Positions 1 to 41,081 of a DNA stretch of 41,081 nt are shown one piece after another. The notes beneath the pieces were generated by a model. That model ran no database searches. It worked only from the letters and a program-made list of their open reading frames with translations, and was not told the DNA's origin. The first letter of the stretch is position 1. Each line of letters opens with the position of its first letter. The translations under genes were made by a program, and so were the position numbers. This DNA is from Gallionella sp. Lineage in GTDB: Bacteria; Pseudomonadota; Gammaproteobacteria; Burkholderiales; Gallionellaceae. Where the stretch lies: positions 1-41,081 of the forward strand of contig JADGRL010000026.1 of the NCBI GenBank assembly GCA_017880865.1. Direction: 5' to 3'.

Positions 1-153
1 GAATTCGGGTGCGTTGGCGATCGTCGTGACGGCTTCGTAGCCACGGATCTCCTGCACCTTGAGGATGTCGATACCGTATTCCTCGCGGCCCAGTGTGAAG
101 GTCAGCAACTCGCGGCTTGCACCGGACGTTGCTTGCTCCTGATTTGCTTGCAT
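1..153 (-). CDS. cheW: CheW-like chemotaxis coupling protein, N-terminal part only
   Basis: The reverse strand reads from an ATG at 153 to the window edge, giving 51 residues with no stop. After a polar leader ([11 protein letters not shown]) comes [20 protein letters not shown], the typical first strands of the CheW SH3-like fold. CheW bridges chemoreceptors to the CheA kinase in the cytoplasm. An AAGGGA stretch lies just ahead of the ATG. The gene points away from the nif genes and is probably unrelated to them, so it marks the left flank of the island. A CheV-type fusion cannot be excluded because the C-terminus is missing. Confidence 0.85.
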
Positions 154-362
154 GATGTTCCCTTATTAATTTTTAACAACACGGATTAATTTCGATAAGT
201 GGAGTGTGCACACTGCGGTACAGTCATTTCCGCCTTAAACGACCAGCGGTTGGACCAGCACTTATGATTTTAGTTCACTATTGCACCAACTTGACCGGCA
301 CGACTAAAATCCTTTCTGGTCTTCGTCCTGATCCGGTTTGCTTTCCGCCACTCTCCCACCTA
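154..362. other. Intergenic gap between cheW start and nifM end
   Basis: No gene is supported here. It must hold the cheW promoter and the end of the nifM transcript. The only structure I see is a 9-bp AT-rich inverted repeat, GATTTTAGT at 266-274 and ACTAAAATC at 303-311. Its 28-base loop is too long and it has no T-run, so it is not a convincing terminator. Confidence 0.4.
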
Positions 363-1238
363 CTACCCCTCCAGCAACTGCTTGGCCCACGCCTGCTGAC
401 AAACCCGTTTGCGCTTCTGCTCCATCAGTTTGCGGATATACGGACGGGCTTGATCGAGGCTCAGCACGCCCGCTTCGGTGATCGCATCGCAGCGCAGCAC
501 GTGAAAGCCGAGTTCGGATTCCAGCACGCCACTCACCTCGCCTGTCTGCATGGCGAATAATGCCTTGTCCAGTTCCGGGAAGAGTTTGCCGCGCGGCAAT
601 TCGCCCAGGGTGCCGCCTTGCAATGCGGTGGGGCATTCGGAATGTTTGAGCGCCTGTTCTTCGAAGCGCTGCGGCTCTTTAGCCAGCCGCGCGGCGATGG
701 CTTCGATGCGCTGACGCGCCGCGTTGCGCGTGTTCTCGGCGATGGTCTCGTTGATGGTGATGAGGATGTGGCGCGCCAAGCGCGTTTCGGGACGACGGAA
801 CTGGTCGGGGTGATAACGGTAATACAGTTCCACATCCGTGTCACTGACCTTGTTCGCGCGGGTTGCAACTTTTTCCAGTATCGCTTCGACTTTTAATTCG
901 CGTTCAATCGCCGCCGCAAAACCGGGTTCATTCAAACCATTGCGCGCCAGGTCATCGACAAAGTCATCCTCATTCGGATAGCGGCTGCGGATCTCATCCA
1001 TCGCGGCGTTCAAACTGGCCTGCGGCACAACCGCATCGCGCGCTTCGATCGCCACCAACACGCGTGCTTCCAGATCATGCTGTTGCCTGGCCATCTTCTG
1101 CACCCGCGAAAACTCCGCGGCTTGCAAGCCTACAGGAGCCTTGCCATACAACTTGTGCGCGACTTTGAGCGCCAGATAGGCCACGCCGTTTTCGATGACG
1201 GCTTGTTTCTTTACTTTTTGTTCAATGACTTTAGGCAT
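363..1238 (-). CDS. nifM: NifM, parvulin-type peptidyl-prolyl isomerase for NifH maturation
   Basis: A 291-residue cytoplasmic protein. The N-terminal half is a helical SurA/PpiC-like segment. The C-terminal half is a parvulin domain with ARHILITI, then GGTLGELPRGKLFPELDKAL and LGFHVLRCD, the expected rotamase signature. NifM is known to be required for folding the NifH Fe protein. The start at 1238 is chosen because GAGGAAGAGC precedes it and it overlaps the nifZ stop by 8 bases; an upstream in-frame ATG would lengthen the overlap without homology. It is the last gene of the iscA-nifUSV-cysE-nifWZM operon, the same terminal order (nifW, nifZ, nifM) as in Azotobacter. Confidence 0.93.
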   Translation of the reverse strand: MPKVIEQKVKKQAVIENGVAYLALKVAHKLYGKAPVGLQAAEFSRVQKMARQQHDLEARVLVAIEARDAVVPQASLNAAMDEIRSRYPNEDDFVDDLARNGLNEPGFAAAIERELKVEAILEKVATRANKVSDTDVELYYRYHPDQFRRPETRLARHILITINETIAENTRNAARQRIEAIAARLAKEPQRFEEQALKHSECPTALQGGTLGELPRGKLFPELDKALFAMQTGEVSGVLESELGFHVLRCDAITEAGVLSLDQARPYIRKLMEQKRKRVCQQAWAKQLLEG

Positions 1239-1689
1239 GCTCTTCCTCATAGACATGCATCGCTTCCAATGCGGATTCGGGAACCTGCAAAACATGGTCG
1301 TGGAAGATCACGTGGTACAACACGCCCTCATTCTCACCCCTGAACACTTTCAATATCTCGCCTTCCATGCCCGGCGTGACTCGCGTCTCGCCGCCCACCG
1401 TCAGCGTGATGCGGCTGCGCACTTTCTCGCGACTCTCAAACTTGCTGGGTATCCAGGGTTCGGCTATGCCGATCAATTCCTCTTCGCGGCAACCGACGAT
1501 CTTGTTCAGATCCAGAAAATTCACGGTGTAGATCAGTTGATCCTGCAAGAAGGTGCCGACATTCATCACAAAACCGCTGCTGCCGCGCCGCACCAGCAGC
1601 GTTCCGGTGCTCAAGCCCGGATAGGTTCCGTCGTTGCGCACGTTGCGGATGATGCGCACCTCACTGCCGAATTCGAATTTAGGCAGCAT
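1231..1689 (-). CDS. nifZ: NifZ, P-cluster maturation protein
   Basis: A 152-residue protein with the NifZ signature near the N-terminus: RNVRNDGTYPG, then LLVRRGSSGFV and VGTFLQDQLIYTVNFL. It carries a second NifZ-like half (GETRVTPGMEGEIL, VLYHVIFHDHVLQVPE), so it looks like the usual two-repeat form. NifZ assists fusion of the second P-cluster of the MoFe protein. It overlaps nifW upstream by 11 bases and nifM downstream by 8, consistent with translational coupling. A second, shorter NifZ-like gene lies at 8552-8830. Confidence 0.93.
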   Translation of the reverse strand: MLPKFEFGSEVRIIRNVRNDGTYPGLSTGTLLVRRGSSGFVMNVGTFLQDQLIYTVNFLDLNKIVGCREEELIGIAEPWIPSKFESREKVRSRITLTVGGETRVTPGMEGEILKVFRGENEGVLYHVIFHDHVLQVPESALEAMHVYEEEHA

Positions 1690-2017
1690 TTTGTTTGTTG
1701 ATCGTGATTGAGCTCAACGGCACAAACCTGGTTTGCGGTTCGTGCATGTGGAATACCTTGAACACTTTCTCGGTCAGCGCATCGGATTTCACAAAATCCT
1801 GATACGCCTGCTGCAACAGCGTGGCATACACCACGCGCCGCGCCGCCTCGACCTCGGGCAACGTCCCCGCCTTGGCTATGTAGTTGTGGAACCTCTGCAA
1901 GATGTGCAGGCGATTCACCTGCACGACTGACGATTCAAAGGAAATCCCAAAATATTCCAGAAACTCCTCGGCTGACGAGAGTTCATCCATTGCCTCATTC
2001 AAAGTTAATTCGTCCAT
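1679..2017 (-). CDS. nifW: NifW, nitrogenase-protective protein
   Basis: A 112-residue protein matching the NifW family: an acidic N-terminus (LSSAEEFLEYFGISF), VQVNRLHILQRFHNYI, and a C-terminal segment ending in TRFVPLSSI. NifW binds the MoFe protein and helps protect or stabilise it against oxygen. The ATG at 2017 shares a base with the TGA of the preceding gene (TGATG), and AAAGGAGCG sits at good spacing. A GTG one codon earlier (2020) is possible. Length is normal for the family. Confidence 0.93.
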   Translation of the reverse strand: MDELTLNEAMDELSSAEEFLEYFGISFESSVVQVNRLHILQRFHNYIAKAGTLPEVEAARRVVYATLLQQAYQDFVKSDALTEKVFKVFHMHEPQTRFVPLSSITINKQNAA

Positions 2018-2541
2018 CACGCGCTCCTTTCCATAAATCCATAGCTACTGACCGATTCAGTCCTGATGATTTCCAGCAACGCTTTGCCGCCTAACCTGTC
2101 GTGACTATCCAGCTCGACCAGCTTTTCCAGCATGGCCTGCCCGTCGCCAAACCTGCCCAGACGCAGATTGATGTATCCGGCCGCCTTGAGCACCATCAGG
2201 TAAAAGCGCACCAATCCCATCGAACGCCTCACCCCTTCACCCACATTCTCGGTGTGCAGATATACCCAGGTATCGGGAAACTCTAGCCGCCGACCGGCCA
2301 CGGCCAGCGCACTCTGTGCGACCAGCAGCGCATCTTCCAGACGGTGCTGGTAAAAGTAATAGCGATACAGCGCGACCAATACCATCAGTTGTTTTGGCGC
2401 CATAAAATTGGCACGCAACAGCAAGACTTCGGCCTCTTCGCGGCCATAACTGGCTGCCGCCTGCGCGACCAGCATTTCAACTTCCACACTGATCGGTTCA
2501 TCGAAATACAATTCTGCTTGTTCAAAATCAAGTAAGTCCAT
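2017..2541 (-). CDS. Nif-operon helical-repeat (TPR-like) protein of unknown function
   Basis: A 174-residue predicted cytoplasmic protein, rich in Leu/Ala/Tyr and almost wholly alpha-helical. Helix pairs look like tetratricopeptide repeats, for example ALYRYYFYQHRLEDALLVAQ and AAGYINLRLGRFGDGQAM. This fits a protein-protein adaptor. It lies between cysE and nifW, the place of orf8 in the Azotobacter vinelandii nif cluster, and could be its homologue. Starts at 2547 (ATGA overlap with the cysE stop) and 2541 are both possible; AGGAAAG is better spaced for 2541. No catalytic motif is visible. Confidence 0.75.
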   Translation of the reverse strand: MDLLDFEQAELYFDEPISVEVEMLVAQAAASYGREEAEVLLLRANFMAPKQLMVLVALYRYYFYQHRLEDALLVAQSALAVAGRRLEFPDTWVYLHTENVGEGVRRSMGLVRFYLMVLKAAGYINLRLGRFGDGQAMLEKLVELDSHDRLGGKALLEIIRTESVSSYGFMERSA

Positions 2542-2543
2542 GA

Positions 2544-3320
2544 TCATTCTTTCCTGAGTTTTCGCGCCACTTCCGTGCCGCATAAATCATCCGCCTCGCA
2601 GGTTCGGCATTGTCCGTCCACTGCTGCGCCCTGCTTGCTCAATTGTCCTTCCAGCACTTCGATGCGCTCCATCAGACAGGCGATAGCGCGACCCACCGGA
2701 TCGGGGATCAGGTGATGATCCAGATTGATGCCGTAAATATTGTCGGCACCAGCCTCTTCGGTGCGCAACACGATCCGCCCCGGGATACCGACCACGGTGC
2801 GCGCTGCGGGCACATCACTCACCACCACCGAATTCGCACCGACGCGCACATGGTTACCCAGCGTGATCGCGCCCAGTATCTTAGCCCCGGCGCCGACCAC
2901 CACGCCGTCGCCCAGCGTGGGGTGACGCTTGCCTTTGTTCCAGGTTGTGCCGCCCAGCGTCACGCCGTGATACAGCGTCACGTCATCGCCAATCTCCGAT
3001 GTTTCTCCGATCACCACACACGCGCCGTGATCGATGAAAAAACGCCGACCGATACGCGCACCGGGATGAATATCGACATTGGTGAATAACCGTGCCAGAT
3101 AGGAAACAACGCGTGCCAAATAGCGCAGGCCAAACACCCACAAGCGATGCGCGATGCGATGCAGCAAAAGCGCATGTACGCCGGGATAGGTGGTCAGCAC
3201 TTCGAAGCGTGACCGCGCCGCCGGATCACGCTGAGACACGCATTCCACGTCTTCGCGCAGCAGGGTGAACAGAGAGGGTGTTGCAGCTTTGCTCATTGCA
3301 TTTGGCAGAGTATCTTCCAT
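2544..3320 (-). CDS. cysE: Serine O-acetyltransferase, nif-associated CysE
   Basis: A 258-residue enzyme making O-acetylserine from serine and acetyl-CoA, the committed step to cysteine. The N-terminal helical domain is followed by a left-handed beta-helix of hexapeptide repeats. [13 protein letters not shown] carries the catalytic His region, and [21 protein letters not shown] the acetyl-CoA binding loop. The C-terminus has a cysteine-rich tail ([10 protein letters not shown]) that I do not place in ordinary CysE. Between nifV and nifWZM, it fits the nif-specific CysE1 that raises cysteine supply for NifS-driven cluster assembly. AAGGGTGA precedes the start. Confidence 0.93.
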
Positions 3321-3330
3321 TGCGTCACCC

Positions 3331-4491
3331 TTAGTGCATCATGCCGGGCAGACAACGCCCGATGTAGCGTTGATACAGGAACAATAATTCCTGATCGGCA
3401 GGAGAACGTTTTGCACGTTCGGCGAAGGCACGGATGTCCGGCAGCAGCGCACGCGCTTCGACCGGGCTGAGCGTCAGGCCCATGCTGGCATAGGCGGCCA
3501 TCACGCCGTGCGCACCGGAATGCTTGCCGACCACCAGCTTGTGGCGGCGACCCACCTCGATAGGATCGAAGCCTTGATAGTTGTCCGGGTCTTTGAGCAA
3601 GCCATCGACATGAATACCGGCTTCATGCGTGAACACACCCTCGCCCACCACGCTCTTCTGCCAGGGCACGGGACGACCGGAAGCCGCAGCAACGCAGGCG
3701 GACAGCGCAGTGAAATGCATCAGGTTGATACCGGTTTCCATGCCGTATAATTTTTTAAGTCCCAGCGCGACTTCTTCCAGCGCAGCGTTTCCAGCGCGCT
3801 CTCCCAGCCCGTTGACGGTGGTATTGAGATGCGTCGCTCCAGCCAATGCCGCAGCAAAACTGTTGGCCGTCGCCAGCCCCAGATCATCGTGCGCATGCAT
3901 CTCGATCTCCATATCCACCGCAGCGCGTAAGGCCGAAATGGCTTTGTGAACGCCGAACGGCTCCATCACGCCGAGCGTATCGGCATAGCGGATGCGGCAC
4001 GCCCCGGCAGCCTGCGCGGCCTCGGCCACCTGCAACAGAAAATCAGGATCGGCGCGCGAAGCATCCTCGCAACCGACAATCACTTCCAGACCCCGATCGT
4101 AAGCATGAGGCACCAATTCATAGATGGTATCGATCACCCAGGCGCGGTCGCGCTTCAGTTTTCGGGCCAGGTGGATGTCCGACACCGGAATTGACACGTC
4201 GATCATCTGCACGTCGAGTTGCTCGCAGGCATCGATGTCTTTCTTGCACATGCGGCTCCACACCACCAACTTCGCTTTCAGTCCGAGTGATGCCACAGCG
4301 CGAATACTCTCGCATTCTTCTGCGCCCATCGCCGGAATACCAATCTCCAGTTCCGGCACGCCCAGTGCATCGAGCTGGCGCGAGATAGCCAGTTTTTCTT
4401 CCAGCGTGAACGCCACGCCAGCCGACTGTTCGCCGTCGCGTAGCGTGGTGTCGTCGATGATGATGGTGCGATTTAGGCGTTGGGCATTCAT
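3331..4491 (-). CDS. nifV: Homocitrate synthase NifV
   Basis: A 386-residue alpha-isopropylmalate-synthase-superfamily enzyme. It condenses acetyl-CoA with 2-oxoglutarate to homocitrate, the organic ligand of FeMo-cofactor. It opens with the TIM-barrel signature [13 protein letters not shown], and has metal-binding [26 protein letters not shown] and HEAGIHVDG. The start at 4491 puts this signature about 14 residues in, as usual for the family; longer upstream readings run into nifS. No clear Shine-Dalgarno is visible, so translation may be coupled to nifS, whose stop is only 10 bases upstream. Confidence 0.95.
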
Positions 4492-4501
4492 GGCGTTTTG
4501 G

Positions 4502-5710
4502 TCAGGCGTAAGTCGGCGCGAACGCTTTATCCGGCTCAGCCGCAGGACCATCGCCATCCCAGTACGGCGACAGCTTGCGTAACTGCGCGATGATCTCCGG
4601 CACAACCTGGATCACGCGATCCACTTCGGCTTCGGTGCTGTAGCGAGACAGCGAGAAGCGCACCGTGCCGTGCGCGGCGGTGTAGGGAATGCCCATCGCG
4701 CGCATCACGTGGGAAGGTTCCAGCGAACCCGAGGTGCAGGCGGAACCGCTGGATGCGGCGATGCCGAACTTGTTCAGCATCAACAAAATCGCTTCGCCCT
4801 CGATGAACTCGAATGCGATATTGCTGGTGTTCGGCAAGCGATTGTTCGCATCGCCGGTGACGAATGAGCGAGGCACTTTCGCCAAGATCGCGGTCTCCAG
4901 CTTGTCGCGCAGCCGCGCAACGATGGTATTCTCGAATGCCATCGATTCCAAAGCCATCTCTGCAGCTTTACCCAAACCGACAATCGAAGCCGAATTTTCG
5001 GTTCCGGCACGCCTGCCGCGTTCCTGATGACCGCCGCGCAGCAGCGGACGAAAACGTGTGCCGCGCTTGAGATACAACACACCGATGCCCTTGGGCGCGT
5101 GCAGCTTGTGGCCGGACACGGAGAGCATGTCGATCTTGGTGTCTTTCAGATTGAGCGGGACTTTGCCCACGGCCTGCACCGCATCGGTGTGGAACATCGC
5201 ACCCACGGCATGCGCCAGCTCGGCCATTTCGACCACAGGGAAGAACGTGCCGGTCTCGTTGTTCGCCCACATCACCGACACCACCGCCACTTGGTCGGTC
5301 AGCAGCTTTTTGTATTCCTCCAAGTCGAGGCGGCCCTTTTCGTCCACCTTGAGCAGATGCACTTTGTAGCCCTCTTTTTCCAGAAAGGTGCACAAGGTCA
5401 AAATGGCCGGATGCTCCACGGTGGTAGTGATGATCTCCCGGCGTTCCGGTTGCGCCCTCAACGCGGACAACAATGCGGTTGAATCGGACTCGGTTCCGCA
5501 GGACGTGAAGATGATCTCGGAGTCGTGTTCCGCGCCGAGCAACTCTTGCACCTGCATGCGCGCCTTCTTGATCGCGAGGCCTACCTTGTTGCCGAAGCTG
5601 TGCATCGAAGATGGATTTCCGAATTGCTCGGTGAAATACGGCAGCATGGCCTCAACCACCGCCGGGTCTACCCGTGTGGTTGCATTGTTGTCGAGATAGA
5701 TGGCTTCCAT
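4502..5710 (-). CDS. nifS: Cysteine desulfurase NifS
   Basis: A 402-residue PLP enzyme that takes sulfur from cysteine for nitrogenase Fe-S clusters. It starts with YLDNNATTRVDP. SVSGHKLHAPKGIG holds the Schiff-base lysine, and SSGSACTSGSLEPSHVM the catalytic cysteine loop of the NifS/IscS class I group. The start at 5710 follows AAGGG and lies 2 bases past the nifU stop; longer readings run into nifU. The C-terminus is slightly extended (DGPAAEPDKAFAPTYA). With nifU and iscA it forms the dedicated cluster-assembly trio. Confidence 0.96.
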   Translation of the reverse strand: MEAIYLDNNATTRVDPAVVEAMLPYFTEQFGNPSSMHSFGNKVGLAIKKARMQVQELLGAEHDSEIIFTSCGTESDSTALLSALRAQPERREIITTTVEHPAILTLCTFLEKEGYKVHLLKVDEKGRLDLEEYKKLLTDQVAVVSVMWANNETGTFFPVVEMAELAHAVGAMFHTDAVQAVGKVPLNLKDTKIDMLSVSGHKLHAPKGIGVLYLKRGTRFRPLLRGGHQERGRRAGTENSASIVGLGKAAEMALESMAFENTIVARLRDKLETAILAKVPRSFVTGDANNRLPNTSNIAFEFIEGEAILLMLNKFGIAASSGSACTSGSLEPSHVMRAMGIPYTAAHGTVRFSLSRYSTEAEVDRVIQVVPEIIAQLRKLSPYWDGDGPAAEPDKAFAPTYA

Positions 5711-5712
5711 GA

Positions 5713-6600
5713 TCAACCCTTCATCGCGCGGGACAGCGAACTGACCTTGGTCGGCACGATCTTGATGAACTCTTTCAGCTCTTCCATCAGCTTTTGCTGG
5801 ATGCCTTGCAACGTCAGCGCTTCCATCTGGCAACCGGCACAGGCACCGGTCATGTTCACGTAGATGGTCTTGCCATCCACATCCACCAGTTCGATGTCGC
5901 CGCCATCACGCTTCAATTGCGGACGCACGGATTCGAGCACCGCTTCGATCTTGCGGATGCGCTGCAAATTGGTCATGCCGACAGGCGCAGCCTCTTCCTT
6001 CGGCTGTGCGCCATGCTTGAATGTCTCGCCGCGCTCCACCATCACTTTGACCAGAATCTCTTCGATGCCTTCGTGACAGGAGGAACAACCGCCGCCCGCC
6101 TTGGTGTAGTTGGTCACGTCCTGCACCGAGCACAGATTGTTCGCGCGTATCGTATCTTCGATCAGCACCGCGTCGATCGCGAAACACTTGCACACCAGCG
6201 CGCCTTCCTCGTGGTCATCGCTCCACACCTCGCCGCGATAGTTGGCGATGGCAGCCTGCAACGCCTCGCGTCCCATCACCGAACAGTGCATTTTTTCCGG
6301 CGGCAGGCCGTCCAGATAATCGGCGATGTCCTGATTGCTGACCTTCAACGCCTCGTCCAGCGTCTTGCCCTTGATCATCTCTGTCAGCGCGGAAGAAGAA
6401 GCGATCGCCGAGCCGCAACCGAAGGTCTGAAAATGAGCATCAAGAATGATGTCGGTCACAGGCTCCACTTTCAGCATCAGGCGCAGCGCATCACCGCACG
6501 AAATCGAGCCAACATCGCCCACACCATTCGCATCAGCCAGCACGCCGGCGTTGCGCGGCTGAAAAAAATGTTCTTTAACTTTGTCCGAGTAATCCCACAT
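5713..6600 (-). CDS. nifU: NifU, Fe-S cluster scaffold
   Basis: A 295-residue, three-domain scaffold. The N-terminal IscU-like domain has [21 protein letters not shown] and KMHCSVMG, giving the three cluster cysteines. The central permanent [2Fe-2S] domain has [17 protein letters not shown] and [10 protein letters not shown]. The C-terminal Nfu domain has [12 protein letters not shown] with its CxxC. It receives sulfur from NifS and passes [4Fe-4S] clusters to NifH and others. AAGGAGCG precedes the ATG. The length and domain order are those of full nif-specific NifU rather than the short housekeeping IscU. Confidence 0.97.
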
Positions 6601-6610
6601 GTCGCGCTCC

Positions 6611-6934
6611 TTATGCCGAGAAAGATGAACCGCACGCGCAGCTTGAGCTGGCGTTCGGGTTTACAAATTTGAAACCGCTGCCGTTCAGGCTGTCGACGAA
6701 ATCCACCGTCACACCTTCGAGCAACGGTGCGGACAGAGGATCGACCAGCAGCGTCACCGCGCCATAGTCCAGCACCACATCGTCTTCGCTCTTGTTCTGT
6801 TCCAGCGACATGCCGTACTGAAAACCGGAACAACCGCCACCGGAAATCGCGATGCGCAGCCCGACCACCGGCTCGGCGGAACCTTTGATGAATTTTTCTA
6901 CGGCGGAAATGGCATTGGGTGTCAGCTTGATCAT
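6611..6934 (-). CDS. iscA: Nif-specific A-type Fe-S carrier (IscA/HesB family)
   Basis: A 107-residue A-type carrier with the family cysteines in [12 protein letters not shown] and the C-terminal [12 protein letters not shown] (C-x-C). A-type proteins accept and deliver Fe or Fe-S clusters. It matches the gene upstream of nifU in Azotobacter (orf6, nif-IscA). GGAGACATACC precedes the ATG. It is the first gene of the minus-strand operon running to nifM, and the sigma-54 promoter at 6994-7008 places transcription start roughly 50 bases upstream of this ATG. Confidence 0.93.
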
Positions 6935-6993
6935 GGTATGTCTCCTATCAATAATTTCGGGTCAGGGATTTCAGGGCTTGTGCCTGAGAGATT

Positions 6994-7008
6994 GCAAGCT
7001 GCGTGCCA
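6994..7008 (-). promoter_or_regulatory. Sigma-54 (-24/-12) promoter of the iscA-nifUSV operon
   Basis: On the minus strand this reads TGGCAC-GCAGC-TTGC, a full match to the RpoN consensus TGGCAC-N5-TTGC. It lies 60 bases upstream of the iscA start. A NifA-type site at 7104-7119 is about 110 bp further upstream, the normal enhancer distance. Confidence 0.92.
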
Positions 7009-7103
7009 GCCTAATGCGCATCAGGCAACGGACTGTTTAATTGGGAAATTGAAGATATAACCAGCTCAACTCGCGTGTATGAAGTAGCACGGGTGCGAGG
7101 GGT

Positions 7104-7119
7104 TGTAGGGTTTGCGACA
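7104..7119. promoter_or_regulatory. NifA upstream activator sequence shared by two divergent nif units
   Basis: TGT-AGGGTTTGCG-ACA matches TGT-N10-ACA exactly. It is the only perfect site between the divergent sigma-54 promoters, about 110 bp centre to centre from the nifU promoter and about 72 bp from the plus-strand promoter, so one enhancer may serve both. Confidence 0.8.
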
Positions 7120-7175
7120 AGTTCGGTACCGGTTCTGAACCAACGCGGATAACGCTACGCCACGACATAACGCCA

Positions 7176-7190
7176 TGGCATAAGTATTGC
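7176..7190 (+). promoter_or_regulatory. Sigma-54 promoter of the 7231 gene and probably nifF
   Basis: TGGCAT-AAGTA-TTGC followed by T matches the RpoN consensus with one change (T for C at position 6) and the correct 10-base GG-GC spacing. Transcription would start near 7202, about 30 bases ahead of the ATG at 7231. Confidence 0.85.
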
Positions 7191-7230
7191 TGAAGTTAAT
7201 ACTCCACATCCATTTACGACAAGGTGAAAC

Positions 7231-7788
7231 ATGCTATTCGATACATACGAACAAAATGGGCTGCTGTTCAACATGAACTTCAAGGAAGCCAGCGGCCACT
7301 ACGCCGCCTATCGCGGTGATCTGGTGCTGAGTCTGGGCGAAGTCGGCGATGCGCACGGACACCGAAAACCGCCCACCGCAACCATCAAGAACACCATCGT
7401 GCTGGCGGAGAACGACAAGATCAAACTCTATGTCGGTAGTCTGGACGAACTCGCGCTGTTGCCCAAAGTGCTGGACTACTATCAGGCCGATTTCGCGCCG
7501 GACGTGCGCATCATCCTGTTCGTGGTGAACATCAACAAGCCACTGGTGATCGAGGTCGGTGGCCTGAGTATCGCGGCCATCGGCATGCAGGAAGGACTGA
7601 TCTGGAACGAGCTGATCGACATCGCCGCGCTGGATAAGGGAGATTTCAAAGGTCAGTCTGCGTCGGAGAAGATCGTCACCGTTTACAAGGCACTATCCGA
7701 CTACAAACCCAAGGGCGACAAAGTATCGCTCGATGAAGCCATGAAGCGCACGGTAGAACTGAAGCGCGCTGGGCGCGGGCCGGTGTGA
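7231..7788 (+). CDS. Conserved-looking nif-linked protein of unknown function
   Basis: A 185-residue soluble protein without cysteines, signal peptide or membrane segment. I do not recognise the family. It has mixed alpha/beta character, with hydrophobic strands such as VRIILFVVNINKPLVIEVGG and a lysine-rich C-terminal helical tail. AAGGTGAAAC precedes the ATG. A sigma-54 promoter 41 bases upstream and nifF downstream on the same strand argue that it is expressed with nitrogenase. The absence of cysteine and metal-binding motifs argues against an Fe-S role; a binding partner of NifF or of nitrogenase is possible but not shown. Confidence 0.75.
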   Translation: MLFDTYEQNGLLFNMNFKEASGHYAAYRGDLVLSLGEVGDAHGHRKPPTATIKNTIVLAENDKIKLYVGSLDELALLPKVLDYYQADFAPDVRIILFVVNINKPLVIEVGGLSIAAIGMQEGLIWNELIDIAALDKGDFKGQSASEKIVTVYKALSDYKPKGDKVSLDEAMKRTVELKRAGRGPV

Positions 7789-7841
7789 TTTGTTGTTGTC
7801 GATTATCACGAACTCAACAATCGGCAACACTACATTAGCAT

Positions 7842-7960
7842 GTCATTCCCGCGCAGGCGGGAATCCAGTTGATTGAATAATCCACGCGTAGCGTGACTGA
7901 ACCGAGGCATTGTCCGCTGGAATATTTATCTTGCTGGATTCCTGCCTGCGCGGGAATGAC
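7842..7960. repeat. Inverted pair of 27-bp REP-like elements
   Basis: 7842-7868 begins GTCATTCCCGCGCAGGCGGG and ends AATCCAG. 7934-7960 is its reverse complement with a single mismatch. Each copy is itself partly palindromic around CCCGC/GCGGG. The pair flanks 65 bp of unremarkable sequence and fills the gap between the 7231 gene and nifF. This class of dispersed element is common in beta- and gammaproteobacterial genomes; the paired arrangement resembles a small non-autonomous element or a transcript-stabilising hairpin. Confidence 0.85.
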
Positions 7961-7980
7961 GGTGTTTTCAGTTCCAATGA

Positions 7981-8547
<567 letters not shown>

Positions 8548-8551
8548 ATCA

Positions 8552-8830
8552 TCACGCGGTTTCCGGTTTGCTGATCAACTCATCAGACAGGCAACCGATC
8601 GGTTCGGTCAGCGTGCCATCCGCCCCGCTCTCGAATCGCACCAGATAGATTGCCTCGCCGGGCATCGCTTCGGCATGACCGGCGTTGACCACCACACCGC
8701 GCGTTCCCGCACCCGCCAGCAATACTCCGGCAGGAACGCCGGGAATGCCGCTCTCGCCGGTTTCTTCGACAGGTTCGTTAAACAAATCCTGCGCGGCGAA
8801 CACCATGTCGCCCATTTGAAATTGACTCAT
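8552..8830 (-). CDS. Second, short NifZ-like protein
   Basis: A 92-residue protein starting MSQFQMGDMVFAAQDLFN, followed by GVLLAGAGTRGVVVNAGHAE and IYLVRFE, which resembles a single NifZ repeat (a GDxV start, a gRGxVvnvGh core and a YxVrF strand). A role in maturation of the MoFe protein would follow by analogy, but this short form is less studied. Start 8830 follows GGAGTGAGAG; a GTG at 8839 is less likely. It is the last gene of the long nifE-N-X operon, distinct from the full nifZ at 1231-1689. Confidence 0.75.
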   Translation of the reverse strand: MSQFQMGDMVFAAQDLFNEPVEETGESGIPGVPAGVLLAGAGTRGVVVNAGHAEAMPGEAIYLVRFESGADGTLTEPIGCLSDELISKPETA

Positions 8831-8842
8831 TGCTCTCACTCC

Positions 8843-9214
8843 TTATGCCAAATTTTTAATCAACTGAGCCTCGACACGCAGTGAATCTGCCTGCCCCCAT
8901 GCCGTGACCATCTCGATGAACCAGCGCGCGTCCGTCGGGTGCGGACAGAACAAATCGTATTCCGCGTAGAAGCTGCCGTCGCTGTTGAAGGTCAGGCAGC
9001 CGCAACGCTCGTGACGAGCGTTGCGCCACACACCTTCATACCCGGGCAACTGGTTGCCGGGGTCGATGACCCTGATGAAATTGGCCGCAGCCAGTGTAAT
9101 CTGCGGCATGCTGCCCGTTGCGGTGAAGCGCGCCGCCTCATCCCTTAGCGCCGCCACGATACGTTCCGCCAATACTTGCAGCTCAACTGGAAGTTGCGTG
9201 GCCTCTACTTGCAC
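8843..9214 (-). CDS. Nif-operon hypothetical protein
   Basis: A 123-residue soluble protein that I do not recognise. Visible features are an N-terminal amphipathic helix (LQVLAERIVAALRDEAARF), a central stretch with RHERCGCLTFNSDGSFYAEYD, and a single downstream cysteine in LFCPHP. The C-x-C and nearby His could bind metal, but that is a guess. The start is uncertain: the GTG at 9214 is the only early candidate before the ferredoxin stop and has no clear Shine-Dalgarno; an internal TTG at codon 15 is an alternative. It lies between the nif ferredoxin III gene and the NifZ-like gene in one operon. Confidence 0.65.
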   Translation of the reverse strand: MQVEATQLPVELQVLAERIVAALRDEAARFTATGSMPQITLAAANFIRVIDPGNQLPGYEGVWRNARHERCGCLTFNSDGSFYAEYDLFCPHPTDARWFIEMVTAWGQADSLRVEAQLIKNLA

Positions 9215-9230
9215 AGGCGGTCAAGCATAA

Positions 9231-9527
9231 TTACGCACCCAGCGGCAACGCTTCATGAGTGTGGCACTGCTTGGGACAAACCCGTCCGCAGGAGCCGCAA
9301 CCGATGCAGTCCAGCGCATTCGCCAGCGACATCACCATGCTGTTATCTTCATCCTCATCATAGGCTTCGTCATCTGCGGAGCGCTCCACCAGTTCGAGCA
9401 CATTGCGCGGACAAACCTTGTAACAGCGACCGCAGCCGATGCAGTTGGCCTGGTTGAGTGCGGTGACGAAAGTCGGGGTATAGGCCGTGCCGCCACGCGT
9501 TATTCCAGTGATAGGTTCCATGTTCAT
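9231..9527 (-). CDS. fdxB: Nif-specific ferredoxin III (2[4Fe-4S])
   Basis: A 98-residue ferredoxin with two clusters ligated by CIGCGRCYKVCP and CIGCGSCGRVCPKQC. They are separated by a long acidic linker (DDEAYDEDEDNS) characteristic of the nif-specific ferredoxin III family. The N-terminal TGITRGGTAYTPTFV also fits. It probably donates electrons during FeMo-cofactor assembly or to nitrogenase. Starts at 9527 and 9521 are both open; AAAGGA is better spaced for 9521. Ferredoxin III genes usually follow the NifX-associated gene, as here. Confidence 0.92.
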   Translation of the reverse strand: MNMEPITGITRGGTAYTPTFVTALNQANCIGCGRCYKVCPRNVLELVERSADDEAYDEDEDNSMVMSLANALDCIGCGSCGRVCPKQCHTHEALPLGA

Positions 9528-9535
9528 TCTTCCTT

Positions 9536-9754
9536 TTAAATCCGGGCATCCTGCTGTGCCGCAGCCAATTTCGCGTTCGCGTCGGCCCAGGCTTTACATG
9601 CGTCATAGGTGGACTGTGCAATCCCGTGTATTTCTTCATACCCACCCGGCAGCCTGTCTTCGACCAAATCATGCAGCTGCCCGGCCCATTCGCTGGAGAT
9701 GCGCTTGAGTTTCTTAACTTCCTTGTCGAGTGCCTTCAACTCTTCTTCGGTCAT
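9536..9754 (-). CDS. Small two-helix nif protein (CCE_0567/DUF683 type)
   Basis: A 72-residue, fully helical, highly charged protein: EEELKALDKEVKKLKRISSE, a short turn near DRLPGGYEEI, then a second long helix ending in AKLAAAQQDA. This is the pattern of the small nif-cluster proteins annotated as CCE_0567 family, found between the NifX-associated gene and ferredoxin III. Its biochemical role is not settled. AAGGAGTAACAA precedes the ATG. No cysteine is present except one near residue 53. Confidence 0.85.
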   Translation of the reverse strand: MTEEELKALDKEVKKLKRISSEWAGQLHDLVEDRLPGGYEEIHGIAQSTYDACKAWADANAKLAAAQQDARI

Positions 9755-9764
9755 TTGTTACTCC

Positions 9765-10232
9765 TTATAGTCCCGCCACTTCGGGATATTTACCGATAAT
9801 TTCCAGTGCCACCGACAACAGCTTGTCGGCCTCATCCTTCATCTTGGACAGGCTTTCATAACCGTAGCGATGCACATCGCGCAGGGTGCGATCCATCACC
9901 ACCAACTTACCTACGGTAATGACGACACGACCGAAACCTTCATGCGTGATGTTGATGATAGGAGACGCCATCTGGCCACATTCTTTTTCGATCAGCGACG
10001 AGATCGCGTTGTAGAACGCCCTGATGCGCGACAACATAATATCGTCCGGATCGCCGATCACCGGGATGGAGCGGCGCTGCTCCTTGGTCACCACATAGGG
10101 TGCCAGAATTCGCTCCACCGGCCAGCCATCGTAGGTGCCGTAACTGTCTATCGCGCGCATCTGCTTGACCATTTCCTTGATGAAATCGGTGGACAACAAT
10201 GCGTCCTGCTCTACTGCGACTGCTTGATTCAT
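9765..10232 (-). CDS. NifX-associated nitrogen fixation protein (DUF269)
   Basis: A 155-residue soluble protein of the DUF269/NifX-associated family, recognised from FIKEMVKQMRAIDSYGTYDG and the conserved C-terminal VALEIIGKYPEVAGL. It is found immediately after nifX in most Mo-nitrogenase clusters and is thought to assist FeMo-cofactor synthesis or transfer; the exact role is unknown. AAAGGAGAAACACC precedes the ATG, which overlaps the RseC-like stop as ATGA. Here it is separated from nifX by the RseC-like gene, an uncommon arrangement. Confidence 0.93.
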   Translation of the reverse strand: MNQAVAVEQDALLSTDFIKEMVKQMRAIDSYGTYDGWPVERILAPYVVTKEQRRSIPVIGDPDDIMLSRIRAFYNAISSLIEKECGQMASPIINITHEGFGRVVITVGKLVVMDRTLRDVHRYGYESLSKMKDEADKLLSVALEIIGKYPEVAGL

Positions 10233-10666
10233 GGTGTTTCTCCTTTGTTGAACAAACCCTTTTCCTGGCGCACCGACATGCGCGGTGCCCAGGCGAATAA
10301 TCGAATTATCAACATGCCGCCGACAAAACCTGAGGCCGCACCGAGCGCCGCGCCTACATCGCCAAAATCAAGCGATGCGGCGAAGCCTGCACCGACGATG
10401 GTGAGCAAACTGGGCAGCAGATAAACCAGCATCCCCGCCTTAAGAAAATCACTTTCGCTCATGCTCAAATGCAACTCATCACCGGCATGAACACTCGAAT
10501 CGCACTGGACAGCGATCGCTTTACGGTTACCGGAAAAATATTTACCCAGGCCGGATACAGCACACGAGCTGCGCGACTGACACCCACCGCATCCGGACTG
10601 GGCGGATGGTTCTACCAGCGCGGTGCCGTTCTCGGCGGAGATCACATGGGCGGAGGTCTCTATCAT
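10229..10666 (-). CDS. RseC/MucC-type membrane protein inside the nif operon
   Basis: A 145-residue membrane protein. The cytoplasmic N-terminus has the cysteine cluster CGGCQSRSSC followed by a third-strand segment ISAENGTALVE, as in the RseC/SoxR-reducing family. Two membrane helices follow (LVYLLPSLLTIVGAGFA and ALGAASGFVGGMLIIRLF). RseC-like proteins accompany Rnf or Rsx electron-transfer complexes, so this may link the nif operon to a membrane reductase of NifF or ferredoxin; no rnf genes are in the window. The ATG at 10666 overlaps the nifX stop (ATGA); GAGGA lies about 9 bases upstream. A longer 10735 start would run into nifX. Confidence 0.85.
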   Translation of the reverse strand: MIETSAHVISAENGTALVEPSAQSGCGGCQSRSSCAVSGLGKYFSGNRKAIAVQCDSSVHAGDELHLSMSESDFLKAGMLVYLLPSLLTIVGAGFAASLDFGDVGAALGAASGFVGGMLIIRLFAWAPRMSVRQEKGLFNKGETP

Positions 10667-11076
10667 TCCTGCCATTCCTCGTCCGCGGCAAAATGGTCTG
10701 CGACGGCCGGCCTCTTCAAATGTTTTGCCAACCACAGCGGAGGCTCGCTTTGCATATTTTTCTGCAGGCCGCCTATCAAACCATCAATGGCACTCCCCTC
10801 ATCCACGCGCATCGGCTGGATACCTTTGGCCAATAGTTGTTGAATGGCCGAAGCGCCCACCGCATTGCAATACACCGCCGCGCAACCTTCCAGCAACTCG
10901 ACCTTGGCTGCCAGCTTGCCTTCGTGCCCGTCCATCGCAGTCTCGATAAATTCGGCTACCTCCACCAGTCGCGAGTCTGTTTCACTTATTTCGAAAATGG
11001 CAAACGCTTCAGCCGCACCAAAGTGCTGATTGACCAAGCGACGATCATTGCTGGCAAAGGCGATTTTTACCGTCAT
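10663..11076 (-). CDS. nifX: NifX, FeMo-cofactor/NifB-co carrier
   Basis: A 137-residue protein of the NifX/NifY/NafY cofactor-binding fold. It starts KIAFASNDRRLVNQHFGAAE, with the family His in the NQHFG motif, and contains AVYCNAVGASAIQQLLAKGIQP. NifX holds NifB-cofactor or the VK-cluster and delivers it to NifEN. The ATG at 11076 follows AAGGAG at good spacing; longer upstream readings run inside nifN. It has an acidic, W-rich C-terminal tail. It is followed directly by the RseC-like gene with a 4-base overlap. Confidence 0.94.
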   Translation of the reverse strand: MTVKIAFASNDRRLVNQHFGAAEAFAIFEISETDSRLVEVAEFIETAMDGHEGKLAAKVELLEGCAAVYCNAVGASAIQQLLAKGIQPMRVDEGSAIDGLIGGLQKNMQSEPPLWLAKHLKRPAVADHFAADEEWQE

Positions 11077-11086
11077 GTCATGCTCC

Positions 11087-12511
11087 TTAGTGTTTTCCAC
11101 CAATCGCAAATGTCGCATGCTTGGCTTCTCCTGGGCGGTTGTTGTAGATCGACACGTAAGGCGCGACCTCGTGCTGGCCGTGCTCCACCAGCAGATTGGC
11201 GAGATCGAACAAGCTTTGCCGTGTGCCGCGATAGCCGACCCACAGGCGCTGATAGCCACCGATCAAATCGTATTGAGGGAATCCGGCACGCAGCAGCGGC
11301 ACGCCGAGACGGCGCGAAGTTTCCACTGCATGTGAATTGCTGATGACCAGCTGCGCGCCATTGCGGCGGGCCGCGATTTCGAGGTCTTCCAGATCGCCGA
11401 TGCCGACCTGCGCCGCTGCCACATCCTGCAAAATGTTTGCGCGCGCGGGCGCGACAGCGGCGACTACCTCGCAGCCCATCTCCGACACCAGCCGCGAAAA
11501 CCCGTAGAGCATATCCGGATCGCCCGCAATCGCTACACGCGCAAAGCCCAACATAAAATGGCTGTCCACCATCGCGTCCTGTAACTGCGCGCGCTGGCGT
11601 TCTATCCTTGACGGCACCGGTTTGCCGCTGATCACAGCCAGTGACGCGATGAAACTGTCCACTGCTTCCAATCCCATCAGGCTGTCAAAACGATAGTCCG
11701 GAACACCGGTACGTGCCTTGAGCAGGTCAGCCGCCTCGAACAAAGAATTGCCCAGCACCAGCGTGGCAACCGAATCGCCCATGCTGTAAATCTCTGACAC
11801 CGGCGTACCACCCAATGTCACCGGGCTGGTTTCCATCTCGGTGAGGTGACCGTCGAGCGAATCACCGATGTCCGGCAAGACCAATGGACGCAGTCCGAAT
11901 GCTTCGATCAGCTCCTTGATGTGCTCGATGTCGCCCGGGGTGAGAAACGATCCGGCCAGCACATTCACCTGTTTTTTTCGCTTGCCCACATTACTCCCTC
12001 TCCCGCTTGCGGGAGAGGGCTGGGGAGAGGGTGCAGGAAGCAATGTTTCCAAAATTGCCTTGACTGCCAGCGCGTAACCGCTCTCCAGACAGCCGTTGAA
12101 ATCCGGCGTATTCACCGGCACGACAGGTATGTGCGCGAACTCGGGATACTCGGCTCGGAACTGTTTCACCAGACGTTTGATATCCGTCCCCTGTGTTTCG
12201 GAAAGCCCGGTGGTGGGCAAGCCGATCAGCGCGGGCTTGCTCTTTTCGCAGACAGCCTTCAAACCCAGTATCACGTTCTCATCCGCATTCATCACCGTGG
12301 ACACCTGATCCATCGCGGTAGTCTGCAGCGGAATTGGCTCGCGAAAATGGCGCACGAAAAATACCTTGCCGAATGCCGCGCAGCCTTGCGAGCCGTGCAT
12401 CATCGGGATCGCGCGATTGATACCCAGAAAAGCCAGCGATGCGCCTATCGGCTGACTGGCTTTGAGCGGATTCACCGCGAGGGCTTTGTTGCGTTTCAGG
12501 ATTTCGGCCAT
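11087..12511 (-). CDS. nifN: NifN, FeMo-cofactor scaffold beta subunit (with inserted repeat)
   Basis: A 474-residue NifK homologue which, with NifE, forms the scaffold on which the FeMo-cofactor precursor is matured. The N-terminus has [18 protein letters not shown] and [19 protein letters not shown], placing the conserved cluster cysteine. [23 protein letters not shown] is the usual second-domain start. Around residues 170-187 it carries a Pro/Ser-rich insertion ([19 protein letters not shown]) encoded by the palindromic element at 11996-12033. The reading frame stays open. AGGAG precedes the ATG at 12511, one base after the nifE stop. Insert effects on function are unknown. Confidence 0.95.
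11996..12033. repeat. Palindromic repeat element inside nifN
   Basis: CCCTCTCCCGC-TT-GCGGGAGAGGG (11996-12019) is an 11-bp perfect stem with a 2-base loop, followed by CTGGGGAGAGGGTG, which repeats the GGGGAGAGGG half. This CTCTCCC/GGGAGAGG palindrome resembles dispersed intergenic elements of many proteobacteria; here it lies within a coding frame and is translated on the minus strand as Pro/Ser/Gly/Arg residues. Confidence 0.88.
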
Positions 12512-12512
12512 G

Positions 12513-13925
12513 TTATTCGTCTCCTGCCAGTTCAACGCCCGGCACCGACGACTTCGCCCACGGTGCAGGACTGCGCACGGCCTGCCACACCGGGCTTTGC
12601 AACGTCAGCGCGAGTTGGCGCGCGAGTTCGATCATGCCGCTGTAGCCTTCGTAGCCGAATTCGCGCTCCTGATTGATGTCGAGGAACGGCACCCGGGCTT
12701 TCAGCGCGGTGTACATGTTGCGCCCACCCGCGATCAGGATGTCGGCCTGATATTCCTTGACCGCGCCGAGCAAGGCCTTGGGGCTGCCATCGGTAATCAT
12801 TTTGGTCTTGTCGCCCATGATTTCGCGGATACGCTCTTTGTCTTCTTCGGTGGATTTATTGGTGCCGGTGGCGACAACGATCAGCCCCAGGTCCTGCAAC
12901 GCGGAAACAATCGACCAGGATTTCACCCCTCCCGTATAGAGCAGCACGCGACGGCCAGCGAGCTTGCTGCGCCACGGATCGAGTGCCAGATTGATCTTCG
13001 CTTCCTCGCGGGCGATCATCGCTTCCACGCGTTCTGAAAGCTGTGGGTCGTTCAGCAGCCTGGCGAAATCGCGGAACGCCTGTGACGTGTCGGTCACGCC
13101 ATAGAAGCTGCCTTCGAAATAGGGAATGTCGTAATCGGTTTGCAGACGGCGTGCCACATTGAGCAGCGCCTTGGCGCACACCACCATGCTGGCTTGTGCG
13201 CGGTGCATGGTCTGCACATCGTGAAAGCGCGCGTCGCCAGACAGGGTGCACAATATGCGCAACCCAAGTTCATCGAACAACGGCAGCACGTTCCAGAACT
13301 CGCCCGCAATGTTGTATTCACCGATCAGGTTCACATCGTGCACGGTGATGCCGGGGCGCTGTGCTTCAACAGGCACCGGCAACGGCTCGGCTGTGCCCAC
13401 CACATACTTGAACATCGCCTCGCCCGCGATGCGGTTACCGAGATTCTTGGTGCCATAAAAACCGGCGCAATCCACCGGCACCACCGGCACGCCGCATTTT
13501 TCAGCAGCGGCTTTGCACACCGCGCCGATGTCGTCGCCGGTCAGCGCAGGCACGCAGGTGTTGTAAACGAAAACGGCTTTCGGCGCATAACTGTCCACCG
13601 CCTGCTTGATCGCGTGGAACAGGCGCTTTTCACCGCGCCCCATGATGATGTCCTGCTCGGTCAGATCGGTGGTCATGCCGATTCGATACAAGGTCGGACC
13701 GGAAGAGCGTGTGCCGCGGTTATCCCAGGAACTGCCCGCGCAGGCGATCGGGCCGTGCACGATATGCGCCACATCGGCAATCGGCAGCAACGCGATCTGC
13801 GCCCCGTCGAACGAACAGCCGCCCGCCGTCGCCCCCGGCTTGGGACGCGCGCAGCCCGACTTCGACTTGGTGTTATGTGTGCACGCCGGTTCGTTGAGCA
13901 GTTCGGCGATATCGTTCGCTTTCAT
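12513..13925 (-). CDS. nifE: NifE, FeMo-cofactor scaffold alpha subunit
   Basis: A 470-residue NifD homologue, partner of NifN. The start [20 protein letters not shown] is the canonical NifE N-terminus. Cluster cysteines appear in [23 protein letters not shown] and [12 protein letters not shown]. The cofactor-pocket cysteine region is [18 protein letters not shown]. The C-terminal [18 protein letters not shown] is typical. A GTG at 13946 in frame would add seven residues without homology, and neither start has a good Shine-Dalgarno. It is the first gene of the nifENX operon, read from the sigma-54 promoter at 13973-13987. Confidence 0.96.
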
Positions 13926-13972
13926 AGGGGCTTGTGTGGCATTCACTCGTGAGTATTGACACCCTCACTTCT

Positions 13973-13987
13973 GCAATTGCCATGCCA
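13973..13987 (-). promoter_or_regulatory. Sigma-54 promoter of the nifENX operon
   Basis: On the minus strand this is TGGCAT-GGCAA-TTGC, matching the RpoN consensus with one change and the correct spacing. It lies 48 bases upstream of the nifE ATG at 13925. Confidence 0.87.
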
Positions 13988-14030
13988 AGAACAGCGGCTT
14001 GATTTCAAAGGAATTCATGCCATACGACTT

Positions 14031-14046
14031 TGTAGCAAAGCTGACA
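14031..14046. promoter_or_regulatory. NifA site upstream of nifE
   Basis: TGT-AGCAAAGCTG-ACA fits TGT-N10-ACA exactly. It is only about 58 bp from the promoter centre, compared with roughly 90-113 bp at the nifH, nifU, lrv and mod units, and about 90 bp from the divergent KdpE-type boxes. Confidence 0.7.
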
Positions 14047-14139
14047 CAACTACAACACAACCTTTGTGCCGAGTTCCACCACCTGATTTGCGGGCAAATT
14101 AAAGAAGCTCGCCGCACCTTCAGATGAACGTTCAGAATT

Positions 14140-14177
14140 TTTACAACTTTTTTACACCCAAGGGATTCATCTTTACA
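14140..14177 (+). promoter_or_regulatory. KdpE-type TTTACA box array ahead of kdp
   Basis: TTTACA occurs at 14140, 14151 and 14172, spaced 11 and 21 bases, i.e. on one helical face. The first two form TTTTTACAACTTTTTTACAC, closely like the E. coli KdpE site upstream of kdpFABC (as I remember it). The third may double as the -35 element. The transcript would cover the small ORF, kdpF, A, B and C. Confidence 0.7.
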
Positions 14178-14236
14178 CCGTTTTAATCTGCCGTTCTCTA
14201 CCATGCAAGCTGCATTTTTTACAAGGAGCAAATGAA

Positions 14237-14332
14237 ATGACGGACTGGTTCTTTCTATTATTGATTATGGTTTTCTACGGCCTCACCGTGCTGCTGATTT
14301 ATGGCATCGACAAACTAAGGAGCCCATCATGA
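14237..14332 (+). CDS. 31-residue membrane peptide opening the kdp operon
   Basis: ATG at 14237 gives MTDWFFLLLIMVFYGLTVLL, then IYGIDKLRSPS and a stop. It is one transmembrane helix with a short basic cytoplasmic tail. CAAGGAGCAA sits directly upstream. It overlaps the kdpF start by the ATGA pattern. Comparable tiny membrane ORFs precede kdpF in various proteobacteria (from memory). It could be an accessory peptide of the pump; it is below usual gene-calling thresholds. Confidence 0.7.
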   Translation: MTDWFFLLLIMVFYGLTVLLIYGIDKLRSPS

Positions 14333-14415
14333 CCTTCTACATCATCGGTGCCATCGCGGCTTTGTTGCTGATGGTTTATCTCGTGGTTGCCTTACTTAAA
14401 CCGGAGTTATTTTAA
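14329..14415 (+). CDS. kdpF: KdpF, small subunit of the K+-transporting ATPase
   Basis: A 28-residue single-pass membrane peptide, MTFYIIGAIAALLLMVYLVV followed by ALLKPELF, close in length and pattern to E. coli KdpF (29 residues, ending in a short polar tail). KdpF stabilises the KdpABC complex. It starts on the ATGA of the preceding ORF and ends on TAATG at the kdpA start, so it is translationally coupled on both sides. AAGGAG lies 8 bases upstream of its ATG. Confidence 0.88.
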   Translation: MTFYIIGAIAALLLMVYLVVALLKPELF

Positions 14416-16220
14416 TGATTAACGTATACGTTCAAATCGCCCTGTATCTGGGCGTACTGCTGGCTTTGGCCAAGCCTGTGGGCTATTACATGGCGCGCGT
14501 TTACGAGGGCAAGCTGCCCGCGCTGGTGCGCTGGATGGCACCTGCCGAAAATATTTTCTACCGCCTGTGCGGGGTGGATGCCAAGCAGGAGATGCGCTGG
14601 ACACAGTACGCGCTGGCGATGATATTGTTCAGCTTGCTGGGCGTGCTGGCGGTGTATGGCCTGCAGCGCTTGCAAGACTTGCTGCCGCTGAACCCGCAAG
14701 GTTTCGGCGCGGTCAGCCCCGATTCGTCGTTCAATACGGCGCTGAGCTTCGTCACCAACACCAACTGGCAGGGCTATGTTGGCGAAACTACGATGAGCTA
14801 CCTGACGCAGATGCTCGGGTTGTCGGTGCAGAACTTTTTCTCCGCCGCTACTGGCATGGCGGTGGTCATCGCGCTGATTCGCGGCTTCGCGCGTCACACG
14901 GTGGAAACCATCGGCAACTTCTGGGTGGACATGACGCGCAGCACGCTGTACATCCTGCTGCCTATTTCTACGGTGCTGGCGCTGGTGCTGGTCAGCCAGG
15001 GCGTAGTGCAGAATTTCTCCGCCTACCAAAGCGTGCCGCTGATGGAAAGCGCGAGCTACGACCAGCCAAAACTGGATGCTGCGGGTAATCCGATGAAGGA
15101 TGCCTCAGGCAATGCCGTGACCGAAAAAGTCGTGGTGAAAGAACAGTCCATCGCACTCGGCCCGGTCGCTTCGCAGGAAGCCATCAAGCAGCTCGGCACC
15201 AACGGCGGCGGTTTCTTCAACGCCAACTCGGCTCACCCGTTCGAGAACCCCACGCCCTTCGCCAATTTCCTGGAGATGCTGGCGATGTTCCTGATTCCTG
15301 CCGGGCTGTGCTACACCTTCGGCAGCATGGTGGGCGACACCCGCCAGGGCTGGGCGATCCTCGCCTCCATGACGATCTTGTTTGTCGGCTTCCTCGCTGT
15401 GGCTGAATACGCCGAGCAGCAGGGCAACCCCGCCTTTACGGCATTGGGTGTAAATCAGAGCGCTTCAGTCATGCAGTCCGGCGGCAATATGGAAGGCAAG
15501 GAGACGCGCTTCGGTATCGTCAACTCCGCGCTGTTCGCCACCATCACCACCGGCGCTTCCTGCGGTGCGGTGAACTCCATGCACGATTCCTTCACGCCGC
15601 TGGGCGGACTGGTGCCGATGGCGCAAATGCAATTGGGTGAAGTGGTGTTCGGCGGCGTCGGTTCCGGCTTGTACGGGATGCTGATTTATGCCGTGATCGC
15701 GGTATTCTTGGCCGGGCTGATGATAGGCCGCACCCCGGATTATCTGGGCAAGAAGATCGAGGCTTTCGACATCAAGATGGCATCCTTGGTGATCCTGATT
15801 CCGCCGCTGATCATTCTTGGCGGAACGGCGCTGGCAGTCATGCTCGGGGTGGGCAAGAGCAGTATCTACAACCCCGGCGCGCATGGCTTCAGTGAGGTGC
15901 TGTATGCCTTCACGTCGGCGGTTGCCAACAATGGCAGCGCCTTCGCGGGCATCTCCGCCAACACGCCGTTCTATAACAGCGCGCTGGGCTTCGCCGTATG
16001 GTTCGGACGCTTCTGGCTGATGATTCCGGTGCTGGCGCTGGCCGGTTCGCTGGCAGCCAAGAAACGCATGCCCGTGAGCGTGGGCAGCATGGCAACGCAT
16101 ACCCCGATGTTCGTCTGGTTGCTGATCGGCACGGTGCTGCTGGTGGGTGCATTGACCTTTGTGCCTGCACTCGCGCTGGGGCCTGTGATCGAACATCTGA
16201 ACATGATGGGTGCGCATTAA
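14415..16220 (+). CDS. kdpA: KdpA, potassium-translocating subunit
   Basis: A 601-residue inner-membrane protein of the superfamily of K+ transporters, with about ten transmembrane helices. Selectivity-filter-like regions are visible at TNTNWQGYVGE, GTNGGGFFNANSAHPFENP and TTGASCGAVNSMHD. It forms the K+ channel of the high-affinity KdpFABC pump. Start is the TAATG overlap with kdpF. Length is slightly above the ~560 of E. coli, because of a polar periplasmic segment (about 215-240, KLDAAGNPMKDASGNAVTEK), which is common in beta-proteobacterial forms. Confidence 0.96.
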   Translation: MINVYVQIALYLGVLLALAKPVGYYMARVYEGKLPALVRWMAPAENIFYRLCGVDAKQEMRWTQYALAMILFSLLGVLAVYGLQRLQDLLPLNPQGFGAVSPDSSFNTALSFVTNTNWQGYVGETTMSYLTQMLGLSVQNFFSAATGMAVVIALIRGFARHTVETIGNFWVDMTRSTLYILLPISTVLALVLVSQGVVQNFSAYQSVPLMESASYDQPKLDAAGNPMKDASGNAVTEKVVVKEQSIALGPVASQEAIKQLGTNGGGFFNANSAHPFENPTPFANFLEMLAMFLIPAGLCYTFGSMVGDTRQGWAILASMTILFVGFLAVAEYAEQQGNPAFTALGVNQSASVMQSGGNMEGKETRFGIVNSALFATITTGASCGAVNSMHDSFTPLGGLVPMAQMQLGEVVFGGVGSGLYGMLIYAVIAVFLAGLMIGRTPDYLGKKIEAFDIKMASLVILIPPLIILGGTALAVMLGVGKSSIYNPGAHGFSEVLYAFTSAVANNGSAFAGISANTPFYNSALGFAVWFGRFWLMIPVLALAGSLAAKKRMPVSVGSMATHTPMFVWLLIGTVLLVGALTFVPALALGPVIEHLNMMGAH

Positions 16221-16230
16221 CCGATGGATT

Positions 16231-16286
16231 GTAGGTCGGGTTTCCCCGCAGGGGTTCTCGTACCCTCTGGGTGCAACCCGACCTAC
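16231..16286. repeat. GTAGGTCGGG palindromic repeat between kdpA and kdpB
   Basis: GTAGGTCGGG at 16231-16240 pairs with CCCGACCTAC at 16277-16286. Inside are smaller palindromes (CCCCGCAGGGG, and ACCCTCTGGGT). The same 10-bp arms bound the element between nifK and nifD at 35636-35681, so both belong to one dispersed repeat family. Confidence 0.87.
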
Positions 16287-16313
16287 GCCAAATGTAGTGA
16301 TTAGGAGATTTAA

Positions 16314-18386
16314 ATGACAACCAAAGCAATTCCGTTTTCCCTGTTTGAACGCGAAATCGTCAAACAGGCCATAGTGGACTCGTTCAAGAAATTGAGTCCG
16401 CGCCAGCAGATGAAAAACCCGGTGATGTTCGTGGTGTGGGTGGGCAGCGTGCTGACCACGGCGCTGTTCTTTCAGGCGCTGTTCGGGCACGGCGAAGCGC
16501 CGTCCGGCTTCATCCTGGCAATAACACTGTGGCTGTGGTTCACCGTGCTGTTCGCCAACTTCGCCGAAGCCCTGGCGGAAGGCCGCAGCCGTGCCCAAGC
16601 TAACGCGATGCGCAGCGCCAAGCGCGACGTTCAGGCCAAGAAATTGGTGCGTCCGTCTTATGGCGAGAAGTTCGTTTTGGCTGACGGTTCGAGTTTGCGC
16701 AAAGACGACGTGGTGCTGGTGGAAGCAGGCGATTTCATCCCCGGCGACGGCGAAGTAATCGAAGGTGTCGCCTCGGTGGATGAAAGCGCCATCACCGGCG
16801 AGAGCGCACCGGTAATACGCCAATCCGGCGGCGACTTCAACGCGGTAACCGGTGGTACACGGGTACTGTCCGACTGGCTGGTGGTACGCATCACCACCAA
16901 TCCGGGCGAGACTTTTCTGGATCGCATGATCGCGATGGTGGAAGGTGCCAAGCGCCAGAAGACGCCCAACGAGATCGCGCTCACCATCCTGCTGGTGGCG
17001 ATGACGCTGATCTTCCTGTTGGCTACTGTCACGCTGTTGCCGTTCTCCATCTACAGCGTCGAGGTAGCGGGTGCGGGGCAACCGGTCAGCATCACCGTGC
17101 TGGTGGCGTTGCTGGTGTGCCTGATTCCGACCACCATCGGCGGCTTGCTGTCCGCCATCGGCGTGGCAGGCATGGGACGCATGCTGCAAAAGAACGTGAT
17201 CGCCACATCCGGCCGTGCAGTTGAAGCGGCGGGAGACGTGGATGTGTTGCTGCTAGACAAGACCGGCACAATTACGCTGGGTAACCGCCAGGCCAGCAAC
17301 TTCCTCCATGCTGCTGGCGTGACCGAGGCCGAACTGGCCGATGCGGCACAGCTCGCCTCGCTCGCCGACGAAACACCGGAAGGTCGCAGCATCGTTGTTT
17401 TGGCCAAGGAAAAATTCGCGCTGCGCGAACGCAACATCCATGAACTGGGCGCGACCTTTGTGCCGTTCAGCGCACAGACGCGCATGAGCGGCGTAAATAT
17501 CGGTGATCGTCAGATACGCAAAGGCGCGACCGATGCTATCCGTAATTACGTTATAAGTCTCGGTGGAAACTTTCCAGCGGGAGTGGATGCCATCGTGGAC
17601 AGCGTCGCGCGTCGCGGCAGCACGCCGCTGGTAGTGGCGGATGGCGCAAAAGTGCTGGGTGTGATCGAGCTCAAGGACATCGTCAAGGGCGGCATCAAGG
17701 AACGCTTCGCCGAACTGCGCCGCATGGGCATCAAGACCATCATGATCACCGGCGACAACCGGCTCACCGCCGCCGCCATCGCAGCCGAAGCCGGAGTGGA
17801 CGACTTCCTCGCCGAAGCCACGCCGGAAGCCAAGCTGAAACTGATCCGCGAACATCAGGCGCAAGGCCGTCTGGTGGCGATGACCGGTGACGGCACCAAC
17901 GATGCCCCGGCATTGGCACAGGCCGACGTGGCGGTAGCGATGAACACCGGCACGCAGGCCGCGAAAGAAGCGGGCAACATGGTGGATCTGGATTCCAATC
18001 CGACCAAGCTGATCGAGATCGTCGAAACCGGCAAACAAATGTTGATGACGCGCGGCGCGCTGACCACCTTCAGCATCGCCAACGATGTCGCCAAGTATTT
18101 CGCCATTATTCCGGCGGCCTTTGCGTCCACCTATCCGGCACTCGGCAAGCTCAACGTGATGGGGCTGGCGACACCGTCCAGCGCGATATTGTCCGCCGTG
18201 ATTTTCAACGCGCTGATCATCATCGCGCTGGTTCCGCTGGCGCTCAAAGGCGTGAAATATCGCGCCATCGGCGCGAACGTGCTGCTGCGCAACAACCTGC
18301 TGGTCTACGGGCTGGGCGGCATCATCGTCCCGTTCATCGGCATCAAGCTGATCGACATGTTTCTTGTCGCTCTGCATTTAGTTTAA
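16314..18386 (+). CDS. kdpB: KdpB, P-type ATPase subunit
   Basis: A 690-residue P-type ATPase that drives K+ import through KdpA. It has [12 protein letters not shown] of the actuator domain, [12 protein letters not shown] with the phosphorylated Asp at residue 315, [10 protein letters not shown], and [17 protein letters not shown] of the hinge. About seven membrane helices frame these domains. AGGAGATTTAA precedes the ATG. The 93-base gap from kdpA is filled by a palindromic repeat. Confidence 0.97.
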
Positions 18387-18399
18387 GAAAGGAATAATC

Positions 18400-18972
18400 A
18401 TGTTAAAACTAATACGTCCCGCCCTGATCAGCTTCCTGCTGCTGACCCTGATTACCGGCATCGCCTACCCGTTTGCCGTGACTGGCATCTCGCAGGGATT
18501 GATGCCCTTCCAGGCCAACGGCAGCCTGATCGTCAAGGACGGCAAGCCGGTCGGCTCCGCGCTGATCGGCCAGTCGTTCTCCGACCCCAAGTATTTCTGG
18601 GGTCGCCCTTCGGCGACCGGCCCGGTGGCCAATAACGCCGCCGCGTCCAGCGGCTCGAACCTGGGGCCGACCAACCCGGCGTTGATGGATGCGGTCAAAG
18701 GCCGCGTGCAAGCGCTGCGCGATGCCGATCCGGGTAATACCCAGCTGGTTCCGGTCGATCTGGTGACCGCCTCCGGCAGCGGCCTCGACCCGCAAATCAG
18801 CCCGGCGGCGGCGGAATACCAGCTCGCCCGCGTGGCGCGGATGCGCAATCTCCCCGTGGATGCCGTGCATAAGCTGGTAGAAGAACACACCGAGGGTCGC
18901 CAGTTCGGCATTCTGGGCGAGCCTCGGGTGAATGTGCTGGAACTCAATCTGGCGCTGGATGCAACACACTAA
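18400..18972 (+). CDS. kdpC: KdpC, K+-ATPase accessory subunit
   Basis: A 190-residue protein with one N-terminal membrane helix ([20 protein letters not shown]) and a periplasmic domain with [28 protein letters not shown] and [11 protein letters not shown], the standard KdpC motifs. It stabilises the pump and raises affinity. GAAAGGAATAATC precedes the ATG, 13 bases after kdpB. No terminator follows, and the porin gene starts 47 bases downstream. Confidence 0.96.
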
Positions 18973-19019
18973 AAATATAGCCGTAATTTTTTCATGAATT
19001 AAAATAGAAAGAACGAACA

Positions 19020-20156
19020 ATGTTTAAAAATAAATTGTTGTACACCTTGATCCTGTCTGCTTTTAGCGTACCTGCAATGGCGGACACGCCTGCTCCAGCC
19101 GCGCCTGTTGCGCCCACACTTTCAGCCATTCTCGACGCGTCGGGAATAAGCGTAACGGGTGACCTGGATTTTTCCTACAGTTCATTGAGCGGTACAGGTC
19201 AATTTCAAGGCACCACTACGAATAACCGGGTTTTTGATTACGCGCACAACAGTTTCACCATGCAAGCGCTGGATCTGACTGTTGCAAAGCAGCCTGCCGA
19301 GGGCTACGGTGGATTGGTTGAGACCACCTTGGGCAAGGATGCCAGCACCATCGCATCTTCTGGCACTAACATGGCGAATCAGACCTACGACCTTACTCAA
19401 GCCTTTGTTCAATATGCTGCAGGTTCATGGACGACCATCGCCGGTAAGTTCATTACTCAGGCTGGGCAGGAATATATCAAGTCATCCGCCAACACCAATT
19501 TCTCGCGCTCCATCCTGTTCGGTTACGCGATTCCGTTTACCCACACCGGCTTTCGTTCCACTTATAAAATATCGGATGCGGTCAGCCTGATGGGTGGAGT
19601 GAATAACGGCTGGGATGAAGCGAACGACCTCCATCCAAACAAAAATGTTGAACTGGGTGTGATGCTGAATCCAACCAAGTCCATCGTGTTGAATTTAATG
19701 GATCACTACGGAACTGAGCAAGTTGCTTTCGGAACTCTAGGCACCCAAGGCAAGCGCAATCTGCTTGACGTGGTGGCCACCTATGCCGTGACTGATAACC
19801 TGAACTTTGCGTTGAACTATGACGGCGGCTCGCAGGCAAATTCAACGCTAGCCAATGGTTTAGCCGGGACAGCCAAATGGAGCGGCGTGGCAGCTTATGC
19901 AAACTACCAGATCAACGATTTGTGGCGTTTGTCAGTTCGCGGCGAGACTTTCAATGACACGGATGGCTATCGCACTGGCGTAGTTCAGAAATGGAAGGAA
20001 GCAACTTTGACCGTGGGTTATGCACCAAACAAGAATGTTGAGTTGCGCGGCGAAGTGCGCAAGGATACTTCGGACAAGGCTTCTTTCGCTTATAACGATG
20101 GTATCGCACGTAAAGCTCAAAGTTCCCTGGGACTGGAAGCGATTTACAAGTTTTAA
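19020..20156 (+). CDS. Outer-membrane beta-barrel porin (BBP2-like)
   Basis: A 378-residue protein with a signal peptide (MFKNKLLYTLILSAFSVPAMA, cleaved before DTPAPAA) and a Pro/Ala-rich linker. It then has alternating beta-strand sequence ending in aromatic Phe (GLEAIYKF), the outer-membrane insertion signal. The overall layout resembles porins of the BBP2/OmpL-like group. It may admit ions, which would fit its place just after kdpABC, but substrate is unknown. The Shine-Dalgarno is weak (AGAAAGAA). It is probably co-transcribed with kdpC or csp because no terminator separates them. Confidence 0.82.
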   Translation: MFKNKLLYTLILSAFSVPAMADTPAPAAPVAPTLSAILDASGISVTGDLDFSYSSLSGTGQFQGTTTNNRVFDYAHNSFTMQALDLTVAKQPAEGYGGLVETTLGKDASTIASSGTNMANQTYDLTQAFVQYAAGSWTTIAGKFITQAGQEYIKSSANTNFSRSILFGYAIPFTHTGFRSTYKISDAVSLMGGVNNGWDEANDLHPNKNVELGVMLNPTKSIVLNLMDHYGTEQVAFGTLGTQGKRNLLDVVATYAVTDNLNFALNYDGGSQANSTLANGLAGTAKWSGVAAYANYQINDLWRLSVRGETFNDTDGYRTGVVQKWKEATLTVGYAPNKNVELRGEVRKDTSDKASFAYNDGIARKAQSSLGLEAIYKF

Positions 20157-20182
20157 TGATTTTCAACTGAAGGAAGTTTCAC

Positions 20183-20386
20183 ATGGCTATCGGTACAGTA
20201 AAGTGGTTCAACGATGCGAAGGGTTTTGGATTCATCACTCCCGATGACGGCAGCGAGGATCTGTTCGCGCATTTCTCCGCCATCAGCGCGAGCGGTTTTA
20301 AGTCCTTGAAGGAAGGCCAGAAGGTTTCCTTCGAAGTGGTTCAAGGCCCCAAGGGCAAGCAAGCCTCCAACATTCAAGCGGCATAA
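20183..20386 (+). CDS. csp: Cold-shock family RNA chaperone
   Basis: A 67-residue CspA-type protein. RNP1 is [10 protein letters not shown] and RNP2 is LFAHFSAI, on the five-stranded OB fold, with a C-terminal [11 protein letters not shown]. It binds single-stranded RNA or DNA. GAAGGAAG lies 9 bases upstream. The gene starts only 26 bases after the porin stop, so the long cold-responsive leader of cspA is absent here and it is probably not cold-regulated through its own leader. An intrinsic terminator follows. Confidence 0.95.
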
Positions 20387-20410
20387 CAGTCGTGTGAGTT
20401 GGTGAAAAAT

Positions 20411-20435
20411 CCCGCTAGAAATGGCGGGCTTTTTT
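20411..20435 (+). terminator. Intrinsic terminator after csp
   Basis: CCCGC (20411-20415) pairs with GCGGG (20424-20428), with an 8-base loop and CTTTTTT directly after. It would end the kdp-porin-csp transcript and insulate the following operon. Confidence 0.87.
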
Positions 20436-20488
20436 ATGTCTGTTGGGTGAAGTGCGCAATATGCGTATCGGAAATTCTTGATGAGTTT

Positions 20489-20540
20489 TTTACATCCGAG
20501 GATTAACAATTTACGCTGTTTTTACACTGGTTTTTATAGT
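20489..20540 (+). promoter_or_regulatory. TTTACA box array and promoter ahead of the PII-like/kdpD unit
   Basis: TTTACA at 20489, TTTACG at 20510 and TTTACA at 20521 are spaced 21 and 11 bases, the same spacings as at kdp but in reverse order. The last reads TTTTTACAC, as at kdp. A likely -10 is TATAGT at 20535-20540, with 19 bases to TTTACG. KdpE, encoded at the end of this unit, is the likely binder, suggesting autoregulation. Confidence 0.6.
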
Positions 20541-20569
20541 ATGCATTCCATCCAAAGAAGGAGGATGGT

Positions 20570-20878
20570 ATGAAACGAATCACTACAGTTTTGAGAGAGT
20601 CGGAAGTGACGGCAGTGCGTAAAGCGGTTTGTATGGCGGGCGCAGAACGTGTCGTGATTATGCCGCTGTGTGTTGCAGAGCAGAAGGAATGGTACTTCAA
20701 TCAGCATGCCGCTCAGAGTGAAGTTCATGTTCGCCTTGAAGTGACCGTAGCTGACATCCACTACGGCGGCATAGTCGCTGCCATTCAAAGAGTCGCGCAA
20801 GCCGGGAAAGTTGTCTTGGACTCGCGTCATGACATGTTGCTCGTGCGACCCGCCCATTTATACGCCTCCCCGATATGA
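20570..20878 (+). CDS. PII-like signalling protein linked to potassium genes
   Basis: A 102-residue protein with a PII-like N-terminal strand (MKRITTVLRESEVTAVRKAV) and a second half VRLEVTVADIHYGGIVAAIQ then RVAQAGKV that parallels the classic PII VxIEIVVxDxxVxxxxxxIxxxAxTGKI segment. The T-loop is short (EQKEWYFNQ) and the GDGKIFV motif and the C-terminal Arg of GlnB are missing, so canonical ATP and 2-oxoglutarate binding is doubtful. PII-like proteins near transporters often gate them. AGAAGGAGGATGGT is a very strong Shine-Dalgarno. First gene of the unit with corA-like, kdpD and kdpE. Confidence 0.65.
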   Translation: MKRITTVLRESEVTAVRKAVCMAGAERVVIMPLCVAEQKEWYFNQHAAQSEVHVRLEVTVADIHYGGIVAAIQRVAQAGKVVLDSRHDMLLVRPAHLYASPI

Positions 20879-20937
20879 ACTCAATGTACATGAACTCACC
20901 ATTTATGAATTCTCCAGTGATGAACTCATTGGACATG
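20875..20937 (+). repeat. Four 15-bp ATGAACTC tandem units
   Basis: Units start at 20875, 20890, 20905 and 20920 (ATGAACTCA, ATGAACTCA, ATGAATTCT, ATGAACTCA each plus six or so variable bases), and a fifth ATG at 20935. The period is 15 bp, so the frame is kept, and each unit offers an ATG. Confidence 0.85.
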
Positions 20938-21072
20938 TGCACTCTTATGGAGCCGTTGCTCGCCATTCTCGTCATCGTGGTTCCGCTTGGGTTTGCGTAT
21001 GTCATCTTGTCGTGGCAATCGCGCAACCAGAGAGATGAAAATTGCAGAGTTCATGATCCAAGAAAACCGTAA
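20875..21072 (+). CDS. Small single-pass membrane ORF with MNS repeats
   Basis: 65 residues, overlapping the preceding stop by ATGA. The first 20 residues are four 5-residue units MNSMY MNSPF MNSPV MNSLD, encoded by 15-bp repeats. After M21 (20935) or M25 (20947) comes a single hydrophobic helix, LLAILVIVVPLGFAYVIL, and a polar tail (SWQSRNQRDENC). No good Shine-Dalgarno is seen for any of the ATGs, so it may depend on coupling to the PII-like gene. A KdpF-like accessory peptide is conceivable. The homology is not recognised. Confidence 0.5.
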   Translation: MNSMYMNSPFMNSPVMNSLDMCTLMEPLLAILVIVVPLGFAYVILSWQSRNQRDENCRVHDPRKP

Positions 21073-21111
21073 AGCTGTCTGCGGATGCTGAATATTAAAA
21101 TTGGTTAATCG

Positions 21112-21139
21112 CAACTTGCTGTAAACAACTTGCTGTAAA
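21112..21139 (+). repeat. 14-bp tandem duplication before the CorA-like gene
   Basis: CAACTTGCTGTAAA occurs twice head to tail (21112-21125 and 21126-21139), 10 bases before the ATG at 21149. There is no Shine-Dalgarno in this leader. It could be a protein or small-RNA site, or a recent slip duplication. Confidence 0.8.
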
Positions 21140-21148
21140 ATTAAACAC

Positions 21149-22795
21149 ATGATGACTGCTGCCGCTTTAGACCATACCGTCCGCCATTTCCGCGAGGTGC
21201 TGTTCTGGCCGGTGCAACTGATGCCGCTGGCGAGCGCGCAACCACAATGGGAATCGCTGGCGCAGGGTGGAGAAGAAAATCCGTGGCGCAGGTTGAAAGA
21301 TCGGTTTCAGTCTGGGGATTTGGAATTCGAGGAAAGGCACTACAAGGAATTCGTTGCCTTCCTGCCCTACGTGCAGCGCTTCATTTACGGCGAAAGCCAC
21401 AGTCGCAAGTCGCACGATGCCGACGATCCGCCCGGCGATTCGGCGATAAAAATTTTCCGGCGGCGCGGGGTCGCCGCTTTGCGGCTGGTGTTGCGCGATG
21501 GCGAAGCGCCGATCACGCTGGCCGTGGAACATATCGAGCTGTGGTTTTTCGACGACATCAACGTTGCTTTTCTCAAGGTGGAATTGTCCGCCTGCGACCT
21601 GCCGTTTGCCGACGTGTGCGATTTGCTGTACCGCTTTGGCCGCTCCTATCCGACCGGCTGGGACGAAGGCGGTCACGGCAAGCACAATGTCCACCGCGCC
21701 GAATGGTTATCCGCAGACGGCACGGTGCTGGTCGCGTCCGATACCGACAACAGGGAAAAATTTCTCTCCTACACCCGCGCGCACCGCTCGCCGGGCATCG
21801 CCGCACACTGGGATTTTTTGCTGCGCCCGCTGGTGCTGGACCCGTCCGAGGAAACTGGCCTGCTGCGCTATCGCCAGATCGAATATCACCGGATGCCGCT
21901 GATGGCATTTCTGTCCGTGGACAATCCGCGCGACATAAGCCGTGAAGACTGGCTGCGCCTCGGCTTGGTCGCCACGCTGCATCCCGATGATGCGTTGCCC
22001 AAGCATGATTCAGACGTAGCCGAGTTCGAGCAGCGCTACTGCTACGACCGTTTCTGGACCGATACCGAGGCCGGCCCCAACACGCGCTTCCTATGCACCG
22101 GTCGCGCATTCATCGTGGTCGGGGATGCGGGTGAAGATTATTTCCACAACCGGACGCACGGCATCCTGGCGCAATTCCGCCACCAATACGTTCTGATGTT
22201 CCTGATCGCACATTTTCACCGCGCCGCGCTGCTGGTGTTTTCCGACCGCATGGTGGATGCGGTGCATGATCTGGACATCCACCTGCCGCAATCCATCAGC
22301 CGTTTCCGGCGCAGGGTTTACGGCAGCTTTGAAGCCTTTTTGCGCTTCACCCACCGCTACTGGTTCCACGAATTATCCGAACGGGCACACGTGCAGGCGC
22401 TCTACCGCTTGTGCAGCGAGCGGCTGGGCAACGACGCGCTGTACCGCGAGGTGAAAGAGGAGTTGCGCGACATGAGCCAGTATCTCGACAGCAACTCGCA
22501 GCGCCAGCAATCCACCACCATCGTGCGCCTCACCGTCGTGACCGTGTTCAGCATGGTCGGCACGGTCGCCACCGGATTGCTCGGCATGAACCTCCTCGCC
22601 GAAGCCGACGCGCCGATCTCCACGCGCATGGTCTATTTCATCGTCACCACGCTGATCGTGGCGCTGTTCATGCTGCTCGCCATCCTCAAATCGAAACAGC
22701 TCTCCGATGTGATGGACGTGCTGGCCGACGACCAGAAAAGTTTGCGCAGCCGTCTGGTTGCGCTGGGTACGGCTTGGCGGCGGAATTTGCCATGA
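21149..22795 (+). CDS. CorA-family divalent-cation channel, long form
   Basis: A 548-residue membrane protein. A long cytoplasmic N-terminal domain (about 470 residues, versus roughly 240 in E. coli CorA) is followed by two C-terminal helices joined by the CorA signature GMN (VATGLLGMNLLAEADAP). TM1 is VVTVFSMVGTVATGLL, and TM2 VYFIVTTLIVALFMLLAIL. It should transport Mg2+ or another divalent ion. It has no visible Shine-Dalgarno. The stop overlaps the kdpD ATG by ATGA, tying it to potassium sensing; a link between Mg2+ and K+ homeostasis is inferred. Confidence 0.85.
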   Translation: MMTAAALDHTVRHFREVLFWPVQLMPLASAQPQWESLAQGGEENPWRRLKDRFQSGDLEFEERHYKEFVAFLPYVQRFIYGESHSRKSHDADDPPGDSAIKIFRRRGVAALRLVLRDGEAPITLAVEHIELWFFDDINVAFLKVELSACDLPFADVCDLLYRFGRSYPTGWDEGGHGKHNVHRAEWLSADGTVLVASDTDNREKFLSYTRAHRSPGIAAHWDFLLRPLVLDPSEETGLLRYRQIEYHRMPLMAFLSVDNPRDISREDWLRLGLVATLHPDDALPKHDSDVAEFEQRYCYDRFWTDTEAGPNTRFLCTGRAFIVVGDAGEDYFHNRTHGILAQFRHQYVLMFLIAHFHRAALLVFSDRMVDAVHDLDIHLPQSISRFRRRVYGSFEAFLRFTHRYWFHELSERAHVQALYRLCSERLGNDALYREVKEELRDMSQYLDSNSQRQQSTTIVRLTVVTVFSMVGTVATGLLGMNLLAEADAPISTRMVYFIVTTLIVALFMLLAILKSKQLSDVMDVLADDQKSLRSRLVALGTAWRRNLP

Positions 22796-25545
22796 ACGAT
22801 ACAAACCAACGCCCCGATCCCGACGCACTGCTGGAAAAAGTACAGCGTGCCGAAGCCATACGCCGCCGTGGACGCCTGAAGATTTTCTTCGGCGCTTCTG
22901 CCGGTGTCGGCAAAACCTTCGGCATGTTGCTGGCTGCGCACGAGCGCCGCGCGGAAGGTTTAGATGTGGTGGCGGGTTATGTAGAAACGCACAAGCGCGT
23001 CGAAACTGAGCAGTTGCTGCAAGGGCTGGAAGCTCTGCCGCTACGCATGGTTCTATACCGCGATACGCAATTGCGCGAATTTGATTTGGATGCCGCCATC
23101 CGGCGTCATCCGGCGCTGATTCTGGTAGACGAATTGGCGCATACCAATGCGCCGGGTTCACGGCACCCGAAGCGCTGGCAGGATGTGGAAGAATTGCTGG
23201 ACGCGGGTATCGATGTCTATTCCACGATCAACGTCCAGCACATCGAAAGTCTCAACGATGTGGTCTCGCAAATCACTGGCATTCCGGTATGGGAAACCGT
23301 GCCCGACGCGGTGCTGGAAAGCGCCAATGAAATCGAGCTGATCGATCTTCCCCCGGACGAGCTGTTGCAGCGGCTCAAAGAAGGCAAGGTCTACCTGCCG
23401 CAGCAGGCGGAACGTGCGGCGCAGAATTTTTTCCGCAAGGGCAACCTGATCGCACTGCGCGAACTGGCGTTGCGGCGCACGGCGGACCGTGTGGATGCGC
23501 AGATGCGCGACTACCGCGAAGACCATGCCATTCAGGACGTATGGCAGGTTAAAGAACGGATGCTTGTCTGCATCGGGCCGGGCGGCATGGCTGCCGAGAA
23601 TCTGGTGCGTGCTTCGTTCCGTCTGGCGCAGTTGCTTAAGGCCGAGTGGATCGTGGTATATGTCGAGACGGCGAAACTTCAGCGTCTTTCCAAGGAACAG
23701 CGCGACGCCATACTGCGTACCTTGAAGCTGGCGGAGGAACTGGGTGCAGAGACGGTAACGCTGGGCGGTCACCGGTTGGCCGAAGAGGTGATTTCATATG
23801 CGCGCACCCGCAATGCCACCCGCATCGTGCTGGGCAAGCCGTCCCTGTCAGGTTGGAAACGCTGGCTGCTCGGGTCGCTGGTTGACACCATCGTGCGCCA
23901 GGCCAACGACATAGACATTCATGTAGTGGGCAAGGAACCCAATTTCCTGTCGCTGACGAGGGAGAATCCCTATTTCTCGCGCAGCCGTTTATATCTCGGG
24001 CTTGCCTCCGAGGAGCAGCGCCCGATGTTCAAGTGGCGCTCGGGCTATATGTGGGCAATCGCCGCGTCGGCAAGCTGCACAACCATCGCCTGGCTCATGT
24101 TAGGCCACTTCGATCTGGCCAACCTGATCATGATTTACCTGTTGGGCGTGGTGGTGGTTGCCGCGCGTTACGGGCGCGGCCCATCGGTGCTGAGTTCGTT
24201 TCTGAGCGTGGTGTTGTTTGATTTCTTTTTCGTGCCGCCTCGATTCAGTTTTGCCGTATCCGATAGCCAATATCTGATTACTTTCGCCGTCATGCTGTTG
24301 GTCGCGCTGTTCATCAGCAGCATGACGGCAAGCACCCTCCACCAGGCCAGGATTGCCGGCCACCGCGAGCGCCGCATCGCCTCGCTGTACGCCATGAGCC
24401 GCGAACTGACCGCGACACGCGGCGAAGAAAATATCGTGAGCATTGCGATCAAGCATGTGGCGGAGGTTTTTGAGGCGCAGGTAGTGGTATTGCTGCCCAA
24501 TGAGACGGGGCGCATCGTTTATCCCAAGGGCGACGGGACGGCTCAATCCAGTCATGGCAGCGACCTGAGCGTGGCGCAATGGGTGTATGACCATGGGCAA
24601 ATGGCGGGACAGGGCACGGACACCCTGCCGGGAAACGAGATGGTTTACCTGCCGTTGAAAGCCTCTTCGGGAATGATAGGCGTGTTGGCCTTGTTGCCGC
24701 TTAATCCGGCGCGTATTGCACTGCCCGAACAACAACGTCTGCTGGAGACTTTTGTTAGCCAGATCGCTCAGGCGCTGGAGCGGGTCAAGCTGGCTTTGGT
24801 AGCGCACAACGTACAATTAAAAATGGAAACGGAGCAGTTGCGCAATACTTTGCTCTCAGCCATTTCACACGATTTGCGTACCCCGCTGGCAGCGATTGTG
24901 GGCTCATCCAGCAGTCTGATGAGGGACGGCGACAGGCTGGATAGCCATGCTCGCCAAGAACTCAGCCAGGCCATTTATGAAGAAGCTACACGCATGGCCG
25001 GGCTGGCCAACAACCTGCTGGATATGGCGCGGCTTGAGGCAGGCGCTGTCGTGCTGAACCGGCAATGGCAACCGCTGGAAGAAGTGGTGGGCGGCGCGTT
25101 GGCGGGCTTGACGGCACGCATGGCTAACCATCCGGTAAGCGTCAAGCTACCGCACGATTTGCCATTGATCGAGATTGACAGCATGCTGATCGAGCGGGTG
25201 TTTGCAAACCTGCTGGAAAATGCCGTGAAATACACGCCATCTGGAACCCCCATCCAGATTTCTGCCGCAAGCGTAGAGAACGAATTGGTGGTGACGGTTT
25301 CCGATAAAGGCGCTGGCATTCCGGCAGGGGAAGAAAAGCTTATTTTTGAAAAATTCCATCGTGTCGATACCGAGGGCAATAAGGGCGGAGCGGGGCTGGG
25401 ACTGACGATCTGCCGCTCCATTGTGGAGGCGCACGGCGGACGGATATGGGCGGATAACTTGTCTTCGGGCGGCGCGGCATTTCATTTCGCCTTGCCATTG
25501 AGCGAGCCGCCGTTGATCGAGCAGGAAGAAGCGACTCAATCATGA
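22792..25545 (+). CDS. kdpD: KdpD, potassium/turgor sensor histidine kinase
   Basis: A 917-residue sensor. Its N-terminal KdpD domain has Walker A GASAGVGKTFGML near residue 32 and a Walker-B-like LILVDELAHTNAPGSRHP. A USP-like domain follows. Four membrane helices lie at about 420-520, then a GAF-like domain, then HisKA with ISHDLRTPL (His at 693), and a HATPase with NLLENAVKYTP, GAGIP and GAGLGLTICRSIVEAHGG. It senses low K+ and phosphorylates KdpE. The ATG overlaps the CorA-like stop. Most kdpD genes follow kdpC; here it is separated from kdpC by porin, csp, PII-like and CorA-like genes. Confidence 0.96.
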   Translation: MNDTNQRPDPDALLEKVQRAEAIRRRGRLKIFFGASAGVGKTFGMLLAAHERRAEGLDVVAGYVETHKRVETEQLLQGLEALPLRMVLYRDTQLREFDLDAAIRRHPALILVDELAHTNAPGSRHPKRWQDVEELLDAGIDVYSTINVQHIESLNDVVSQITGIPVWETVPDAVLESANEIELIDLPPDELLQRLKEGKVYLPQQAERAAQNFFRKGNLIALRELALRRTADRVDAQMRDYREDHAIQDVWQVKERMLVCIGPGGMAAENLVRASFRLAQLLKAEWIVVYVETAKLQRLSKEQRDAILRTLKLAEELGAETVTLGGHRLAEEVISYARTRNATRIVLGKPSLSGWKRWLLGSLVDTIVRQANDIDIHVVGKEPNFLSLTRENPYFSRSRLYLGLASEEQRPMFKWRSGYMWAIAASASCTTIAWLMLGHFDLANLIMIYLLGVVVVAARYGRGPSVLSSFLSVVLFDFFFVPPRFSFAVSDSQYLITFAVMLLVALFISSMTASTLHQARIAGHRERRIASLYAMSRELTATRGEENIVSIAIKHVAEVFEAQVVVLLPNETGRIVYPKGDGTAQSSHGSDLSVAQWVYDHGQMAGQGTDTLPGNEMVYLPLKASSGMIGVLALLPLNPARIALPEQQRLLETFVSQIAQALERVKLALVAHNVQLKMETEQLRNTLLSAISHDLRTPLAAIVGSSSSLMRDGDRLDSHARQELSQAIYEEATRMAGLANNLLDMARLEAGAVVLNRQWQPLEEVVGGALAGLTARMANHPVSVKLPHDLPLIEIDSMLIERVFANLLENAVKYTPSGTPIQISAASVENELVVTVSDKGAGIPAGEEKLIFEKFHRVDTEGNKGGAGLGLTICRSIVEAHGGRIWADNLSSGGAAFHFALPLSEPPLIEQEEATQS

Positions 25546-26234
25546 ATAACTCCGCCACCCTCATCGTCATCGAAGACGAAGCGCAGATACGCCGCTTCCT
25601 GCGAACTATGCTTACCTCGGAAGATTACCAGGTAATCGAAGCGGAAACAGGCAAGCAGGGACTGCTTGAGGCCGCGACGCGCAAACCGGACCTGATTATT
25701 CTTGATCTCGGCTTGCCTGACATGGATGGGGTGGAAGTGGTCAAAGGAATACGCGCATGGTCTTCTGTTCCGGTCATCATCCTGTCCGCGCGTTCACAGG
25801 AAAGCGACAAGATTTCCGCTCTGGATGCGGGTGCGGATGATTATCTGGTCAAACCTTTCGGCGCAGGTGAGCTACTGGCTCGAATACGCGTGGCATTACG
25901 TCATGTGTCTTTTACTACAAATGGGGAAGAAGGCATTTTCTCGGTGGACGAGCTGAAGGTGGACATGATTCATCGCAAGGTCACGGTCAGTGGCACGGAA
26001 GTTCACCTCACTCCGATTGAATACCGCTTGCTGACGGTGTTGATAAAAAACGCAGGTAAGGTGCTGACGCACCGTTTGCTGCTTACGGAAGTCTGGGGGC
26101 CGAACTACGTGGAGCGCGCCCACTACCTGCGCATCTATATGGGCACATTGCGCCACAAGCTGGAGAAAGACCCGGCGCGCCCGCGTTTTCTGCTGACGGA
26201 AGTCGGCGTTGGTTACAGACTGGCAGTGATTTAA
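25542..26234 (+). CDS. kdpE: KdpE response regulator
   Basis: A 230-residue OmpR-family regulator. The receiver domain has VIEDEAQIRRFLRTML, the phospho-acceptor Asp 55 in LIILDLGLPDMDG, and LVKPFGAGEL. The C-terminal winged helix has VHLTPIEYRLLTVLIKNAGK and TEVGVGYRL. It activates kdp under K+ limitation. It overlaps kdpD (ATGA). The TTTACA arrays at 14140-14177 and 20489-20526 are its probable targets. It converges on the minus-strand gene ending at 26255; no terminator is visible in the 20-base gap. Confidence 0.96.
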   Translation: MNNSATLIVIEDEAQIRRFLRTMLTSEDYQVIEAETGKQGLLEAATRKPDLIILDLGLPDMDGVEVVKGIRAWSSVPVIILSARSQESDKISALDAGADDYLVKPFGAGELLARIRVALRHVSFTTNGEEGIFSVDELKVDMIHRKVTVSGTEVHLTPIEYRLLTVLIKNAGKVLTHRLLLTEVWGPNYVERAHYLRIYMGTLRHKLEKDPARPRFLLTEVGVGYRLAVI

Positions 26235-26254
26235 CCGTCAGCTATTCAGGTTAC

Positions 26255-27208
26255 TTAAACCGAATACGGCGCAGCGACCCAACTCCTTAGCAACGCTGCT
26301 TCGGTATCCGGCAGGTAACTGAATCCGGCATCCAGATCGCGCATCACGGCGTAGGCTATTTTTGGCGGGGTGAAGGTCCCTGCCACCAGATGAAAATACC
26401 AAGCTGACGTGTAACCGGCGGCACGGTCGAACGCTTGCAATTGCGCGGACATTGGAACGCCGGAAATCTCGATGTTCCAGTGGAAAGGTTTGAGTTCGCG
26501 CGCATGGCACGAAATCAATGACGCTGAAACCACCGGGTTGCGGTAGCGATCCTGATGCTCGCGCAACGCGACGATCCAGTGATCGTTGAAATGACCGCGC
26601 GCTGCCGCGCTACTGTGCGACCAGTCGGAAAGGTAGCGTGTCAGGCCATCTTTGCGTCCATTGGCGAATGTGACTTTTGCTACCGTTTTTCGCATGTCGA
26701 TCAATCTGCGAAATTGATAACGCGGCGCACCGACAGCTTGTGCTTCCATCAAGTCAGGCGAAATCGGCTCGATCAACTCCTGTAAATCATCCGGCGGATT
26801 GTCCGCATTGAGCAGCCGTCTATCCAATACCTCCTGCAACTCCTCGACCTCAAGCTGCAAGAATTCCGTCGGTGCCGAGCCGTAGGCCGCGACGAAATAA
26901 TGCGTGCGTCCGGTATGGCGCGTCACCAGACTATCACTGCCGGCATGACGTTCGATGAACTCATGCATATCGCCGGCGCAGCCATCGAGTTCAGCTCTTG
27001 CCCAGGTTTCCAGATTGTCGGCGACACGCGTGCCATCCGCCAGAATCACGCCGCCCTGACGATACCAGCCGCCACGGTTCACCGCGTAACGGAATGTACA
27101 GCCGGGCCTGATGCGGTTGGCGATGTCCAGCAACGCGCTGTGATGCGGGCGCGGTGAAATTTTATCAATCTCGGTAGCCAAACTGCGCACGGTTAAATCA
27201 TCCATCAT
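26255..27208 (-). CDS. Unknown protein co-transcribed with lrv
   Basis: A 317-residue soluble protein that I do not recognise. It has mixed alpha/beta sequence with no signal peptide or membrane segment. Conspicuous pieces are RIRPGCTFRYAVNRGGWYRQGG, RHTGRTHYFVAAYGSAPTEF, an acidic helix LEVEELQEVLDRRLL, and a His/Trp-rich C-terminal half (HFNDHWIVALREHQDRY, HARELKPFHWNIEISG). Conserved-looking His, Trp and Arg suggest an enzyme or ligand binding, but nothing decides it. The ATG at 27208 overlaps the lrv stop and has AGAGGACG upstream; a longer 27340 start would lie inside lrv. NifA control through the lrv promoter is likely. Confidence 0.75.
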   Translation of the reverse strand: MMDDLTVRSLATEIDKISPRPHHSALLDIANRIRPGCTFRYAVNRGGWYRQGGVILADGTRVADNLETWARAELDGCAGDMHEFIERHAGSDSLVTRHTGRTHYFVAAYGSAPTEFLQLEVEELQEVLDRRLLNADNPPDDLQELIEPISPDLMEAQAVGAPRYQFRRLIDMRKTVAKVTFANGRKDGLTRYLSDWSHSSAAARGHFNDHWIVALREHQDRYRNPVVSASLISCHARELKPFHWNIEISGVPMSAQLQAFDRAAGYTSAWYFHLVAGTFTPPKIAYAVMRDLDAGFSYLPDTEAALLRSWVAAPYSV

Positions 27209-27972
27209 GTTTCGTCCTCTCGCAAAAATCCATCCAAACGGCGACGCACCACCGCACGCACATCCGGCTCGGCATCGTCGATCAAAGCTGTGATGGCTTC
27301 CAGCGGTGCGAGCTGTGCTGCGAACTGCCGCACCAGCCAATCGCTATCCGCCAGCATCGTCGCCGCATCCATCGGCAGCATGCGCGCGGCTACGATACGC
27401 CGCACTTCTGCATCTTCATCCTGCGCCATGCGGCGCAGTGCAAACGACGGCAACTGTCGCGCTACCTCTTTTCGCACTTCTCGATCCGGATCGTGCGCCA
27501 TGCGTGGCAACTGTCCATGCGGCAGACGCTTCGCCACCTGCAATCGCACCAGATAATCCAGATCGCTGATTAGCGCATTCAAACTTTCCGGCACGATACG
27601 CGCCGCCACCGTCATGCGCACTTCCCTGTCCGTGTCGTGCAGATAATCGCCCAGTTCACCTATCGGCAAGCGGCTCGCCACCACACGGCGCACCACCTCG
27701 TCTTTATCCCGCGCCATTTTCCGCACCGCATCCAGTGGTGCATAACGCGCCGCAATCGCGCGCCGCTCCCAGAAGGTATCAGTCAGACTAGCCTGTGCGA
27801 GCTGTGGATTGCGGCGCAAGAAGCGGTCTATCTGCCGCCCGCTCTGAGCGATCAGGCAGACATCACCCGGCTCGCATTTTCCCAGCGCCCGCAATGCCCG
27901 ATGCGAACACACCGAGCAATCGGCGCATACGACCCCGGTCAACATTGATGCGCCGGAATGACGTTCCGACAT
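27205..27972 (-). CDS. lrv: LRV-type leucine-rich-repeat variant Fe-S protein
   Basis: A 255-residue protein with an N-terminal four-cysteine segment (CADCSVCSHRALRALGKCEPGDVC) that should bind a [4Fe-4S] cluster, then about nine leucine-rich-variant helical repeats of roughly 24 residues (for example MAHDPDREVRKEVARQLPSF). This matches the LRV protein of Azotobacter vinelandii, also encoded near nif genes. The function is unknown; interaction with an Fe-S or electron-transfer protein is suggested by the fold. The ATG at 27972 follows AAGGGTTTGAAT. It is preceded by its own sigma-54 promoter and NifA site. Confidence 0.92.
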   Translation of the reverse strand: MSERHSGASMLTGVVCADCSVCSHRALRALGKCEPGDVCLIAQSGRQIDRFLRRNPQLAQASLTDTFWERRAIAARYAPLDAVRKMARDKDEVVRRVVASRLPIGELGDYLHDTDREVRMTVAARIVPESLNALISDLDYLVRLQVAKRLPHGQLPRMAHDPDREVRKEVARQLPSFALRRMAQDEDAEVRRIVAARMLPMDAATMLADSDWLVRQFAAQLAPLEAITALIDDAEPDVRAVVRRRLDGFLREDET

Positions 27973-28021
27973 ATTCAAACCCTTCAATTTGTAGCTCCGC
28001 AATGGATCGCCACAATGAACA

Positions 28022-28036
28022 GCAACCACCATGCCA
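28022..28036 (-). promoter_or_regulatory. Sigma-54 promoter of lrv
   Basis: On the minus strand TGGCAT-GGTGG-TTGC matches the RpoN consensus with one change and correct spacing, 50 bases ahead of the lrv ATG. A perfect NifA site lies about 89 bp upstream. Confidence 0.87.
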
Positions 28037-28105
28037 TCACGTGATACATCTCGTTAAGCCCATAAATACAAGCAATGACGACCTCATTGGGAAATAAAAG
28101 CGAGG

Positions 28106-28131
28106 CGTTTTGTCGCACTTACGACAAAACG
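28106..28131. promoter_or_regulatory. NifA site embedded in a perfect palindrome
   Basis: CGTTTTGTCG-CACTTA-CGACAAAACG, 10-bp arms and 6-base loop. The core TGT-CGCACTTACG-ACA (28111-28126) is an exact TGT-N10-ACA site. In the minus-strand mod transcript the same sequence forms a hairpin just beyond the GNAT stop, so it may also act as a transcript end. Confidence 0.8.
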
Positions 28132-28138
28132 ATGTCGT

Positions 28139-28600
28139 TCAGGCAGACAAGTTTTTGCGCAACACTGTCATATGCGAATGCTCGAAGCCCAGCTTGTGAT
28201 AAAAATCCAGCGCGGCGGTATTATTTCCATCCGCCAACAGGGTCACGCGAACCAGGCCTTCCGATTTTGCCCAAGCGAGAACATGTTCAACCAGCGCACG
28301 CCCCAGCCCCCTGCCCCGATACTCGTTATGTACGATCACGTCTTCCAGCAACAGCACGCGGCCGCCTTCCGCCGTGCTGACCGTGATCAGCGCGTTGGCC
28401 ATGCCGGCGACCACACCGTCGACACGCAACACGAACAACCGTCCCAGCGCTGTGTTATCCAGAATCAGGCGCAGCCCGCGCAACTGCTTGTCGCGGTCGG
28501 GGCGAAAATCGCTTTCCAGCGCGAATAATTCGGCGAGCAAGTCGGCTATTTGCGGCAAGTCGTCCGCGGTGGCAAAGCCAATTTCGACGTAGCCGTTCAT
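28139..28600 (-). CDS. GNAT-family N-acetyltransferase at the end of the mod operon
   Basis: A 153-residue GNAT protein. VLLLEDVIVHNEYRGRGLGR contains the acetyl-CoA pyrophosphate loop (R-G-x-G-L-G-R-A). ALDFYHKLGFEHSH is the usual C-terminal strand-helix. The substrate is unknown. The ATG overlaps the modC stop (ATGA), so it is part of the mod unit and under its sigma-54 promoter. A role acting on an amine of molybdate or nitrogen metabolism, or on a protein lysine, would be speculation. Confidence 0.87.
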   Translation of the reverse strand: MNGYVEIGFATADDLPQIADLLAELFALESDFRPDRDKQLRGLRLILDNTALGRLFVLRVDGVVAGMANALITVSTAEGGRVLLLEDVIVHNEYRGRGLGRALVEHVLAWAKSEGLVRVTLLADGNNTAALDFYHKLGFEHSHMTVLRKNLSA

Positions 28601-29685
28601 GACATCAGTGCGACGCTTTTAATTTGCGCAAACACGTCCATCCCGACAGTGAGATTGAGCAGGTCGCGCGAGCGGCGTGTGATGCGCGACAACAGCACAT
28701 GCGATTCACTGAGCATCAGGCGCACCATCACTTTATCAGGGCCTTCATCGCGGATCTCCGCGATGCGCGCATTCAGAATATTGGTGATGCTGGAGCCGTG
28801 TGGCATGACGGTAGCGATGCTCACATCGCGCGCCAGCACGCGGGCACGCACCCGGCTGCCGGGCGGCTGTTTCACCTGCCCGACCCACAAGCTGCCGCCG
28901 GAAAAATCCAGCCGCGTGAGATGATAGGCCTCGTCGTGCTGCGCCACCGCAGCCATGATCACCGCGCCCGCATCGTCGAGATGCGCGGTAGGCAGGTCGA
29001 GGCGAGCTAGGGTCTCGCCCAGCGCGCCGCTGGCGATCACGCGGCCTTGTTGCAGCAGCACCAGATGGTCGGCCAGCCGCGCCACCTCGTCCAGCGCATG
29101 GCTGACGTAGAGCACCGGGATATTCAGCTCGCGATGCAAGCGTTCCAGATACGGCAGGATGTCTTGTTTGCTATTCGTGTCGAGCGCTGCGAGCGGTTCA
29201 TCCATCAGCAGCAGGCGCGGGCTGGTGAGCAGCGCACGGCCGATGGCGACGCGCTGGCGCTCGCCGCCGGAAAGTTTTGCCGGGTCACCGCGTTCGATCA
29301 GTCGTTCCAGCCCCAGCCATTCCACCACCTGCTCCAGTGGCACGCGGCGTTCGGAGGGAGGAATACGTTTGAAACCATATTCAAGATTGGCGCGCACCGA
29401 CAAGTGCGGGAACAGGCTAGCCTCCTGGAACACGTAGCCCAATGGGCGACGGTGTGTCGGCATAAAAATTGTGTCGTCCTGCCACACTTCGCCATTCATA
29501 TACAGCGACCCGGCAGCGCGCTCCAGCCCGGCGATGCAGCGCAGCAGCGTGGTCTTGCCGGAGCCGGACGGGCCGAACAACGCGGTGACGCCAACAACAG
29601 GCGCGCTGAATGTGGCATCCAGCGCGAAGCTCTCCAGTTGCAACGTGAAGTGCGCGCGTATTTCGCTCACATGCTTTTCGCTCAT
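28597..29685 (-). CDS. modC: ModC, molybdate ABC transporter ATPase
   Basis: A 362-residue ATPase. It has Walker [12 protein letters not shown] near residue 40, signature [17 protein letters not shown], Walker [13 protein letters not shown] and a C-terminal MOP (molybdate-binding) domain around [11 protein letters not shown] and [14 protein letters not shown]. It powers ModB for molybdate import. AAGGTGACCCG precedes the ATG, which overlaps the modB stop (ATGA). An ORF reading starting at 30243 in this frame would run into modB and is not used. Confidence 0.95.
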
Positions 29686-30368
29686 CGGGTCACCTTCGAC
29701 AGCTTCCCGCCCGCGAGATACAAGCCGAGCAACACGACGAATGAGAACAGCACCATGCCGCCCGCAAGAAAATGCGCCGCACCGTATTCCATCGCCTCGA
29801 CGTGACTGTAAATCGCGACGGACAATACCCGCGTCTCGCCGGGAATGTTGCCGCCCAGCATCAGCACCACGCCGAATTCGCCAACGGTGTGTGCGAAGGC
29901 GAGGATGATCGCAGTGAGGAAACCGGGGCGCGCCAGCGGCAGCGCAACACTGACAAAACGATCCCACGCACCGGCGCGCAACGTCGCCGCCACTTCCAGC
30001 GGACGACGGCCAATCGCTTCGAACGCGTTCTGGATCGGCTGCACCGCAAACGGCATGGAGAAAAACACCGAGCCGATCACTAGGCCGTAAAAGGTAAACG
30101 GCAATCGGCCCAGTCCTAGCGCCGTGGTCAGCTCGCCCACCGCACCATGCGGCCCCATCAATAACAGCAGATAGAAACCCAGCACCGTCGGCGGCAAAAC
30201 CAGCGGCAAGGCAACTACTGCCGCGACGGGCCCTTTGTACCACTTGCGACTATGCGCCAACCACCACGCCAGCGGCGTGGCGATGAGCAACAGCAAGCAG
30301 GTGGTGACGCTCGCTAATTTGAGCGTCAGCCAGACGGCATGGAGGTCGGCGGGATCTAGCGTTGCCAT
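29682..30368 (-). CDS. modB: ModB, molybdate ABC transporter permease
   Basis: A 228-residue permease with five or six membrane helices. The EAA loop for ModC contact reads [20 protein letters not shown]. The pattern [17 protein letters not shown] is typical of ModB. It starts 6 bases after the modA stop and overlaps modC. Function: MoO4 2- import across the inner membrane with ModA and ModC. Confidence 0.95.
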
Positions 30369-30374
30369 AGATGA

Positions 30375-31139
30375 CTACGGTAGTTCGTACCCAAAGCTGC
30401 GAATAATCGCCACAGCCTTCTCGCCCTTCAAAAAGGCGAGGAACGCTTGCGCCGCCGCTTTGTCTTTAGCCGCCGTCAATTGCACGGCACTTTGCTTGAT
30501 AGGGCTGTACATATGCGCAGGCACGATCCACCAGGAACCCTCGGTCACCTTGCCGTCTTTGGTGATCTGCGACAGCGCGATGAATGCCAGTTCGGCATTA
30601 CCCGTCGCGGCAAATTGATAAGCCTGCGTGATGCTCTCGCCCGTCACCAGCTTGCTTTGCACCTTGTCCCACAGCTCCAATTTCTGCAAAGTCTCTTGCG
30701 CCGCGAAACCGTAAGGGGCGAGCTTGGGATCAGCGATAGCCAGCTTGTTATAGCTCCCCTTGCCCAACACCGTACCCTTATCATCTACATATCCGGGCTG
30801 CGCGCTCCACAGCACCAGCTTGCCTAAAGCATAGACGAAGCGCGAGCCTTCTACCGCCAGCCCTTCCTGCTCCAGCATCTTGGGATTCTTCTCATCGGCT
30901 GCAAGGAGTACATCGAACGGAGCACCTTCTTTAATTTGCGAAGTGAACTTGCCGCTGGAACCGAAACTGAGTTTCACCGTATGGCCGCTCTCTTTCTGAA
31001 ACAACTCGACGATCTGTTTAACCGGCTCGGTGAAGTTCGCCGCCACGGCCGCATTTACCTCTCCCGCATTCGCCGCCTGCGCCATCGTCGCCAACAGCGC
31101 CCCCATCAAACTCCACGGACTCAGCTTAAATGATTTCAT
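30375..31139 (-). CDS. modA: ModA, periplasmic molybdate-binding protein
   Basis: A 254-residue binding protein with a signal peptide (MKSFKLSPWSLMGALLATMA, cleaved around QAANA/GEV). It has VNAAVAANFTEP, LSFGSSGKFTSQIKEGAPFD with the oxyanion-binding Ser pair, and YQFAATGNAELAFIALSQI. It captures molybdate for ModBC. AAGGAGAAG precedes the ATG, 10 bases past modE. Confidence 0.95.
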   Translation of the reverse strand: MKSFKLSPWSLMGALLATMAQAANAGEVNAAVAANFTEPVKQIVELFQKESGHTVKLSFGSSGKFTSQIKEGAPFDVLLAADEKNPKMLEQEGLAVEGSRFVYALGKLVLWSAQPGYVDDKGTVLGKGSYNKLAIADPKLAPYGFAAQETLQKLELWDKVQSKLVTGESITQAYQFAATGNAELAFIALSQITKDGKVTEGSWWIVPAHMYSPIKQSAVQLTAAKDKAAAQAFLAFLKGEKAVAIIRSFGYELP

Positions 31140-31149
31140 CTTCTTCTCC

Positions 31150-31974
31150 TTATGAATTGACAGCCAAGATAACGTGTGAAGCCTTGATCAGCGCAGTCGC
31201 CTTAACGCCTACCTTAAGTCCAAGCGACGTTATGCTGTCGTTGGTCACCACAGCTGTCACACTCTTGCCGCCTGCCAACTCGATGATGACTTCGCCGTTA
31301 ACCGCACCTTCCTGACAACGCACCACCGTGCCGCGCAACTCGTTGCGAGCGCTGGTCTTGAAGCCATCGGAGGTGGTCACGATCACCCACGGCGCTTTCA
31401 CCATCGCATAAGCCTCGGAACCCACCTTCAGCGCCAGATGATCCACGCTCTCGTTGGTGATCACGGCGGCCAGCACATCCCCGCCGCCAATATCCAAAAC
31501 CACTTCGGCGTTGATCTGCCCAAGTTTTACACTTTTCACCTTACCCAAATATTGATTGCGTGCACTCGTTTTCATATCGAATCTCCTTATTAAATGATAA
31601 TACTCATCGAAATCATCCATCACCTCCGCGAGCCTTTTGAGGACCTGCTCGCGTTCCTGTTCCAGACGGCGATATGCCCCTACTACCCGACGTCCATAAG
31701 TAGTAAGTGTCGTACCGCCGCCTTTTTTCCCACCGGTCTTGCGCTCAACCAACGGTTCCTCGGAAAGATTGTTGATCGCTTCAACCGCCTCCCATGCAGC
31801 CTTGTAGCTCATACCCATCACACTCGCCGCAGCCGTAATAGAACCCGTCGCGTCAATGCGTTCGAGCAACTCCAGATGATCCCAACGCCGCCCCCTGGCA
31901 ATCTTCAGTCTGGGCAAGACGACAGGTTTCCCCGCATATTCAGGATCTATTTTTTCCATACCCGATCTAGCCAT
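31150..31974 (-). CDS. modE: ModE-family molybdate-responsive regulator
   Basis: A 274-residue regulator with an N-terminal winged helix (RRWDHLELLERIDATGSITA, MSYKAAWEAVEAINN) followed by two MOP domains (SARNQYLGKV and SARNELRGTV repeats). ModE binds DNA when loaded with molybdate and represses uptake genes. The ATG at 31974 follows GAGGAAATC and leaves a normal N-terminus; the longer 32058 reading would begin upstream of the promoter start point. As first gene of modEABC with a sigma-54 promoter and a palindrome at its start point, it appears autoregulated. Confidence 0.93.
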   Translation of the reverse strand: MARSGMEKIDPEYAGKPVVLPRLKIARGRRWDHLELLERIDATGSITAAASVMGMSYKAAWEAVEAINNLSEEPLVERKTGGKKGGGTTLTTYGRRVVGAYRRLEQEREQVLKRLAEVMDDFDEYYHLIRRFDMKTSARNQYLGKVKSVKLGQINAEVVLDIGGGDVLAAVITNESVDHLALKVGSEAYAMVKAPWVIVTTSDGFKTSARNELRGTVVRCQEGAVNGEVIIELAGGKSVTAVVTNDSITSLGLKVGVKATALIKASHVILAVNS

Positions 31975-31986
31975 GATTTCCTCACG

Positions 31987-32011
31987 CGTTATAACCTGCC
32001 ACGACATAACG
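31987..32011. promoter_or_regulatory. Candidate ModE operator at the mod transcription start
   Basis: CGTTAT-N13-ATAACG, a 25-bp palindrome resembling the ModE half-sites (CGNTATATA / TATATANCG, from memory). It lies just downstream of the -12 element at 32016 and covers the predicted start near 32004. ModE bound here would block the promoter. The inner half-sites are less A/T-rich than the E. coli consensus. Confidence 0.6.
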
Positions 32012-32015
32012 ATAA

Positions 32016-32030
32016 GCAAAAACAATGCCA
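32016..32030 (-). promoter_or_regulatory. Sigma-54 promoter of modEABC
   Basis: On the minus strand TGGCAT-TGTTT-TTGC matches the RpoN consensus with one change and the right spacing. Transcription would start about 30 bases ahead of the modE ATG. Confidence 0.83.
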
Positions 32031-32128
32031 CTACGGATGACACCAGCCTACAACCCAAATAGATGCGGGCTTTCTAACTGGTTTATAAATTGCAGGGAAG
32101 AAACTGAAGTGCGGCTTTCGGAACAAGT

Positions 32129-32144
32129 TGTAACGAATGTTACA
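32129..32144. promoter_or_regulatory. NifA site upstream of modE
   Basis: TGT-AACGAATGTT-ACA, exact TGT-N10-ACA and itself a palindrome (TTGTAAC-GAAT-GTTACAA). It sits about 113 bp from the promoter, the same distance as at nifH. Confidence 0.85.
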
Positions 32145-32317
32145 AGCTAGCGATGTCATTCTCAGACGAAGAACTGGCTACTTTTTAAGACGGGCAACGG
32201 TCAGTGGAGACTAATTATCAATCAATGCAAATGGGGTCCAAACAGTCTGCGTGCAAACCTGCCTGACACCCGGATGCGGCAAGAGATTGCGAATACCAAC
32301 CTCTTCACAGGATTCCG
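32145..32317. other. Remaining gap between mod control region and the nifY unit
   Basis: No gene is supported. It holds the end of the nifHDKT transcript; no T-tract hairpin is seen. Confidence 0.4.
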
Positions 32318-32590
32318 CTACGCTTCATCCACCCACGCCAGTACCACGCCGATAGCTCGCAGCGGGTCGTCGGTCAGGCTCAGGCAGTGTTCGCTGCCGT
32401 TGACCAGATACAGGTTGAATCTTTCGCGCGTTAATACCGGCGGCAGCCGGGCGGGCATGTCGTCATCGCTGCACAGCGTGAAGCGCATACCCGGCCAGGT
32501 CTGTTTCAGTGCTTCCAGCGTAGCCTCGTTCAGCGTACCCATCGTCGCGGCGGTATTGGCGATCTGTTCCAGTGTTTCGTGAACGATCAT
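32318..32590 (-). CDS. Small conserved-type nif protein, unknown function
   Basis: A 90-residue soluble protein, helical N-terminus (MIVHETLEQIANTAATMGTL) followed by strands including MRFTLCSDDDMPARLPPV and FNLYLVNGSEHCLSL and a C-terminal helix. I recall similar small proteins (annotated DUF6129) after nifY in nif clusters, but am not certain of the family. Start 32590 follows the nifY stop by 4 bases; the longer 32617 reading overlaps nifY. It is the last gene of the nifHDKT operon. Confidence 0.7.
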   Translation of the reverse strand: MIVHETLEQIANTAATMGTLNEATLEALKQTWPGMRFTLCSDDDMPARLPPVLTRERFNLYLVNGSEHCLSLTDDPLRAIGVVLAWVDEA

Positions 32591-32594
32591 CTGG

Positions 32595-33305
32595 CTAGTC
32601 TTCTTCAGCTTCGGCAAACCTGCTCAGCGACTTCGCTTCCACGCCGAGTATCTTGGCCAACCATGGCGGCGGGGCGTCGAGTACGGCTTGTAAACGTTGC
32701 AACACTGCACTGGCCTGGCCACCTTCCGGAATTTTCACCGGATGCACATTGGCGCGCACCGCCTTGGCCGCAGCCGGCCCGCCGATGGATTGAACATACA
32801 CAATTTGGCAATCGTTAATCAGATTGGCGCGAGCAACATTTTTATCTTCGGCATCGTCGGTGATGCTGGTGGCGCGCACGTCGATCAGACGGAGGTCATT
32901 GCGCCCGACTTGATAGATGAGAAAGCGCGGGCATGAGCCGAAGTGTCCGTCGAGATTTTCTTCGGTGTTGGAGGCGATCGCGACACGCAGACTGCCGGGT
33001 ATATCGCCATCGGTATAGGCGGTGCGCGATGGCAAATTCTCGTCGTCATCGGAGGCACCCCACAAGTGGCGCACGGCCAATTTGATCGAAGCACTATCCA
33101 TATCTGGATCAACGGTCTCTTCGCCGGAAAGGATCAGCTTGATGTCTGCCACCGTTACCTTGGAGAGCTTCTCTTCGGTAATAGGCAAGCCGAGCTGGTC
33201 GCCCAGCTTAGCCGCAAAAGCTCCCGCGTTCACGTCGGAAAGCACATGTGCCGCTTGCGCGATGCGCAGGGCGGCTGTTTTGGTGATGACTGTAGCGGTA
33301 GTCAT
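32595..33305 (-). CDS. nifY: NifY/NafY-type FeMo-cofactor chaperone
   Basis: A 236-residue protein in two parts. The N-terminal helical part (AAKLGDQLGLPITEEKLSKV) matches the sterile-alpha-motif-like NafY_N domain. The C-terminal part is a NifX-like cofactor domain: LRVAIASNTEENLDGHFGSC, with the family His in DGHFG, and IVYVQSIGGPAAAKAVRANV. NifY/NafY binds apo-MoFe protein and FeMo-cofactor to help insertion. It ends a few bases before the small gene at 32590 and lies downstream of the ferredoxin, a common place for nifY. Confidence 0.92.
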   Translation of the reverse strand: MTTATVITKTAALRIAQAAHVLSDVNAGAFAAKLGDQLGLPITEEKLSKVTVADIKLILSGEETVDPDMDSASIKLAVRHLWGASDDDENLPSRTAYTDGDIPGSLRVAIASNTEENLDGHFGSCPRFLIYQVGRNDLRLIDVRATSITDDAEDKNVARANLINDCQIVYVQSIGGPAAAKAVRANVHPVKIPEGGQASAVLQRLQAVLDAPPPWLAKILGVEAKSLSRFAEAEED

Positions 33306-33392
33306 GGTTACCTCGGGTTTGTTAATTTTGGTTTCACCCCCATCCTAACCAGCCCCTAAAATTGGAAAGGTACAGGTAGTTTGAAATGAGGC

Positions 33393-33412
33393 GTTCACCC
33401 ACATGGGTGAAC
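33393..33412 (-). repeat. Hairpin between the ferredoxin gene and nifY
   Basis: GTTCACCC-ACAT-GGGTGAAC, perfect 8-bp arms with a 4-base loop, 8 bases past the ferredoxin stop. No T-run follows on the minus strand, so it is more likely an mRNA stabiliser or partial attenuator than a terminator. Confidence 0.8.
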
Positions 33413-33420
33413 GGAATTAC

Positions 33421-33621
33421 TTATGCAGCAATTTGCGTGATACAACCTTTGATCGGGCATACCTTCACACATTGCGGCTTATCGAATTCTCCTTCGCACT
33501 CGGTACAACTATCCGCAGTGATTTTGGTTATGCCTTTTTTGGTTACGATCGAAGCGGTAGGACATTCCGGTTCGCAATCGCCACATGAAGTGCATAAATT
33601 TGGATCAATTTTCATTGCCAT
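33421..33621 (-). CDS. 2[4Fe-4S] ferredoxin in the nifHDKT operon
   Basis: A 66-residue ferredoxin. Cluster 1 is [12 protein letters not shown]. Cluster 2 is [18 protein letters not shown], with the longer loop of Chromatium/Allochromatium-type ferredoxins. It may carry electrons to NifH or to cofactor synthesis. AAGGAG precedes the ATG at 33621; upstream in-frame starts would add an unconserved leader. It sits between nifT and nifY. Confidence 0.92.
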
Positions 33622-33678
33622 GATGATTCTCCTTTCCCAAGTGAAACGGTTCACGTTTCACAATTCATATTTAACTGA

Positions 33679-33903
33679 TCATTCCGCCGCATCCAGACGC
33701 CTTGCTCGCAGAGAAATCGGCAACTTGGCAGGTGCAATTTGCGGCTCGATGTAATAGCTGCCGCCGTTGTTCAGCTTGATCTCGCCGCCCCATTTTTCCG
33801 GCGTGTCGAACTCCATCGAAACGATGGCGTCCTCGAGGTCACGCTTGGGCAGATAGAACACGTAATCACCTTTGCTGCCGCGCTGAATCATAATGTTTGC
33901 CAT
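33679..33903 (-). CDS. nifT: NifT/FixU protein
   Basis: A 74-residue protein with the NifT signature: KGDYVFYLPKRDLEDAIVSM, then WGGEIKLNNGGSYYIEP. Function is unknown; mutants usually keep nitrogenase activity. AAGGAGTTTCAA precedes the ATG at 33903; the longer 33969 reading lies in the repeat region after nifK. It follows nifK, the standard position. Confidence 0.93.
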   Translation of the reverse strand: MANIMIQRGSKGDYVFYLPKRDLEDAIVSMEFDTPEKWGGEIKLNNGGSYYIEPQIAPAKLPISLRARRLDAAE

Positions 33904-33918
33904 TTGAAACTCCTTCTG

Positions 33919-33997
33919 GAGAAGGGTGAATAGTGAAGGGAGAAGAATAAAACCAGCGCGCTGACTCACCCTTCCCTCTTTTCCCTTTACCCTTCTC
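33919..33997. repeat. Imperfect inverted repeat between nifK and nifT
   Basis: GAGAAGGGT at 33919-33927 pairs with ACCCTTCTC at 33989-33997. The inner part has further partly complementary purine/pyrimidine runs (GTGAAGGGAGAAG versus CTTCCCTCTTTTCC). It fills most of the 99-base gap. Confidence 0.72.
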
Positions 33998-34002
33998 GGC
34001 CG

Positions 34003-35571
34003 TTAGCGGACTAAGTCGTGGTTGTAGTCCGTCGTTCCCATGCCTCTGGTCTCTTCGTCCAGACGTTCCAGCACTGCGTTCACCAGTGTGGTGAGCACCT
34101 GCATGGCGCCTTCATAGCCCAATGTGGTCGAGCGATGCAGATGGTGACGATCGAAGATCGGGAAGCCGATACGGATTAATGGCACCTCAAACTCTTTACC
34201 CTTGTGCAAGGTGTCGCGCTGGATGAACTTGCCGTAGGAGTTGCCGATCATGAAGTCGGGCTTCTCGGTGAACATCAACGAACGGAAGTGCCACAAGTCG
34301 GCGCCAGGATAGAGCTTGGCGTTTTGACCATATGGGGTTTCGTCCATCACTTTACGCATCGCCTTATCCCACTTCTTGCTGCCGTTGTTGCACAGGATAT
34401 GGGTTGGTTCTGCGCCTAGTTCAGTTAAGAACTTGGCCATACCCATGACAAAATCCGGGTCGCCGTACAGGCCGAACTTCTTGCCGTGCAGCCAGGTGTG
34501 GCTGTCGGTGATCATGTCCACCAAGCGACCGCGTTCCTTGAGCAGCGAAGCGGGGATTTCACGGCCGGTGACTTCGGCCACTTTCATCAGCCATTCGTCG
34601 GTCCACTCCAGGCCCATCGGAGGGTTCAACTTCGGCACTTCATGTTTCCAGGTTCCTTCAACATACTTGCGGGTCTTGTCGAGTTGCAGCGGTTGCAACA
34701 GGAAGGTGTTGGTCGCATTCGGTGCGTCCTTCACTTCGGCTTGCGTTGTGCCGCCTGCATACATGCGGTACTGTCCGTCAGCCGGGGTATCCAGCACTTC
34801 GGTCGGGTCTGACAGCATGGTGTGCGCAACGCCCATCTCGTCCAGCATGCGATGGATCACGCGGTAGTTGCCAAGGTAAGTTTCGAAGCCGGGAACGATG
34901 TTGATCTTGCCGTTCTTGCCCGGTGTCTTGTCGTCCATGGTGTTCAGCGTGAAGTAACGCATGACGCCTTCGAACATATTGTCCCAACCTGTCACATGCG
35001 ACCCCACGAACGACGGCGTGTGCGCATAAGGGGTAGGGAAATCATTAGGAATATTTCCGGCCTTTTTGGTGTTCAGGATGAATGCGTTCAAGTCGTCGCC
35101 GATCACCTCAGCCATGCAGGTGGTCGATACCGCGATCATTTCCGGTTTATACAGTGCGATGGCATTTTCCAGACCGTCGATCATGTTCTTCTGACCACCG
35201 AACACGGCTGCATCTTCGGTCATGGAATCTGACACGCAAGAGACTGGCTCGCGAAAATGACGGTTGAAGTAGGTGCGGAAGTAAGCCACACAGCCTTGCG
35301 AACCGTGCACATACGGCATGGTCTTTTCAAAGCCCAGTGCGCACAACACCGCGCCCAATGGTTGGCAAGCTTTGGCCGGATTAACCGTCAGCGCTTCGCG
35401 CTTGAAATTCAGATCACGGTATTCAGCCGTGGTCGTCCAGGTGAAGGTGTCTTGAACCTTGCTGGCTTCGTGACGCTCTTCGAAATTATCCTGTTTGTTA
35501 CTCAGCGATTCCTTGTATTCGTCCTGACGGAACAGCGGATAACAAGGTTTGATGTCGTCAACTTTTTGCAT
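34003..35571 (-). CDS. nifK: Nitrogenase MoFe protein beta subunit
   Basis: A 522-residue NifK. P-cluster cysteines are in VNPAKACQPLGAVLCAL, VHGSQGCVAYFRTYFNRHF and AVSTTCMAEVIGDDLNAF. The N-terminal helix (about 60 residues, CYPLFRQDEYKES) and the C-terminal ALYNHDLVR-like end (MGTTDYNHDLVR) are typical. Length is near that of Azotobacter NifK. CAAGGAGATAAAC precedes the ATG. With NifD it forms the alpha2beta2 enzyme that reduces N2. Confidence 0.98.
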   Translation of the reverse strand: MQKVDDIKPCYPLFRQDEYKESLSNKQDNFEERHEASKVQDTFTWTTTAEYRDLNFKREALTVNPAKACQPLGAVLCALGFEKTMPYVHGSQGCVAYFRTYFNRHFREPVSCVSDSMTEDAAVFGGQKNMIDGLENAIALYKPEMIAVSTTCMAEVIGDDLNAFILNTKKAGNIPNDFPTPYAHTPSFVGSHVTGWDNMFEGVMRYFTLNTMDDKTPGKNGKINIVPGFETYLGNYRVIHRMLDEMGVAHTMLSDPTEVLDTPADGQYRMYAGGTTQAEVKDAPNATNTFLLQPLQLDKTRKYVEGTWKHEVPKLNPPMGLEWTDEWLMKVAEVTGREIPASLLKERGRLVDMITDSHTWLHGKKFGLYGDPDFVMGMAKFLTELGAEPTHILCNNGSKKWDKAMRKVMDETPYGQNAKLYPGADLWHFRSLMFTEKPDFMIGNSYGKFIQRDTLHKGKEFEVPLIRIGFPIFDRHHLHRSTTLGYEGAMQVLTTLVNAVLERLDEETRGMGTTDYNHDLVR

Positions 35572-35635
35572 GTTTATCTCCTTGACCCGAGCCGCTAATC
35601 TGCGGACACGGGCATTATTTGAGGTAGGTCATTTC

Positions 35636-35681
35636 GTAGGTCGGGCTTCAGCCCGAAACGTCGGGATAAATCCCGACCTAC
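35636..35681. repeat. GTAGGTCGGG palindromic repeat between nifD and nifK
   Basis: GTAGGTCGGG at 35636-35645 and CCCGACCTAC at 35672-35681 enclose two small hairpins, TCGGGCTTCAGCCCGA and TCGGGATAAATCCCGA, giving a cruciform-like shape. The same arms frame the element in kdpA-kdpB (16231-16286). It nearly touches the nifD stop at 35685. Confidence 0.9.
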
Positions 35682-35684
35682 AAA

Positions 35685-37160
35685 TTAAGCAGCTTTCTTC
35701 TCAGCTTCTGGCTCAGCCTTCTTCAACCACGGCGCTTGCATCTTGCTCCAGCACGGATTGTTGATGGTCATGTCCATGTCGCGGGCGAAGATTGCGAAGC
35801 CGTCATAGCCGTGGTACGGGCCGGAATAATCCCAGCTGTGCATCTGGCGAAAAGGCACGCCCATCTTTTGGAAGATGAACTTTTCTTTGATGCCGGAGCC
35901 AACCAGATCAGGCTTGACGCGCTTCACGAACTCTTCGAACTCGAAGCCAGTGACATCGTCGTAAATCAAAGTGGCGTTGCCCATGTCCTTGATGGTGCGA
36001 TCGTAGTCATCGCCGTGGCCGAATTCGTAGCCGGTACCCACCACTTCCATACCCAGATCCTCATAGGCACCGATCACGTGACGCGGACGTAAACCGCCGA
36101 CGTACAACATGACGCGCTTGCCTTGCAGACGCGGTTTGTATTTGGCGATCACTTCATCCATCATCGCTTGATACTTGGCGATAACGCGCTCGGCACCTGC
36201 CTTGATCTTGTCATCGAAATGTGCGGCGATGGCGCGCAACGATTCGGCAACTTTGGTCGGGCCGAAGAAGTTATATTCGATCCAGGGGATGCTGTACTTC
36301 TCTTCCATGTGACGTGCGATATAGTTCATCGAACGGTAGCAGTGGATGAGATTGAGTTTGACGTAAGGCGTCTTTTCCATTTCTGCGATGGTGCCGTCGC
36401 CGGACCATTGTGCAATCACGCGCAGACCCATCTCTTCGAGCAGAATACGTGAAGACCAAGCGTCGCCGCCGATGTTGTAGTCGCCGATCACTGCTACGTC
36501 GTAAGGTGTGCCCTCAAATGCCTTACCTTCGCGGCGTGGCAGCACCCAATCGCGAATCGCGTCGTTGGCGATGTGGTGACCGAGCGATTGCGACACGCCA
36601 CGAAAACCTTCGCAGCGCACAGGCACAACCGGCTTGCCGGTTTCTGCTGCGGTCTTTTTCGCGACCGCTTCGATGTCGTCGCCGATCAGACCGATCGGGC
36701 ACTCGGATTGAATCGAAATGCCTTTGTTCAACGGGAACAAGCCTTCGATTTCGGTCATCACTTTGGCGAGCTTCTTGTCGCCGCCGAACACGATGTCTTT
36801 TTCCTGAAAGTCGGAAGTGAAGTTCATCGTGCCGAATGTATTGATCCCTGTCGTGCCGACGTAATAATTACGACGACCGGCGCGGGAATATTGTCCGCAG
36901 CCAACCGGGCCATGTGAAATGTGGATCATGTCCTTGATCGGGCCCCACACCACGCCCTTGGAACCGGCGTAAGCGCAGCCGCGAATCGTCATCACACCCG
37001 GCAACGATTTTCGGTTTGAAGTGATGCACTTCTTGGACTGTTCGATGGATTGATCGTTAACCATAAGATGCTTTTCGCGATCTTTTCTGGCTTTTTCCGG
37101 ATAAACCTCAAGCACTTCTTGAATCAGAGCTTCGGTTTCTTCGCGTGTTAATGCAGACAT
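35685..37160 (-). CDS. nifD: Nitrogenase MoFe protein alpha subunit
   Basis: A 491-residue NifD. P-cluster ligands are in [29 protein letters not shown] and [12 protein letters not shown]. The cofactor Cys is in [13 protein letters not shown] and the cofactor His in [16 protein letters not shown]. The C-terminal tail is lysine/alanine/glutamate rich ([12 protein letters not shown]), ending near the typical length. AAAGGAGAATGAA precedes the ATG. Confidence 0.98.
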
Positions 37161-37217
37161 TTCATTCTCCTTTAATGACCCACCAATATGTGGAGTCCGT
37201 CAGAGGTTCAATTTGAA

Positions 37218-37261
37218 AAGGGTGACGGCCCGTACCCAACAACCAACGACCCGTCACCCTT
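37218..37261. repeat. Hairpin between nifH and nifD
   Basis: AAGGGTGACGG (37218-37228) and CCGTCACCCTT (37251-37261) form an 11-bp perfect stem with a 22-base loop. It starts 12 bases past the nifH stop at 37273. An RNA hairpin here could stabilise a nifH-only transcript, as is known for nifH/nifDK in other diazotrophs; no T-run, so not a clear terminator. Confidence 0.82.
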
Positions 37262-37272
37262 AAAACCCTTTG

Positions 37273-38166
<894 letters not shown>

Positions 38167-38223
38167 CTAAGAGTTTCAGATTAAAGATGCGATTAAAAAA
38201 CTGTTGCTCGCACCCCTACTTTC

Positions 38224-38238
38224 GCAATCTCCGTGCCA
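38224..38238 (-). promoter_or_regulatory. Sigma-54 promoter of nifHDK
   Basis: On the minus strand TGGCAC-GGAGA-TTGC is an exact RpoN consensus, 67 bases ahead of the nifH ATG. A NifA site lies about 112 bp upstream. Confidence 0.94.
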
Positions 38239-38335
38239 AGCCCACCACATCGATACAACCAATTGAAATGTCAGCAATAAATAATATTGAACAAAGTGGC
38301 TTGGCGGGTTCAGGACACGACAAACCACTAGAATT

Positions 38336-38351
38336 TGTAGGGGTGACTACA
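38336..38351. promoter_or_regulatory. NifA upstream activator of nifHDK
   Basis: TGT-AGGGGTGACT-ACA, exact TGT-N10-ACA. It lies 15 bases ahead of the annotated draT start, and would be inside draT if that gene starts at its earlier ATG (38268). Confidence 0.87.
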
Positions 38352-38366
38352 ACATCTGATGTATCA

Positions 38367-39170
38367 ATGCCACGCAACGCACGCTTGCCGATCAATCGTT
38401 GTAATTTGCCCGCCGCAATCCTCGGCAGCCTCACCTATCAGAAGCACCCCGTGCCGCTCCAACTCGATGGGGTAGCCCAATTTCATCGTGGCTTATTTGA
38501 GTTGCTTGACCGACTCTGCGACGCGGCAGAGCGCGCGCAGGCATTCATGCAGCATATGAAGGCCGCCTTCAGCCTGACACGTTTGGAAGAAGCGGGCCTT
38601 ACCATGAGCACCACACACAACCGCGCCAAAGCCGATTACCTGAAGATGGTGCGCGGCTGGGCATTCGATCCGGATGGACGCGAGGGTGCGGTCATGAAAG
38701 GCTGGGTGGAATCGCGCTTCGGTTTGCTGCAACGCCATCACGGCGGGCCGATACGCGATCTTTCGGACGACACCTATCGTAACTATCTGGAAATGCGTTC
38801 CTCCGGGCTATACGGCACCAACGCCCTTGAAGCGCAGCTCGACCTGCTCTACACCTATTGCCAGTACGAGCTGGCACGGCAACATGCCAACCTGTCCCAT
38901 CTCACGTTGTATCGCGGGGTCAACCGCGTTGATGAACACGAGACCCTTGCTCAATTGGATAATAAGCGCCGCGTGGTATTGCTTAACAACCTGAGTTCTT
39001 TCTCCGCCTGCCGTGAGCGCGCCGATGAATTCGGCGACTACTTGCTCACCGCCCGCGTGCCACTTTCAAAAATATTCTATTACACCCACTTGTTGCCGGA
39101 CATGCTCAACGGCGAAGAAGAATATGTCGTCATCGGCGGCCTGTATGAAGTGAGCATCGCGGCGTACTGA
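38367..39170 (+). CDS. draT: DraT, dinitrogenase-reductase ADP-ribosyltransferase
   Basis: A 267-residue enzyme from the chosen ATG. It has NRCNLPAAILGSLTYQ and VPLQLDGVAQFHRGLFELLD, the DraT signature, and HLTLYRGVNRVDE plus KRRVVLLNNLSSFSA, the ADP-ribosyltransferase motifs, with a C-terminal EEEYVVIGGLYEV. It transfers ADP-ribose from NAD+ to Arg101 of NifH, switching nitrogenase off. Length from 38367 is near other DraTs; an in-frame ATG at 38268 would add 33 residues, but neither has a clear Shine-Dalgarno. No draG (the reversal enzyme) is in the window. Confidence 0.93.
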   Translation: MPRNARLPINRCNLPAAILGSLTYQKHPVPLQLDGVAQFHRGLFELLDRLCDAAERAQAFMQHMKAAFSLTRLEEAGLTMSTTHNRAKADYLKMVRGWAFDPDGREGAVMKGWVESRFGLLQRHHGGPIRDLSDDTYRNYLEMRSSGLYGTNALEAQLDLLYTYCQYELARQHANLSHLTLYRGVNRVDEHETLAQLDNKRRVVLLNNLSSFSACRERADEFGDYLLTARVPLSKIFYYTHLLPDMLNGEEEYVVIGGLYEVSIAAY

Positions 39171-39273
39171 TTACGCTCTACCCAGCACCCTTGTGCGACA
39201 AACTTTTCAACTTTGTCGTATTTGCGCCAATACCCGCCCCGCCGTAACCCGCGCCAATAATGGATAGGCGCGT
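39171..39273. other. Gap between draT and the SIR2 gene
   Basis: Apart from the sigma-54 element at its end, it holds an inverted repeat CGACAAA (39196-39202) / TTTGTCG (39212-39218) with a 9-base loop, too short of a T-run to be a strong terminator. No exact NifA site is found here. Confidence 0.4.
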
Positions 39274-39288
39274 TGGCTCGTTTATTGC
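39274..39288 (+). promoter_or_regulatory. Sigma-54 promoter of the SIR2-like/hemerythrin unit
   Basis: TGGCTC-GTTTA-TTGC has correct GG/GC spacing and fits the RpoN consensus except T for A at position 5. It lies 38 bases ahead of the ATG. No exact TGT-N10-ACA was found upstream, so the activator is uncertain. Confidence 0.7.
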
Positions 39289-39326
39289 GGTTGGTATCCT
39301 CGTTCATACCACGAGGAGTTTCCAAC

Positions 39327-40184
39327 ATGAGTACACAGTTCAAAAGCATTTTGGCTGGCCTGTCGGACGGCAGCGTTGTCCCCTATCTTGGTCCAGGCGC
39401 ACTCCATGGCGTAATCGACCCGAATACGGGCAAAGCCATACCCGCCGATAGTGACAGTCTGATTCTGGCAATGAACAACGGCCAGCCGATGGCGCCGAAA
39501 CTGATGTTCGAATTCCCGCGTGCCGCGATGAATGTCGAACTCAAACGCGGTCGTTCGACACTTAACCGCTTTCTCGACACCACTTACCGCGACACGCAAT
39601 GGAGCACTGCTGCGCTGCATGAATGGCTGGCGCAAAGCCGCCTGCCCTACATCATCGATACTAACCGCGACACCCAATTGCAAAAGCAATACGCCACGAC
39701 TCCACACACCCTGATCGTCGGGACTGCGCGCATCGCCAGCCGTGAATATCGTTTCCGCCTGTTCCACTACAATGGCACGAGCTACTCCGTCATTGACCAA
39801 GAAGCGGTGGACACCAGCCTGCCCATCTTGCTCAAGCCTCTTGGCACACCTCTACCGGAATCAAACTACATCGCATCGGATGCCGACTTTGTGGATTACA
39901 TCACCGAACTGATGGGTGGATTTGCTCTGCCCGGCTTCATCAAGCGCATGCGTCAGGGCAAACGTTACTTGTTGCTCGGCTTGCGGCTGAATCGAGACAC
40001 CGAACGCATGGTGTTGTCCGAAACCATTTTTGGTGCGGATCAACCGGCTGGCTGGGCATTAATCCCGCGCCCGACAGACAAGGAAAAACGCTTTCTGGGC
40101 CGATTTAATATCGAAATCATCAACGCGGACGTGCCTGACTTTATGACCGCCGCGCAGGAGTGGAATGCAGCCGAGGTCGCCTGA
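39327..40184 (+). CDS. SIR2-like domain protein linked to nif
   Basis: A 285-residue protein. LSDGSVVPYLGPGALHGVID near the N-terminus resembles the SIR2-like P-loop (VVPxLGAG). Further pieces are LPYIIDTNRDTQLQKQY (a SIR2-like His/Asp region) and a C-terminal mixed domain with PGFIKRMRQGKRYLLLGLRL. SIR2-like proteins use or bind NAD+. CGAGGAGTTTCC precedes the ATG. Just after draT (an NAD+-using enzyme), it could regulate NAD+-linked nitrogenase control or act in defence. Its place next to draT supports the former; unproven. Confidence 0.82.
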   Translation: MSTQFKSILAGLSDGSVVPYLGPGALHGVIDPNTGKAIPADSDSLILAMNNGQPMAPKLMFEFPRAAMNVELKRGRSTLNRFLDTTYRDTQWSTAALHEWLAQSRLPYIIDTNRDTQLQKQYATTPHTLIVGTARIASREYRFRLFHYNGTSYSVIDQEAVDTSLPILLKPLGTPLPESNYIASDADFVDYITELMGGFALPGFIKRMRQGKRYLLLGLRLNRDTERMVLSETIFGADQPAGWALIPRPTDKEKRFLGRFNIEIINADVPDFMTAAQEWNAAEVA

Positions 40185-40613
40185 ATGTCTCATCAACCCA
40201 TATGGGATGCACATCGGCATACATTGGGTGTGACTGAACTGGATCACGCCCATCAGGAATTTATCGAACAAGTTGCGGCACTCATCAAGGCCTGCGATGC
40301 GGAATTCCCCGCGCTGTTTCAGGCATTGATCAACCACACTCGGTCACACTTCAACGCAGAAGGACAACTGATGCGTGCCAGCAAATATCCCGGATTGGCG
40401 ATGCATGAAGGTGAACATCACCGCGTGCTGGGCGAGCTGCAACAACTCAGCCGAACTCTCAAGCGCGGTCGCCTGCCGCTGGTGCGCGCCTTCGTCAAAT
40501 ATGGTCTGCCTGAGTGGTTCGATACGCATCTCGCGATGATGGATGGCGCACTGGTGGCACATCTGAAAAAATCAGCAGATAAGCAGGAATGTTCGACATC
40601 CTTAACTTGTTAA
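40185..40613 (+). CDS. Bacteriohemerythrin
   Basis: A 142-residue four-helix hemerythrin with the diiron ligands visible in HRHTLGVTELDHAHQEF, HTRSHFNAEGQLM, MHEGEHHRVLGEL and FDTHLAMMD. It would bind O2. The start comes right after the SIR2-like stop (TGAATG), so the two are coupled. An O2-binding protein co-expressed with nitrogenase would be expected to protect it or sense O2. C-terminal tail is Lys/Cys containing (ADKQECSTSLTC). Confidence 0.92.
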   Translation: MSHQPIWDAHRHTLGVTELDHAHQEFIEQVAALIKACDAEFPALFQALINHTRSHFNAEGQLMRASKYPGLAMHEGEHHRVLGELQQLSRTLKRGRLPLVRAFVKYGLPEWFDTHLAMMDGALVAHLKKSADKQECSTSLTC

Positions 40614-40857
40614 ATTAGTCGTTTCATTCAATGTCGATTGTTGGCCGGTTTCTGCCCGTCAGATATTCTACTCGCCAACGACCGCTTTCCTAGATATAGC
40701 GGTCGTCCGATTTCATGCTGAACATCATGGTATCAAACTCGGTGCCTGAAAGCAGACTAACGTAACCAACTTACTGCGACACCCTGCTGCCGGTCAGTTC
40801 CGGATCGAATTTGACTTCGTGTGGAGGGCCGAGTCCAATAGGAACTTGGAACCTCTA
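40614..40857. other. Gap before the last partial gene
   Basis: No gene supported. A 9-bp hairpin ACGACCGCT / AGCGGTCGT (40678-40686 and 40698-40706, loop 11) has no T-run. I see no recognisable insertion sequence or tRNA here. Confidence 0.45.
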
Positions 40858-41081
40858 ATGGGCAGAATGATCACGATGAAAAGACATGCTTCTCCCACGT
40901 TGGCGCCTTCCAGCTTCGCTGTCATCTGTGCCGAATGCGGCACGACTTCTCACGACCGGCAATATGTCCGCATACTCGACCGTCACACCTGTGAGCATTG
41001 CTTTCTGGATTTCCGCAAACGTCTCGGTGGTCTGGAACACAACCCTTATGAGATGTTCGTCGAATCCCTCGTCGAAGCTCT
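40858..41081 (+). CDS. Partial cytoplasmic protein with paired CxxC motifs
   Basis: From ATG 40858 the frame is open to the window edge (74 residues). It has VICAEC and TCEHCFLDF, spaced about 21 residues, a possible zinc- or cluster-binding knuckle. The rest is helical. Other starts at 40867 and 40876 are possible. Family not recognised; the C-terminus is missing. Confidence 0.5.
   Translation, partial: MGRMITMKRHASPTLAPSSFAVICAECGTTSHDRQYVRILDRHTCEHCFLDFRKRLGGLEHNPYEMFVESLVEA

Follow-up and report, generated by a model that had tools for sequence, protein, structure and literature searches.

The window, a 41,081-base stretch of a Gallionella sp. genome, carries kdpFABC followed by a porin gene, a cold-shock protein gene and a second block. 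The latter runs in the order PIIL, mini-ORF, CorA-like gene, kdpD and kdpE, the gene set and order that an earlier sequence-only reading had described. ATGA overlaps had been claimed at three junctions of this block; those at kdpD (ATG 22792) and kdpE (ATG 25542) are present, and the one at 20875-20878, between PIIL and the mini-ORF, is doubtful as a start (see below). A nif-type gene adjoins the kdp operon of the window. No nif genes were found in the scanned flanks of the related loci L010, L013 and L047, so this neighbour reflects no general link.

Table 1 Features of the kdp region, in positions of the window
Feature	Positions	Strand	Basis or remark
KdpE-type direct repeat TTTACA-N5-TTTACA before kdpF (reference site)	14140..14156	+	matrix score 83.1
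kdpF, 28 aa	14329..14415	+	translation
kdpA	14415..16220	+	gene call; relatives compared
kdpB	16314..18386	+	TGES motif present; gene call; relatives compared
kdpC	18400..18972	+	PF02669, E 8.5e-78
BBP2 outer-membrane porin	19020..20156	+	PF07642, E 9.8e-56
Cold-shock protein gene (csp)	20183..20386	+	PF00313, E 8.5e-31
Terminator-like hairpin, then T run (CTTTTTT)	20411..20428	+	3' of csp
KdpE-type promoter of PIIL	20478..20544	+	half-site pairs 20478-20494 and 20510-20526, then TATAGT 20535-20540
PIIL, PII-superfamily protein, 102 aa	20570..20878	+	without GDGK loop
Mini-ORF, one hydrophobic stretch (one helix)	20875..21072	+	likely true start 20920 or 20935
CorA-like protein, 548 aa	21149..22795	+	C-terminal CorA domain and GMN motif; PF01544, E 5.1e-7
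kdpD	22792..25545	+	PF02702, E 1.2e-97
kdpE	25542..26234	+	NF007820, 339.3 bits (cut-off 325)

By profile comparison, PIIL is a divergent member of the PII superfamily. The GlnB/GlnK profile is matched by hhalign at 95.7% (E 8.3e-9) and the protein shows the beta-alpha-beta-beta-alpha-beta ferredoxin-like PII fold, which supports the PII-like fold first proposed; the predicted single-chain structure has a mean pLDDT of only 75. As a single sequence, PIIL stays below the gathering cut-off of Pfam P-II PF00543 (17.7 versus 25 bits), and no NCBIfam match was found. In GlnB and GlnK, the B-loop GDGK and the C-loop RxR serve ATP, and the tyrosine of the T-loop motif YRGAEY is the modifiable residue. 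The lack of GDGK noted in the sequence-only reading is borne out by alignment: neither GDGK nor RxR was found in the displayed rows of a 50-row alignment or in its consensus, and GDGK is present in all 11 true PII genes translated. The YRGAEY motif was likewise not found in PIIL. With both the ATP loop and the T-loop motif gone, no ligand can be transferred from GlnK. In a tree that left out the truncated L049 copy, the 15 rows for PIIL group together as a single clade (100/100), separate from the 22 rows for GlnB/GlnK. The clade sits on a long branch and is not nested within GlnK; its position is unsure because branches are long. A recent origin of PIIL by copying of the GlnK of the ammonium operon is unsupported, given this separate clade.

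Sixteen places with a relative of PIIL were found in Gallionellaceae and closely related bacteria. Fifteen are at kdp loci and the remaining one is on a contig of merely 3.2 kb. PIIL and the mini-ORF show conserved linkage to kdp. Within the family, 8 of 158 genomes have PIIL and 32 have KdpD, hence Kdp functions without PIIL. This count derives from nine matches, one of which (G465) was removed as a GlnK adjoining a porin and AmtB; a further candidate, L017 from Bythopirellula, is a true GlnB. Among 399 genomes of the order, 73 match the PIIL profile, solely G000, G213, G094, G314 and G142 below 1e-9, and all 11 weak matches that were translated carry GDGK. Of 369 genomes of the wider class, the source genome alone matches at 1e-8. 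In the order and class scans at most 12 or 13 candidates were scored per genome, so that misses are possible.

In the promoter of PIIL, two 6-bp half-sites of TTTA type are separated by 5 bp. The pattern TTTAYRN5TTTAYA, composed after both sites had been seen, occurs twice in the 41,081 bases, at 14140 in the kdpF promoter and at 20510 in the PIIL promoter, and never in 100 shuffles. A weight matrix for KdpE sites, trained on kdpF promoters of five relatives with the window excluded, finds the same two promoters; the PIIL site is second-best, with a score of 18.1 against -7.8 for the next. The KdpE-type boxes claimed before PIIL are thus confirmed by two approaches. Over 926,747 bases, the matrix gives 77 matches above 10 bits, every one of them before kdpF, a PIIL gene or a weakly PII-like gene. 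The last is a second gene (133/127 aa) that precedes a DHDPS gene in L013, L014 and L047 and reaches only 0.001-0.003 against the GlnB/GlnK profile. The PIIL promoter site is kept in relatives, with a spacing of 92 bp at 9 of the 15 PIIL places that have a matrix match; L048 is a PIIL place without one. From these sites, PIIL very likely belongs to the KdpE regulon, and KdpE would bind its promoter. By the sequence signals, the constant feature of PIIL loci is kdp plus a KdpE-type promoter. The terminator that had been proposed to insulate the block from kdpABC fares less well: a hairpin does follow csp, but two such matches occur in 801 bases versus a shuffle mean of 1.0. No match to the sigma-70 consensus was found in the same 801 bases.

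The mini-ORF has the core consensus PLLAxLAIVVPLGLAYVI in 14 aligned copies. Homology places its start at 20920 or 20935, which makes the ATGA start doubtful; judged by the alignment, these positions are more likely than 20875. The residues ahead of the likely start derive from repeated ATGAACTC-like units, and the ATGA overlap is absent from all nine PIIL/mini-ORF junctions of relatives that were printed. The mini-ORF is weakly constrained (dN/dS 0.31-1.30) and is also found without PIIL in L052, L053, L080 and L081. It was considered as a candidate kdpF and rejected, since kdpF lies before kdpA in the window and in the five relatives printed.

The closest parallel to the PIIL-kdp arrangement is the porin-glnK-amtB operon. 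There too, a PII-family gene stands behind the same two porin families and beside a cation transporter, in the same genus and even in the same genome (L151). The transporter of the window is, however, KdpFABC and not AmtB, PIIL forms its own clade without GDGK and YRGAEY, and its promoter is of KdpE type, whereas no matrix match was found in the glnK-amtB loci compared. The window shares with E. coli the orders kdpF-A-B-C and kdpD-E and the spacing of the KdpE half-sites. In contrast, E. coli K-12 has nothing between kdpC and kdpD, where the window has a second KdpE-type promoter and the PIIL, mini-ORF and CorA-like genes. PstA/DarA is a c-di-AMP-binding PII-like protein of Firmicutes; we know of no kdp linkage for it. 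Passages of a report on Methanosarcina mazei describe sP36-GlnK1-AmtB1, which also combines a small protein, a PII protein and a membrane transporter (PMC10714827), but this system is archaeal, concerns ammonium and is likened here by composition, not by sequence. A literature search that mainly covered open-access papers gave no described PII/Kdp system among the matches listed.

Taken together, we give an even chance to the view that PIIL serves the Kdp potassium system specifically, as a regulatory protein of PII type. Weighing against this view are the sub-threshold P-II score and the low pLDDT, the loss of the ATP loop and T-loop motif, the separate clade, the family genomes with KdpD but no PIIL, the missing kdpDE in L012, the missing matrix match at L048, the degenerate copy in G536 and the weak constraint on the mini-ORF. 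Under potassium shortage, KdpD would phosphorylate KdpE, which would activate both kdpFABC and the second promoter, yielding PIIL and the one-helix mini protein and, in the source genome, also the CorA-like protein and extra KdpDE. PIIL would then return a signal of cell status to Kdp. Its most likely mode would be to bind the pump or KdpD and to damp uptake, either once potassium has been restored or when some other cation, for instance ammonium, would be pumped in its place. The mini protein may serve PIIL as a membrane dock. As a sub-case, by analogy with GlnB acting on NtrB, PIIL could act on KdpD and set KdpE phosphorylation rather than pump activity; we regard this as somewhat unlikely. 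In the window, PIIL is found immediately upstream of kdpDE and in the same orientation, and passages of PMC9239096 state that PtsN, a nitrogen-linked regulator, binds KdpD. The pump is also phosphorylated by KdpD, according to passages of PMC11018627, so the two routes can meet. KdpD as the target is harder to reconcile with PIIL copies away from kdpD, namely copy a and a minus-strand copy among the three of L010 and the second copy of L113, and with L012, where no kdpDE follows PIIL and the mini-ORF on the contig.

The sequence-only reading saw a combined K+ and Mg2+ unit, in which PIIL would gate the CorA-like channel. The 548-aa protein matches PF01544 in its C-terminal residues 435-511 only (29.7 bits, cut-off 27) and does not reach the NCBIfam CorA equivalog (12.9 bits, cut-off 200.75). 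It has the GMN motif, which is GTN in one of 15 aligned rows (L053). Eight PIIL loci are readable to kdpD, and five of them have a CorA-type gene in the interval from PIIL to kdpD. L113 has a CorA remnant, L014 a CorA-type gene beginning at the contig end and L015, with none between PIIL and kdpD, an opposite-strand one between kdpC and PIIL; L010 additionally carries a CNNM/CBS gene. Overall, where sequence downstream of PIIL is available, 7 of 10 loci have a CorA-type gene; among kdp loci of the family that lack PIIL and can be read all the way from kdpC to kdpD, the figure is 8 of 21, kinship being ignored. However, none was found in L016 or on the contig of L012, and two very different types alternate, of 548 aa in the window and L047 and a canonical 321 aa in L010, L011 and L013. 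In the PIIL-free set, the gene precedes kdpD in seven loci (G101, G469, G511, G533, G534, the second operon of G542, and G536), the first six of which speak against the unit, and follows kdpE in G494. The CorA-type gene is thus commoner with PIIL, yet neither needed nor specific. Many relatives do have CorA-family genes close to kdpD, which supports that part of the claim. The Mg2+ link is therefore genuine but looser, the case for a combined unit as the core is weaker, and we consider the unit improbable. Still more doubtful is a passenger role, in which PIIL would be a PII copy in decay, of little function and carried in a variable kdpC-kdpD insert. Its presence is patchy, L108 (genome G536) has a degenerate copy, and the gap is filled by assorted genes, among them those for CorA types, DHDPS and porins. 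Against this, sequence comparison places PIIL under purifying selection, its promoter and spacing are conserved, and the L010 locus holds three copies.

PII proteins couple transport across membranes to the nitrogen or carbon status of the cell, and Kdp can futilely cycle ammonium. A literature search on Kdp and ammonium futile cycling gave nothing on point among the matches listed. A dedicated PIIL would be the first PII-type regulator of a P-type ATPase known to us. The kdp genes of some iron-oxidising bacteria, with a PII relative and a tiny membrane protein apparently under the same potassium-starvation switch, suggest a PII-type pump regulator as in ammonium transport. Such a partner would carry PII logic over to potassium and provide a handle on how cells stop the ATP-driven pump from running away or pumping ammonium.

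The kdp-linked porins belong, unexpectedly, to the same two families (BBP2 and Gcw_chp) that precede glnK-amtB. The porin of the window is 81-87% identical to that of the porin-glnK-amtB operon of its own genome and its sister in porin trees, which show several switches between ammonium and potassium operons. Tentatively, the Kdp pumps of Gallionellaceae may have a PII-type controller of their own that is induced by KdpE and comes with a peptide for docking at the membrane, and may share porins with the ammonium operon through repeated exchange. Potassium and ammonium uptake would then draw on one set of parts (porin, inner-membrane transporter, PII) and be coordinated; we think this possible rather than probable. 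A literature search on these porins gave nothing on point among the matches listed. Their exchange suggests a testable role of the two porin families as monovalent-cation pores.

Between kdpABC and kdpDE, the window carries a short PII-like gene (hereafter PIIL), a one-helix small ORF (mini-ORF) and a gene for a 548-aa CorA-like protein.

Features of the kdp block in the window, listed in 5'→3' order
Feature	Start	End
kdpF	14329	
kdpA	14415	
kdpB	16314	
kdpC	18400	
BBP2 porin	19020	
Cold-shock gene	20183	
Hairpin	20411	
PIIL	20570	20878
mini-ORF	20875	21072
CorA-like	21149	22795
kdpD	22792	
kdpE	25542	

Searched alone, window PIIL falls under the P-II cut-off (E 0.0047) and matches no NCBIfam family. 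This single-sequence evidence is weak, and the match to PII comes from a 50-row profile (95.7% match with ten GlnB/GlnK rows) and from the predicted structure (pLDDT 75, pTM 0.64). The model is strand-helix-strand, loop, strand-helix-strand and its top PDB matches are PII proteins, in agreement with the PII-like identity proposed by the sequence-only reading. The missing ATP loop GDGK, also pointed out there, is confirmed; the RxR loop and YRGAEY are absent too. Counting the window's own, 106 proteins match. Tree building places 15 PIIL rows in a single clade separate from 22 GlnB/GlnK rows. Pairwise dN/dS values of 0.13-0.86 show purifying selection on PIIL.

PIIL was found at 16 distinct places: the window and contig C43 of its own genome (locus L007), three in G460 (L010), two in G542 (L113), and one each in G055 (L011), G468 (L012), G456 (L013), G023 (L014), G094 (L015), G213 (L047), G314 (L048), G142 (L049) and locus L016. 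At 15 of the 16 places kdp genes lie on the same stretch as PIIL; for the remaining one, in G023, the contig is 3.2 kb long. On the 8.8-kb contig of L012, PIIL is not followed by kdpD, the kdpD of G468 being on another contig. The genome to which the window belongs (as contig C30) has 84 contigs, and its relatives are mostly MAGs named Gallionella or Gallionellaceae. PIIL occurs in 8 of 158 family genomes, a count omitting G465, whose match was ruled out as GlnK; KdpD occurs in 32 (E 1e-150 or better). Among 369 genomes searched at class level, PIIL was found at 1e-8 only in the window's genome. That genome has an apparent second kdp operon (C43 and C20:3-2105), which includes a Gcw_chp porin gene and a PIIL of its own.

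The mini-ORF lies 3' of PIIL at 11 of 13 places with downstream sequence, the other two being divergent PIIL copies in L010 and L113; it occurs without PIIL in four loci (L052, L053, L080, L081). The ATGA overlaps described for this block are present, but the one at the PIIL/mini-ORF junction is probably not a true start, because conservation begins at Met-16 or Met-21 of the ORF as called and none of nine relatives' junctions compared shows an ATGA overlap. ATGAACTC-like units repeat at the mini-ORF 5' end (20875-20940; MNS...MNS...MNS...), giving several possible starts. In L012, a duplicate of the last 33 KdpC residues 3' of the mini-ORF (3301-3399) points to rearrangement of the kdp genes there. 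Between two PIIL copies in L010, an island (11420-16234) holds CNNM/CBS, DUF4118/PAS, Usp and cold-shock genes.

E. coli KdpE binds half-sites TTTATA and TTTACA spaced by 5 bp (PMC3264566). In the window, TTTAYRN5TTTAYA occurs only at 14140 and 20510. A 67-bp matrix was trained only on the kdpF promoters of L010, L011, L013, L015 and L016, without the window because the pattern should not be fitted to it. It ranks the window's kdpF promoter first (83.1) and the PIIL promoter second (18.1), all else scoring -7.8 or less; the maximum over 30 first-order simulated windows was 0.1, and the E. coli kdpF promoter scored 18.2. Across 926,747 bases, with many loci overlapping, 77 matches exceed 10: 48 precede PIIL, 21 precede kdpA at kdpF distance (7 of these rows being the five training places), 7 precede a second gene of weak PII likeness, and the remaining one lies ahead of the degenerate PIIL of L108. 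The KdpE-type boxes suspected at the PIIL promoter are thus borne out, with matches at 15 of 16 PIIL places (92 bp upstream of the start in nine). The L048 place and the glnK-amtB loci examined have none. L108 (7993-8463; G536) keeps promoter and mini-ORF, PIIL being reduced to a remnant. The second weakly PII-like gene is short and stands, followed by a DHDPS-family gene, between mini-ORF and CorA gene in L013 (10611-11909), L014 and L047 (1658-2940); its own KdpE-type site exceeds 10 bits in L013 and L014 and scores 0.2 in L047.

The components observed at sequence level are a KdpE-type promoter, a PII-type protein and near-constant kdp linkage. Judged from these data, PIIL is a real, conserved PII-type component of a kdp operon; no earlier description of one was found in the literature searched. 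We give about even chances to a mechanism in which PIIL would be made under K+ limitation and would feed back on Kdp, through the pump or KdpD. That KdpD specifically is the target seems unlikely. Published work reports that a nitrogen-linked protein acts on KdpD in Sinorhizobium (PMC9239096), that KdpD inhibits the pump through serine phosphorylation (PMC11018627) and that, in Methanosarcina, PII acts on a transporter via a small protein (PMC10714827).

CorA is a still less probable target. A CorA-family gene separates PIIL from kdpD in five of eight PIIL loci readable through to kdpD: the 548-aa type in the window and L047, canonical CorA in L010, L011 and L013 (of these, L010 and L013 were scanned, with Pfam E 7e-58 and 1e-56). 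At that position L113 keeps a CorA-like remnant, and L015 and L016 have nothing of the kind; between kdpC and PIIL, L015 carries a CorA-type gene with 40% identity that runs on the opposite strand. L014 stops short of kdpD within the beginning of a CorA-type gene. With L014 and L012 (none) included, 7/10 PIIL loci have a CorA-type gene, versus 8/21 PIIL-free kdp loci of the family in which kdpC and kdpD are both visible: seven before kdpD (one, G536, with the PIIL remnant) and G494 after kdpE, with none in view in 13. The G494 gene (L092:5208-5729) is of the 548-aa type. CorA is therefore a frequent add-on, enriched with PIIL and separable from it. Of the proposed combined K+ and Mg2+ control unit, the association stands, but CorA also occurs without PIIL and is missing from some PIIL loci.

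In the loci seen, the family amtB operon is porin-glnK-amtB, and it shares its porin families, Gcw_chp and BBP2, with the kdp-PIIL loci. The kdpC-PIIL gap holds BBP2 in the window, L048 and L049 and Gcw_chp in L007, L010, L011, L012, L013, L016 and L113. Window BBP2 is 81-87% identical to the BBP2 adjoining glnK-amtB on C46 of the same genome, and the two pair as sisters in the tree (95% SH-aLRT). The porin trees were made by a quick method, and some of their branches are long. Three kdp-linked rows among 22 BBP2 require 3 changes of place; nine among 43 Gcw rows require 6 (5 forced by well-supported branches; shuffled mean 8.3, indicating partial clustering), in a sample tilted to kdp-like porins because it comprises mainly the best 30 loci of the 108/158 genomes with a match. 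Six Gcw and three BBP2 rows, classed as "other", have no same-strand glnK, amtB, kdp or PIIL within 500 bp. Our reading is that porins switched repeatedly between ammonium and potassium operons and that PIIL remained with kdp.

Left of the kdp block lies a nitrogenase component 1 type gene (PF00148, NifE/N-like; 12513-13946, minus strand), and L016 has a homocitrate-synthase-type gene downstream. On the right (27205-30368, minus strand) are an LRV FeS4 protein and an ABC transporter with a TOBE domain, presumably of molybdate type.
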